Origin: Turnera subulata
Taxonomy: Eukaryota > Streptophyta > Magnoliopsida > Malpighiales > Passifloraceae
Length of the DNA: 64,000 nt
Direction of reading: 5' to 3'
Assembly: GCA_028386065.3 (NCBI GenBank)
Contig: JAKUCV010005716.1
Span: forward strand, 65,708 to 129,707
The notes beneath the pieces are model-generated. The model was not told where the DNA came from. It saw nothing but the letters and a program-made list of their open reading frames with translations, and ran no database searches. Position 1 is the first letter of the stretch, and each line of letters begins with the position of its first letter. Made by a program: the position numbers and the translations under genes. Positions 1 to 64,000 of the stretch are shown here, one piece after another.

Positions 1-536
1 ACAAGTGTCAAATAAAAATCAGGCTTAACTAGCCAAAGTAACACCGGTTAAACCTACCAGAACAACAACTGATCAAAATCCAAGAAACCAAAACAGTTTC
101 CCGACAATATTACGCAGCGGAACAATAACAATAATGTCAATGACAAGTGTAGAACTTATAAGTGTCAACTCTATGGATCCACCAGGAAGGAAACACAGCT
201 ACCTGCTGAAATGAAAGAGTCTGATACCCGAGGTAAGAGCAACCATCAACAAGCTACTAATGATCTGTAAAACCACGGTGGCAATTTATATGAGTCGCCT
301 ACTCAATGTACAATATAAGACAAACATACAGGCACACGAAGACAGGCTCGTAGGGTGAGTAAGTCCACGAGCACAAGTATACACACACAATCAACATGTG
401 TCAAATACCACACATACAAGTATTAGGTGAATTATCTGGTTATCACATTCTTATCATTATTAAGGGCCCTCTACTGTGTGCATCGGGCGCGGTAGCAACT
501 GGCCAGCTCCCCAGGGCGTATGCCCAAATGTAACAT

Positions 537-537
<1 letters not shown>

Positions 538-570
<33 letters not shown>

Positions 571-573
571 GAT
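538..573. repeat. TA microsatellite
   Basis: An almost pure (TA)n run inside the A2 LTR, interrupted by single C and G bases. Confidence 0.9.
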
Positions 574-675
574 ATACAGTATAAAAATCAACACCGGAAT
601 GGGTAAGTTCCGACATAGAAAACCACTATCAAACAAGTGGCCGACAACTCTAGGAGGGGTGCTCTCCTTAAGGAA

Positions 676-952
676 ATTATAATACAAAATCTTGGGGCAC
701 ACCCGTCAGTCCCCAAGTTGCCAGCTCTGTGGGGGGTGCTCTCACCAAAAGAAATGGATAATAACAAATAACCAAGGGGTACACCCGAGAAGTCCCCAAG
801 GCGCCAGCTCTGTGAGGGGTACTCTCACTAATATACTAACCGAGGGCGTACCCATCAATTCCCTCGTCGCCGTCTCTATGAATACAATTCACTATAATAA
901 CAGGACCCGAGGGGTACCCTCTCTTCCCTCTCGGTGCTACCGGTCAACAGCC
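676..952. repeat. Four degenerate tandem units in the A2 LTR
   Basis: Units begin near 676, 747, 829 and 883. Each has a G-run, a (T/C)ACCC segment, a CCC-run and a GCCAGCTCTGTG-like tail. The G-run and C-run arms pair and differ between units: CTTGGGG (691-697) with CCCCAAG (711-717), CGAGGG (841-846) with CCCTCG (861-866), CCGAG (907-911) with CTCGG (930-934). Confidence 0.7.
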
Positions 953-3011
953 CCACAGTAGAACTTATATTATTCTGAGTCATATATTATCAGTTATGCC
1001 TTTAAGAGGTGTTTCTCATTATGTGTATTCAAGTGGTGTGCCACCAAAAATAGTCTCTAAACCGAGCTTAAGGCTCACATAATTCACATGATATTGGCAA
1101 GACAACACACATATCATAAACTTTGCATATCAGCTCATAGGATATCATCAAGTCATCGCAGCACATAAACACAGGCATGACACAGTCAATAGCATGCAAT
1201 ACACTTAGCAAATAGCAATGACTAACCATACCAACAAGTATTCGCATACAAGCATATAAGTCTTATAGAGTCACCTCAATTACGATGGCGCTCTGTCTGT
1301 CCACCACTAGTACCAGCCGCTCCTGAATTATGTCTCGTGCCTAAACACATAGACACCATATCTCACAAAGATATTCAACAATAAATAAATTATGCATGCT
1401 TGTGCAATGCAACCGTGAGTTAAAGTTAAACCCAGCTAGTCCACTTCCACTCATCAAAACTATCTTTCCAAGTCACGGGCCTAAGGTTCACAGGCTTAAA
1501 GCCCAGCTAAGTCCAAATTCTAAATCCCGAGCTTAAATCCCAAACCATCAATCCATTACCTAACTCACAACAATCTCGGGCCTAAAGCCCATGCCATTAA
1601 GCCCACTGTAAACCTCAGATGTCCTTGGGCTTCCAGTGCACTTATAATAAGTCCACATGTTATAATGGTCATAATATTTTATTACTGGGCCAAGGCCCAA
1701 TTTAGTTTAACTCTCGTTTAAGGATTTTACCCGAGTCAGAGCTACCGTCCTAGAGGTTCTACCCGCATCGGACAACCGTCCACGTGCTACTCACTCCTCA
1801 CTCTCGGTTTCTACTAAGTATATTAAGAATACAAAATCAAATCCGGAAATAATAGATGTACATGCCGTGTGGAAATTAAATACACATCATCACCGGAACA
1901 GTACCATGGAATGCCGAAGAAAGTTATGTCCACCGGAACCCATACCCAACTTGCCGGAACAGAAACCTCTCGCCGGATTCCGGTTAAACCTCGCCGGAAC
2001 AGTGCCCAAATAAACTGCCAAACTAGTAATCCAAACACCAAGGTTCAAACAACTCAAGCATCACTAACAAGGATTAACCATGAACGGAAACCAAAATTAG
2101 GATGCGAAGTTCTTACCGGACAGAATCCGGAGTTGTCTCTACAGATTCAACCCACACCCACAGTTCAAACCCGAACTCGACCAGAAACCACTGCCGGTGA
2201 ACTCACAATAACCCCACAGCTCAACCGAGCCTCCAGCCTCCAACACAACACCACCGGCAACCCAAGCAACCTGTAGCAGAACCTACCACCAGCACAGATC
2301 CGCCACAAACCACATTCAACACAACCACCGAACCCGCCCGATTAATCGTCGGAAGGGAGGAAGAAAGGAGAAGAATTGATGGCTTACCATAAAGGGAGGA
2401 AGCGGCAGCAACTCGAACGAAGGCTCGATCCCCGTCGCTCGCACACAAGCCGAGGTGAACCTCGAGCCCTCCGTCACAATTCGTCCACGAGTAGAAGACA
2501 GCTTCGATGGCTCGAGGAAAGGAGAAGGTTGGAGCGATTTGCTCCAAGGGTGGCGATGGCGTGTGCTTGCAGACGAAAAGAGGAAAAGAGAAGGAGGGGT
2601 GCAGCGGCGAAAAACAAAAACTAGAAGAAGAAAGGAAGAAGAGAAAAGAAAAGAAGGAAGAGAAGGAAGAGGGTTAGGGTTTGTCCGGCCTGAGCTCAAA
2701 ACGACGCTGTTTTGAGCTTAGGCGCAGTCAAGCCGCCCTAAGTCAACCTCTCTCTCTTTTTTTTTTTTTGCTAAAAGCTCCAAAACGACGTAGTTTCACT
2801 AAAACTACTTAGAAGCCTAACTGCCAACTCCGAAACCCGATTTAACTCCAACGAAGGCTCGATTAAGAAGGAACCCGACATAAAACTTAATAATTTGAGA
2901 TAATGAAATACCATTGGGTCCAAGGCTCCCGAATAAATTCTCGAGGTTAAAAATTGGAAATAAAATTTCGAAAATTTCATAATTAATTATGAAAAAAATC
3001 GGGGCGTTACA

Positions 3012-3030
3012 GTTCTACCCCACTTATGAA
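3012..3030 (-). other. Polypurine tract of A2
   Basis: The minus strand reads AAGTGGGGTAGAAC directly before the LTR start TGTAACG. Element A has the equivalent AAGTGGGGTAGAAT at 47370-47385. It would prime plus-strand DNA synthesis. Confidence 0.75.
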
Positions 3031-3060
3031 AATTTCGTCCTCGAAATTACAAGATAAGAA

Positions 3061-5698
3061 TCAAAGCAGATGTGGATACTGCTCTCTCATATGGGACTCA
3101 ACCTCCCAAGTAGCCTCATTCGGAGAATGACGGCTCCATCTAACACGAATCATAGGGATAGTACGACTCCTCAATTGCCGCACTTCCCGGGCTAAGTTCT
3201 CCGCTGGCTCCTCGACATAAGTCAAATCAATAGCAACCTCCAACTCCACAGGTGATACCACATGACTCGAATCAGACCAATAACGCCTCAACATCGAGAC
3301 ATGGAATACATCATGTACGCGAGACAGCTCCTCCAGTAAAGCCAATCTGTAAGCCAGCAGACCAACCTGCTCCACGATCTCATAAGGACCGATATAATGA
3401 GGGCTCAACTTGCCCTTCCACCCAAACTGGATAACACCTCTTCAGGGAGCAACACGGAGGAAAACTCTATCACTTGCAGTGTACTCCATCTCCGGACGAT
3501 GCTTATCAGCATAACTCCTCTGTCGGTCCTGAGCAGCTCTCAAGCACTGCTTGACCACCTCAATCTGATCCACAGTCTCCTGGACAAGATCTGGACCAAT
3601 CACCTGTCTCAGACCCTCCTTATCCCAACAGATCGGATTTCGGCACTTCCGTCCATACAGAGCCTCATAAGGCACCATACTAATACTGGAGTGATAACCG
3701 TTGTTATAAGCAAACTCAACCAACGGTAATGTCTCATCCCAAGAACCACTGAAGTTGAGCACACAGGTTCTAAGCATATCCTCTAAAATCTAAATAGTCC
3801 TCTCCGACTTTCCATCTGTTTGCGGATGAAAAGTTGTACTGAAATTCAGCTTAGTACCCAAAGCTGACTGCAAACTCTTTTAGAAGTGGGATGTGAACCT
3901 CGGATCCCTATCCGACACAATGGATAGAGGAACTCCATGTAATCTGACAACACCCGAGACATACAATCTTGCTAGCTTATCCATCGTATCCGTCTGTTGG
4001 ATAGGTAGAAAGTGAGCTAACTTGGTCAACCTGTCGACAATGACCCAAATGGCGTCATGCCGACCCCGAGTTCTCGGTAACCCAATCACAAAATCCATAG
4101 TGATGTGCTCCCACTTCCACTGCGGAATAGACAAAGATCTCATCTTACCTGCAGGAGCCTGATGCTCGGCTTTCACCTGCTGACAAGTGATACAACAAGC
4201 CAAGAACTCCGCAACATCCTTCTTCATTCCAGACCACCAATAGTGACTTTTCAGGTTAAGGTACATCTTTGTGCTACCAGGATGCATGGCATAAGGTGCG
4301 TTGTGCGCCTCATCCATAATCCATCTCCTCAGGTCATCCATGTTCGGAACACAAAGACGATCACCCGTCATCAAAGCTCCATCCTCCCGGATGTAAAAGC
4401 TAGAACTCTCTGCACCGAGAGCCTTATCCCGCAACTCCGCTAAATGAGGGTCACCGAACTGCAACTCCATAATCTTTTCTCGCAAGGTCGGTCGGATGCT
4501 CAAACTGGCCAACAAGGCCCCGGTATCATCAACCTCCAACTGGGCATCCAAAGACCTCAACTCCAACAAAGATGGCAAATCAAAGGAGACCGGCTCCTCA
4601 TCTGCATATGAAACTCTCTTCCGGCTCAAAGCATCTGCAACCATATTAGCCTTTCCCGGATGGTACTCAATAGTATAATCATAATCCTTCAGGAGCTCGA
4701 TCCAGTGCCTGTGCCTCATATTGAGCTCCTTCTAGGTCATGATGTACTTCAAGCTCTTGTGATCCGTGAAAATCCGACATTTCTCCTCAAACAGATGGTG
4801 TCTCCAAATCTTCAAAGCGAAGACCACAGCAACTAACTCCAAATCATGGGTCGGATAATTCTTCTCATGAGTTCTCAACTGCCTAGAAGCATAGGCAATC
4901 ACCCGACTCTCCTGCATCAACACACAACCCAAACCCAAACCATTAAGCATCACTAAACACCGTGTACTCCACACCAGGTCTAGGAACTGTCAACACTGGT
5001 GCAGAAGTCAACCGACTCTTCAGCTCTTCACAACTCTGCTGGCAACGATCATCCCACACGTAAGAGCAATCTTTCCTCAACAGCTTGGTCATGGGACCCG
5101 CTATCAAGCAAAACCCTCAATGAACCTGCGATAGTTACCAGCAAGTCCAAGGAAACTCCGCACCTCAGATGCATTCTTCGGTGGTTCCCACTCCATAACC
5201 GCCTTAACCTTGGTCGGGTCCACCTTAATACCTTCTCCCGACACTATATGCCCGAAAAAAGCCACTTCATCCAACCAAAACTCGCATTTGCTGAATTTTG
5301 CATAAAGCTGCTTCTCCTACAGTCTCTACAACACTAGTCTCAAATGCTCCTCATGCTCGGCATTACTGCTCGAGAAGACCAGAATATCATCAGTGAAAAC
5401 AACCACAAACCGATCTAGAAACTCATGGAACACCCCATGCATCACACACATGAACACTGCAGGAGCATTTGTCAACCCGTAGGGAACCACAACAAATTCA
5501 TAGTGACTATACCGAGTGCAAAAAGCAGTCTTTGGTATGTCCTGTTCTGCAATCCTGACCTGATGGTATCCAGATCGCAAGTCGATCTTTGAGAACATAG
5601 ATGCTCCCTGCAACTGATCAAACAAGTCATCAATCCTAGGCAATGGATACTTGTTCTTCACAGTCACCTTGTTTAACTGCCTATAATCCACACACATC
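3061..5698 (-). pseudogene. A2 pol: RT, RNase H, integrase and chromodomain (broken)
   Basis: Read on the minus strand from 5698 down, the order is RT (5698 to about 5000), RNase H, integrase, chromodomain, typical of Ty3/gypsy. RT shows FTDDILVFS (catalytic DD). RNase H shows FTDHKSLKY and HPGKANMVADALSRK. The integrase zinc finger has HPGSTKMY and [13 protein letters not shown]; the core has ITMDFVIGLP and [14 protein letters not shown]. The C-terminus has VHDVFHVSMLRRY and a chromodomain ending EATWEVESHMREQYPHLL, which places it in the Tekay/Del chromoviruses. Damage: a TAG after KYIMT near 4732 where element A has Gln, a stop replacing Trp after FTSHF near 3877, and a frameshift near 3430. 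The 5' part of RT lies beyond a solo LTR at 5704-8480. It cannot make a polyprotein. Confidence 0.9.
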
Positions 5699-5703
5699 CG
5701 CAT
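5699..5703. other. Target site duplication cgcat, left copy
   Basis: cgcat precedes TGAAACGCC and recurs at 8481-8485 after GGCTGTTACA. Removing 5704-8480 and one copy restores the RT coding context seen in element A near 50060. Confidence 0.9.
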
Positions 5704-6298
5704 TGAAACGCCTCGACCCGTATTTACCGTACACAGTAAACACGTGCCGAAACTGTAACAACCTGACCAAATAAAGCCCAGCATACAGTGTATACAACAG
5801 AAACACGGGCTCAACAACCCAAAATAGAAAACATCAATAACGACATAACCGGCCAATGGCCCAACAATAGCAAAAGTAATGCACAGCGGAAGACTTAATA
5901 ACTCATAAAACACTGTATACGACACTGATGCAAACTATAGATCCGAGCCCTGTCCAAGGGATAACGCCGCAGCCTGTCTGGAATGCACCAAACCTGTACC
6001 ACGAATAACACATCCTACGGGATGAAAGCCCGCAGGTGAGGGGTGAGTCCGAAGTGCTCACCGACGAAGGATAGACAATCAATATGCACACTATAAATAC
6101 TCAAGGTAAAAAAAACAGGCAAAAACCGCCAAATACATACCAAACCGAAAACTCGACCCAAAACCGGTCCAAGACCAAAAAGACTAAATCAAAAATCCAT
6201 TTTTCAATCTTAGCTTTCCGGGCCCAGTCACGGATAAGCTAGAGGTCAGACCTGGTTATCAACACATTCCGGGTGCCAGACCAAATCCAGAGAACCCA

Positions 6299-6679
6299 GG
6301 GATCGACATCCCAAAAATACAAACCCAGGGATAGACATCCCAAAAATAATCACGGGATAGACATCCCAAGCATAGACATGCTTATCATAAGTAACCCAGG
6401 TCACGACCACCACGAAACAGTCTTAAACCATCGAGTCGTACCACTACTAACCACGTGACAAATATATTATCGTCAAAACCAAACCTCAGGGATCAACATC
6501 CCGATCCAAAATACTGGGATAGACATCCCTATCCAAAATCAAGAATCGACATCCTTATCACAATTTATTATTTAATCCATTATACTTATTACCAAAAGAC
6601 ACGAAAATAAAAATCCCAAACCCGACGCAAGGGGACAAACTTCCCAAAAACCTAATCAAAATACTGGGATAAACATCCC
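6299..6679. repeat. Dispersed GGGATAGACATCCC palindromes
   Basis: At least six copies or close variants: 6299-6312, 6328-6341, 6354-6367, 6489-6502, 6516-6529 and 6666-6679. Each has 5-bp arms (GGGAT/ATCCC) around a 4-nt centre that varies (AGAC, CGAC, CAAC, AAAC). Spacing is irregular. Confidence 0.85.
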
Positions 6680-7424
6680 GACAAGAATCACAACAAATGC
6701 AACAACCAACAGTGCAGTAAACATCAAACACAATAACCGAGTAATACAGGCACATATTGAAGGAAATCCATCCTCACCTTGGCTGATTACTCAACTCCGG
6801 AGACAATGACCGGTCCGACGCCGGCTCCTCGGGAAACTGCCAGATATCCGAACCTATACAACAAAACAATATATACACATAAATGCACATAACCGGTATG
6901 CTATGATGCCAAAACTGTGAAATAACCCATCCCGGTTCGTATCCTTTATTATCACCTTTTACCATAATTAAACCTTTTTCCGAAAATAATATATCGTACG
7001 TATATCCGAATATTACTTCGGTATTTAATACCTTAATTTAATCTCTTTCCAAAATATTTTTGTGGTTTATGTATCTTTTTCTAAAAAGTAGTTACTATAT
7101 AGTAATTTTTCAAAGGTTATAGTTCATATTGTAATTACCTTGGTTTCTTGAATGTAATATAACAAAATAATTGCTTTATTTATTTCCTCAAGATTACCGT
7201 ATATTTATAATTCCCAAAATTAAATAATTCATATACATTTTCCGCAATATTTGATAGAATAAATATTAATATCACATATATTCTTTTCTGAAAGAAATAA
7301 TTATGATAAAATAATATTTCTAGAAGTTAATCACATATATATTTACACATGTACATATACCAGAAAATATTTAACCAAATTTTCCAAAAAAAAAATAATA
7401 ATTATAAATTTACATTACTGTTTA

Positions 7425-7467
7425 TTATTATTATTATTATTATTATTTATTATTATTATTATTATAT
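7425..7467. repeat. TTA trinucleotide microsatellite
   Basis: A (TTA)n run with one interruption inside the solo LTR. Confidence 0.9.
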
Positions 7468-8187
7468 TTTTTTAAACTTGGACTGGGCCCTGAACAGTGC
7501 TGTCCAGCCCACTGCGTAGAGCCCAGGCAGGCCCACGCAGCAAACCCACAACACAGACCAGACCAACCCATATCACCATCAGCCCAATCCACAACCACAC
7601 AAACCCTAGTCCATCAATCAAAAACCGGGTCAACCCGAGCCACACCATGACCCGACGGGTCATCTTCTTCCCCAAGCTCACATAGCGGGGTTGCAAGCGG
7701 CGCGGACGGACAAGCAGCGATAGGGCGCGGGAACGAGCGGGTGAAGGGAGGAGGACGCGACATCAGTGAGGCGGCGGCGTCGTGGTGTTGCTGATCGAGA
7801 CGGTGAGGATGGCGAGTTCGACGGGCAGCAGCGGCGTGAAAGGGGAAGAGCAAGGGACGGTTGCGGGCGGTTGCTCGTCATCGTCTTCGTCCAAGGAAGG
7901 CAGCAGCTCGGCTACGGCGGGAGGAGGAGGAGGAAGAGAGGAGGGCGACGATGGCTTCCGGCTGCGGCGGGAGGTGGCGTTTGTGGGTGGCCTCGGGCTA
8001 GCGGCTCTGGCGCGGGGGAAGAAGAAGAGAAGAAGAAGGAGAAGGAGGAAGGGAACGGGTGGCTCGGTGTGTGTGCTTGCTCGGGAAGAGAAGGAGAAGG
8101 CAGGGGAAAAAAATGAGGAGACAGGAAAAGAATGAAAGAAAACGGGAGGCCACGGGCTGGTTCACGAGCCAAACAGAAGCGTCGCCT

Positions 8188-8208
8188 GCATTATTGTCAC
8201 AATAATGC
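8188..8208. repeat. 21-bp perfect palindrome
   Basis: Arms GCATTATTGT and ACAATAATGC with a single-base centre, inside the solo LTR. Confidence 0.85.
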
Positions 8209-8485
8209 GGGCGTGTCCAAACCAGACCAGAAAATAACTGATACCCCCCCTTTAGTTATTTTCCGGTGTGATTTTTCTGAGGATTCCGGGACCCGAAAAA
8301 TACCGACTTAGGTCCGTAAAATCCACGAAAAAATCTCGAGCGCGGGAAAACCCACGGTTTCGAAAAACGACGCCCGATTTGCCCTGAATTAATTATCCAA
8401 GATTAATTCTTCCGGTAAATCACTGTAGGAAGACTTTTACAGTCCCGTAAAAATCTAAAATTTTTACCCGGGCTGTTACACGCAT

Positions 8486-8950
8486 ACTACCATCCTTCTT
8501 CTTATCAAACAAGACCGAGGCACCCCGAGGTGAAGTGCTCGGTCTAATGAAAACCTTTTCTAGCAACACCTCCAACTGCTTCTTCAACTCCTGAAGTTCA
8601 ATTGGAGCCATCCTGTAGGGTGGAATAGAGATAGGAGCAACTCCCGGTGCCAAGTTCACTGTGTACTCCACCTCTCGCTCCGGAGGTAAACCTGGTAACT
8701 GGTCAGGAAAAACATCTGGAAACTCCCTCACTATTGGGATATCCTCCAAACCCGGCACTGGTACTGTAGAGTCCACCCCATGGGCAAGGAACGCATCACA
8801 TCCTTCCTGAATCATCTTGAAAGCCTGAATAACTGATATACAACAAGCAGAAAGAGCTCTCTGCTCCCCGTTATCGTTCGCTTGCCCAACGGGAATCTGC
8901 ATCACTGACACGTTGTCGGAAACATGACTAGGGGTATGCCCCTCGAGATC
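8486..8950 (-). pseudogene. A2 gag start fused to the post-protease/RT N-terminus
   Basis: On the minus strand the protein begins with the gag N-terminal motif VSDNVSVMQIPVGQ (compare element A near 52060) and after a few residues continues as [14 protein letters not shown], which in element A lies after the protease near 50440. Most of gag and the whole protease have therefore been deleted in A2. The rest reads [19 protein letters not shown] and [11 protein letters not shown], the standard start of Ty3/gypsy RT, and runs to KKKDGSMR at the TSD of the solo LTR. Past 8486 the frame enters the LTR and is meaningless. Confidence 0.85.
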
Positions 8951-9240
8951 GTGATGATAATGACCTAGGTAGACCCTTGAGAGTTCAGTTACCTACGGGT
9001 AGTATAGTTAGTGTGGATCGGGTATGTAGGAATGTATCCGTTGAGTATGATGGTGAGTGTTTTCCCACTGATCTTAGTGTTATGGATTTGAGTGAGTTTG
9101 ATGTGATTCTTGGCATGGATTGGTTGTCTAGACACTAAGCAGTGGTAGATTGCCAAGCCAAGGAAGTGGCTTTGTGTTCTCTTTTAGGGCGTAGACTGGT
9201 GTTTGCTGGTAGCGGAGCTCCAGGACTCCTCTAATACGGT
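8951..9240 (+). pseudogene. Inverted protease fragment of an A-type element
   Basis: On the plus strand this stretch reads RPLRVQLPTG, VDRVCRNVSVEYDGE and [19 protein letters not shown], matching residues after the active site of the protease of element A (50500-50720) but in the opposite orientation to the A2 pol next to it. A TAA after SRH and later stops show it is dead. It begins abruptly at about 8951, where the minus-strand A2 gag sequence ends, so the junction is an inversion or an independent insertion. Confidence 0.8.
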
Positions 9241-9279
9241 GCAGGGTTCGGGGACGAACCTAGCGGAAGCTGGTGGACC

Positions 9280-9764
9280 TGTGACACCCCGGGGTCTATG
9301 AGGTCGGGAAGTGCACGCCGGTGCCAGAATGAGCATGGATAAGGAGCGGCTTCCAGCAAGCTTTAGAAGGAGGGGCACATGAATGAACCGAATCCACACT
9401 AGAATAGGAGAGATCCTGAGACTGTGCAGGGATGGGGCTACATAGTTGGGGTAATTTTGTAATTATATGGGTATGGGACTGTATAATTAAGAATAGCTCA
9501 AATAAAGTGAGTTCGAGGTTGTACAAGTATGGGACTATATAATTGAGAATAGCTTAAACGGTTTGATGGGTACTAAATATATCAACAAGGTGCACCTACC
9601 TTTTCGGTGCTCATTCCAGAAAAACTCCAAAGTTAAACGTGCTTGACTTGGAGAAATTCTAGGATGGGTGACCTCCTGGGATGTGTTTCTGGGAGTGAGG
9701 ACAAAGCATGTTGGAAGGGTCCCGTGTTGGTTTGTAGTGACAATCGACAAGCCAGGACGTTACA
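9280..9764 (+). mobile_element. Cassandra-like TRIM LTR carrying 5S sequence
   Basis: The segment opens TGTGACACCCC and closes GGACGTTACA (TG...CA ends), 485 bp. Its right third contains a 5S rRNA-derived block in plus orientation. Cassandra elements are small terminal-repeat retrotransposons defined by 5S sequence in their LTRs. Here I see only one LTR-like unit and no internal region. Flanks ggacc (9275-9279) and catca (9765-9769) do not match, so the unit is probably truncated or sits at a rearranged junction with element C. A related copy lacking the 5S block is at 16251-16563. The left part also contains a 60-70 bp internal near-duplication (TATGGGACT...GAATAGCT). Confidence 0.65.
9607..9690 (+). 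pseudogene. 5S rRNA-derived sequence with internal promoter boxes
   Basis: The block includes AACTCCAAAGTTAAACGTGC (A-box region), AGGATGGGTGACCTCCTGGG (intermediate element and C box) and upstream bases resembling the middle of plant 5S rRNA. The first third of 5S and its normal end are missing or diverged, so it is not a functional rRNA gene. It may still be readable by RNA polymerase III, as is proposed for Cassandra. Confidence 0.75.
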
Positions 9765-10892
9765 CATCATGCAAGGGTTTGGCCAGAACTCAAACATGTA
9801 TCAAGTGTGCAACAACCAAAATAAGAAAAATGAGTTAAAAGCAAAAGATGAGCAATTTATTACATAAAAACCAGAGACATGTTGCACACCTAAGAGGGGT
9901 TGTTTAATTCATGCTCAGAATTACAGAAACAAAGGGGGTAAAGGATAGCATGATGTTTAGAACAGTCTGGAAGTTAGGGATAACACGATTTCTGCCCAGA
10001 AAAGGGTGCAGAATCGTGTTTCCCTTTGAACCCTTTGTTCTAGAACTTCTGCAAGTTTAATGGGTGTTTGATCGAGGGTGAATTCGATGATCAGTTCTTC
10101 CTTCCTCCTTTCTATTTATAGGCGTGTATCCTCTCCTTCTCTCTTCACCATTTGCTGGAAGGTACGGAAGTTGGGCAAGTTGAGTTTCAGTTATCCATCT
10201 TGCTCCTCGAGATAAGGTACTATGGGAGACGTGCCGATAGGATGAACTCTTCAGATCTGCAGGTTTTAGAAGACTTTTGTGGAGGATAATAGTTTTTTAA
10301 GTGCAATATTCTTTGGGTGAAATGATTATTGCCTCTTTCCTATGCAGAAAGTCTTCTGAAACGCTCAGGTTATGATTGCAGAGTTGAAAGTTTTGTAAGT
10401 GGTGAAGCTCTGCAAGTAGTTGAGTTTTAAATTCATTCTTTGCTTTTTCTGGTCATCTGCAGATTCCACAGGCTGAGCCTGTGCTGGGCCTGTGGTGAGG
10501 CTGTGTGCAATCTCTTTTCATTCTTCTCTGTAATTGAATTCAGCTCCTCTTGCGATTGATGTGCTGGCATGATGGCTTTGTGGATCAAGGCAAAGATGGT
10601 GAAATCCAGTGGAAATCTTGTGATTGGAGGGGGATTCGTGGCTCTCTACAGATTCTACAATGAACAGGTGGCTCGAAACAGGCTCATGCTGTGGCAGAGG
10701 CTGTTTCTTCAAATTTTGCAATAAAATCTCCAAGATTCTTCAAAATGCACCTGGAATCACTAATCATACAGTAAGGGACAGAATTTAATGAAATATGATA
10801 AAATAATGCAAAGTAAGGCGTATAACCATGATGAGTTGAGAGCAAATATATATAAAATCATGCCTAAAACTACGCATATTTTATGTGCATCA
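9765..10892 (-). repeat. 3' LTR of element C, truncated
   Basis: It matches 24870-26003 of the other C LTR almost base for base (for example GTTTGGCCAGAACTCAA and CTGAGCCTGTGCTGGGCCTG) and ends in GTGCATCA at 10892. The distal 950 bp of the LTR are missing; the sequence runs straight into the TRIM at 9764. Confidence 0.88.
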
Positions 10893-10932
10893 AAATACCC
10901 CAAACTGAAGATTTTGCTTCTCCTCAAGCAAA
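10893..10932 (-). other. Polypurine tract and upstream hairpin of C
   Basis: The minus strand reads CTTCAGTTTGGGGTATTT immediately before the LTR. Just upstream is TTTGCTT-GAGGAG-AAGCAAA, a 7-bp stem-loop (10913-10932). A hairpin before the PPT is also seen in element D. Confidence 0.75.
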
Positions 10933-12729
10933 CAAAAAGAAGTGAAAAGAGGGTATGATTTTGAAAGGAAGTAAAGACAATTCCAATACATCAAATTTTC
11001 ACTAGGTTTATTGCTTGTGATGTCCCAATTCAAGCATCCTCTTATTTTTTTAAAAAAAACTGCAGTTGATTCCAACCAAATTCCTTGTCAGTAGTTTTTT
11101 TCATAAAAATCTCAGGAATAATTCCTGCAACTGGCCCCCATTCCTTCTGCCATTTGAGGGATTCGGTTAAAGACTGAAAAATTGAAGAACAATACCTCAT
11201 ATGCAGACCCATTACCTCTTGTCTCCACTAATGTGCATAAGTCATCAAGCTAGGATCACTAGGACTTTATCTGTGTGGTATTGAGGCTCAGTGAGGGTTG
11301 TCAAAGGAGGGTGGATGGAATGCGCAAGGTTTAGTGGCTTGTGAGCTCGATCCTCTTGTTTTTGTTCATGAACAGCCCGAGACAGTGTAGAGGCTGTTTG
11401 TGCTTGTGTTTTCTGGGATGTCATGCTTTTCTGTAGTCGCTGTGTCCCAATACTTCAGCTATTCTTGATGCAGCCACTGACTCCACAGATGGATTGGATT
11501 TGTGTTTTTGGGTGGAGTATGATTCTCCAGATGTTGCCTTTGTCCTTCCTCCTTTTCTTATTTTTTTTTCTTTTCCTTTTTATTTTCTTCTTCCCATATG
11601 TTTCTTTTTCTCTTTTTCTTTTTCAAGGGAGGAGGGAGTACATGCATCTGGTGGTATTCTAATCTTTTAATCGGCTGAGTATGGGCAGTCTCATTTTCTA
11701 ATCGTGATCGAATCTTGCTCACAGGCTCATCGACAGGGTGAGGCTGTTTGAAGGAGTTTGTGCCCTTAGACACTGATGGCCCCTGCTCATAGCTGCAAAT
11801 GGTTGAGGTGGAATGTGCAGGGTGAATGAATGAAATAGGGACATCATAATCGGCTCAAATGGAGTTGCAAGGGTTGATGAGTGAAGTGTGGGTTGGTGTA
11901 GTCTTTTTGGTGTGCCAAACATGGCCTACATCCTTTCCTTGCTTGTAGAACTTGCTTAAATTTTGCCATTAGAGAGGTAAGGGCCTGTTCTAAGGTAAAC
12001 AGGCTGAGCCTGTTTCATTTCTAAAATTCTTTAACAGGATCCTTCTCTTCTGACAGAATTCATGGAATGCAGTTGCTTGATTATTCCTGCTCTACTTGAT
12101 TTTTGGGAAAAATCAGACAAGTCATGAGATTAGAGTCTGATCAAAATTAAATAGAACAAGAGAGAGTGTATAAATATAAGGACAGGCTCACGTTGGAAAA
12201 AAAATAGTGAAAATTGATAAAAATTGAAATTGCATTACATGAACATTAGAAATTACACAAAGTCATAAAATGGCAAAATTTCACCCTAAATACCCTAAAC
12301 TGAAAATCTGCAGTGTCCTCACTGCAAAGACAAAACAAAATTAGGATGCAATGCCAAAACAAGGACAAGCAAGGAAACACACAATAAAAATCAAAAATAT
12401 AAAAGTACTAGTCTAAGATAGATAAACGCAAAAGTACCCCAAACTGAAAGTCAGGCTATGTGGGTAGGGATGAGTTATCCTTAAACTAGATTATAAGGTG
12501 TTGTAGTCATAGGGAGGGAGTTAGTTCCGGGGTCTTTTGCACGCTTGTTGGGGCTTCCTATCGAGGTTCCCCATTGCTAAGTATCCCCTAGATGCAAGAA
12601 ATTGTCTAAATAAGGTGTTGGATTAAGAGGGAAGTTCGACACAGGCTCAGGCTGTTGTGAGCCTGTGTAAGCATCAAAAGGGTGTAGAAGAACTTCCCTG
12701 ACAAATTTTGAACTTGATGATTCCCTTCT
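10933..12729 (-). other. 3' noncoding region of element C
   Basis: No supportable gene. The region holds several ACAGGCTGAGCCTGT-type palindromes (for example 11998-12014), a pyrimidine-rich tract (11545-11625), and two further PPT-like motifs on the minus strand at 12288-12306 and 12431-12450. The first lies next to a perfect hairpin TGCAGTG-AGGA-CACTGCA (12309-12326). In Athila-type elements a long noncoding stretch between pol and the 3' LTR is normal. Confidence 0.75.
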
Positions 12730-14093
12730 CTACCGATTGTAACACTTGACAAAAGAAAACACACAAAGGAAAAAGAAAATATTATGAAAGAAAATAAAGT
12801 GAAGAAAACTGAAAATTAACACACTTGGATTTTCCCAGTTTCGTGCTTCTTTTATGTCTTTTAGCTGGACAGTCTCCTTGTTTAAGAGGTATGAGGGTTT
12901 TGGCGAGGTTGAATCTCCCTGAAAACGCCCATGGTAGGGTGATAAATTTTCAACCTCCTTCGATGGGTTATGAACGGGGCTGACCCCATCACCATCAATC
13001 TCCAGCTCTCCATGAGGGAAACAATGAAGAATAGTAAATGGACTAGACCACTTGGATCGTCTTGTACCCCGTAAAAGGACTTGGTCTTCCTTCTTGAAAG
13101 CGCGGTTGATGTTTTGACCATTGTGCCTTTTTATGGTTCTCTCCTTGTAAACTATGATGTTCCCTTTCATATCCAAATGCACTTCATTCAATTTTGGAGG
13201 AAGAGGCTTTATCTCAATATTTGGTGCAAGATCATCAGCTCCAGTTTGATTGATAGGCGGCTGCTGCTGGACAGGCTGGGCCTGCTGTATTGACTTAATG
13301 TTGTTATCAACAGTGTCAACCTGGCAGCAGGTGTCGAAGCTCAAATATGACTTCGGGGCCTGGAGCATATTGAAATTCATCGTATTTTCTCCAATTCTTA
13401 GTGTTAGCCTTCCTTCCTCAATATCAATCAATGCCCTAGCCGTGGCAAGAAAAGGTTGCCCTAAAATGATAGGTGTGTGGATATCCATTGCCATATCCAT
13501 GACCATAAAATCAACAGGAATATAAAATTGACCAACCTTCACAGGCACATCCTCTAATACTCCCACAGGATACACAAGTGAGCGGTTAGCAAGTTGGATT
13601 GTCATCCTTGTGGGCTTGATGTCACCAAGGTCCATGCCTTGAGTGATGGATAGTTTTAACAGTCTGACACTGGCTCCTAGGTCACATAGGGCTCCTTCAT
13701 TCTTCTTGTTCCCAATGTGACAAGGTATTGTAAAGCTTCCTAGGTCTGAACATTTTTTGGGTGGATGGTGTTGAATGAGAGCACTCCCCTCGGCTGTCAT
13801 GGCTACAGTCTCAATATCATCAATGGTTCTCTTCTTTGTCAAAATGTCGTTGAGGAATTTAGCATATGAAGGCATAGCTTGGATTTGTGGTATACTTCTG
13901 GGTATGGGAGAGGAGGTTGATAAGGTTGAACAGTCTGAGGCTGTTTCTCTACTTTTCTTGCGCTAATAGGCTCAGCCTGTATCTGTACTGTCTGTCCCAA
14001 GCTGGATGTTGATGCTGGTTCCTTGATCTTCTCCACAGCTTTTGGCAGTTTTGGAACTGTTTCTCTTAATTCTCCAACACTGCGAAGGATCAC
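12730..14093 (-). pseudogene. C protease fused to the integrase C-terminus
   Basis: From 13875 down, one open frame encodes an aspartic protease with ALCDLGASVRLL (DLG active site, as in Athila), then DFMVMDMAMDIHTPIILGQP and FLATARALIDIEEGRLTL. After a Gln-rich linker it runs without a stop into VYKERTIKRHN, INRAFKKEDQVLLRGTRRSK and WSSPFTILHCFPHGELEIDG, which is the C-terminal end of an Athila-type integrase. RT, RNase H and the integrase core are absent. The upstream piece 13839-14093 is in another frame and links gag to the protease. The element could make at most gag and protease. Confidence 0.8.
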
Positions 14094-15400
14094 AGCGTTG
14101 TAATGTTCACTCTTTGGATTCTCTATTGGTTTTCCTGGAAGAGCTCCTTGTTGGCTAGTTGATAGTGTGGCCTATTGTGCTATTTGATTTTCAAGGATTC
14201 TGTTGTGGGATTTGATTTGATTGATCTCCTCGTTCGCTTTATTCTGGTTCTCCAAGATGGATTGCAACATGCTTATCATATCAGAGTTGTTGCCTTGCTG
14301 TCCTCCTTGATTCTGCCTTTGGTATTGAGGCTGTCCACCATGGTTCTGTCTTTGGTACTGAGGCTGTGATGGATTTCTTTCTTCGTTCGGTGATCTCCAA
14401 GAGAAATTTGGGTGATCTCTCCAAGCTGGGTTGTAAGTATTCCCATATTGACTCTGCATTTGCTGGATATAGTGGGCTTGTTCAGAATCAATTCGGCAAA
14501 GAGTGGGCAACTAGAAGTACCGTGAGGTCCTCCGCATCCTTCACAGGTTGAGCCTGTGACTGCAGCTGCTTTGACTTGAGCGGCCCCTAATTGCTTTCGA
14601 AGTGCTTCTATTTCTACCTCTAGCTTGGTTACTCGTTCTACAACAATTGTTCCAGAGGCCTTGACTCCCCTAATTTGTGTTTTCCTCTTGGATAGGGTTT
14701 CATGAATGACGACTCCATCATTGTATTCTTTATCCAAGAATGCTCCATTGGCCATTTTGTCCAAAGTATTTTGATCTTCATCGCATAGGCCACAATAGAA
14801 CTGTTCAAATTACACAGCCTCATCAATTCGGTGGTTTGGGCATCTCCTTAATAATCCCTTGAAGTGCTCCCAAGTATCTCGAATCGATTCATCATAGCGT
14901 TGAGAAAAGCCAACAAGCTGCTGCCTCAAACTTGCATCTTTGCTTGATGGATGGTATTCCTTCAAGAAAGCTCTAACTAGACTGCCCCAGTCAGTGAAAT
15001 GGTCTGCTTCACGGTTGTTGAGCCATTCAAATGCTTCATCTCAAAGTGAGAATGGAAACACTCTCATGTACAGCTGCTCCTTGGTCATCCCTGCTATGTT
15101 CACAGCGCTACACACCCGCAGAAAATTCTGCAAATGCGAGTTTGGATCTTAAGAGGGGGTGCCTCCAAAGGTGCGCCTCTCCAACATGCTTAGCAAGTTG
15201 GTTCTGATCTCATATGGGGCATCTACATCTGAAATGGCTATGTTTTTTGTGGATGATGGTGCTTGGTGGTTGTAGGAGCTGGGACATGGGGATGTAGGGT
15301 CGAACAGGCTGAGCCTGTTCATTGCCATGGTGCGCTCCTTTGTTGGGTCTGCCCGCCATGTTTTGTTGCTTTTGTTTGTTCTGCTTACGAATCTGGCGGG
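14094..15400 (-). pseudogene. C gag (Athila-like), broken
   Basis: Read downward from 15400. A possible first Met is at 15328. The Athila-type gag signature follows: SMLERRTFGGTPS, FPFSL, EWLNNREADHF, SIRDTWEHFKGLLRRCPNHR, LDKMANGAFLDKEYNDG. A zinc-knuckle-like CEGCGGPHGTSSC (C-X2-C-X3-H-X4-C) lies near 14540, followed by a Gln/Asn-rich tail with a tandem PQYQRQNHGGQ repeat. Stops occur after FPFSL and after RIDEAV, and the frame shifts near 14510. The N-terminus is cut by insertion of B2 at 15401, so the ORF reading through 15424 has an LTR-derived start. Confidence 0.82.
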
Positions 15401-16238
15401 TGTGAATACCCGACCCAAAATCACTTGGGCCTATTCACCTAGTCCTTTCACCTTCTTCCTCGGGTCAATCCCATGACATTGAAGTCACCAACCAAGTTTT
15501 AATAAGGACAAAGCTTGGGAAAACCTTCGTATGACTCCTTTAGGCTACATGGTCATGGCGAACCAAAGTCATGGGATTCGGGGTTCGTCATAGATGGGAA
15601 GGTGTTAGGCACCCATCCATGTTTGGTCGAGACTATGTGCAATTGTAAAAGGCAAATGTGCCTGGTGCAGGTGTGCATGTGTGGAAAGCAAAGAGAAGGG
15701 GAGAAGAAGATTTGGCTTACATCCCGTTGTAAAACCGAGACTACCTACGTACCCGAGTGATCAGGATCAAAGTCATATAGTTCTAAACATGGCACTAATC
15801 GGCCACTTACATCATCAAAAGCCACAACATACAATCAGCAAAGAATCAATCAATAGAGTTTAGTGTTACCTCTTGTAACCTCCTCTAGCTCCTTGTAATG
15901 GGTCGAGTTCTACACCCACCTTCTTGTCATTCCTAAGCTCAATGGTTGGTCCTCTTCTTGACTCCTCCTTGCCAATCTACTACTGCTGTCTCCCACATTA
16001 TTCCTCAAGAGTTTCTGCCTAAAAATGTGTTCCTAAGCTTGGAGAAGTAGAGCTTCTCCAAGCACTCAAGGCTTATAGGTGTGTATGTGAGAAAAGTTTG
16101 TGATCCTCTGAAATGTGTGTGAGGGGTCCCATTTATAGTGTTCTGGGAAGCCTAGGGGCTTGGACCTGCTTAATGGTGAAGATTATACCCGAAAATCTGG
16201 TCCAAAACCGCATAAGATCGAAATTGGAAACAAAATCA
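15401..16238 (-). repeat. 3' LTR of B2, truncated
   Basis: Matches 22168-22999 of the intact B2 LTR. Homology stops at GAAACAAAATC (16238), after which a TRIM fragment begins. The GC-rich cluster and the start of the LTR are missing. The TATA position reads CATTTATA on the plus strand, a degraded form of TATTTATA in the other LTR. Confidence 0.87.
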
Positions 16239-16250
16239 TTTAAGCTAGGA

Positions 16251-16563
16251 AAAGGTAGGTGCACCTTGTTTATATAGTTAGTACCCATCAAAGCATTTAA
16301 GCTATTCTCGATTGTGCAGTCCCATACCTGTACAACCTCGAAATCACTTCATTTGAGCTATTCTTAATTATACAGTCCCATACCCATATAATTACAAAAT
16401 CGCCCCAACTGTGCAGCCCCATCCCTACACAGTCTCAAGATCTCTCCTATTTCGGTGTGGATTCGGTTCATTCGTGTGCCCCTTCGTCTAGAAGCCGCTC
16501 CTTGTCCATGCTCATCCCGGCACCGGCGTACACTTCCCGCCCTCGCAGACCCTGGGTGTCACA
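16251..16563 (-). mobile_element. TRIM fragment lacking the 5S block
   Basis: Reverse-complement homology to 9280-9602: it ends CCTGGGTGTCACA on the plus strand and contains AGTGTACGCCGGTGCC-type and TTTGATGGGTACTAA-type stretches on the minus strand. Homology stops exactly where the 5S block begins in the first copy. It sits between the B2 3' LTR and B2 internal sequence, replacing the 3' UTR and part of the LTR. Confidence 0.75.
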
Positions 16564-16946
16564 CTAGTAACCGGGTGTACCCTCTTCTCTTTCTTCTCTC
16601 TTCTTTTTATTTCCTCTTCCTTAGCCCCTCTCTCTCCTCCCCAAATTTTCTGATTTTTTTTAAATTTGCCAGGTATGCCCACGCCATCGACCGGGCGGTC
16701 ATGTGGATGGATGACCGCTGCTGCTCGGCGGTCTTGCGTGGATGACCGCCGGCAGCGGCGGTCTTTGCGACATGACCGCCGGCGGTGGCGGTCGTGGACC
16801 TCTGGAATCTTCCTTTCTGGTTTTCGGGCCTGGGCTTTAGGGTTTTTATGAATTACACCGACGTCGAAACAATATAAATAACCCCCTGGGTGCCTAGAGA
16901 TCCCCATAATTCGTCATAACATATCTCAAACACATCTAGGGCAACC
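16564..16946 (+). promoter_or_regulatory. Promoter region of the B2 antisense gene
   Basis: A cluster of GACCGCC/GGCGGTC palindromes (16695-16795) is followed by TATAAATA at 16873-16880, 67 bp before the lost start codon at 16947. The same order occurs in B (palindromes 44070-44120, TATA 43987-43994, ATG 43922). The LTR promoter of this family also has GACCGCC palindromes upstream of TATAAATA. Confidence 0.65.
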
Positions 16947-18423
16947 AGGAGTGAGAATTATCATGCTAAGGTGCTTTGGTGGATGGAGAGTGTTCCCCCT
17001 GCATGTCGTGTAGACTTTGCGGTGCTGGGCTTGTCCAGATTTTTCAAGCTTCGTAGTGTGGTAATAGAAGAGAGTCTGATTCGTCCTGCCGCCAAGTTCT
17101 AAGATAAGAGTCGCTGTGTATTCCGTTTTGGCCAGGATATGATGGTGCTGTGTCCCATAGTTGACGAGTTCAACGCCTTCTTGAATGCCAAATTCATAAA
17201 GGGTGTTGCTATGGTTTTTCTTGATGATGCTGTCCTGAAGGAAGTTAGCGAATTCCTCTTTCTAATAGAAGGCCAGATCGACCTTTTGATGAATTAGGAC
17301 AGTCATTTGGAGCTAACCAAGATCATTGACCGATACTTCCTTGGCGACTCAGAACAACATCTCGAGGAGAACTTCAACTGGAGGGAGGAGCACAATCATG
17401 CTCTTGCTCTTTTGATGGAACGTGAGTTCTTACTGGTAGGTCCCCTAGTGTTTGCCCTCCTCGGATTGGCGTGCTGTTGGCTAGACTTTTTGATGAAAAG
17501 AGCTTAACCCCTGTGGTGTTGGGTAAGACCCTCCATTGTTTGATGCGCTGGCCGACAATCACCGTGCCCCATTGACTGGTTCCCCTCTTCTACTCCAGGT
17601 GCATGTACTTCAGCTTCTTGTTCTTTTGATTACCGTCTTTTATACCTTCCCATTTTAGTATAGTGATCTCTTCTCCCCTTGCAGATGTGGCTGTGTGAAC
17701 ACCTTATGTTGATTGAGCGCCCCCGAGTTAATCCCACGAACTATGTTCGACGTGGTTATTTAGTCTCCTTCAACACTATCCGAAACTGGGTCATCTAACA
17801 GTTTAACTTATTTGGGAGTGCTGTTGGGCAGCATCATTAAGATAGAGACGATGTAACGCGTCCCATGTGTCCTTTGCAGTGGACAGACCTTCAGCATCAT
17901 AAATTTGCTGTAAAACATCAAGAGACACCGTGCAAAACCTGCTGTCTTCCTAACCCAAGGGGCAGCCGAGCAAATCACCTGGTTCTATCGGTGGTTTAGA
18001 TTGCAAGAAGTGGTTTTTAGTTCTGTGTGCAAGGATTGGGTGGGACTTCCAGGCATAGAGAGGTCCACGTACTACCGTCCGAGAAGGATTCTAAGGCAGT
18101 TTGGTATAAACCAAACAATCCCATCCGATATCCCCATTTCGATTACCGGACCTATGAGGGCTACTGCTTTGAAAGATATCAAGGGAGGCTGGGCTTTGCC
18201 TTTGAGGGAGCCAACTGGAAGCCACTTCGTGATTCATCCTTCCCCGTCATACTTTTAGTGGTTGAAGAGAGACGTGGCTACTTCACAGAGGTCCTTGCAC
18301 CTTGCTAGAGAAGTGTTCTTGGAGGGGCCTGCAGCACCCGGGTTCGAACCTTCTGAACACTCCACTAATAAGGAGAATGGTGGGGGAACCGGAGCAAGTC
18401 GTAAGAGGCACAGGAAGAATTGA
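16947..18423 (+). pseudogene. B2 antisense ORF (DUF7745/plant-mobile-domain-like), dead
   Basis: Opposite in strand to B2 gag. Homologous along its length to the B copy (42594-43922). Recognisable segments: VPPACRVDFAVLGLSRFF, CVFRFGQDMMVLCPIVDEF, NAFLNAKFIKGVAMVFLDDA, and ILRQFGINQTIPSDIPISIT in exon 2. The layout (FGxxELxPTxxEF near the start, a central helical block, a later W-rich block) resembles the plant DUF7745/plant-mobile-domain group found in Tat-lineage elements; that match is my judgement. Damage: the start ATG is AGG at 16947, Trp is TAA at 17100-17102, an in-frame TAG follows MN near 17296, and there is a net frameshift. A GT-AG intron (17599-17684) is conserved. Confidence 0.7.
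17599..17684 (+). other. Intron in the B2 antisense gene
   Basis: Begins GTGCATG after CTCCAG and ends CCTTGCAG before ATGTGGCTGTGTGAAC. It is 86 bp, pyrimidine-rich, and has a counterpart of 84 bp at 43182-43265. Confidence 0.75.
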
Positions 18424-19089
18424 ATCCTATCTCGAAAAACTATCCTTCTACATGCATAATGTATGCGAATAAATGAGTGAACAAACTCCCTTTATCTTTT
18501 GTTAATCTTTGGACTATTGCTAATAAGAGTGGAACCGGACCCCAGTCAGGGCTTCCTACGTATTCATGGCTCATTTTTCTTTTCTTTTTCTTTTTTTCTT
18601 TTTTCCAGTGGCTCATGAAATCAGGTTCACTTAGTTTTTTTTCGTTTGGTGTTTGTTGTCCTTCAAAAACTCCTCTTCTTCTGGTGATCATGCAAGGCCT
18701 TCGCTAGGTTCTCTTTGATGGTTTCGCCCATTGGATGTTTTCCAGAACCTTCGGTTGCATGGTTCCTTGTAACTTTGATTTTTCATCGGATTAGGCCTTG
18801 ATCCTCTTTTACTTTTGGAGTTTTTGAAATCCTTGTCAGCATTATCATTTCCCTTATTAGCATTAGTCCTCAAATTAACCATTACAGATTTTTAAGAAGT
18901 TTTTTCGACTCGCCATATCCACATATATTATGCATGCATAAAGATACTTGCTAAGATAGTCATCAATGTAAGGAAAAAGAGTGCCTCTTATTTATTGAAA
19001 AGAAAATAACAAGACAACTTGCCCCCATGACCCCCTCCTTTTCTTTGAACCACGACCTAGACACTCGACATAAGCCACTGCAGGGGTCT
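18424..19089. other. Tail-to-tail spacer of B2
   Basis: The antisense gene and gag-pro converge here. The spacer holds a pyrimidine-rich tract (18568-18606) and no gene. The equivalent spacer in B (41983-42593) has an A-rich tract at 42388-42445. Confidence 0.7.
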
Positions 19090-20441
19090 TTAAACAATCC
19101 CCATTTCTTCAAAAAGGGTCCTACAACTAAAGTCTTTGTCCTCTTCATTCTCAGCCTCTTCCCTTTTCCCTACCTCTTCTTTCTCCTCCGGATAACAGTC
19201 AATGAACAGCTCAAACCCTGGCTTTCTAATCTTCATGTCGGTGCACACCCATGGTTCTGGGAACCCACAGAAAGGAAAGTCTTCTCCCTCCTTCACGAAG
19301 TAACCATTCAACGTTTTGAAATAGGGAGACATGACAAAGTCCCATTCCTGCTTCCTCTTTCGAGCCAAAGCCCTTGCTTGGTCCTTCTCCTTTTGTCTCT
19401 CAATTTCTGTCACGGTTGGGGTATACCCCAAACCAAAGGGTGGTTTAGCTGTATAAACCCGAGGAACTTCTAATATCCCTTGCAGTCTCTTTCCTAGCCC
19501 CATGATTAGGAAATACCTCTTTTTCTTCATGATCCCTATGACCGCCACATTACCAAATGGGTCATAATAAGGTGGTTTACAAACCAGATTGTCTGTCATT
19601 ATAGTTCCGACGGGCTCAAAGACGAAACCCGACAAAGATACTTCTTCGTCTCTTTCAATTCCAAATACTGGCTTGATATTCCTCTCGGTCGTTTCCCCTT
19701 AATTGTGACTATCCCTCCTTGGTAGGGAAACCGCAGCATTTGATGCAACGTGGTTACTACAACTCGGGCTTGATGCAACCAGGGTCTCCTAAGAAGTAAG
19801 TTAAAGCTGGATGTGATGTCCAACACTTGGAATTCTATCACAGAAGGAGCAGGCCTGATTGTTACCTCTAACTTTATCATCCCTAAAACTTCCCTTCGCG
19901 CATTGTCATACGCCCTGACCATTTTTCGAGATGGCAAGAAATCTGTGGCCCCAAATCCCAACAAGCTTGCAGTTTTCAGGGGGCATACATTCAAAGCCGA
20001 TCCATTGTCTATAAATATGAATGGTACTTGGTTGTCTTTGACTTGAATGGTGAAGTATAATGCCTCAACATGAACTACCATGTCCGGGCGCAAATCCTTA
20101 TCAGAGAAGGATATTTGATTATCAGTATCCACAGAGGCTATCATGTTGGCCAACATATTTGGTGCAATGTCGATAGGGACATGAGCTTTGTTTAAGGTTT
20201 GGAGAATCTTCTCCCGATGCGAGCGTGAAGCCATCAGTAGACCCCAGATCAAAATGTTTGCTTGTGTCTTCTTCAGCTGTTTAACTATCACATCTTCCTT
20301 AGGATCCGTTGTTTGTTCAAGTTCATCTAAACGGAGAGGAGCTCTCCTTGCTACCCTTCCAGATCTGGTGATGACATCAACTTCCTCACCCGAATCCACA
20401 TACTCACTGAGATCAAGCACTAAGCATTCACATTTGGGCAC
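19090..20441 (-). pseudogene. B2 protease and G-patch-like region
   Basis: From 20441 down: LRPDMVVHVEALYFTIQVK, then the aspartic protease site FIDNGSALNVCPLKTASLLG (DNGS), FLPSRKMVRAYDNARREVLG and SSFNLLLRRPWLHQARVVVT, typical of the Tat/Ogre lineage. In the overlapping frame to 19090 follow ITDKLVCKPPYYDPFG-like sequence and MGLGKRLQGILEVP with FGLGYTPTVT, a G-patch-like glycine motif that lies between PR and RT in Ogre-type elements. Here no RT follows; the reading frame ends near 19090. The two frames overlap at 19599-19635, so a frameshift separates them. Confidence 0.8.
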
Positions 20442-20444
20442 GGG

Positions 20445-21658
20445 CTACGCCTCTATCATATCAATCTCCTTGTGCAAGGGTAGTGGATTCAGCTTGGTGT
20501 TGGGCCTCTTGGGTAGGAATATTTCATTCCTCTCTATCATGTCCTGGATCTCATGGCGAAGACGGGGGCAACTATCGGTAATATGCCCAGCCATCTGATG
20601 GAATTCACAGAACTTGTTAGGGTCTCCCCTAAGGGGTAAATCGGGCCTTGGGTCCAAAGGTTGCAGCAAGCCTTTCTCCATGCATTTCTTGAGCATCTTC
20701 CCTAGGGACATAGGGAGAGGAGTAAAGTCCTTAGGCTTTGATCCGATATGTAGTGGCGCCTGGATGGCAACATGGTTCACCTCAGCAGACCTTTTCCCTT
20801 GAGACATATTAAAGTTTCTTCTAGATGTAGGAACATCCACAAAGGCCTTGATTTTCCTAGAGCTGATAGCGTCCTCCAATTGTATCCCGGCCCTGAAAAG
20901 GGCCTTGAAGTTTGCATAGTAGTTTCTGACCAAGCGATTATAGTAAGCTGGTTGGAGATTCTTGATCACCATTTGCACTTGGTCCTCTTCAGTGGGCCTA
21001 TTTACCATCAATGATGCTTTGCCGCGCCATCTCAAGATATAGATAGAGAAGATCTCCAAGACCTCTTGCTGGTTGTCTCAAGATCCCTCTTGGTTATATC
21101 TACTTCGGTATTGTAGCTGTACTGGTTTACAAACACCTTGCACATGTCATCCCACTTGCTTACCTTGCTTTCATCCAAGGTCCTGAACCATTTCAAGGCC
21201 GCTCCCGATAAAGTCCTTTGGAATAGTTGAACCATCAGCTCTGGTCCTATTCCCATAGGCTGCAACATCCTCACATAGATCTTTAGGTGGGTTGTAGGGC
21301 ATCCCGTTCTGTTGAACTTCTCAATATCGGGCATCTTGAATTTTTCAGGTAGTCGGACACCGAGGAACAGGGACAAGCGGTCCAAATTCCAGTCATCTTC
21401 TTTTCTCTTCATGGCCTTCAATAACTCTTCCACCCTCTTGAGCCTTTCCTCATTTCTCTTGGATTCTTGCGTCGATGAGTCTTCATCTTGGATGACCACC
21501 ACCTTGCTCTCACCGCCTGGTCTCGACACTTGTCCCCTATCACTCCCGGGGGACACCATCTTCCCCTTCTGTAATGCCAGCAACACATCCCTAACTATCG
21601 GATCTTTCAACAGGTCCATGGATTCCTCAACCACCTTAGCACTGTTGTCCTCACTCAT
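20445..21658 (-). pseudogene. B2 gag
   Basis: A true ATG at 21658 opens MSEDNSAKVVEESMD. A charged coiled region (ESKRNEERLKRVEELLKAM) precedes the capsid-like domain LPEKFKMPDIEKF, TTHLKIYVRMLQPMGIGPEL, FQRTLSGAALKWFRTLDESK, WDDMCKVFVNQYSYNTEVDI. A frameshift near 21062 (LETTSKRS instead of LETTKQEA in B) breaks the protein; the second frame continues RWRGKASLMVNRPTEEDQVQ. A zinc-knuckle-like FCEFHQMAGHITDSCPRLRH closes gag. It is the fullest copy of this family's gag in the window and supplies the N-terminus missing from B. Confidence 0.85.
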
Positions 21659-22147
21659 CTTGCCCTAGCATTTGAAGCATGGGAATCAGAGGCTTGGTAT
21701 CCCATGGGCTGCCCGGTATATACTATCTCATCGGGTTTTGAGGTATGTGAGAATAAGGGGCAAAACTATTTACACTTACTCGAATTCACAACAATTAATC
21801 ATTCAAATGCACATACCACCTATTGATTCATAATGCATAAGATGCTCAGGGTATGCAGCTGGTTGGGGGCCAAAAGATTGCCGCTAGGGAATAGGCTGAC
21901 CTACTCACATGTGATAAAGAATATCGCGTGAGGTCTAAGGCCAATTACTCCCCATCATTGCTAAGCATCGAGAAACGGGTTCACTCAAACCACTATCGCT
22001 TAAGGAAAGCATGTAGCGGATTTGGATTCCCTAGCCCTCTTACGGTAAAGGCTTCACATCAATTGTCATGAACGCAAGGCACTTATGATGACAAGTAAAA
22101 GGCACACAAGATTCAACAATTGCATAAAGTCTCTTGAACCCACTACT
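21659..22147 (-). other. Leader of B2
   Basis: Untranslated sequence between the PBS and the gag ATG. No gene or RNA is recognised. Confidence 0.7.
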
Positions 22148-22167
22148 TCCCCAGCGAAGTCGCCAAT
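22148..22167 (-). other. B2 primer binding site (tRNA-Arg type)
   Basis: The minus strand reads TTGGCGACTTCGCTGGGGA just inside the 5' LTR. This is complementary, with one mismatch, to the 3' end of plant tRNA-Arg as I recall it (...CCCCAGCGGAGTCGCCA). Tat/Ogre elements are known to use tRNA-Arg. Confidence 0.65.
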
Positions 22168-23734
22168 TGTGAATACCCGACCCAAAATCACTTGGGCCTA
22201 TTCACCTAATCCTTTCACCTTCTTCCTCGGGTCAATCCCATGACATTGGAGTCGCCATCCAAGTTTTATTAAGGACAAAGCTTGGGAAAAACCTTCATGT
22301 GACTCCTTTAGGCTACATGGTCATGGCGAACTAAAGTCATGGAATCGGGGGTTCATCACAGATGGGAAGGTGTTAGGCACCCATCCGTGTTGGGTCGAGT
22401 CTACGTGCAATTGTAAAATGCAAATATGCCTGGTGCAGGTGTGCATGTGCGGAAAGCAAAGAGAAGGGGAGAAGAAGAAGATTTGGCTTGCATCCCGTTG
22501 TAAACCCAAGACTACCTACGTACCTGAGTGATCGGGGTCAAAGCCACGTAGTTCTAAACATGGCACTAATTGGCTACTTAAATCATCAAAAGCAACAGCA
22601 TACAATCAGCAAAAAAATCAATCAACAGAGTTTAGTGTTACCTCCTATAGCCCTCCTCTAGCTCCTTGCAATGGGTCGAGTTCTACACTCACCTTCTTGC
22701 CGTTCTTAAGCTCAATGGTTGGTCCTCTTCTTGACTCCTCCTTGCCAATCTACTGCTATTGTCTCCCACGAAATTCCTCCAGAGTTTCTACCTAAAAAAG
22801 TGTTCCTAAGATTGGACAAGTAGAGTTTCTCCAAGCACTCAAGGCTTGTAGGTGTGTATGTGAGAAAAGTCTGTGATCCTCTGAAATATGTGTGAGGGGT
22901 CCTATTTATAGTGTTCGGGGAAGCCTAGGGGTGTGGACCTGCTTAATGGCGAAGATTTTGCCCGAAAATCTGGTCCAAAATTGCGTAAAATCAAAATTTG
23001 AAACAAAATCGGAGATTTGGGCGAATCTGGGAAGCCATGATGACCGTCAGTGCCGGCGGTCTTGAGTGGATGCCCGCCAGCACCAGGCGGTCGTTGCGAG
23101 ATGACGGCCGGTTGCCCCGCATGTCACTCGTTCTTTCCATTTTCGACTCCCAATCCCCCTAATTCAGCCCTGAATTGATCCTACCGCGTAATCAACCCCT
23201 AATGAAACCAGAATCACTCAATTACTTGATTATTACTCCCCTAAATCATTCCATAATTGATTGGTTACACATTGACACCTATTTTGAGTAAAATCATACC
23301 AAAAACACAAAATCTAATTAAATGATGATTTAACTCTGATTTTCCACGAAAATCAGAGCTAAAATTAACCTGCAAGAAATGTGTTAGTGGGCTAATCAAA
23401 CTCTGGAGAATTAACTCGTGTCCTTAAATCCATTCTTAACACAAAAATAAATCATCTCAATATAATTGGGTTAGAGAATAAATAAAAGGCCCAAGCAATA
23501 TATTCCAACCTAAATAAACCTTATTATGTATTTTATCCTAAGGTCAAATCATCTCATTAATCCTAGAATTCAAGTACGTGAAGGTCCAAGTTACCGAAAT
23601 ATATCATTTCTACTATGTTAAATTCTTGACATGTCTTACTCTTGGGAATGAATCATCTCATCAATTCAAGGCTCAAGTATGCTCAAAAATCTAATTTTAG
23701 TAGAAGAATTGCTGGTCAAATTTGGGCTTTCACA
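22168..23734 (-). repeat. 5' LTR of B2 (1.57 kb)
   Basis: TG...CA bounded (TGTGAATACCC to GGGCTTTCACA). On the minus strand it holds TATAAATA (plus-strand TATTTATA at 22903-22910), a GACCGCC/GGCGGTC cluster (23040-23115) upstream of it, and three TGAGATGATT motifs near the U3 start (plus-strand AATCATCTCA at 23446, 23546 and 23650 approximately). Confidence 0.88.
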
Positions 23735-23895
23735 GCTGGTTGTCTTTTCGTTCTCCTGGTGGAAGATTAGAGCTGGCTGCTTGCTCCTGGTTTGGGCCAT
23801 GCACCACCTGAAAACATCAAACTTGGAAAAAGAAAAGGGGTAAAATATAAAAAGCCTAATAAATCAAAAATAAAAAGCAAAAGAATTAAGCGCCA
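23735..23895 (-). other. Leader of element C
   Basis: Short C sequence left between its PBS and the point where B2 inserted. No feature beyond A-rich sequence. Confidence 0.7.
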
Positions 23896-23914
23896 TTCCC
23901 CGGTAACGGCGCCA
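23896..23914 (-). other. C primer binding site (tRNA-Asp type)
   Basis: The minus strand reads TGGCGCCGTTACCGGGGAA. It differs at about one or two bases from the complement of the plant tRNA-Asp 3' end (CCCCGGCAACGGCGCCA), the primer reported for Athila-type elements. Confidence 0.75.
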
Positions 23915-23920
23915 AACATT

Positions 23921-26003
23921 TGATGTCGTGTCTACTGTCACTGATTCTTTCTGCAAGTGCACAGGGTAGTTATAGTACTTTATCAAGGTCATATCTACAG
24001 GGACTGGGATGAGCCCGTTACTCCTTAATTTAGACAAATTAGGTTTGAGACAATTAATTAGAAGTGGAGAATTAGGTGAGTGTAAATTGAAATCTAAAAT
24101 GAGCTAGAGAATGAAAAGTAATAACAGTGTTGAAGTAGGGAAAGATTAGATTAAGTGAAGTCTTAGGTGTCCGAGGTTCACGTGTCCTGTTTCATGCTTT
24201 AAATTGCTCAACAGCCTCATAACAGGCTGAGCCTGTTTGATGGCCTGTGTTTAATATGATGTCTTGAAGGGGCTCCCAACCAAGTGTACTACAAACGGCT
24301 GTCGATCTTATTGATAGTTCCCTAAGCTTCCATCTACCCCCTGTCACTAGAATAGACGTCCACTTAGAGGTGAAGTTTGGTGTTGGGGCATGTTTTCCCA
24401 CAGTCTCTCCCTATCTTCTTTCGAACGGCTAAGGAGTGAAGGCTGACTATTGTTGGTCCAGCACACTTGGCTTCTCCTTTCGGTCCTTCACCAAGCTGCT
24501 ACTTGACTAAAGTAAGCTTCTCAATAATCAATCAAGAATCAGATTAAAATGGTATTATCTTTTCGACTGTGCTGCACAGGCTGAGCCTGTGTTGAGCCTG
24601 TCGACAACATAAAATCGATTATAAGATTAGTTCTTGCAGGCGCTCTCAACCTATATTGAACCCACTTGTTTTCACTCACAGGTTCCTCCCAAGATTCTCA
24701 CTCATCCTAATGCTTTCGCATTGGTCAAACCAAGGGGATTAAGATTGGTGTTGAGGCTAATTCCTCAATTGGTTCCTAACTCCTGTCAAAAGCAAGAAAC
24801 TAAGGGTAGGTTGTTGAGGTTCCAGTAACTATGGCTTCTCCTTTCGGTCCTTCACCTAGCCACCTATCATCATGCAAGTGTTTGGCCAGAACTCAATCAT
24901 GTATCAAGTGTGCAACAACCAAAACAAGAAAAATGGGTTAAGAGCAAAAGATGAGCAATTTATTACATAAAAATCAGAGACATGTTGCACCCCTTCAACC
25001 TAAGAGGGGTTCTTTAATTCATGCTCAAAATTACAGAAACAATGGGGGTAAAAGATAGTATGATGTTTGGAACAATCTAGAGGTTAGGGATAACACGATT
25101 TCTGCCCAGAAAAGGGTGCAGAATCGTGTTTTCCCTTGAACCCTTTGTTCCAAAACTTCTGCAAGTTTAATGGGTGTTTGATCGAGGGTGAATTCGATGA
25201 TCAGTTCTTCCTTCCTCCTTCCTATTTATAGGCGTGGATCCTCTTCTTCTCTCTTCTCCCACTTGCTGGAAGGCATGGAAGTTGGGCAAGTTGAGTTTCA
25301 GTTGCCCATCTTGCTCCTCGAGATAAGGTACCATGGAAAGTGTGCCGATAGGATGAACTCTTCAGATCTGTAGGTTTTAGAAGACTTTGGGGGAGGATAG
25401 TAGTTTTGTAAGTGCAATATTCTTTGGGTAAAATGATTATTGCCTCTTTTCCATGCAGAAAGTCTTTTCAAATGCTCAGGTTATGATTGCAGAGTTGAAA
25501 GTTTTGCAAGTGGTGAAGCTCTACAAGTGGCTGAGTTCTAAATTCATTCTTCGCTTTTTCTGATCATCTGCAGATTCCACAGGCTGAGCCTGTGCTGGGC
25601 CTGTGGTAAGGCTGTGTGAAATCTCTTTTTATTCTTCTCTGCAATTATCTTCAGCTCCTCTTGCGATTGATGTGGTGGCATGATGGCTTTGTGGATCAAG
25701 GCAAAGGTAGTGAAATCCAGTGAAAATCTTGTGATTCGAGGGGGATTCGTGGCTCTCTACCGATTCTGAAATGAACAGCAGGCTTGAAACAGGCTCATGC
25801 TGTGGCAGAGGTTGTTTCTTCGAATTCTCAAATAAGATCTCCAAGATTCTTCAAAATGCACCTAGAATCACTAATCATATAGTAAGGGACGGAATTTAAG
25901 GAAATATGGTGAAATAATGCAAAGTAAGGTGTATAACCATGATGAGTTGAGAGCAAATATATCTAAAATCATGCCTAAAACTATGCATATTTCATGTGCA
26001 TCA
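23921..26003 (-). repeat. 5' LTR of element C (2.08 kb)
   Basis: Ends are TGATG...CATCA, perfect inverted 5-bp termini. It contains three full ACAGGCTGAGCCTGT palindromes (24221, 24575, 25578). Adjacent sequence at 26004 is the mTERF fragment, so C inserted into that gene. Confidence 0.87.
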
Positions 26004-26395
26004 ACCCACCTCCTCATTCCCCCATCTCCTCTCAGCTCCGCCCCACCCTCGCCTTCCTTCGCTACCTCGGCTTCGCCCTCGATTCCCAATCCTGCCTCCT
26101 CCTTGTCTAAGACGTGGAGCACAACCTCCTCCACAAGATCCGCTTCTTGCAAGGCCTGGGCTTCTTCAAAGAGGAGGTGAAGATGGTGGTGGTGATGTCG
26201 CCAGCCACTTTGACCTATAGCGTGGTGGAGAATTTGGGACCCATGGAAGATTACTTCGTTGGTCAAATAAAAGGGGATTTGAAAGAGCTCAATAGATTCC
26301 TCAAGTACATCTCTTTTAGTTTGGAACAAAAGATTAAGCCAAGGCATCAAATGCTACCCAGCATGGTTTCAGGTTGCTCCTCTCCAAGAAAATGA
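26004..26395 (+). pseudogene. mTERF-like host gene fragment
   Basis: In one plus-strand frame: LAFLRYLGFALDSQSCLLLV, a stop, DVEHNLLHKIRFLQGLGF, VVMSPATLTYSVVENLGP, MEDYFVGQIKGDLKELNRFL and YISFSLEQKIKPRHQML. This is the repeat pattern of plant mTERF proteins (organelle transcription termination factors), especially the FSFSLE.KIKPRH signature near the C-terminus. One in-frame TAA after CLLLV and a frameshift after HQML show that it is not functional. The 5' part is missing because element C sits directly upstream and its far end is rearranged. It is the only host-type coding sequence I find in the window. Confidence 0.78.
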
Positions 26396-26562
26396 AGAGG
26401 ATTGGCAAATTTAGTTTTCAAAATATAAGTGCATAGGAGGTCGAATTATAGATTTGGCAATTGTGCATGCTTCACTTTGATCAGGACACTGTAGCCAAAT
26501 TTAACTTTTAGTTCTTCCTTCATTCTGCCCAATACTGAGGTTGTCAAGAATTGGAAAAGCCC

Positions 26563-28671
26563 TGATGCATGTGCTATCCTGCAAGTGCACAGAGTTGTTG
26601 TAGTACTTTTATCATGGTCGTACCCACAGGGACTGGGTTGAATCTGTTTTCCTTCAATTTCGGACAAACTAGACTTGAAAACAATTAAACAAGAGTGGAT
26701 TGGATGATTAATGATTAAAACTAAAAATGAGCAGTAAGGTAAATATAACAGCAAATTAAACGAGGAAAAGATCAGAAATGGTGAGTTCTTAGGCATCCGG
26801 GGTCCACATGTCCTGATTTATGCTTATAAATTGCTCAGCAGCATCATCACAGGCTGAGCCTATGGGTGAGGCTGTGACTAATTAGATGTCTTGTCGGGGC
26901 TCCCAACCTGAGGTACTGTCAACGGCTTTCGATCTTATTAATAGTTCCTTGAGCTTCCATCTACCCCCTGTCACTAGAGTAGACGTCCACTTAAGGATAA
27001 AGTTCAATGTTGGTGCAGATTCCCACAGTCTCTCCCTACCTTCTTTCGAATGTCTAAGGAGTGAAGGTTGACTATTGTAGGTCTAGCACTCATGGCTTCT
27101 CCTTTCGGTCCTTCACTAGGCTGCTACTAAACTAAGAATATGCTACCCAACAATCAATCAAGAATCAAACTAGGGGTTGTGTTATCTCTTGATTACACTG
27201 TCACGGAATGAGGCTGTGCCCTGATGCTGTCGACAGCAAGGGAGTCAATTATAAGAATGGTTCTTGCAGGCGCTCTCAACCTATACTGCACCCATTTGCT
27301 TTCGCTCACAGGTGCCTCCCATGGCTCTCATCTTCCTGGTGCTTTCGCATAGGTCAAACTCAGGGGACAAAGATTGGTGTTGAGGCTAATTCCTCAATTA
27401 ATTTCTAGCCATGTCACAAGCTAAAAACTAAGAGTTTGTTGTTGTTGTTCTAGTAGCTATGGTTTCTCCTTTCGGTCCTTCACCTAGCTACCGGTGTTCA
27501 TGCATGGGTTTCATCAGAACCTAGACATGGAGAAAGCTCTCAACAACTAAAGCAAGGAATATGGTTAAGAATATGAGCAATTTTATTTCGCAAAAACCAG
27601 ATACATGCTTCCCCCTTCAACCTAATAATGGGTTGTTTAGTTCATAATCAAGGTTACAGAATTGATGGAAGAATGGATTGGCATAGTGTTTTGAACAATC
27701 TGGAGGTTAGGGACAACACGGTTTCTACACAGAAAGACTGCAGAACTGTCTTTTCCCTTGGACCCTTGATGTTTCTGGGTCCCACCTCTGTTCTAAAGAA
27801 CTCTGCAACCAAGGGGTTTGTGGGTGTTGATTCCCGACTCTCCGTTCTCTTCTCCTCTTCTCCCTTTTTGTAATGCACCTCCCTTCTTTTCCTTCTTCCA
27901 ACTTGCTGGAGAGCATGGGTGTTAGGGCAAGTTGGCTCGTCAGCTCCTTCATCGTGTGTGTCAGGATAAGAGCCATGGGGAGCATGATGATATGGTGCAA
28001 TTCGCTGGTCTGCAGCTTTTGAGGAATAATTGGAGGGAATAATGGACTTTTGAGTGGGCAATCCTCTGGCATTCCTCTAGGCATTAAATTATCATTCCCA
28101 CATGCCAAAAGGTCTTCTGAAGCACTCAGGTCGTGTTTTGCAGGCTCCATGTACGGGATGAGCAAGTGGTGCAATTTAATATTGTTCCTATAATTCTGGG
28201 TTTTGCAGGACGTACAGCATGGGGCTGTCGACACACAGGCTGAGGCTGTGCAAGGTTTAATTGCAGTTCTTCTTCAACTTTCCCTTTAATTAATTTCCGC
28301 TTCTTCTGCCGAAGATGAGGTGTCATGAAGACTTCTTGGATCAAAAGTGAGGGCAATGAGCTTCAGTGGAAATCTTGTGATTTGAAGGTGGTTTAAGGTC
28401 TTCGATTGAATTTTCGATGAACAACAGTCTCAGGGACAGGCTCACAGGTTCCACCACTGGCTCATGCTGTGGCTGAGGCTGTATCTTCAAATTCTTCAGT
28501 GAAATCCTCTTGAATTGTTTGAAATGCACCTGAAATCGCTAATCAAACTGTAAGGGATGGAAATTGGAGGAAAATAGTGGAATAATGCATAGGAGGCATA
28601 TAATCATAATGAATTTAGAACAATTTGCGTCCAAAATTTTGCCCTAAACTATGCATATTTCACATGCATCA
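26563..28671 (-). mobile_element. Solo LTR of C type (2.1 kb)
   Basis: Starts TGATGCATGTGC and ends CACATGCATCA. The perfect duplication agccc flanks it (26558-26562 and 28672-28676). It is similar along its length to 23921-26003, for example AAGTGCACAGAGTTGTTGTA and the CTCTCAACCTATACTGCACC region, but clearly more diverged than the two C LTRs are from each other. No internal sequence remains. Confidence 0.9.
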
Positions 28672-28858
28672 AGCCCCCAGAGAGATTTCAATAAGTTTGC
28701 AATACCATGAGTTGGTTATGGTATTTCTAGGTTTCAATTTGAGTTTTACAGGTGAATATCATTTGAACTTATGTAATCATTTTGGTGAAGTGGGTATATT
28801 ATTGGGGCACTTTTGGATTTCAAGCATGCCCTTTTTCTTGTAAATATTTTACCATTTC

Positions 28859-28864
28859 AATAAA
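28859..28864 (+). terminator. Polyadenylation signal of the retroposed sequence
   Basis: AATAAA 15-20 bp before the A-rich tail. Confidence 0.55.
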
Positions 28865-28907
28865 GTATTTCGTTTAGAATAAAAAAAAATAAGATTGGCA
28901 AATTTAG

Positions 28908-29159
28908 ATTGGGGAGAAGGGATTGTTTAAATTAATGTGCGTGGGTTTTGTTTTCAACTTGAATCAAATTAGGCGAATTGGGATAAAATTGGGCCAACCA
29001 GCCAGTATTTTAATTAAAAATTTAGAAAATAATTTTCGTAATTTTGAAAACAAAAATTCTGAAAAAATAGGTGGGTCCCACTATTTTTACCACGTGATTC
29101 CAATTAAACTCCCACGCATGTCAATTAGACCCGGGCAGATGGCCACGTCATCACTCGGG
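28908..29159. other. AT-rich sequence, nothing recognised
   Basis: No gene or known element recognised. It may be original intergenic DNA or the outer part of the element carrying the following tandem repeat. Confidence 0.5.
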
Positions 29160-29278
29160 TTGCCCGAGGTACATAAGAGAGACAACTTGAAACTCAGGGC
29201 ATATAAAAGAGACACAAAAATTCTCGGGTATACAAACGGGACAAATGCAAACTCGAGGTATCAAAAAGGTGTTTGACC
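29160..29278. repeat. Degenerate ~30-bp tandem repeat
   Basis: Three to four units: CGAGGTACATAAGAGAGAC..., GGGCATATAAAAGAGACAC..., GGGTATACAAACGGGACAA..., GAGGTATCAAAAAGG. Each reads (C/G)GAGGTATA-AAA-GAGACA-AA-CTC. Confidence 0.7.
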
Positions 29279-29282
29279 TTAT

Positions 29283-31230
29283 TAAGAAAGGTCTTTGATG
29301 CAAGCTTAAGTCATTTCCATAAAAGAATAGAATTTTGTACATAAAACTAATGTATGCAATTTTCAAAGTGTACAAATGAGGAAGTTTTAAAACATGCAAT
29401 GCATTAGTTAAAAAATCATTTTATGTGTCTAAACTTAGACAAATGCTTGACAAATGACACTCTGCTTTCTAGGGCTCCACGGCAGAGAACATCGATAACA
29501 AAAAGAGTGATTGGTATCAAAATATTTATTTTAGTTCTTTCACATTACTTACAGAAGCATGACTTTTACCAAAAGCATTTAATATTTAAAAACAAAGCTT
29601 TAGTGCTTTTTCTTTGAGAACATGCAATTTCGAAAAAACTGTTTCTTTATGCATCAAAAGTCATTTTCTAAAAAGATGGGTGGATTTGACAAAAGAGTGC
29701 ATCTATAAAAATATTCATGACCAAATGGGTTTTGCAAAAAGTATCATTGAAGATACATGATATCATCATTGAAGGTTTATTTTTGAACTTGAAAGCGTTT
29801 TGATCAATAGAGTTTAGGATTTTCGCATCGAGTACAGAAGTTGGTTTAGGGCCTATCCTAGTGGACATACCCATTTTGTCATTGGAGACCCCTAACATGC
29901 AATGCTAACAAACAAACTTGCAAACAAATAAGAATGCAAACAAATAATGCAACACAATATTTATAATGCAATACATGCAACATAAATAATCAATAAAAGT
30001 GCATAAAAATAAAGGGGTTTCCATACGGTACCGTTAGCGAGTACCGAAACCATTTCAACATTACAACGCGTCAAAATAGCTAGACCAACGACGAATGATC
30101 CAGAGGTTAGTTCGGCATTGCGATGGCATAGAACGGCGAAAATAAAGGGTAGCGATCTGGAATTACGACGCCCTAGAATTGACAATTTGCTAAAATAATT
30201 TCGGCATCATAACGTTACAATAGAAACCCGAAAGTCAACCTTAGATATAGAGAGAGATAAAAGCTCTAAACCGCAAAAGGATGCTTGGGAAGACGATTAC
30301 TCCACGCCCGAATTCCGTTCTTAGAGGGGGACAAGGGAGGTAGAAGAGGGAGAAAATTCAAACCCTTTATTAATCAACTTAGAGCGAAACGTTGTGGAAG
30401 ATAAAAAGTACAAAAATATGCACTAGAGAGCGCGACTCTCGGAGTGAAGAAAATTGAAGGGAGTGGACCCCTATTTGTAGTTTTTCTAAGGAGTGGTGTT
30501 TTCGTAATTACTATCCTAGGGTTTTGCTTATGGCTTCATTAACCAGTCATCATCGCATGGCTTCAGGCTATTTTTGTGACCAGCCGCTCACGAGTTAATG
30601 GCTTCAGGCTATTTTGGTGACCGACCGGTCACCATCGTGACTGTCATGGCTTGAGTTTAGGAAACTACGAGCACGAGAATAGGGCTCCCGGGGCCTAACA
30701 AAATTCCCTAAAAAATATGGGAGGTACGTGTTTGTATCTAGAATATTCTCCTAAAATTTCATGAAATTCCGACGAAAACCCAATTTTTACGGCCAGTACA
30801 AAATCGGACAACTAAGACCGAATAGGGGGATTTTCTGGGCACTAGAAGGCCGGTCGGCCATGCAAGGCCAGGGTGCCCAATTGCGGGCCTTGCATGGCCA
30901 TCTCATGGCTTCAGGCCTTTTTCTTCAACTATGACCGGGATGGCTTCGTTCGTGACTGGGATTGCTTCGCTCATGACCGGGATGGCTGCCCCTGTGACTA
31001 GGATGGCTTCAGGCCAAAATACAAAAATTTGACCACGTTCTCGAAAAAATCCAAGAGAATTTTGGGGGGTCCCGGAATATTTTTAATACGATAACGTGAA
31101 AAGTAAATGGTCCCCATGACCCTCAAAAAAAATATATTTTTTGGGTTTTTAGACTCTAAAATGTGACAGAATGCATACAAAATGCAAGATAGAGATGCGG
31201 AAACAAACAAGCAAAATTTTGATACTAACA
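29283..31230 (-). repeat. Unclassified LTR-like repeat
   Basis: The right edge ATACTAACA (31230) abuts LINE sequence, so the minus strand opens TGTTAGTAT. On the minus strand there is a CTACAAATAGGGGTCC TATA-like element near 30474, GACCG-rich palindromes upstream of it (30616-30633 is GGTGACC-GACC-GGTCACC) and three tandem ATGACCGGGATGGCT-like units (30925-31010). This resembles the LTR layout of Tat-type elements, but I found no matching TSD and the left edge is uncertain. No gene is seen. Confidence 0.4.
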
Positions 31231-32412
31231 CCTGTAAGACGGAACTATTACGAAAGTACTTAGCTTTTAGGATTTTCGCAAACAAATAGTCCTCAGTTTG
31301 AACTAGTCGCCAACACTGTTTGGCTAAGAGGGCTTGATTAAAGCACTGTAGGTCTAAAAAACCCATACCATCCTCCTTTTTTGCATGAACCTTCCCTCCC
31401 ATTTTAACTAGTGAATCCCACATTCCTCCTCCTTTTTTCCCCACTTGAACCTAGAAGTGATAGCATTTATTTCTTGCCATAATGCAACTAGAGGAAAAGC
31501 ACTACATAACATAAGTTGGAATTGCTTGTGCTACAACTTTGATTAGCACTTCTTTTCCCGCAGCCGAGAGAGACTTTTCCTTCCAATTCTTCAATTTCTT
31601 CCATATCCGATCCTTGATTATGGCAAAAACTTATTTTTTTGACCTTCCAAGTACTATGAGCAGCCCCAAGTACTTCCTATGAGATTCCACTATTTTAACT
31701 CTCAATCTTTGCTCAAGCATGATTTTCATCTCCTATGGCACATTTTAGATGAAGGACATCTTTGTTTCGTCAATAATGATTTTTTTCCCTGATGATAACT
31801 CATATAGATTCAAGAATTGGCACAGGACATCTATCTCCGGTGTAGTGGCCCTTACAAATTGGATACTAGCATCTGCAAAAAAAGAGGTGAGATATAGGTG
31901 GAGCTCGGTGGCATACAGAAATGCCATGCAAGTCTCCTCTCTTTTCTGCAAGCCTGATAAGGTTAGATAGACTTTCTGCAGAAAGAAAGAACAAATATGG
32001 TGAAAGAGGGTCTCCTTATCGAAGTCCTCGTGTTGGACTAAAAAAAATTTGTTGGAAATCCATTCACTCTTACAACAAAAGAGCTAGTAGTCACACTTCT
32101 CATAACAAGTTTGACCCACTCCTTATGAAAGCCTAAATAAAGCATCAATTTCGCAAGAAAAATCCACTCTGCCTTATCATATGCTTTACTCATGTTTAGC
32201 TTAAGTGCAACATAGCCTTTCGGTCCAGCTGTTTTTTTTTCATGTAAAGCAAAGTTTCAAAAGCTACTAAAGTATTATCAGTGATGAGTCTTCCTAGGAC
32301 AAAGACAATTTGACTAGGACTAATGATGTAAGGAAGGGTGGATTTCAGTTGATTTGCAATGGATTTGGTAACTAATTTGAAAATTACATTACATAAACTA
32401 ATAGGTCTAAAG

Positions 32413-34222
32413 TGTTAGAACTCATGGTTCATTGCAGGTTTTGATAATTGACAAACCAATTCCAGATCATGACAAAGATGAAGCAAAAAGAAATGAAGTC
32501 AAACCAATCCCCAAGCAAAAGAAACCATTTAAGAGCAAAGGATCAAAGTGAATGAGCACAAGATAGAAGAGCCAAGAAAAGAAGAGTTAGATTCATAAAT
32601 TGTATAAGGTATAACACTCAACTCTTCTAGGACATTGGCTCAAAATAAGATAAAATTTGCTCATGCATCACATAACATATTTCCATGCATATAAATGTTT
32701 TTCGAGCCAAGAAAATCGATGTTGTGAACTTAAACATCGATGTTCCTGCCTTTGCACAATTCCAGTAGGCAAATAACATCGATGTTGGCATCCCAAACAT
32801 CGATGTTCTAGTGACCGTTGTTTTTAAAATTAGGCATAACATCGATGTTCCCTTTGCAACATCGATGTTTCTTTCCAGTCACTTTAAAAGGATTTTTGCC
32901 GAGCCAAAATAACATCGATGTTATGATATAAACATCGATGTTCTTGATTTCAAGCATTTTTTCAAAAGTCGGCAGTAGGCTCAAAACATCGATGTTGGCT
33001 TCCCAAACATCGATGTTCTCATGACCGTTGCACTTAAAAATGGTCTGCCCGATCAAAACATCGATGTTGTGATTTGAGACATCGATGTTCTTCATATTGA
33101 TTTTTAATCTTTTTGGCAGTAGCTCCAAAACATCGATGTTGGATTACAAAACATTGATGTTCTTGTGACCGTTGGTCAAAACATCGATGTTGTCATTAAA
33201 ACATCGATGTTGTGATTTCTTCAAGGTTTCCAAAATTTGGCAGAAGCGGAAAAACATCGATGTTCTATTGGAAACATCGATGTTCTGATAATTGATTTCA
33301 AAAATGAATTTTGCCGAAGCCAAAAAATATCGATGTTTCATTTTCCAACATCGATGTTCATGCATAAACCCTTTTTCATCATATTTTTGCGAAGCAAGAG
33401 AACATCGATGTTGGTTTAGAGAACATCGATGTTGAAAATGAAAACATCGATGTTCACCAGACAAACATCGATGTTCTACTAGCCGTTGGAACAATAATTT
33501 AAAATTGTTGGCTAAAACATCGATGTTTGTAGGCAAAACATTGATGTTTTGCCGTTGTAGCAGACAACTTTTTCAGCACCCACTATGTTTGTTTAAGGCT
33601 GTTTTTCGGTGGATTTAAAACGGCTCTAAAACTTTTCAGAGCTACAAATTGAGCATTTTTAGCTATGCTTCACAACTAATCAACTCTCTACATTCATGCT
33701 ATTCATTCATACATACATTACAAATCCTAATTGAGCCAATATCCTTTGAGGATTGAGAGTTGCCTCTTTTTTTTTAGCTTAAATTCTGTAACTCATATCT
33801 ACTCTTTGAGAGAGTCTCTTATTTGAGTGATTGTGTACTTACACACCTTAAGAGAGGTTAGTTCCCTTGGTTAGATTCACAAGAAGAGGTGTATATCTTC
33901 TTGTGTGAGAAGTCTTGAAGTGAGGTATCTTCAAGCAAGAGAGCTGAAGTTCATGTGACTTGAACTTTCAGGTTTAGGATTCTTGTGACTAGAATTCCTA
34001 GGTTGTAACGGTTTGTTAAGCACCCGTAAGCTTAACGTAGATAGTGAAATCTTCAAGTGAGACTTGAAGGGCTGGATTAGCCACACTAGTAGAGTGTGTG
34101 TGAACCAGGATAAATTGCTTTTGTCCTTCATTCTTTCAATTCTGCATTTAATTCCTGCTTATCTCGTTTTATTCGATTATCGCTATTCACCCCCCCTCTA
34201 GCGAAGGGCTATTGCACTAACA
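32413..34222 (+). mobile_element. Ty1/copia SIRE-like solo LTR (1.8 kb)
   Basis: Starts TGTTAGAACTC and ends GCACTAACA, flanked by taaag at 32408-32412 and 34223-34227. The LINE frame continues on both sides, confirming the borders. Features typical of SIRE/Maximus LTRs are TTGCAGGTTTTGATAATTGA near the start and TTCACCCCCCCTCTAGCG near the end. Strand is inferred from these. Confidence 0.88.
32714..33550. repeat. Array of about 26 AACATCGATGTT palindromes
   Basis: Perfect 12-bp palindromes (a few with one change, such as AACATTGATGTT) recur about 26 times in 837 bp of the SIRE-like LTR. They tend to come in pairs separated by roughly 8-12 nt, with pairs 40-80 nt apart. The spacers share short words such as TTGGCATCCCAA and GTGACCGTTG. 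All frames translate to repeated NIDV, TSMF or HRC peptides, which are by-products. Confidence 0.95.
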
Positions 34223-34850
34223 TAAAGTGCTCAGGAAGTTGAGGTTTTGAATTCTTTTGGACCATAACAATGTGTGTGGTGTTTATGTCTGTAGGGGATA
34301 ACTTGTTGTTTAGAGTGTGTAGGAAAATATCAAGGACATCAGAGGCAACAATATGCCAAAAAGATTGATAAAAAGGAGCAGGCGAACCGTTGGGTCTAGA
34401 AGCTTTTGTTGGATGCATTTAGCCTAGGGCTTCTCGTACTTCATTTGGAGTGAAAGGTCTATTCGGCTGTTCATCTCATTAGTAACTCGAGCCTCTAGCA
34501 ATTCAGTAACATAAGATATCGCACAGGGTTGGACAAAGTGAAGAGGTCCTGATAATACTTCATTAATGTACTGTTAATTTCTTTATGACTAGTGTGAGTT
34601 CTGCCCATACTGTCCTTTAATCCTTTTACAAGTTCCTTTTTATGGTGCTGAGATGCTTTCCATGAGAGAAAATTGTATTCTTGTCTCTGCCTTTAAGCCA
34701 CAGAACTATTGACTCCTGCTGCCACAGCTTCTCTTCGGTACTAGGTAAATTTTTCCAGCTCCTCTGTCAATCTAGTGCATTCACAAAAAATTCCTAAATC
34801 ATTTCTTAAGCCTTGCATTTGTGACAACTGCTCGAAAAGGTGCTTGATTC

Positions 34851-35860
34851 TAGGGCTGTGCAAAATACCCGAACCGGTACCAATAAAAAATTGACGGTAT
34901 CAGCTCGAAATATATGGGTCTTTAGAGCCACTCCCTAACTCGTACCAAACCGTGAAAGGGGGTGAGGGGCCTGAGTATGATGCCTTTCATACCATTGGTT
35001 TTCGGTACAAACCGATACCGACAGGCCCAAGACATCTAATTACTCAACCCAGGTCAAACCTTCACATTTCACAAGACCAGCCAAAATTATTCCAGCCTAA
35101 GAATTAACCCAACGCTCATAAAAATTTAAAATCAAACACTAACCCTAAAACCCCTTCACTCTCTTCTTCTTCTCATCTTTTCTTCTTCGTGGAGCATCCC
35201 TTCCCTCCCTTGTGAAACCATCCTTCATCTCCACCCTCATCATCATCTTCATATCATTTTTTATTCCATACATTTCTTTCTCTCACATACCCTCTCTTTT
35301 CCCTACCCTCGCTTCTCTTTGTCCCCTTCATCTTTTTCTTTTATTACTCCTTTGTTGTGTCTCTTTCCTCATCTCCTCCTCTATTAATCTTTGGATTGTT
35401 TCTATTATGATGAACATAATTCGTGGTAAGTTAATGGGTTTGTCTTTTGGGGTTTTTTTTGGTATGTCAATGTTGACTAATATGGGAAACTTTTTCACAA
35501 GGCAGTGATGATTTTTGTAATTTTTCTTTTTCAAAGTGTTGAATTTTGAAATGGGTATGTGTGAAATAGATTGATTGATGATAGTTGATAACAAAAAAGA
35601 ATTAAGTTGTGCAAGGAAGTATTCTTTTTCTTCCCTTCGTCATCTTCGTGAAAAAAAAAAATTGTGACAACTAGTATGAAGTTTTGGTATTGGTTGGTAT
35701 GCATTTCGACCCATCCGACGCCAATATTAATCGATATCATACCGATGAATATAATGTCAAAATCAGCTGAGCAAAGGTCGGAATTAGAGGTTGTCAGAAA
35801 AGTCATACTAATCGATCAATCGGCACGGTATGTACCGTACCGACATTTTGCTCACCTCTA
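34851..35860. mobile_element. Non-autonomous hAT element (1.0 kb)
   Basis: The left end TAGGGCTGTGCAAAATA and the right end (reverse complement TAGAGGTGAGCAAAATG) form imperfect terminal inverted repeats of hAT type. The perfect 8-bp duplication cttgattc lies at 34843-34850 and 35861-35868. Inside are subterminal GGTACGGTACC-like motifs at both ends and an AT-rich middle; no transposase is seen, so movement would need a hAT transposase in trans. Confidence 0.88.
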
Positions 35861-36420
35861 CTTGATTCTGGATGTTACATTGTCAGCTGCATAATTATTC
35901 CTTACACTCAAAGCTCTGCTACAACTAGAATGCCTTCTGAAAATGCTTAGGCCGACTGGTGATAGTTCCATGCTTGTCTAATCACATTCTCACACTCCTG
36001 ATTATTCGCCCACATCAATTCAAATCAGAAATTTCTGTTCTTAGGAGTGTTCCTGCTCAGTTCACGATCCTGACAGATCTGAATGGGTTAGTGATTAGAC
36101 CTCAACAACATTAGATATTGAACCTGAAATTATGGGAAGAGCACTTTCCATCCAACATTTGCCACAAAGCAATCCAGCCTCTCCTGCATCTATATTTCCC
36201 CCTCCCTCATCTTAATCCATGTGAATTTGTTTTCATCATGTCCTAAATCTTCCAACTCATACTCGTTTAGTGCCACAAGAAAATTGGATTAACGACTTGT
36301 TTTATCCTTGTGTTGGATTTTAACTTCTTTTCATCCCTTTGTTCCCCCTAGTTGGTCTTTTGTCCCTCTCGCCGAAATCCAGTGGAAAATGCTGACGTGA
36401 CAAGGTTTCCGGTGCCACGT

Positions 36421-36924
36421 CAGCATATGTGGAAGACACATGTCAGGTTGAACAAACATATTGAACCGGCTCGACCTGACCGGTTCGCCCACACAAATGA
36501 CCCAGTTTGCAAATCCGGTGGAGGTTCGGAGTTTGTCCATTTTTTCTCTTTTCTTTTTTCCTAAAATTAATTTCTTTAGAACTTTTATTGAATTAAATTT
36601 CTTTCAAAAACAAAATAATAACTTATGATTTAATTAGTAAAAGTTAATTTTTATTTTTGAAAAAAATTATTCTTTCAATTCAATGAAAGGTTTTAAAAAA
36701 TTAAATTATTAAAAGTTATTATTTAATTAGTATAAGTTATTATTTTTTTTGAAAAAATTTTTAATTCAATGAAAGGTTTTAAAGAAATTAATTTTAGGAA
36801 AAAAAAAAATTGGACAAACTTGGGCCCCCACCAGATTTGCAAAATGGATCTTATGGATGGGCGAACTGGTCAGGTTGATTCGATTCGATTTGTTGGCTAG
36901 ACCTAACATGTGTCTTCCACATAT
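36421..36924. mobile_element. Foldback element (long imperfect palindrome)
   Basis: The left arm from CAGCATATGTGGAAGACACA and the right arm ending TGTGTCTTCCACATATGCTG (36905-36924) are inverted repeats of over 200 bp each, with CCTAAAATTAATTTCTTTA near the inside of the left arm matching TAAAGAAATTAATTTTAGG in the right. The core is AT-rich. An outer hairpin TGCTGACGTG...CACGTCAGCA (36390-36425) is only on the left. The right flank is cut by element D at 36968. Confidence 0.75.
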
Positions 36925-36967
36925 GCTGAAGTCTCGAAATAATAACTAATGCTGATTTGATTGGAAA

Positions 36968-38461
36968 TGATATGTGTGCATATCATATACTATTTTGGAG
37001 CATAAAATACCCCTTTGGCTAAGCATTTAGTTAAGATCATGCATGTTATTTATTGTTTTAGCTTATTTTTCACTAGTTTGGCTCCCACTTATAAATTTAT
37101 GCTTTCAGGTATCTTTTGTTGCAAAATAGCTTGATTTTTGAAGAATTGAAGTGCTCTGAAGAAATCTGGAGAGTTTGGAGCTAATTCGTGAAGATTTATT
37201 GACGATGAGTTTTCAACAGGCGTCACACCGTTGAAACCCGCAAACCAGAACCTGGAGCCTTAAAATCCATGCGACAGAAGGATTACTTGTTGGCCAATTA
37301 ATAAAGTGGCACTGACTTTGTTGCTACTTCTAAGGAAATAAAAGGGATTTTTGCTGCGCCTAAAAGAGGGAAAATTCCTAGGATATTAATTCCTACATTT
37401 TAGTTGTCTTGGCTAGAATCTAGGAATTTATGTCTAGGGTTGTGCTACAATTAAAAGGGAATCGACAGCAGCAAAAAGGGGGAATTTTCTCTGGCTTTTT
37501 GGTCGACAACTGCTGGTGGAGAAGAAGCTCTCAACTATATTTTCTTTTTCTCTTCCTAGTTTTCAGTTTGTATTATGAACAAATCCTCCATTGTTATTTT
37601 GTTTCTAGCTATGAATTAAACTCTCTTTTCTAGGTCAAGAGGGATGTAGCTACTTGATTTTTTTAAGGATTATAGCCTTTTTTCATCTCTGTGTTAAACC
37701 ATAAAGTTCAAAGTCATCCTTGTATTGACCAACCTTTTTCATCTCTGTGCTAAACCATAAAGTTCAAAGTCATCCTTGTATTGGTTTTGGTCTATTTTCA
37801 TCCCTCTGTCTATGGGTTTTGGTTTGTTTTCATCCCTCTAAATAGGCCAAAAAGTCGAACACAAGGATGAAAATAAGACAAATTTCACAAATAGAGGGAT
37901 GAAAGCAAGCCAAAATCTAGTAGAGGGATGACTTCCAACTTTGAGGTCTAATACAAGGATAAAAAAACACTTTATTCCATTTCTTTTATGGTTTAGTTAC
38001 TCCTCAAGCAACTTTTCTTATTCGTGTTATTGATTGATTTGTGTGTGCTTTATTCAAGGTTAGAGACTGTCCATCTTTAGTTCTTGCTTTAGGATTTAAA
38101 TCAAGTACCGACAGGTGAAGTTTAATTCTGGAAAAACACAAATCAACCTTAATCTAGAGACTGAAAGGTAATAGATTATTGTGGAATTAGTAACAACACA
38201 AAACATCATTGCTCTTAGGAATAGGTTTGATCCACGACAGTGGTAAGGTCGACATCTGAAACGAAATTATACCTCCAAAGGTCGATAATTTCACCCTAGG
38301 TTGTTACCCATCAAGAAAACGAATAGAAAGTTGTAGGTTTTTTAGCGAACAGTGTCGCCCCGTTCGCAGACACGGAACAGAGTCACCCTGTTAGCAGAAT
38401 CTGGAGGATAGTTAGGGCATAAACAGATAGAGTAGTGAACCCCGATTGTTCTAGACCTTCC
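36968..38461 (+). repeat. 5' LTR of element D, first part
   Basis: Begins TGATATGTGTGC, as does 63533, and the two copies align up to the end of the window (for example TTATTTATTGTTTTAGCTTA and CATGCGACAGAAGGATTACT). Element B interrupts it at 38462; it resumes at 59020. It holds D-type palindromes at 37209, 38347 and 38375 and a small foldback element at 37676-37970. Confidence 0.87.
37676..37970. mobile_element. Small foldback element inside the D LTR
   Basis: The left half has CTGTGTTAAACCATAAAGTT and CAAAGTCATCCTTGTATTG twice (a tandem copy 58 bp apart); the right half has TACAAGGATAAAAAAAC, AAAGTTGG reversed and GAGGGATGAAA motifs, giving an imperfect palindrome. Exact ends and TSD are uncertain. 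Confidence 0.6.
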
Positions 38462-39662
38462 TGTGAACACCCAAATTTGACCCACGAATTTTCTACTAGA
38501 ATTAGATTTTAACATACTTGAACCTGGAATTGAGGAGATGATTCAATCTTAGGATTAAGACATGTCATGAATTTAACTTAGTAGAAATGATGTATTTTGG
38601 TAATTTAGACCTTCATGTATTTTAAGTTTAGGGTTAATGAGATGATTTAATCTTACAATAAAATATATAATGAGGTTTCTCTAGGCTGGAATATATCATT
38701 TGGGCCATTTATCTATTCCTTAATCCAAGTATATTGAGATGATTTATTCTTGGGTTAATAATAGGTGTAAGGGCCCAAGTTAACTCTTCAGAGTTTGATT
38801 AGCCTACTAACACAATTCTTGCAGATTAATTTTAGCTTTGATTTTCGTAGAAAATCAGAGTTAAATCATCATTTAAGTAGATTTTGTAGTCTTGGTATGA
38901 TTTTGCTTAAAATGGGTGTCAATATATAATCAATCAGTCTAAGAATGATTTAGGGGAGTGGTGATCAAGTAATTGAGTGATTCTGGGCTAATTAGGGGTT
39001 AATTACGCGGTAGGATCAAGTTAGAGCTGAATTAGGGGGATTGGGGGTCAAAAAAAGGAAAGAAAGAGTGACACACGGGGTGACCAGCGGTCCTCTCGCG
39101 ACGACCACAGGTGCTGGAAGTCTTCCTCACATGACCGCCGGCACTGGTGGTCATCCAGAGCATGACCGCCGGCAGCGGTGGTCATAGGCGCCTAGAACCC
39201 CCGATTTTCTCCGATTTTGTTTCTAACTCGATCCTACGCGGTTTTGGACCAGATTTTGGGCATAATCTTCACCATTAAGTAGGTCCACGCCCCTAGGCTT
39301 CCCAAAACACTATAAATAGGACCCCTCACACACATTTCAATAGACACACAATTTTTCTCACATATGCACCCATAAGCCTTGAGTGCTTGGAGAAACTCTA
39401 CCTCTCCAAGTCTATAGACACATTTTTAGGCAGAAACTCTGGAGAAATTTTGTGGGAGGCATCAATAGTAGTCCAACAAAGAAGAGTTAAGAAGAGGATC
39501 AACCATTGAGCATAGAAGTGGAAAGATGGTGGGTGTAGAACTCAACCCATTGCAAGAAGCTAGAGGAGAGCTACAAGAGGTAATACTAAACCTTATCTTT
39601 GTTGATTATATGCAGACGCTTTTGACGACGTAAGTGGACGATTTGTGCCATGTTTAGAACTA
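38462..39662 (+). repeat. 5' LTR of B, missing its 3' end
   Basis: Aligns with 57424-58632 of the 3' LTR, then stops at TTTAGAACTAC and passes directly into gag at ATGAAGAGGAAGG. TATAAATA is at 39311-39318, with GACCGCC-type palindromes at 39085-39190 upstream. The last 380 bp of the LTR, the PBS and the gag start are deleted. Confidence 0.88.
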
Positions 39663-40620
39663 CCATGAAGAGGAAGGAAGATGACTGGAACTTGGACCAC
39701 TTATCCCTGTTCCCCTATGCTCGGCTGCCTGAAAAATTCAAAATGCCCGATATTGAGAAGTTCAACGAGACGGGGTGCCCTACAACCCACCTAAAGATCT
39801 ATGTGAGGATGCTGCAGCCCATAGGGCTAGGACCAGAGCTGATGGTTCAACTATTCCAAAGGACTTTATCGGGGGTGGCCTTGAAGTGGTTCAAGACCTT
39901 GGATGAAAGTAAGGTGAGTAAATGGGATGACATCTGCAGAGAGTTTGTAAACCAGTACAGTTATAATACCGAAGTAGATGTCACCAAGAGGGATCTTGAG
40001 ACAACCAAGCAGGAGGCTCAAGAGACCTTCTCTGCCTATATCTCAAGATGGCGCGGCAAGGCATCATTGATGGTAAATAGGCCTACTAAAGACGACCAAG
40101 TGCAAATGGTGATCAAGAATCTCCAACCAGCTTACTATGATCGCATGGTTGGAAACTACTATGCAAACTTCAAGACACTTATCGGCCTGGGATACAATTG
40201 GAGGATGCTAAGTACTCTGTGGATGCCCCCTCGTCCAGGAGAAACTTTAATATGTCTCAAGGAAAAAGGTTTGCTGAGGTGAACCATGTTGCCATCCAGG
40301 CACCACTACAGAATGGATCAAAGCCCGGGGATTTTACTCCTCTCCCTATGTCCTTGGGGAAGATGCTCAAGAAATGCATGGAGAAGGGCTTGCTCCAGCC
40401 TTTGGACCCAAAGCTCGATCTGCCTCTCAGAGGAGACCCTAACAAGTTCTGTGAATTCCATCAGATGGCTGGGCATATTACTAATAATTGCCCCCGACTT
40501 CGCCACGAAATTTAGGATATGATAGAGAGGAATGAAATAATCCTACCCAAGAGGCCCAACACCAGGCTGTATCCACTACCCTTACACGAGGAGATTGATA
40601 TGATAGAGGCAGAGCCCAGA
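39663..40620 (+). pseudogene. B gag, N-terminally deleted
   Basis: Begins in frame at MKRKEDDWNLDHLSLF, which corresponds to about residue 82 of B2 gag. Conserved blocks: LPEKFKMPDIEKFNETGCP, LKIYVRMLQPIGLGPEL, FQRTLSGVALKWFKTLDESK and QETFSAYISRWRGKASLMV. A frameshift near 40190 and a TAG at 40513-40515 (HEI*DMIE, Gln in B2) break it. A zinc-knuckle-like FCEFHQMAGHITNNCPRL lies at about 40450-40500. The ATG at 39650 is LTR-derived and would add a few foreign residues. Confidence 0.83.
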
Positions 40621-41982
40621 CACCTGAACTTGAATGCTTTGTACTTGACCTTAGTGAGTATGTAGATTTAGATGAGGAAGTTGATGTCATCACCAGATCT
40701 AGAAGGATAGCAAGGAGAGCTCCTCTCCATTTAGATGAACCTGAAGAAGATATGATAGTTAAGCAGTTGAAGAAGACTGAGGCAAACATTCAATTTGGGG
40801 TCTACTAATGGCCTCACATCCGCATCGGGAGAAGGTCCTTTAATTAAACAAAGTCCAGGTCCCTATTGACACTGCACCAGAGACATTAGCCAACATGATA
40901 GCCTCTGTGGAAACTGATAATCAAATATCCTTCTCCGATAAGGATTTGCGCCCGGACAGGGGAATTCATGTTGAGGCATTGTACATCACCATCCAAGTCA
41001 AAGATAACCAAGTACCCTTGGTACTGATAGACAATGGATCGACTTTGAATGTATGTCCCTTAAAAACTTCAAGCTTGTTGGGATTTGGGGCTACAGATTT
41101 CTTACCGTCTCGAACAATCGTCAGGGCATATGACAATGCTCGAAGGGAATTTCTAGGGATGATAAAATTGGAAGTGACCATCGGCCCTGCTCCTTTTGTG
41201 ATAGAATTCCAAGTGGTTGACATCGCATCCAGCTTTAACTTGCTTCTTGGGAGACCCTGGTTGCATCAAGCCCGAGCTGTAACGTCCACTTTGCATCAAA
41301 TGCTATGGTTTCCTTATCAAGGAGAGATAGTCACGATCAAAGGGCAGACGGTGAGAAGAATGTCAAGCCAGTATTCAGGATTGAAGGGGACGAGGAGGTG
41401 TCATTATCGGGTTTTGTCTTTGAGCCCGTCGGTGCTATAATAACAGACAAGCTGGTTTGCAAACCGCCTTATTACGACCCTTTCAGTAATGTGGCAGTCA
41501 TAGGGACCATGGAAAAGATGAGGTATTTTTCAATCATGGGGCTGGGAAAAAGACAACAAGGGATATTAGAGACCCTCCTAATTTCAAAAGCCACACCACC
41601 TTTTGGTTTGGGATACACTCGAACCTCAATGGATTTGGAGAAGCAAAGGGAGAATAACCATGCAAGGGCATTAGCTCGGAAGAAGAATCAAGAGTGGGAC
41701 TTCCCGATGAACCCCTATTTCAAGACACTGAATGGCTATTTTATGAAAGAAGGGGAAGACTTTCCTTTTTGTGGATTTCCTGAACCATGGGTAAGCAATG
41801 TCACAAAAGTTAGGAAGCCGAGATTTGAGCTATTTTTTACTGTTATCCAGAAGAAGTGGAGGATCCAGAAGAAGGAGAGGAAAGGGGTGAAGAGGAAGAA
41901 GATTTTGGTTGCAAACATCTCTTTGATGAAGACAGGGCAATTTGAAGAGACGGGTGTTGGTCTACACTGGGTGCCTAGCTGA
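40621..41982 (+). pseudogene. B protease and G-patch-like region
   Basis: The protease block is at 40895-41440: IHVEALYITIQVKDNQVPLV, active site LIDNGSTLNVCPLKTSSLLG, FLPSRTIVRAYDNARREFLG and SSFNLLLGRPWLHQARAVTS. An overlapping frame, 41305-41982, continues FEPVGAIITDKLVCKPPYYD, YFSIMGLGKRQQGIL (G-patch-like), FGLGYTRTSMDLEKQ, EWDFPMNPYFKTLNGYF and DFPFCGFPEPWV. The frame then ends; nothing resembling RT follows. In complete Ogre-type elements the RT begins soon after such a region, so the loss of pol is shared by B and B2. Confidence 0.8.
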
Positions 41983-42593
41983 AGAATAAAGACACTTTTT
42001 CTTTCATATGTCACTATCTTGGCAATTTCTTCATGCATGCATGGTACATTTGAATATAATGAGCTGGACAAAACTCCCTGAAATCTGTGGAAATTAATCC
42101 TAGGGCTAATACTAGTAAAAACGATGACATCGATTAAGTTCCCAAAAATTCCAGGAGTCTAATTGAAAAAGCATCAAGTCACCTCTGTCATCAAGCAACG
42201 CAAACAAGCGAAGGGCTTCCGGAAAACATTCAATGAAAAGACCAATTGAGGAAGACCCCATGGTGAACGACTCAAAAGAATGTAACCAAACTACAAGGAA
42301 ACCGGAGGAAGGAAACTTTTTAGGACTTACAAACAACGTAAAAAGAACTACGTGAACCTGATTTCATGAGCTTCCACAAAAGCAAACCAAAAAAGGAAAA
42401 AAAAAAGAGAAAAAAAATGAAAAAATAGAAAAGAAAATAATGACAAGCCATGATACTTAGGAAGCCCAAATTGGGTCCGGTTCTATTTTGTTAAGTAATA
42501 GTCCAAAGATTAACAAAACAGATAAGGGGAGTTTTGTTCACTCATTTATTCACATGCATTATGATTGTAAAGAGATAATTGCTGAGATAGGAC
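41983..42593. other. Tail-to-tail spacer of B
   Basis: Between the end of gag-pro (plus) and the end of the antisense gene (minus). It contains an A-rich tract (42388-42445) and no gene. Confidence 0.7.
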
Positions 42594-43922
42594 TCAATTC
42601 TTCTTGTGCTTCTTCCGACTCGACTCGCCCTCTTCATCTTTGCCTTTTCTGATGGGACATTCAGGAGACTCAAATCCTGGAGGCGCAGGTCCTTTTAGAA
42701 ACGCCTCCCTTGAAAGACGCAAAGATCACTCTGAAGGAGCCACATCCTTCTTCAACCATTCTAAGTAGGGCGTAGGAGGATGAATCTCAAAATGACTGCC
42801 AATTAGTTCCCTTAAAGGCAAAGCCTAACCTCCCTTAATGGGTTTCAGAGTAGTAGCCTTCATAGGACCGGTGACCGGAATGGGGATATCAGATGGAATT
42901 GTTTGGTTTATGCTAAATTGCCTTAGTATCCTCCTCGAATGATAATATGTGGACTTTTCTACACCCGGGAGTGATACCCAATCCCTGCACACAGAACACA
43001 TGACCATTTCTTGCATTTCGAGCCACCGGCAGAACCACGTGATTTGTGGGGCTTCAAGAACCTTCATGTAGGTAATCCATCCTCGAACAGTATGGAAGAA
43101 AATGGCATAACCCCGACTGACAAAGTTTGTGGGATCAGCTCGAGGACGATCAATCAATGTAAGGTGTTCACATAGCCACATCTGTAAGAAGAGGGGAGAT
43201 CACTATAACAAAATGGGAAGGGGAAAAGGACGGTAATCAAAGAAAAGACGGTCAAATATATGTACCTGGAGTAGCAGAGGGGAACCAGTCAATGGGGCAT
43301 TGTGATTGTCGGCCAGCGCATCCAAGCAATGGAAGGTCTCGCCCAATATCACAGGGGTCAAGCACTTTTCACCAAAAAGCCTAGCCACTAGCGCATCAAC
43401 CTGGAGGGGGCAAACACCAGGGGATCCTACCAAGAGGAATTCCCGTACAATCACAAGGACAAGGGCATGATTACGTTCCTCTCTCCAACCGAAGTCCTTC
43501 TCCTTGCAATATTGTTCTGAGCCGCCAAGGAAGTATCGATCCATGATCTTTGTTAGCTCCAGGTGATTATTTTGATTCATGAAGAAGCGGGCCTGACCTT
43601 CTATTAGAAAGAGGAATTTGCTCACTTCCTTCAGGATAGCATCATCAAGGGAAACCATTGCAACACCCTTTATGAATTTAGCGTTTAAGAAGGTGTTGAA
43701 TTCATCAACAGTAGGACACAGCTCTATCATGCCCTGCCCGAAACGGAATACACAGCGACTCTTGTCCCAAAATTTGGCATCAGGGTGAATCAGATTTTCG
43801 TTTATCACCACACCACGAAGCATGAACAATCTGGAAAAGCCCAGCACCGCGAAGTCTATGCGACATACAGGGGGAACACTCGCCATCCACTTCAGCACTT
43901 TAGCATGGAAATCCTCGCTCAT
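42594..43922 (-). pseudogene. B antisense ORF (DUF7745/plant-mobile-domain-like)
   Basis: ATG at 43922; exon 1 to 43266 (219 codons), intron 43182-43265, exon 2 from 43181 in phase 0. Exon 1: VCRIDFAVLGFSRLFMLRG, FWDKSRCVFRFGQGMIELCP, NAKFIKGVAMVSLDDAI, ALVARLFGEKCLTPVILGET. Exon 2: MWLCEHLTLIDRPRADP, WFCRWLEMQEMVMC, ILRQFSINQTIPSDIPIPVT. A TAG at 42825-42827 replaces a Trp that B2 keeps (KGGWALPL); beyond it the homologous frame runs to a stop at 42594 after a basic tail. Exon 1 is fully open. Tat-lineage elements are known to carry extra ORFs, some antisense; the product's role is unknown. The domain name is my judgement. Confidence 0.72.
43182..43265 (-). other. Intron in the B antisense gene
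   Basis: Minus strand: CTCCAG|GTACATATAT ... CTTCTTACAG|ATGTGG. Length 84 bp, GT-AG, with a pyrimidine-rich 3' end. The B2 counterpart is at 17599-17684. Confidence 0.8.
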
Positions 43923-43986
43923 GGTTGCCCTAGATGTGTTTGATATGTTATGACGAATTACGAGGATCTCTAGGTACCCAGGTGCT

Positions 43987-43994
43987 TATTTATA
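43987..43994 (-). promoter_or_regulatory. TATA box of the B antisense gene
   Basis: TATAAATA on the minus strand, 65 bp before the ATG at 43922. It is conserved at the same distance in B2. Confidence 0.65.
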
Positions 43995-44089
43995 CTATTT
44001 TAGGGTCGGCAAAATTCGTGAAAACCCTAAAAGCCCAAGTCCAAAAGCCAAAAAGGAAGTTCCAGGGGCACACGACCGCCACTGCCGGC

Positions 44090-44349
44090 GGTCATCCCCC
44101 CACAAGACCGCCCGGTCGATGGCACAGAATGAAACACCCGTGTCCCAATTTTACAATTAAAATACTTATTCAAAAGGAATTTACCAAAATGCCCCTGAAA
44201 CCCGGGACACGAAATCCAAGGTCATCCCCCCACATGACCGCCCGGTCGCTGGCACAGAATGAAACACCCGTGTCCCAATTTTACAATTAAAATACTTATT
44301 CAAAAAGAATTTACCAAAATGCCCCTGAAACCCGGGACACAAAATCCAA
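44090..44349. repeat. 130-bp tandem duplication across an LTR/flank junction
   Basis: GGTCATCCCCCCACA-GACC starts at 44090 and again at 44220. Each unit contains 40 bp of B sequence followed by the first 90 bp of the A LTR (TGAAACACCCG at 44130 and 44260). The second LTR start continues into the full LTR. Confidence 0.9.
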
Positions 44350-44996
44350 TGCCAAAACATTTTCTGAAATTCTTAATAAATCGAGATGTCATATGGAACA
44401 AAACAAACCGGCTAACAAAGCCATAAGTCAACCCGACATCCTGCCGAAACAACATAAATTATCAAATCCCGGCATCCCGCCGATAAAGCAATCAAAATCA
44501 ATAATGACATCTCAACAAAATCCAACGCAGCAGAAGAAATAGTCAAAGTAAAAACAAGAGAAGTAAAATGATATGCATGTCGACTATATGGATCCAACCA
44601 GGCGATGAAGCACAACTACCTGCTGGGATATCCACGTCCGTACTCCGAAAAGGAAGAAAGAGACTACACGCTATCTAAGAGTCTGAAAAACAACGGTGGT
44701 GATTAAGTGAGTCGCCTACTCAGTGAGCAGTATAAATCTAGTTATGTAGGTGTGCAAAGCAAGTTCGAAAGGAAGGTAGAGAAACAAGACAAGTATGCAA
44801 ATACACAATAACCAGTACTAACATGCCAGCTACATACAACCAAACAGTTTATGTTTTACATCCGTTTGTGTGTTAAGTTTTTTTTATTATATTTATTATT
44901 CAGGGCCCCCTATTGTGTGCGTCGAGCTCGGTCCCGTCTCATGAGACAACCAGGGCATAAGCCCAAAATAACCAGGCACATGGCCCAAATATCACC

Positions 44997-45032
<36 letters not shown>

Positions 45033-47369
45033 GGAGGTAGAAAGGAGGGAGGTAGAAACCGGTCATCACAGACCCATATGCTAAACCGCGTATACCATGC
45101 TATCCCGCATGCAAACCCGAGGGGTATCACTTCCCGCTCGAACCAACCGATCATCAGCACATTGTAGCCTATCTTCTACTGTACTTTATACTTGTTCATT
45201 AATTATGAGTTCATATGTGCCAAGAGTTGTGATTTAACAGGGTTGTGTGAATTATCAACTCAATCAAGTATCCGGGTCTCCGACCCACAGTACATCACAC
45301 AAATCACCCAAAATCACTCCATATGTTATATTCCATAACAATCTAAAAGTCATGCTCATCCAGCAAATAGTATCACATAGGCACACAATACGGATCACAG
45401 CATGTTAGCAACAAGGCATGCAACTCAAACAGACCAATCAAACAAGCACATACATACAAACACAAAAAGATTTACAAAGTCACCTCAACGACGATTATCC
45501 TGTGGAGCTTTCCCCAAGACAGATCCTCCAGCTCCCGAGGTATTACCCGTGCTTGAATACCGGCATACACAAATATTATAAAACAATTATCACAAACCGT
45601 GCATGCGTGATACCTATATGCTCAACTGTGTGAAACCTGACCCCAACTACCCGATTATGCAAATTCCCGGGTCTAAGCCCAAAAGGGTATATCTCCTCTC
45701 TAAAGACTCCAAAAGATAAGGACTTAAAGTTAACCGAGCTTAAGCTCATCAAAACCCAAAACGATTTCTCGGCCTAAAGCCCACTACCCCAAGTCTGCAA
45801 TTATCCCAATTTAAGAATTTGGGCTTAAAGCCCATTCCTTAAAGTCCATAACGAGTCCCCGGGCCTAAAGCCCATCTAAGTCCAAAACCGAATCCCGGGC
45901 CTAAAGCCCTTTATGAAGTTGGCCTCAAAGCCCGTTACCCAAGTTCAAAGGTTAAACGGTTAAGTCATTGGGCCTCAAGCCCATATCTTAAGGTCCATCA
46001 AGTCTCAAGGTCATTAAAGTCAGTTAGTTGGGCATGGGCCTGGTTTTGTCTAAATACCGCTCTAAGGTCATTCCCGAGCCCAAGTGTTCCCGGCCTATGG
46101 TTTTACCCGTGTCGGTGAATTTCTCGGCCACACACTCTCTCACCCTCACACACGGTTTCCACTAAATCTCGGTAATTCCCGATACAACAATTATACCCAC
46201 GTTAAATATTACATGCCATGAATGAGAAATTAAGTACATAACATCATCGGAAACAATACCAAGATTTGCCGAGGGAACAACCCGTCTTGTCGGAAATTTT
46301 CTGCCTTGTCGGAACCGAACCCGAGCCCACGTCGGAAAATTCTCGAGCCTCACCGGATTCCGGTCACCTTGCCGAAAAGTTCATAGCAACAACCCAAGCA
46401 ACTCCAGCAATCTGTCGAACCCCGAACGACCAACAAGTAACCAAACCAATCAACACCATGGATACACAACCCAAAGCAAATCCGAAATAGAAAAGAGGGG
46501 CCGGAATCTTACCGGAAAACCAAAATTCGGAACCGTGAGCACTGCCTTGGTAATACCTGCACCACGCCCCACCGTCCACGGTGCAACAACCAAACTACAA
46601 AACACCGCCGGCGATCCAAACAGGAGCAACAACACAAGACACCATCAACACCCATAAAACGAAATCAAACTCGATTAGGACAACTCGGCCCAACGAGTAC
46701 AGGGAAAGGAAAAAGAAGAAGGAAGAGGAGGCAAGGTCGGGTTTACCAGTGCAGGCGGCGACGACGACGGCCCTCGACCTCGCGATTTTCGCCCAACACG
46801 ACGCCTCGAAGCCAACCTCTCCACACGATTCAGCGGCGACGGTCCAACCCCAAAAGACGTTGGCGGAGCGTGGGTGTGATTGAGGGTGAAGACAAAGGTG
46901 GTGGCGGTGATGTGTGGAGGTTTGAGGAAGAGAGAGTCAACGAGAGAGAGAGAGACAAGGGGGAAGGAAGATGGGAGCGGCGGCCAAAGGAGGAAAGGGA
47001 AGGAAAAGAAAAAAAAATAAGAGAAGAAAAGAAGAGGTCGGGCTAGGGTTTGGCCGCCCTAGTGGACGACCTGTCGTTCCACTTAGGCGCGGTCAACCCC
47101 CCCTGCCTGGTCAACGCGTCCTTTTTTTTTCACTGTTTCAAAACTACGTAGTTTCGATTGAAACAAGGATAAACTTCGCGTTTCACCCCGATCTCGAACC
47201 CGCTTTGCACCGAACACGAACCAAGAGCAATTCCATCTCCAAATTGACAATTCCTAAGAAAATAATTTATTTTTCCTTAGCCAAAAACTCGGAAATTTCT
47301 CGAGGGTAAAATTGGAATAAAAATTCCGAAAATTCCATAAATTAAATTATGAAAATCCGGGGCGTTACA
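44260..47369 (-). repeat. 3' LTR of element A
   Basis: TGAAACACCCG to GGGGCGTTACA. It includes an AG microsatellite (44999-45027), a perfect GTCTCATGAGAC palindrome (44935-44946) and six GGGCYTAAAGCCC-type motifs (45768-45982). Long frames at 46450-46883 are low-complexity LTR sequence. Confidence 0.92.
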
Positions 47370-47385
47370 ATTCTACCCCACTTAA
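47370..47385 (-). other. Polypurine tract of element A
   Basis: AAGTGGGGTAGAAT on the minus strand directly before the LTR start TGTAACGCC. Confidence 0.75.
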
Positions 47386-47420
47386 GAAAATTTTGTCATC
47401 GAAATTACAAGGTATGAAAA

Positions 47421-49238
47421 TCAGAACAGATGTGGATACTACTCTCTCATATTGGACTCAACCTCCCAAGTAGCCTCATTCGGAGAATGACGGCTCCATC
47501 TAACCCGAACCATAGGAATGGTACGACTCCTCAACTACCGCACCTCTTGAGCCAAAATCTCCACTAGCTCCTCAACATAGGTCAAATCCTCAGAAACCTC
47601 CACCTCTGTCGGGGATACAACATGACTAGGATCAGATCTATAATGCCTCGACTTCGAAATATGGAATACATCATGTATGCGCGACAGCTCCTCCGGTAAA
47701 GCCAACCTGTAGGCCAGCGGACCAATCCGCTCCATGATCTCATAAGGGCCAATATAACGAGGGCTCAACTTGCCCTTCCTCCCAAACCGGATAACACCTC
47801 TCCAGGGAGCAACATGGAGGAAAACCCTGTCACCTACATTGTACTCCATCTCCCGACGATGCTTATCAGAAAAACTCTTTTGTCGGTCCTGAGCAGCTCT
47901 CATGCACTGCTTAACCACCTCGATCTGATCAACAGTCTCCTGGACTAGGTCCGGACCAACCACCTGTCTCAGACCATCCTCATCCCAACAAATCGGACTA
48001 CGACACTTCCGTCCACACAAATCCTCATAAGGCGCCATACCGATACTGGAATGATACCCGTTGATATAAGCAAACTCAACCAACGGTAATGTCTCATCCC
48101 AAGAACCACTGAAATTGAGCACACAAGCTCTAAGCATATCCTCTAGCGTCTGTATAGTCCTCTCCGACTGCCCATCGGTCTTCGGATGGAATGCAGTGCT
48201 GAAATTCAGCTTAGTACCCAAAGCTGACTGTAAGCTCTTCCAAAAGTGGGAAGTAAACCTCGGATCCCTGTCCGACACAATGGATAGTGGAACTCCATGT
48301 AGATGGACAATACCCGAAACATATAACCTCGCCAGCTTATCCATTGTATCCGTCTGCTGAATCAGTAGGAAATGAGCTGACTTGGTCAACCTGTCAGCAA
48401 TGACCCAGATGGCATCATGTCGACCCCGGGTCCTCAGTAACCCGATCAGAAAGTCCATAGTGATATGCTCCCACTTCCACTGCGGAATAGTCAAAGATCT
48501 CAACTTGCCGGCAGGAGCCTGATGCTCGGCTTTCACCTGCTGACAAGTCATACAACGAGCCACAAACTCCGCAACATCCTTCTTCATCCCGGACCACCAA
48601 TAATGACTCTTCAAGTTCGGGTACATTTTGGTGCTACCCGGATGCATAGCATATGGCGTATTATGTGCTTCATCCATGATCCATCTCCTCAAATCATCGA
48701 CATCCGGAACACACAACCGATCACCGGTCATCAAGGCACCATCCTCCCGGACATAGAAACTAGAACTCTCTCCACCGAGAGCCTTATCCCGCAACTCCGT
48801 TGGATGAGGATCACCATACTGAAACTCCATGATCTTATCCCGCAAGGTCGACCGGATACTCAAACTGGCAAGCAACGCCCCAGTAACATCCACCTCCAAC
48901 TGTGCATCCAACGACCTCAGCTCCACCAGGGAAGGCAAAGCATAAGAAACTGAGTCCTCATCCGCAGAAGCCACTCTCTTCTGGCTCAACGCATCCGCAA
49001 CAACATTGGCCTTGCCCGGATGGTACTCGATAGTACAGTCATAATCCTTCAGAAGCTCAATCCAGCGTCTCTGCCTCATATTAAGCTCCCTTTGGGACAT
49101 GATGTACTTCAAACTCTTGTGATCCGTGAAAATCCGACACTTCTCACCGTACAGATGGTGTCTCCAGATTTTCAAAGCAAAGACCACAGCAGCTAACTCC
49201 AGATCATGGGTCGGATAGTTCCTCTCGTGAGTTCTCAA
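47421..49238 (-). pseudogene. A pol: RNase H end, integrase, chromodomain
   Basis: From 49238 down: the RNase H end has [19 protein letters not shown] and [12 protein letters not shown]. The integrase zinc finger has HPGSTKMY and [14 protein letters not shown] (HHCC). The core shows all three acidic positions: [25 protein letters not shown] and [17 protein letters not shown]. The C-terminus is [20 protein letters not shown] and VHDVFHIS-like ([13 protein letters not shown]), then a chromodomain ending EATWEVESNMRE. Stops at 47535-47537 (EVR*LRSR) and near 47439 (MRE*YPHL) both replace Gln seen in A2. It is the best-preserved integrase in the window. The natural end is the TGA at 47421. Confidence 0.92.
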
Positions 49239-50972
49239 CTACCTGGAGGCATAAGCAATCACCCGACCCTTCTGCATCAAAACACATCCCAAGCCCAAAC
49301 CAGAAGCATCACTGAACATCGTGTACTCCACTCCGGGTCTCGGAACAGTCAAAACCGGTGCAGAAGTCAACCGACTCTTCAACTCCTCAAAACTCTTCTG
49401 ACAACGGTCATCCCAAACAAAAGTACAGTCTTTCCTCAATAGCTTGGTCATGGGACCCGCTATTAAGGAAAAACCCTCAATGAACCTCCGGTAGTAACCA
49501 GCAAGTCCAAGAAAACTCCGTATCTTCGATACACTCTTCGGTGGCTCCCAATCCATGACTGCCTTATTCTTGGTCGGGTCCACCTTAATGCCCTCACCGG
49601 ACACAATATGCCCAAGAAACGCGACCTCATCCAACCAAAACTCACACTTGCTGAGCTTGGCATAGAATTGTTCTTCTCTCAACCTCTGCAAAACTTGTCT
49701 CAAGTGGTCCTCATGTTCGGCCTTACTACTCGAGTAGACCAGAATATCATCAATGAACACTACCACAAACCGGTCCAGAAATTCATGAAAGACCTGTTGC
49801 ATCATACACATGAACATAGCCGGTGTATTCGTCAGCCCAAATTGAACAACCACAAACTCATAATGACCATACCGAGTGCGGAATGCAGTCTTTGGTATGT
49901 CTTGTTCTGCAATCCGAACCTGATGGTAACCAGATCGCAAGTCGATCTTCGAGAATACGGATGCACCCTGCAACTGATCGAATAAGTCATCGATCCTAAG
50001 CAAAGGATACTTGTTCTTCACAGACACCTTGTTCAACTACCTATAGTCCACACACATCCGCATACTGCCATCCTTCTTCTTCACAAACAAAACCGGGGCA
50101 CCCCAAGGTGAGATGCTCGGTCTACTGAAACCCTTGTCCAACAACTCCTTCAGTTGTTTCTTCAACTCTAGAAGTTCTGTCGGAGCCATTCTGTAGGGCG
50201 GTATAGAAATAGGTGCAACTCCTGGTACCAAGTCAACTGTGTACTCCACCTCCCGCTCCGGAGGCAACCCAGGTAGATCATCAGGAAACACATCCGGAAA
50301 CTCTCGAACAATTAGAATATCCTCCACTCCAGGTACTGGTACCGAAGAATCGACCACATGAGCTAGAAAAGCATCACAACCCTCTCGGGTCATCCTGAAA
50401 GCCTGGATGGCCGAGATACAACAAGCCGATAGGGCTCTTCGCTCTTCAACGAACACCACTCTACGCCCCAACAGAGAAGCCAAAGACACTTCCCTGGCCC
50501 GACAATCAACTACTGCCTGGTGTCTGGATAACCAATCCATGCCTAAACTAACATCAAACTCTCCCAAGTCCATGACAGCAAGATCAGAAGGAAAACTCTC
50601 AGTATCATACTCTATCGATACATCTCTACAAACTCGATCAACCACAACTATATCACCTGTGGGTAAACGGACTCTCAAGGGTCTACTAAGTTTATCATCA
50701 TCTATGTTATGAGTGGTCATAAATGCACGTGATACAAAAGAGTGTGTTGAACCTGGATCAACTAAAGCAGGTGCATACTGACCAAAAACCATAAATGTAC
50801 CTGCTATAACCTCTGGAGTATCAGCAGCCTCCTCACGGGTGATAGCATAAACCCTAGGAGCTGTAGTAGACTGAGTCGCACCCCCGCGGTTCGGAGCTCC
50901 AGAACCCCCACGACCACGACCCTGCTGTCCGCCACCCCTATTCGGACCAGAAGAGACAGCACCACTAGCCAT
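49239..50972 (-). pseudogene. A protease, RT and RNase H start
   Basis: From 50972 down: Arg/Gly-rich linker, protease [16 protein letters not shown] (DPGS active site), [15 protein letters not shown], then the RT start [19 protein letters not shown] and [29 protein letters not shown] at 50037-50039 interrupts DYR*LNKV. RT continues [30 protein letters not shown] sequence, [11 protein letters not shown] (catalytic DD) and [20 protein letters not shown]. RNase H begins [17 protein letters not shown]; a second TAG at 49239-49241 follows YASR. Apart from the two stops the frame is open. Confidence 0.92.
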
Positions 50973-52113
50973 AGAACTCTATACTGTATACTGGGAACCA
51001 CTACCACCACTATCCTTAATCCACTTGTAGCAAGATGACTTCTGGTGTCCCGGCTTATTGTAATACCAGCATGTACCCAGGAATCGTGCTGAGAAACCCC
51101 ATCCCTGAGATCCAGACTGATAGGACCGTCCTCCCGAGGATCTGCCTGGTCCACCCTGATAGCTCTGCCCTCGGGACTTCTTCAAACCTAGGTAAGAAGA
51201 ACCCTGTCCACCGGAATAATCTGCACCTCCGGCATCAGAATACTACCTCTTCTGTCCTGAAGCAGATGACTGCTTCCTCTGCTCGGCTGTCCGAGCCTCC
51301 TTCCGAATCAACTGCACTCTCTCAGCATCAAAAGCAGCCTCACAAACTGCCTCCCAAGTCTTGTGCCCTTTACCAGCCACAGCTAACGCCAACTCTGTAC
51401 GTAAGCCGTTAACAAACCGCCTACACTTAGTCACCTCATCGGGCACAAAACTCTCTAGCATAAGAGAGAAGGATGCTGAACCGGATCCTGAATGCTGATA
51501 CAGACTCTTCTAGTCCCTGCTTCACCTCAAGAAACTGCTTCTTCTGCTCCTCTAGAAAACCAACAGTGAGAAACTCATTGTAGAATTTCTCCTTGAAATC
51601 CTCCCATGGCATCTCCACAGGCTTCTGTAGGTTGGCCACAAGTTCCTGCCACCATGTCAATGCATATCCCGAGAACTTGTGTGCCGCAAATCAAGCCCTC
51701 TGCTCAGGTGCACAAGTGAACTTCTCCAGAACATTCTCCACCTTGCGAAACCAATCATCAAACTCCTTGTCTTTACCCTCTTCACCAGAGAATTCCTTAA
51801 CTGCAGACTTATCCATGTGTTTGTAACCACTCTCCATACCACCTGCCGCAGTAGGTGCTACCGGTTAGGCACCCTGCTGCTGCTGCTGGAATTGCTGGAA
51901 CTGTTGCCACTGCAAGAAAGCCTGATACTGCTGGAACGCTGGGTCCACAACAGGTGGTACGGGTGGCACAACGTTCTGTTCTCCTCCACCTGCAGCATTA
52001 TTCCCTGCTGCATTATTGTTCCCCTGACCAACGGGAACCTGCATCACCGACACATTGTCGGAGACATAAGTAGCGGCGTCATCCTCAACATTGTGCTGCC
52101 CCTGGTGATCCAT
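50973..52113 (-). pseudogene. A gag, multiply broken
   Basis: ATG at 52113 (MDHQGQHNVEDDAATYVSDN, NVSVMQVPVGQ), a Gln-rich stretch, then pieces in shifting frames: WWQELVANLQKPVEMPWEDF and KEKFYNEFL (capsid-like), [29 protein letters not shown] frames and SARFLGTCWYYNKPGHQKSS. The zinc knuckle reads C-W-Y-Y-N-K-P-G-H-X4-C: the second Cys is Tyr, one transition away. A TAG after SQYTV near 50978 separates it from the protease frame. Decay is heavier here than in pol. Confidence 0.82.
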
Positions 52114-52259
52114 ATCAACAGCTATATGAATGCAAATGAGTCAAAAACACTTTTAAAGTCATAAATCCGGAAACAGGCTTAAACACAGAATTCACTTTGA
52201 AAACAAGGTTTAAAACACTTTTAAAACCAAGGATCTGAAGCCTGCTCCACTACCAAGCT
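52114..52259 (-). other. Leader and PBS of element A
   Basis: Next to the LTR the minus strand reads GCTTGGTAGTGGAGCAGGC, a decayed form of the initiator-tRNA-Met site (TGGTATCAGAGC) usual in chromoviruses. The rest is untranslated leader. Confidence 0.6.
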
Positions 52260-52997
52260 GAAACACCCGTGTCCTAATTATACAAATAAAATACTTATTC
52301 AAAAGGAATTTACCAAAACGCCCCAGAAACCCGGGACACGAAATCCAATGCCAAAACATTATTTGAAATTATTAATAAACCGAGATGTCATAAGGAACAA
52401 AACAAACCGGCTAACAAAGCCATAAGTCAACCCGGCATCCTGCCGAAACATCATCAAATATCAAATCCCGGCATCCCGCCGATAAAGCATTCAAAACCAA
52501 TAATGACATCTCAACAAAATCCAACGCAGCGGAAGAAATAATCAAAGTAAAAACAAGAGAAGTAAAATGATATGCATGTCGACTCTATGGATCCAACCGG
52601 GAGATGAAGCACAGCTACCTGCTGGGATATCCTCGTCCGTACTCCGAAAAGGAAGAAAGAGACTGCACGCTATCTAAGAGTCTGAAAAACAACGGTGGCG
52701 ATTATGTGAGTCGCCTACTCAGTGAGCAGTATAAATCTAGTTATGTAGGTGTGCAAAGCAAGTTCGAAAGGAAGGTAGAGAAACAAGACAAGTATGCAAA
52801 CACACAATAACCAGTACTAACATGCTAGCTACATACAAGCAAACAGTTTATGTTTTACTTCCGTTTGTGTGTTAAGTTTTTTTTATTATATTTATTATTC
52901 AGTGCCCCCTACTGTGTGCGTCGAGCTCGGTCCCATCTCATGAGACAACCAGGGCATAAGCGCAAAATAACCAGGCACATGGCCCAAATATCACCAT

Positions 52998-53033
<36 letters not shown>

Positions 53034-55371
53034 GGGAGGTAGAAACCTGTCATCACAGACCTATATACTAAACTGCATATACCATGCCATCCCACATGCA
53101 AACCCGAGGGGTATCACTTCCCGCTCGAACCAACCAGTCATCAGCACACAGTAGCCTATCTTCTACTGTACTTTATACTTGTTCATTAATTATGAGTTCA
53201 TGTGTGCCAAGAGTTGTGATTTAACAGGGTTGTGTGAATTATCAACTCAATCAAGTATCCGGGTCTCCGACCCACAGTACATCACACAAATCACCCAAAA
53301 TCACTCCACATGTTATATTCCATAACAATCTAAAAGTCATGCTCATCCAGCAAATAGTATCACATAGGCACACAATACGGATCACAGCAGGTTAGCAACA
53401 AGGCATGCAACTCAAACAGACCAACCAAACAAGCACATGCATACAAGCATAAAAAGACTTACAAAGTCACCTCAACGACGATTATCCTGTGGAGCTTTCC
53501 CCAAGACAGATCCTCCAGCTCTCAAGGTATTATCCGTGCCTGAATACCGGCACACAAATATTACAAAACAATTATCACAAACCGTGCATGCACGATACCT
53601 ATATGCTCAACTGTGTGAAACCTGACCCAAACTACCCGATTATGCAAATTCCCGGGTCTAAGCCCAAAAGGGTATATCTCCTCTCTAAAGACTCCAAAAG
53701 ATAAGGACTTAAAGTTAACCGAGCTTAAGCTCATCAAAACCCAAAATGATTTCTCGGCCTAAAGCCCACTACCACAAGTCTACAATTATCCCAATTTAAG
53801 AATTTGGGCTTAAAGCCCATTCCTTAAAGTCCATAACGAGTCCCCGGGCCTAAAGCCCATCTATGTCCAAAACCGAATCCCGGGCCTAAAGCCCATTGTG
53901 AAGTTGGGCTCAAAGCCCGTTACCCAAGTCCAAAGGTTAAACGGTTAAGTCATTGGGCCTCAAGCCCATATCTTAAGGTCCATCAAGTCTCAAGGTCGTT
54001 AAAGTCAGTTAGTTGGGCCTGGGCCCGGTTTTGTCAAATACCGCTCTAAGGTCATTCTCGAGCCCAAGTGTTCCCGGCCTATGGTTTTACCCGTGTCGGT
54101 GAATTTCCCGGCCACACACTCTCTCACCCTCACACACGGTTTCCACTAAATCTCGATAATTCCCGATACTACAATTATACCCACGTTAAATATTACATGC
54201 CATGAATGAGAAATTAAGTACATAACATCATCGGAAACAATACCAAGATTTGCCGAGGGAACAACCCGTCTTGCCAGAAATTTTCTGCCTTGTCGGAACC
54301 GAACCCGAACCCACGCTGAAAAATTCCCAAGCCTCGCCGGAAAATTCCCGAGCCTCGCCGGATTCCGGTCACCTTGCCGGAAAGTTCACAGCAACAACCC
54401 AAGCAACTCCAGCAATCTGTCGAACCCCTAACGACCAGCAAGTAACCAAACCAATCAACACCACGGATACATAACCCAAAGCAAATCCGAAATAGAAAAG
54501 AGGGGCCGGAATCTTATCGGAAAACCAAAATTCGGAACCGTGAGCACTGCCTTGGTAATCCCAGCACCACGCCCCACCGTCCACGCCGCAACAACCACCA
54601 ACAACAACCAAACTACAAAACACCGCCGGCGATCCAAACCAGAGCAACAACACAAGACACCATCAACACCCATAAAACGAAATCAAACTCGATTAGGACA
54701 AATCGGCCCAACGAGTACAGGGAAAGGAAAAAGAAGAAGGAAGAGGAGGCAAGGTGAGGCTTACCAGTGCAGGCGGCGACGACGACGGCCCTCAACCTCG
54801 CGATTTCCGCCCAACACGACGCCTCGAAGCCAACCTCTCCACACGATGGAGCGGCGACGATCCAACCCCAAAAGACGATGGCAGAGCGTGGGTGTGATTG
54901 AGGGTGAAGACAAAGGTGGAGGCGACGATGTGTGAAGGTTTGAGGAAGAGAGAGTCAACGAGAGAGATAGAGACAAGGGGGAAGGAAGATGGGAGCGGCG
55001 GCCAAAGGAGGAAAGGGATGGAAAAGAAAAAAAAAAGAAAAGAAGAGAAGAAAAGAAGAGGTCGGGCTAGGGTTTGGCCGCCTTAGGCGCGGTCAACCCC
55101 CCCTGCCTGGTCAACGCGTCCTTTTTTTTTTTCACTGTTTCAAAACTACGTAGTTTCGATTGAAACAAGGATAAACTTCGCGTTTCACCCCGATCTCGAA
55201 CCCGCTTTGCACCGAACTCGAACCAAGAGCAATTCCAACTCCAAATTGACAATTCCTAAGAAAATAATTTATTTTTCCTTAACCAAAAACTCGGAAATTC
55301 CTCGAGGGTAAAATTGGAATAAAAATTCTGAAAATTCCATAAATAAAGTTATAAAAATCCGGGGCGTTACA
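52260..55371 (-). repeat. 5' LTR of element A
   Basis: Same ends as the other copy; AG microsatellite at 53000-53028 and GGGCYTAAAGCCC motifs at 53757-53970. Frames such as 54540-54935 lie in LTR and are not genes. Confidence 0.92.
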
Positions 55372-55376
55372 TAGAA

Positions 55377-56987
55377 CCGCTCGGAAAATTTTAAAAAATT
55401 GGGGATAGGGAGTGATAAAAAGAAAAAGAGGGAAAAAAAAGGTTACACCCGTTTACTGAATCAAATTATTCACCAAGATATGGGGCATCTGTTGGCTTTT
55501 ACTTGAATTTGCAATGATAAATGTTCTGTATGTGAGCAATGTCAGGCGCGCACAACTTATCAGGCCTTAATGCATAGTGGGGGCACGACATCCCCACTCT
55601 CGATTCTCAGAGGAGGGATGAGCCCGTCCTTCATTGAATGTCATGAGGAAACACCCGAAGCTAACCAATAGAATAGGGACACATTAAACTCCGCCTCTCA
55701 AATCATGGCGAGATACTAGGGGTATCACACCCCACTTTTGGCTTGTATGTCTCGAGGGGCACAACACACTTATTGTGATTCTCAAATCCAGTAAATAGGG
55801 ACAGGGCATCCAGACAGCCTAATTGTGAGACATCACCTCTTCTTAAACCTGAGAGATTATGAGGGAACCAAAAATACCAATAATCCAGACACATCCAACC
55901 CAAACCCGAGAATGTGAGGAACCTAGAAGTGAGGCAACCAGACCATGAGATGACACCTAGACGTGAGACACCCAAAGACAAGAGGAACCCAGTTAGGAGA
56001 GTCCAATCAAAAGCTAAAGATCTAGTCTTTGCAACCCTAAGAGAACCCAGCTAACCAGACCACTATCCTTCGCCAAGAGATGAGAAGACCCAGCCGATAG
56101 ATAGATGAGAGAATCCATCTAAAAGCCGATAACTCCGTTATCGCAACCCGAGTTCAGAGAGGAACCAATCCTAAAGCTGGGACCCAGCACCCGCAAATCG
56201 AAAGATGAGAGGATCTAAACGAGAGAAAAACCTTGAGGGAACCCAGCCAGAAGAGAGAAAACCAGTCAACCCAGTCAGAAGCCAAAGACCTAGTCTTTAC
56301 AAACCGGAGAGATAAGGGAGTCCAGCCAAAAGCCAAAGACCAGGTCTTTGCACCCCAAAAGAGAACCATTAAACTCGTGAGATGAGCGAGTGCAAACCAA
56401 TAAGAGAATGAGAGAGCAGGGGATACCCACAGGTTAGACAACCGAGCCATGAGAGAAAACCCGAGGACCCGATCCTTACAAACCTTGAGAGGAGCCAAAA
56501 CAAAGCAACCACGAGACAAGAGAGAACCTTGAGTGAATCCGGACCTTGAGAGAATTAGGAGAATTGGACCCAGCTCCTGCAGACCATGAGAGAAAGAAAA
56601 CCAGATGTGAAGGAACCCAGATGGGGGAAAATCATGAGAGGGGAGAGAAAAACTAGATATGAGGGAAGCTAGGGAAAACCGTGAGGGGGTCCAGAAGCGA
56701 GGGATCCAGACATAAGGAAAACCAGTAAGCCAAGAACCCAGCCCTTGCAAACCCAAGATGAAGGAACCCAGAAGAGGGAAAACCGTGAGGGGGTCCAGAT
56801 GCGAGGGATCCAGATATAAGGAAAACCAGTAAACCAAGAACCCAGCCCTTGCAAACCCAAGATGACCAGACCTTGAGACATACAAGTCAGAAGCTGGGAA
56901 CCCGGTTCTCGCAATAAGGAAACCAGACAAAAGCCGTGTACCCAGTACCGGCAAAACCAAAGCCGAGGACCTGATTCTCGCAAACCC
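55377..56987 (+). repeat. B 3' UTR, first hairpin-rich repeat region
   Basis: A purine-rich region of loose repeats built from GAGGAACCCAG, ATGAGAGAA and AAAAGCC...GCAAACC words. Variable hairpins sit between AAAAGCC and GCAAACC: 56016-56030, 56128-56142, 56176-56188, 56284-56298, 56335-56349, 56465-56477, 56898-56908, 56938-56948 and 56964-56980. A 104-bp tandem duplication is at 56671-56774/56775-56868. The long minus-strand frame 56154-56960 encodes only repetitive sequence. Variable tandem repeats in the 3' UTR are known in plant Tat-lineage elements. Confidence 0.85.
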
Positions 56988-57305
56988 TGGGATAAGATGA
57001 TTCCCAAAGACCGAATGTTGAATATCCAGATGATATGGATGAGATGATTCTTTGTCAACAACCCGATAGATGAGATGATTCTATCGCCCCGGGATGAGAT
57101 GATTCTCGGAATCCATAGCTTGGGATGAGATGATTCCCAAACAGAATCCAGCCGACAAGGATGAGATGATTCCTTGTCAACAACCTAATAGATGAGATGA
57201 TTCTATCGCCTCGGGATGAGATGATTCCCGAAAACCTGGGATGAGATGATTCCCGGAATCCGAGGGCCAGTCCCTCAAAACTTCAGGATGAGATGACTCC
57301 TGAAG
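56988..57305 (+). repeat. Array of ten TGAGATGAT-loop hairpins
   Basis: Loops at 56993, 57040, 57071, 57095, 57126, 57162, 57193, 57217, 57242 and 57289 read TGAGATGAT (first TAAGATGAT, last TGAGATGAC). The arms pair and differ: TGGGA/TCCCA, CGATAGA/TCTATCG, CCGGGA/TCTCGG, TTGGGA/TCCCAA, GACAAGGA/TCCTTGTC, ATAGA/TCTAT, TCGGGA/TCCCGA, CTGGGA/TCCCGG and CTTCAGGA/TCCTGAAG. Only the 57040 copy pairs poorly. Confidence 0.95.
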
Positions 57306-57423
57306 AGGGGCATGGGTTGCTCCGAAACTTGGCACACACCACACATCTATCATTCTAATTTGGTTGTTCTTTTCTCGCATTGTTTCGTCTTTAATCTGAA
57401 AAGACTCATCAATGAGGGACTTC
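57306..57423 (+). other. End of the B 3' UTR with probable PPT
   Basis: Contains GAGGGGCATGGG and, just before the LTR, AATGAGGGACTTC (57411-57423), a plausible though impure polypurine tract. Confidence 0.5.
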
Positions 57424-59014
57424 TGTGAACACCCAAATTTGACCCACGAATTTTCTACTAGAATTAGATTTTAACATACTTGAACCTGGAATTGAGGAGA
57501 TGATTTAATCTTAGGATTAAGACATGCCATGAATTTAACTTAGTAGAAATGATGTATTTTGGTAATTTAGACCTTCATGTATTTGAACTCTAGGGTTAAA
57601 GAGATGATTTAATCATAGAATAAAATACATAATAAGGTTTATTTAGGCTGGAATATATCATTTCGGCCTTTTATCTATTCCTTAATCCAAGTATATTGAG
57701 ATGAATTATTCCTGGGTTAAAAATAGGTTTAAGGGCCCAAGTTAACTCTTCAGAGTTTGATTAGCCCACTAACACAATTCTTGCAGATTAATTTAGCTCT
57801 GATTTTCGTGAAAATCAGAGTTAAATCATCATTTAAGTAGATTTTATGTTTTTGGTATGATTTTGCATAAAATGGGTATCAATGTGTAATAAATCAGTCT
57901 AGGAATGATTTAGGGGAGTGGTGATCAAGTAATTGAGTGATTTTGGGTTAATTAGGGGCTAATCATGCGGTAGCATCAAGTTAGAGCTGAATTAGGGGGA
58001 TTGGAGGTCAAAAAAAGGAAAGAACGAGTGACACATGGGGTGATCGGCGGTCCTCTCGCGACGACCGCCAGGTGCTGGCGGTCTTCCTCACATGACCGCC
58101 AGGATTGGGGGTCATCCAGAGCATGATCGCCGGCAGCGGCGGTCATAGGCGCCCAGAACCCCCGATTTTCTCCGATTTTGTTTCTAACTCGATCCTACGT
58201 GGTTTTGGACCAGATTTTCGGGCATAATCTTCCCAATTAAGTAGGTCCACGCCTCTAGGCTTTCCAGAACACTATAAATAGGACCCCTCACATATATTTC
58301 AATGGACACACAATTTCTCACATATACACCCTTAAGTCTTGAGTGCTTGGAGAAACTCTACCTCTCCAAGTCTATAGACACATTCTTAGGCAGAAACTCT
58401 GGAGAAATTTTGTGAGAGGCATCAACAGTAGTCCAGTAAGGAAGAGTCAAGAAGAGGATCAACCATTGAGCTTAGAAGTGGAAAGAAGGTGGGTCTAGAA
58501 CTCAACCCATTGCAAGGAGCTAGAGGAGGGCTACAAGAGATAACACTAATCCTTCTTTTGTTTGATCTTTGTTGATTATATGATGATGCTTTTGATGATG
58601 TAAGTGGCCAATTTTTGCCATATTTAGAACTACGTGGATTTGACCCTGGTCACTCGGGTACGTAGGTAGTCTCGGTTTTACAACGGGATGCAAGCCAAAT
58701 CTTCTTCTTCTTCCCCATTCTTTTATTTTCTACACTTGCACACTTGCACAAGGCACACTTGCATTTTGTAATTGCACATAGTCTCGACCCAACACGGATG
58801 GGTGCCTAACACCTTCTCATCTGTGACGAACTTCCGATCCCATGACTTTGGTTCGCCATGACCATGTAGCCTAAAGGAGTCACATGAAGCTTTTTCCCAA
58901 GTTTCGTCCTTAATAAAATTTGGGTGGCGACTCCAACATCATGGGATTAACCCGAGGAAGAAGGTGAAAGGATTAGGTGAATAGGCCCAAGTGATTTTGG
59001 GTCGGGTATTCACA
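57424..59014 (+). repeat. 3' LTR of B (1.59 kb)
   Basis: TGTGAACACCC to GGTATTCACA. It has TATAAATA at 58273-58280, a GACCGCC-aggtgct-GGCGGTC hairpin at 58063-58083 with further copies to 58145, and TGAGATGA-type motifs near the start (57495, 57600 and 57700 approximately). It is the full reference LTR for this family. Confidence 0.92.
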
Positions 59015-59019
59015 CTTCC

Positions 59020-59227
59020 ATAGTCTTATCTTTTCACACAATTCACAGTTTATTTGCGTTTATTTTATTGTTGATCCAGATTTCAATTCAAATCTCCAAA
59101 TCAATTACTCTTTTTTACTGTTTCCTGCCTAACGGAGTGAATCTGTTGATTAATTATTTGGCCTAGTCCTTGTGGATACGACCTTGTGTGCTACCTCGAT
59201 CTGTGCACTTACAGATTTTACACATCA
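59020..59227 (+). repeat. 5' LTR of element D, last part
   Basis: Resumes after the second cttcc and ends TTACACATCA at 59227, in line with the TGAT start at 36968. It includes AACGGAGTGAATCTGTT (59131-59147). Confidence 0.85.
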
Positions 59228-59233
59228 AGTTTT

Positions 59234-59251
59234 TGGCATCGTTGCCGGGGA
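59234..59251 (+). other. D primer binding site (tRNA-Asp type)
   Basis: TGGCATCGTTGCCGGGGA, two changes from the tRNA-Asp complement TGGCGCCGTTGCCGGGGA. Confidence 0.8.
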
Positions 59252-59342
59252 CTAGCGTCGAATAATTAATTACTGATTTATTTCATTAGGCTTTTCTTTG
59301 TGTTTTACCGTCTCTTTTTTCGAATTTCAGGTTTCAGGTTAT

Positions 59343-60720
59343 ATGAGCCCAGGAACTCGCAGCAAGAACCCTGAACTCATCTCTGTTACTGATCCCAAAT
59401 CTCTTCTACGATCTCAAATGCAAAATCTGGAAACGACAGCAGATAGTGTCACACCGTCAGACAGTTCTGCGACTGCAAAAGTAGAAAAGGAAAAAGAAGA
59501 ACTGATACTTATTCCTATTCCAATGGCTGACAATGAAGATGAGCTGAATAATGTGCCCATGAATGAGCTGCTAGCTTGAGGGATTGAGAACCAAAGCTAT
59601 CCCACTGTCCACCCGGAGATCACAGCAGCTCAATATGAGCTGAAATCGAGTCTTATTCAGCTTGTAGAAAATCAAACCTCTGGAGGCTCACCATTAGAGG
59701 ACCCGCACCAGCACTTGCACACTTTCCTCCATTATTGTGACACTGTTAAAATCCCGGATTATAGTGATGATACCATGCGACTTCGCCTATTTCCATACTC
59801 ATTAAGGGATGAGGCTCAAAAGTGGTTATCTAGCCTCCCTATCAATAACATTACCTCTTTGTCTTAGATGGAGACTGCGTTCTTGAGGAAGTATTTTTCC
59901 AACGAGTAAGCAGACTAAACTTAGGTTGGAGATACAAGGATCCCAATAAAGGGCTGATGAGTCTCTCAAAGAAGCTTGGGATAGGTATCAAGATCTGATT
60001 GCAAGGTGCCCGAATCACTTTGTTCGACCATTGGTCCTATTGCAAACTTTTTACGATACGGCTACACCTGCGAGGCAATCTACTTTGAACTCTATTACAG
60101 GGGGGAATTTCTTGGTTGTACCTTATACTGAAGCCTACCGATTAATGGATAACTTGGTTGATGAAACTACAAACTAGAGTCCACCTGGTTTCCTACAGCT
60201 TGACTCTGTTCAGAAAATCGAAGCAGGAATGGCAACCATGCAGTACCAGATTAAGGAGATGGGCAGCAAATTTGATAAGTTGATGGTTAGCTCTGTTTTA
60301 GAATTTTTCAAGAGATGAGAAGCTTGAAATGGTGCCCACACCTTCCAAGATTGCCCACAGTTGATGACCGAAGAAGCTCATTACATCAATCGGCAATCGA
60401 GTCCATACCAGCAAGGAGGGAACCAATATTATCAGCAAAATTGGACTTATAATCAGGGGCAGCAAGGCTACCAATGGAACCAGCAGCAAAACCCTCCTCA
60501 GGATATGATGAGCATGCTTAAGGCTATTATGGATTCTCAAAACAAATTGACGGAAGATGTACAACAAATCAAGGCCCACACAAAAATCCTTGATAACCAG
60601 ATAGCCCAGCATGCCCAACAGCTTAGGAACATTCAAAGGCAGCTACGAGGTCAACCGGAAGAAAATCCCAGGGGACAGTGCAACGCCAATACCCTGCACA
60701 GTGGCAAGGAACTGCAATAA
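59343..60720 (+). pseudogene. D gag (Athila-like), broken
   Basis: ATG at 59343 opens MSPGTRSKNPELISV, as in many Athila gags. TGA at 59577-59579 stands where an Arg codon CGA is likely (A*GIENQ). The frame then continues VHPEITAAQYELKSSLIQLV, GSPLEDPHQHLHTFLHYCDT, MRLRLFPYSLRDEAQKWLSS and FLRKYFSNE. Frameshifts and stops fill 59870-60350. The last part, 60361-60720, is open: EEAHYINRQSSPYQQGGNQY, a Gln-rich tract, MLKAIMDSQNKLTEDVQQIK, KILDNQIAQHAQQLRNIQRQ. It is a dead copy. Confidence 0.85.
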
Positions 60721-60771
60721 AGTGACCCCGTTCGCCAATCTGCAGTAGAAAAGGATGAAGGATCAAGTTCG

Positions 60772-61613
60772 GAAGCTGCTAAACCTCAACCACAGACCTC
60801 TAAAGGGAAGGAAAAGGTGGAAGAAAAGATTGAAGTGCAGCCATGCATGCCACCTCTTTCATACCTCGAAGTTTACAAGAACACAAAGCTTCATGCTAAA
60901 TTTTGGAAGTTTGTGGAGATGTTGAGAAAAGTGTGCATCAATGTACCTTTTACTGAGGTGATTAGTGAGATGTCGAGCTATACTAAGTTCTTGAAAGATC
61001 TTGTGTCGAAGAGGAGAACCATTGAAGATGCTGAGACGGTGCCCATGACCGAAAAGTGTAGTGCACTCATATTGCAGAAATTTCCAGCAAAGAGGAAGGA
61101 CCCAAGGAGTTTTTCAATTCCTTGCACTGTTGATACTCCAAAAATTGACAAAGCTTTGTATGATTTAGGGGCAAGTGTCAGCTTAATTCCACTGTCCCTT
61201 GCTAAGAGAATGTCAAATGGAGACTTGAAACCCACTAGGATGACCCTGCAGCTTGTTGATCGAAGCCTCAAACATCCTATAGGGATCCTAGAAGATGTTT
61301 TGGTTCGGGTTAGAAACTTAGAAATTCCTGCAGATTTTGTAGTGATGGAGTTGGAGGCTGATTGCGGAGACCTTTCCTTGCAACTGTAGGAGGTATGATT
61401 GATTGTGTGCAAGGGAAGCTGACCCTCAAGGTTGGAAGTGAATTAGTAGAGTTTAATATTCCAACCAGTGGTCCAAGTCCTTCCTCATGGAGTAGTGAAG
61501 TCAATTTCACCATTTAGGGTCAATGGACAGCTATTTAAGCCGTATGACCCAGGGGATACAGTAGAAAACAGAGTGACTCTGTTGCTCCGAGACCGTCCTA
61601 TTACTTAAACAGA
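60772..61613 (+). pseudogene. D protease joined to the integrase C-terminal tail
   Basis: Starts with the acidic linker and CMPPLSYLEVYKNTKLHAKF, then the protease ALYDLGASVSLIPLSLAKRM (DLG site), LKPTRMTLQLVDRSLKHPIG, EIPADFVVMELEAD. A frameshift near 61365 leads into RPFLATVGGMIDCVQGKLTL and VGSELVEFNI. Shortly after, another frame reads FRVNGQLFKPYDPGDTVENR and VTLLLRDRPIT, the VNGQRLKPY end of Athila integrases, stopping at about 61611. RT, RNase H and the integrase core are missing, as in C, although the join lies at a different place. Confidence 0.8.
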
Positions 61614-63491
61614 AGGGAGTACAGCTAAGATGACGTTAAAAAAGCGCTGCTAAGGAAGCAACCTGAGACTTTAGGAGGTAATATTTCAATTTATGCAATT
61701 TTCTATTATTTTTCCTTTGTTTTTGATTTTATTTTGTAGAAAAAAAAACACAAAAAAAAAAGAGAAAGAGGAAGGACATGACACAAGGACATTGGAAAAA
61801 TCAAGACATGAGCACTTCACCAACGGAAATTCCAGAGAAGCATTTCTTTTCCTTCATATTTTATTCTCTGTTATTTTGTTGTGCTATATTTGGTGTTTCT
61901 TCGCATACACTTTATAATACACGAACAATCCCATTCAACAGCATCACTCTGTTCGCGTTTTAGTGTTCTGTATTGTGATCCTTAGCCCACCCATTCCCAC
62001 CCTTATCTATTACACATGCTATTTTTAGGTTTGGGGGTGTCTTTTTTTGTCATGTGTTTGCTCCATTATTGCTTTCTATGTTTCTTATTTGTTTGTTGCT
62101 TTGTACCCCTTTTGGTGTTTATTTTGGTCCAGTGAGGACACTATTCCATTTAGGTTTGGGGGTGCAAATTTGCAATTTATGGCGTTGTTTCTTTTATGCA
62201 TGAACTTATGTTGCATGGGACAAAGGATACTTTTATTATTGTTATGGATGTCTGTTTATTTCGATTTGTACGACGCGACTTTGTTCAGTTCTGCCTGCAT
62301 TAATTTAGCCTGAAGAGACGTTCGTTTTATCTATTTTTGAGCTTACACTAAATCAGGCCTTTAAGAACACACTAAATATCACATGATAATTCTGACATGA
62401 TGTCCTTAGGATTTGGACAGTTTAGAAATTCTCAAAATTTCTAAAGGAAACAATTGTCCTAGAACACCTATTACACTTTCATTGAGGCGAAACTTTTAGC
62501 ACAAACTTGATCAGAGACATGATTTAGGCTATCTTTGACTTTAGCTCACACATAAACCTTAGCCTACCCTTGATCAATTTACCCATTGTTAGACCCTTTG
62601 AGCCTACTTTAAATGGTCATACACTCTTTTGTTATCCATGTCAACCACTTCGCACCTTTGCAGCCACTTACATGACCATCTTGTGCCTGATCAGCACACA
62701 TTTTTCTTTGAAATCAACCCATACCCGTTCTGTTAAGTTATTAAGTCCATATACTTGCTCATCAGTTCATAAAGAGCATTAAACATCAGATTTCAAAACC
62801 AACGGTCTCGCCCTGTTCAGAATTTCTATGAAAAGAATACAAGCTGAAGCATAATCAACCCCTGCTCACGAACGAAAAAAAAAAAAAAGAGCAAAAAGTT
62901 GGAAAAAAAAAAGAGTGTGAAACACGTAAAACACAAAAAAAACACAAAAACAAAAAAAAAATGTGTATGCATTTGAGTTGAGCATGGCAGATTACTCAAG
63001 GAACATTATTGCTAACTGAACAGGGTCAGTCTGTTGATACATCAAGTTTCTCTAATTTTACAAGATTTGGATTCAGTAATAGGACAGACTTTTGAAAACT
63101 CTTTCCCCTTCATTCAAAACACAAGCCTAACCTCGTTTCAACCCTTTATTAAGCCCTATTGATCTCTGATTATTGATTTGTGCCCATTAGTGAAGATACG
63201 AGTTTTGAGTTGCCCATGGGATATTGTTTCTTATTGTTCGATTTCTAAGCATATCTTTTGAAGGACTAATTGGACTCAATGTTTGTGAAAGAATTTGAAT
63301 CTTGATTGTGTGTAATTTGGTGAGCTTTAGACCTGAGATTTTTATGAGCAAACATTTCGCTTAAGAGTGAAAGGTAGACTTTTCTAAGGCTAACTTACAA
63401 GTTGCATTTCAACAGGGTCACACCGTGCAGGTTTGAATAGACAACATCCTTGTGCATATCCTATCTTTTTTCCTTGATCTTTCATGTTTAG
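61614..63491 (+). other. 3' noncoding region of element D
   Basis: Contains AAAAGCGCTGC-AAGGAAGCAACC just after pol (61650), a conserved spot in Athila-type elements; PPT-like TTTAGGTTTGGGGGTG at 62025 and 62149; the small hairpin AGTG-AGGA-CACT at 62131-62142; D-type palindromes at 61937, 62801, 63019 and 63411; and A-rich tracts (62874-62962). No gene is supported. Confidence 0.75.
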
Positions 63492-63532
63492 TTTTGCTTG
63501 GGGACAAGCAAAATTTTAGGTTTGGGGGAATT
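63492..63532 (+). other. D hairpin and polypurine tract
   Basis: TTTTGCTTG-GGGA-CAAGCAAAA (63492-63513, a perfect 9-bp stem) directly precedes TTTTAGGTTTGGGGGAA (63514-63530) and the LTR. The pairing GCTTG...CAAGC before the PPT is a recurring feature of Athila-type elements as I recall them. Confidence 0.8.
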
Positions 63533-64000
63533 TGATATGTGTGCATATCATATAATATTTTGGAGTATAAAATACACCTTTGGCCAAGCATTTAGTGAAG
63601 ATCATGCATGTTATTTATTGTTTTAGCTTATTTTCCACTAGTTTGGCTCCCACTTATTAATTTATGCTTTCAGGTATCTTTTGTTGCAAAATGGCTTGAT
63701 TTTCGAAGAATTGAAGTGCTCTGAAGAAATCTAGAGAGTTTGGAGCTAATTCGTGAAGATTTGTTGACGATGAGTTTTCAACGGTGTCACACTATTGAAA
63801 CCCGCAGACCAGAACCTGGAGCCTTATAATCCATGCGACAGAAGGATTACTTGTTGGCCAATTAATAGAGTGGCACCGACTTTGCTGCTACTTCGAAGGA
63901 AATAAAAGGGATTTTTGTTGCGCCTAAAGGAGGGAGAATTCCTAGGATATTAGTAACGACTTTTTAGTTGTCTTGGCTAGAATCTACGAATTTATGTCTA
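63533..64000 (+). repeat. 3' LTR of element D, cut by window end
   Basis: TGATATGTGTGC start; aligns with 36968-37434 and runs off the window. Confidence 0.9.

Follow-up and report, generated by a model that had tools for sequence, protein, structure and literature searches.

Hairpin arrays with near-constant loops and covarying stems near the 3' end of an LTR retrotransposon

Near the 3' end of an LTR retrotransposon about two dozen small hairpins were found in which the loop letters are nearly fixed, while many stem letters have changed in matched pairs. The element lies in a stretch of 64,000 nucleotides, here called the window, and from the type of element we take the host organism to be a plant. 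Ten of the hairpins form one array (family F1, Table 1), for which a kept loop, kept pairing and covariation of the arms are confirmed by the counts given below. The array is known from one copy only.

The nine-letter loop TGAGATGAT is exact in eight of the ten F1 units and carries one change in the other two (TAAGATGAT in unit 1 and TGAGATGAC in unit 10); the loops start at 56993, 57040, 57071, 57095, 57126, 57162, 57193, 57217, 57242 and 57289. A GA/TC core next to the loop is kept in all ten units, and loop and core together make a constant word of about 13 nt, with linkers between the units that appear A/C-rich by eye. Counted outward from the loop, the Watson-Crick runs of units 1 to 10 are 5, 2, 7, 2, 6, 8, 5, 6, 4 and 8, and with G.U pairs 5, 3, 7, 6, 6, 8, 5, 6, 6 and 8. 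At least four Watson-Crick pairs are thus present in eight units, and at least five pairs of either kind lie directly at the loop in nine. The 5' arm is damaged in units 2 (57040) and 7 (57193), and units 4 and 9 reach 6 bp only when G.U is counted. The window contains 13 copies of TGAGATGAT where 0.95 would be expected; the five that lie outside the array are all in LTRs of the family to which this element belongs.

The preliminary description held that a near-invariant loop is combined here with arms that differ and still pair, and this goes beyond chance. The units' own arms sum to 53, compared to a mean of 31.4 and a maximum of 52 when the 3' arms are permuted, a value reached in none of 100,000 permutations. 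In the alignment of the ten units 83.8% of the column cells are paired, against 61.8% in shuffles (0/500), cells changed on both sides number 21 against 8.3 (0/500), and covariation scores 0.608, compared to 0.206 in shuffles (0/500) and to 0.036-0.152 for partners that were slid out of register. Column pair 4-22 shows four pair types with zero failures in the ten units. The number of pairs with double-sided change, six of eight, is not exceptional, being matched in 112 of 500 shuffles. It had been named beforehand as a refutation that random TGAGATGAT sites should pair equally well, and they do not: among 118 distinct sites, drawn from 50 unrelated loci that paired-loop pattern searches had found, the Watson-Crick run is 0 at 69 sites, 1 at 43, 2 at three, 3 at one and 4 at two, and none is longer. 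For all 9-nt loops in the window, about 0.5% reach four Watson-Crick pairs.

One explanation is that a purine-rich tandem array such as this contains inverted repeats through composition or chance, without meaning. It is true that the units are partly duplicates, which inflates naive counts, and that perfect hairpins in 55372-56950 alone are not clearly above shuffles (13, against a mean of 8.7 and a maximum of 17). However, for five non-redundant stems (units 3, 5, 6, 8 and 10, picked by hand, with all arms intact) the true pairing ranks first among all 120 permutations (35, with a runner-up of 31), and the pattern is absent from the permutation, slid-partner and unrelated-site controls. We regard chance as hardly credible.

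The ten stems had also been counted as different from one another and set against ordinary tandem duplication, which copies a stem unchanged. Stems that differ and pair do exist, yet the units are not ten independent ones: a block of four hairpins was duplicated (units 1-4 and 5-8, Table 1), and some stems were therefore copied by plain duplication. Units 2-4 are copies with units 6-8, and unit 1 corresponds to unit 5 by alignment, so that the independent stems number about five. Between the paralogous units 4 and 8 there is one double compensatory change, C-G/T-A, and another position has G.U in place of G-C. Pairs were lost in units 1, 2 and 7 relative to units 5, 6 and 3; some loss is expected because the element has decayed since insertion, the aligned parts of its 5' and 3' LTRs being 91.5% identical.

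The C-G/T-A double change is compatible with selection for the fold and equally with a copying error that rewrites both arms together, which would make the pairing a by-product of mutation without selection. In quasipalindrome correction, or template switching, a nascent strand snaps back at a core that is constant, and one arm then serves as the template of the other; the GA/TC core of all ten F1 units could seed such a snap-back. By itself, however, this mechanism leaves the fixed loop letters unexplained, it would be needed in two families with different loops, and the long LTR stems described below have imperfect arms, with many G.U pairs and some mismatches. We consider it an unlikely source of the pattern.

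Two neighbouring structures, both absent from the preliminary description, were found in addition to F1. The first is a second hairpin family, F2, just upstream of the array, whose arms covary too. Its ten gap-free units start at 56009, 56121, 56277, 56328, 56456, 56725, 56829, 56889, 56929 and 56958, and a model of these units found one weaker member (Table 1), after which the matches have E of at least 0.18. The two families have a common context, as an outlying F1-type hairpin (56373-56391) bears the F2 3' flank. In an alignment of the ten units, which were picked by hand and omit the sites at 56175 and 57262 and the F1-type one at 56372, 85.7% of the cells are paired, where shuffles give 75.3%, and covariation scores 0.492 compared to 0.276 in shuffles (0/500 for each). 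Neither the pairs with double changes (3; 360/500) nor the further pair types (10; 134/500) are above shuffles. A wider set, chosen by pattern, holds 15 sites of which 14 are unique and of which those at 55936, 56372, 56481 and 57326 are unlike F2; its unique sites have 60 Watson-Crick pairs, whereas permutation gives 38.1 on average and at most 54 (0/5000). The outer five pairs, G.U included, are complete in seven of the ten aligned units and in none of eight unrelated sites (seven distinct) with the same flanks. When the F2 3' flank was used as a blind anchor, at least five Watson-Crick pairs were seen at 5 of 17 sites, against 5.2% of all positions. Folding of the whole F2 region gives a modest gain over shuffles (z -1.70, 1/20), with a mean stem probability of 0.30.

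The second structure is in the LTR, where the F1 loop, or one that differs by a letter, recurs at or near the tips of predicted hairpins. In the 3' LTR the loops lie at LTR positions 74, 178 and 275, each one letter off TGAGATGAT, whereas two of three are exact in the LTR at 38462 and all three in the minus-strand LTR of a second element copy. A consensus fold of the three LTRs gives three abutting stem-loops with the loops at their tips, presumably within U3, being upstream of TATAAATA at 58273. The 14-nt arms around the 3' LTR loops pair at 12, 11 and 11 positions; 11 or more is found at 10 of 1558 positions, seven of those being elsewhere. In the LTR at 38462 all three loops also reach at least 11 of 14, among 10 of 1166 positions, and in the third LTR the arms pair at 8, 12 and 10, with one loop of three reaching 11. 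For the sense fold of U3 the z values are -4.6, -5.9 and, in the third LTR, -2.1. When sequences are folded singly, some of the loop letters become paired in two hairpins, C in the 3' LTR and A in the third copy. Arms swapped among the three hairpins pair nearly as well as their own, and across the three LTR copies no pair is changed on both sides. The evidence in U3 is therefore predicted structure and a common loop; covarying stems have no support there. When a covariance model was trained on F1, its top matches outside the training set were three LTR sites (E 4.5e-4, 0.027 and 0.032), whose scores are owed in part to the common loop letters; at the remaining LTR sites the model matches weakly (E 0.32 to 7.7, one unlisted). 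Complements with which the loops could kiss elsewhere in the element are limited to 7-nt matches, one of which (AATCATC) is in all three LTRs.

Table 1. Positions in the window of the hairpins and of the elements around them
Feature	Position	Strand	Description
F1 array, ten hairpins	56985-57305	+	loop TGAGATGAT; sequence read directly
F1 unit 1	56988-57006	+	TGGGA[TAAGATGAT]TCCCA
F1 unit 3	57064-57086	+	CGATAGA[loop]TCTATCG
F1 unit 5	57120-57140	+	TTGGGA[loop]TCCCAA
F1 unit 6	57154-57178	+	GACAAGGA[loop]TCCTTGTC
F1 unit 8	57211-57231	+	TCGGGA[loop]TCCCGA
F1 unit 10	57281-57305	+	CTTCAGGA[TGAGATGAC]TCCTGAAG
Duplicated block within F1	57024-57236	+	57024-57114 and 57146-57236, 88% identical direct repeat
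Outlying F1-type hairpin	56373-56391	+	ACTCG[TGAGATGAG]CGAGT, then F2 3' flank GCAAACC
F2 hairpins, ten gap-free 30-nt units	56009-56987	+	consensus AAAAGCC-N5-ACCCAGT-N5'-GCAAACC
Weaker F2 unit	56172-56200	+	found by model of ten units, E 0.021
F2-like hairpin	57262-57276	+	GAGGG[CCAGT]CCCTC, between F1 units 9 and 10
Predicted LTR stem-loop A (presumably U3), 94 nt	57454-57547	+	loop GGAGATGAT (57496-57504) at tip
Predicted LTR stem-loop B (presumably U3), 115 nt	57548-57662	+	loop AGAGATGAT (57600-57608) at tip
Predicted LTR stem-loop C (presumably U3), 77 nt	57663-57739	+	loop TGAGATGAA (57697-57705) at tip
Target-site duplication, left	38457-38461	+	CTTCC, then TGTGAA
5' LTR remnant, host element	38462-39663	+	loops at 38534 (GGAGATGAT), 38638 and 38735 (both exact)
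Gag ORF piece	39626-40279	+	PF03732, E 9.9e-11
Antisense extra ORF, 260 aa	43203-43985	-	DUF7745, E 0.011, 15.2 bits, below cut-off of 26
Nested LTR retrotransposon splitting host element	44260-55371		LTRs 44260-47369 and 52259-55371; flanks CAGAA/TAGAA
3' LTR, host element, 1591 bp	57424-59014	+	TGTGAA...TTCACA; TATAAATA at 58273; 58912 one of three AATAAA
Target-site duplication, right	59015-59019	+	CTTCC, preceded by TTCACA
Second element copy	15400-23735	-	3' LTR lacks nearly its whole first half
LTR of second copy	22165-23735	-	exact TGAGATGAT loops at 23652-23660, 23548-23556 and 23451-23459

The element around the array supports its place in the 3'UTR of an LTR retrotransposon. It has two LTRs, of which the 5' one is truncated, TG...CA ends and a 5-bp target-site duplication; CTTCC flanks both LTRs (38457-59019), and therefore the array lies inside one insertion. 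This insertion is split by a nested element whose own flanks have one mismatch. The nested element has 3.1-kb LTRs and protease, RT, RNaseH, integrase and SH3 ORFs on the minus strand, and a stretch related to it is seen at 2935-5703.

The Gag domain PF03732 is present in both copies of the host element family. Overlapping the Gag piece, an ORF at 40141-40515 (+) contains a CEFHQMAGHITNNC stretch that we take to be zinc-knuckle-like, and an ORF piece at 40844-41437 (+) with the motif LIDNGSTLNV and no Pfam match is presumably protease-like. No RT, RNaseH or INT was found in the host element or the second copy, either by Pfam, for which the input was 20 of the 35 window ORFs of at least 140 aa (five of seven in the host element and four of five in the second copy), or by tblastn with the pieces of the nested element (best E 0.089). 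In the second copy the 5' LTR is followed by tggcgacttcgctgggga, at the place expected for a primer binding site. Neither the loop search nor the F1 and F2 models found an F1 or F2 array in that copy (15400-23735).

The element had been called Tat-lineage. In Tat elements an extra ORF frequently has reverse orientation, which the antisense ORF of the host element may match, and the hypervariable 3'UTR tandem repeats of this lineage have a counterpart here: nine direct-repeat families lie in 55840-57422, between the coding part and the 3' LTR. An RT, RH or aRH domain by which to place the element was not found in the searches described above. The aRH, a second RNase H domain in the polyprotein, defines the Tat lineage (Ogre/Retand) of Ty3/gypsy, and the position and orientation of the extra ORF help to divide its clades (PMC6317226). 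The 260-aa antisense ORF matches neither PF10536 nor PF04195, the domains named in PMC6317226. For Tat/Ogre elements 3'UTR repeats were also described in copies without pol (PMC7004042). The host element likely belongs to the Tat lineage and is probably non-autonomous.

A question that is raised by these hairpins is in which molecule they fold. When the whole array is folded to minimum energy, the open hairpin with its 9-nt loop is formed by 4 of 10 units in sense and by 8 of 10 in antisense, and the antisense array also beats its shuffles (z -2.06, 2/100). Within stems, G.U and A.C number 12 and 10 when F1, F2 and one LTR are counted, and 20 and 16 when all LTRs are included, which gives no strand signal. 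Together with the location of the array upstream of the antisense ORF (43203-43985) on the minus strand, these results would suit hairpins that act in antisense RNA or as DNA, be it as a leader of the antisense ORF, as a cruciform or as U3 and 3' sites for the binding of regulators. On the other hand, the whole-array z is better in sense (-2.83, 0/100), and in local windows the mean F1 stem probability (Watson-Crick only, 11 units) is somewhat higher in sense, 0.71 against 0.55, a gap owed largely to the outlier at 56378 and to unit 4. In U3 sense G.U outnumbers A.C by 18 to 3, 19 to 1 and 18 to 8, in a structure that was itself chosen by sense folding. All three LTRs have a lower U3 energy in sense than in antisense, and the antisense z values of U3 are -4.0, -2.4 and -2.5 in the order of the sense values given above, a clear difference in one LTR. 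The results on the active strand conflict, and we lean toward sense RNA, leaving a low probability to an antisense or DNA role.

The explanation that we favour, at slightly less than even odds, is that the hairpins are selected RNA stem-loops whose constant loop is presented to a protein, of which Gag is one possibility, within a 3' cis-acting region with a role in packaging. The last kilobases of the genomic RNA would carry about ten F2 triloop hairpins, ten to eleven F1 hairpins and three long U3 stem-loops, and the array would be part of the 3' cis-acting RNA region of a plant LTR retrotransposon. The loop would be what is read, with the stem merely presenting it, and therefore the stem letters would be free to change as long as pairing is kept. 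Most likely a protein would bind the loops many times over, the first candidate being the element's own Gag with its zinc-knuckle-like stretch, and Gag binding would select the RNA and pack it into particles. Alternatively, the partner might be an RNA-binding protein of the host that serves export or stability. The near-constant loops, the paired but changeable stems, the linkers and the re-use of the loop in the LTR all fit such a reading of the loops; the sense RNA as active form, the protein binding, Gag as partner and the packaging role are what we infer from them. Retroviral packaging signals are usually found near the 5' end, which counts against packaging from the 3' side.

A second possible reader of the loop would be a host small RNA, for which the constant loop would act as target or decoy, kept open by its stem. 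The word made of loop and core is indeed repeated ten times and comes again in the LTR. Plant small RNAs are 21-24 nt long, whereas this constant word has about 13 nt and the stems that flank it differ, and we find such a role very unlikely.

The protein-binding explanation can be extended in a more doubtful form, in which the "hypervariable" 3'UTR repeats are a selected modular RNA device with two hairpin alphabets, tied to the three U3 stem-loops. The alphabets would be the loop TGAGATGAT and the triloop inside ACCCAGT; proteins would read the loops while the stems drift under the pairing rule. If this were true, free variation in repeat number and in stems would explain how the region can be hypervariable in its letters and yet be kept.

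Several known systems can be compared to these hairpins. Multiple dispersed packaging signals that share a loop motif were described in several virus families, including MS2, picornaviruses and HBV (PMC6281560). They are the closest working analogue, as there too many stem-loops with a common motif lie in one RNA, and several stem-loops with a common loop motif and free stems are what F1 and F2 show; the hairpins here, however, form a 3' tandem cluster in a retrotransposon and have a putative protein partner. In MMTV a purine loop is described as critical for the selection of RNA by Gag (PMC8096270). The likeness is in the purine loop, but MMTV is an animal retrovirus and the title of that paper pairs its purine loop with the primer binding site, whereas the loops here are 3'. 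The mitochondrial repetitive or double hairpin elements (RHE/DHE) are likewise repeated hairpins, often in tandem (PMC2800124). In the sponge mitochondrial RHE stems are conserved and loops variable, while the hairpins here are the reverse; loops more conserved than stems are said to be usual for structured RNAs (PMC2800124). The mitochondrial combination of conserved stems and variable loops is not found in F1. The hypervariable 3'UTR tandem repeats of Tat/Ogre (Macas 2009 as cited in PMC7004042) resemble the array in its internal duplications and differ in that the units here are hairpins with near-fixed loops and covarying stems. Neither "hairpin" nor "secondary structure" occurs in the main text of PMC7004042. 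For covarying hairpins in the 3'UTR of plant LTR retrotransposons no report was found among titles and the first parts of abstracts, subscription papers being mostly outside this search. Tat 3'UTR repeats as such are already known.

Relatives of the array were sought by pattern, by protein and by structure. A first search of viral contigs for paired-loop patterns returned none, and later searches returned 39 viral and 11 genome-contig stretches, none of which looks related. In 50 loci screened for at least two exact loops per strand with arm pairing, L001 and L008 were rejected as relatives, being a bacterial TGATGA-type repeat without pairing. Beyond these two, runs of at least 3 bp were seen only at L006 (one 3-bp case) and at L010 (two 4-bp sites), and the two 4-bp cases of the 118-site control equal in number those two. 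L010 (2788-2840) is a horse-feces Bacilli contig with two GACGGA[TGAGATGAT]TCCGCGC sites 36 nt apart, each with 4-bp pairing, and its pair of loops is probably a coincidence or a repeat. A pattern search with the F2 flanks gave eight sites, seven of them distinct and all unrelated, and a search with the pattern of the LTR start gave no match. Gag had no match in viral contigs; a protein search with it gave 23 matches, of which 22 are environmental entries. For the antisense translation of 56669-57181, a protein search gave 91 candidates, none at E of 10 or less. Rfam at its gathering score had no match in the 64 kb, and ARAGORN in its bacterial setting found no tRNA. When Rfam was run with E up to 1 over 55372-59020, the only matches were three sub-threshold ones to miRNA models, at 57784-57833. 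An LTR hairpin of 14 stacked pairs, one of them G.U, is found at 57784-57833, after the three GAGATGAT stem-loops, and the two other LTR copies show words that resemble it.

The 3'UTR tandem repeats of Tat/Ogre were explained through recombination or strand transfer during replication, and they are a source of plant satellite DNA, including most of the satellites examined in Lathyrus sativus (PMC7004042). Such a repeat region is usually taken as a by-product, whereas the covarying hairpins suggest a folded signal that has been kept. Should its units be hairpins that keep a constant loop and obey a pairing rule, the region would gain a function that can be tested, as a candidate signal for the packaging or export of plant LTR retrotransposons, and some plant satellites would be predicted to descend from RNA hairpins. 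The region would also offer a rich natural set of covariation data, as a single element copy has several different stems on one loop.

Other repeats of short words are seen elsewhere in the window. The words GGCGGTC and GACCGCC stand close together at 58046-58144, 16694-16793 and 44074-44112, as inverted repeats within the LTR and in the neighbourhood of the antisense ORF; their arms are constant and their loops variable, which is the opposite of F1. At 32698-33550 there is a diverged cluster of short repeats around AACATCGATGTT, with units of about 20 nt; the cluster matches itself in either orientation.
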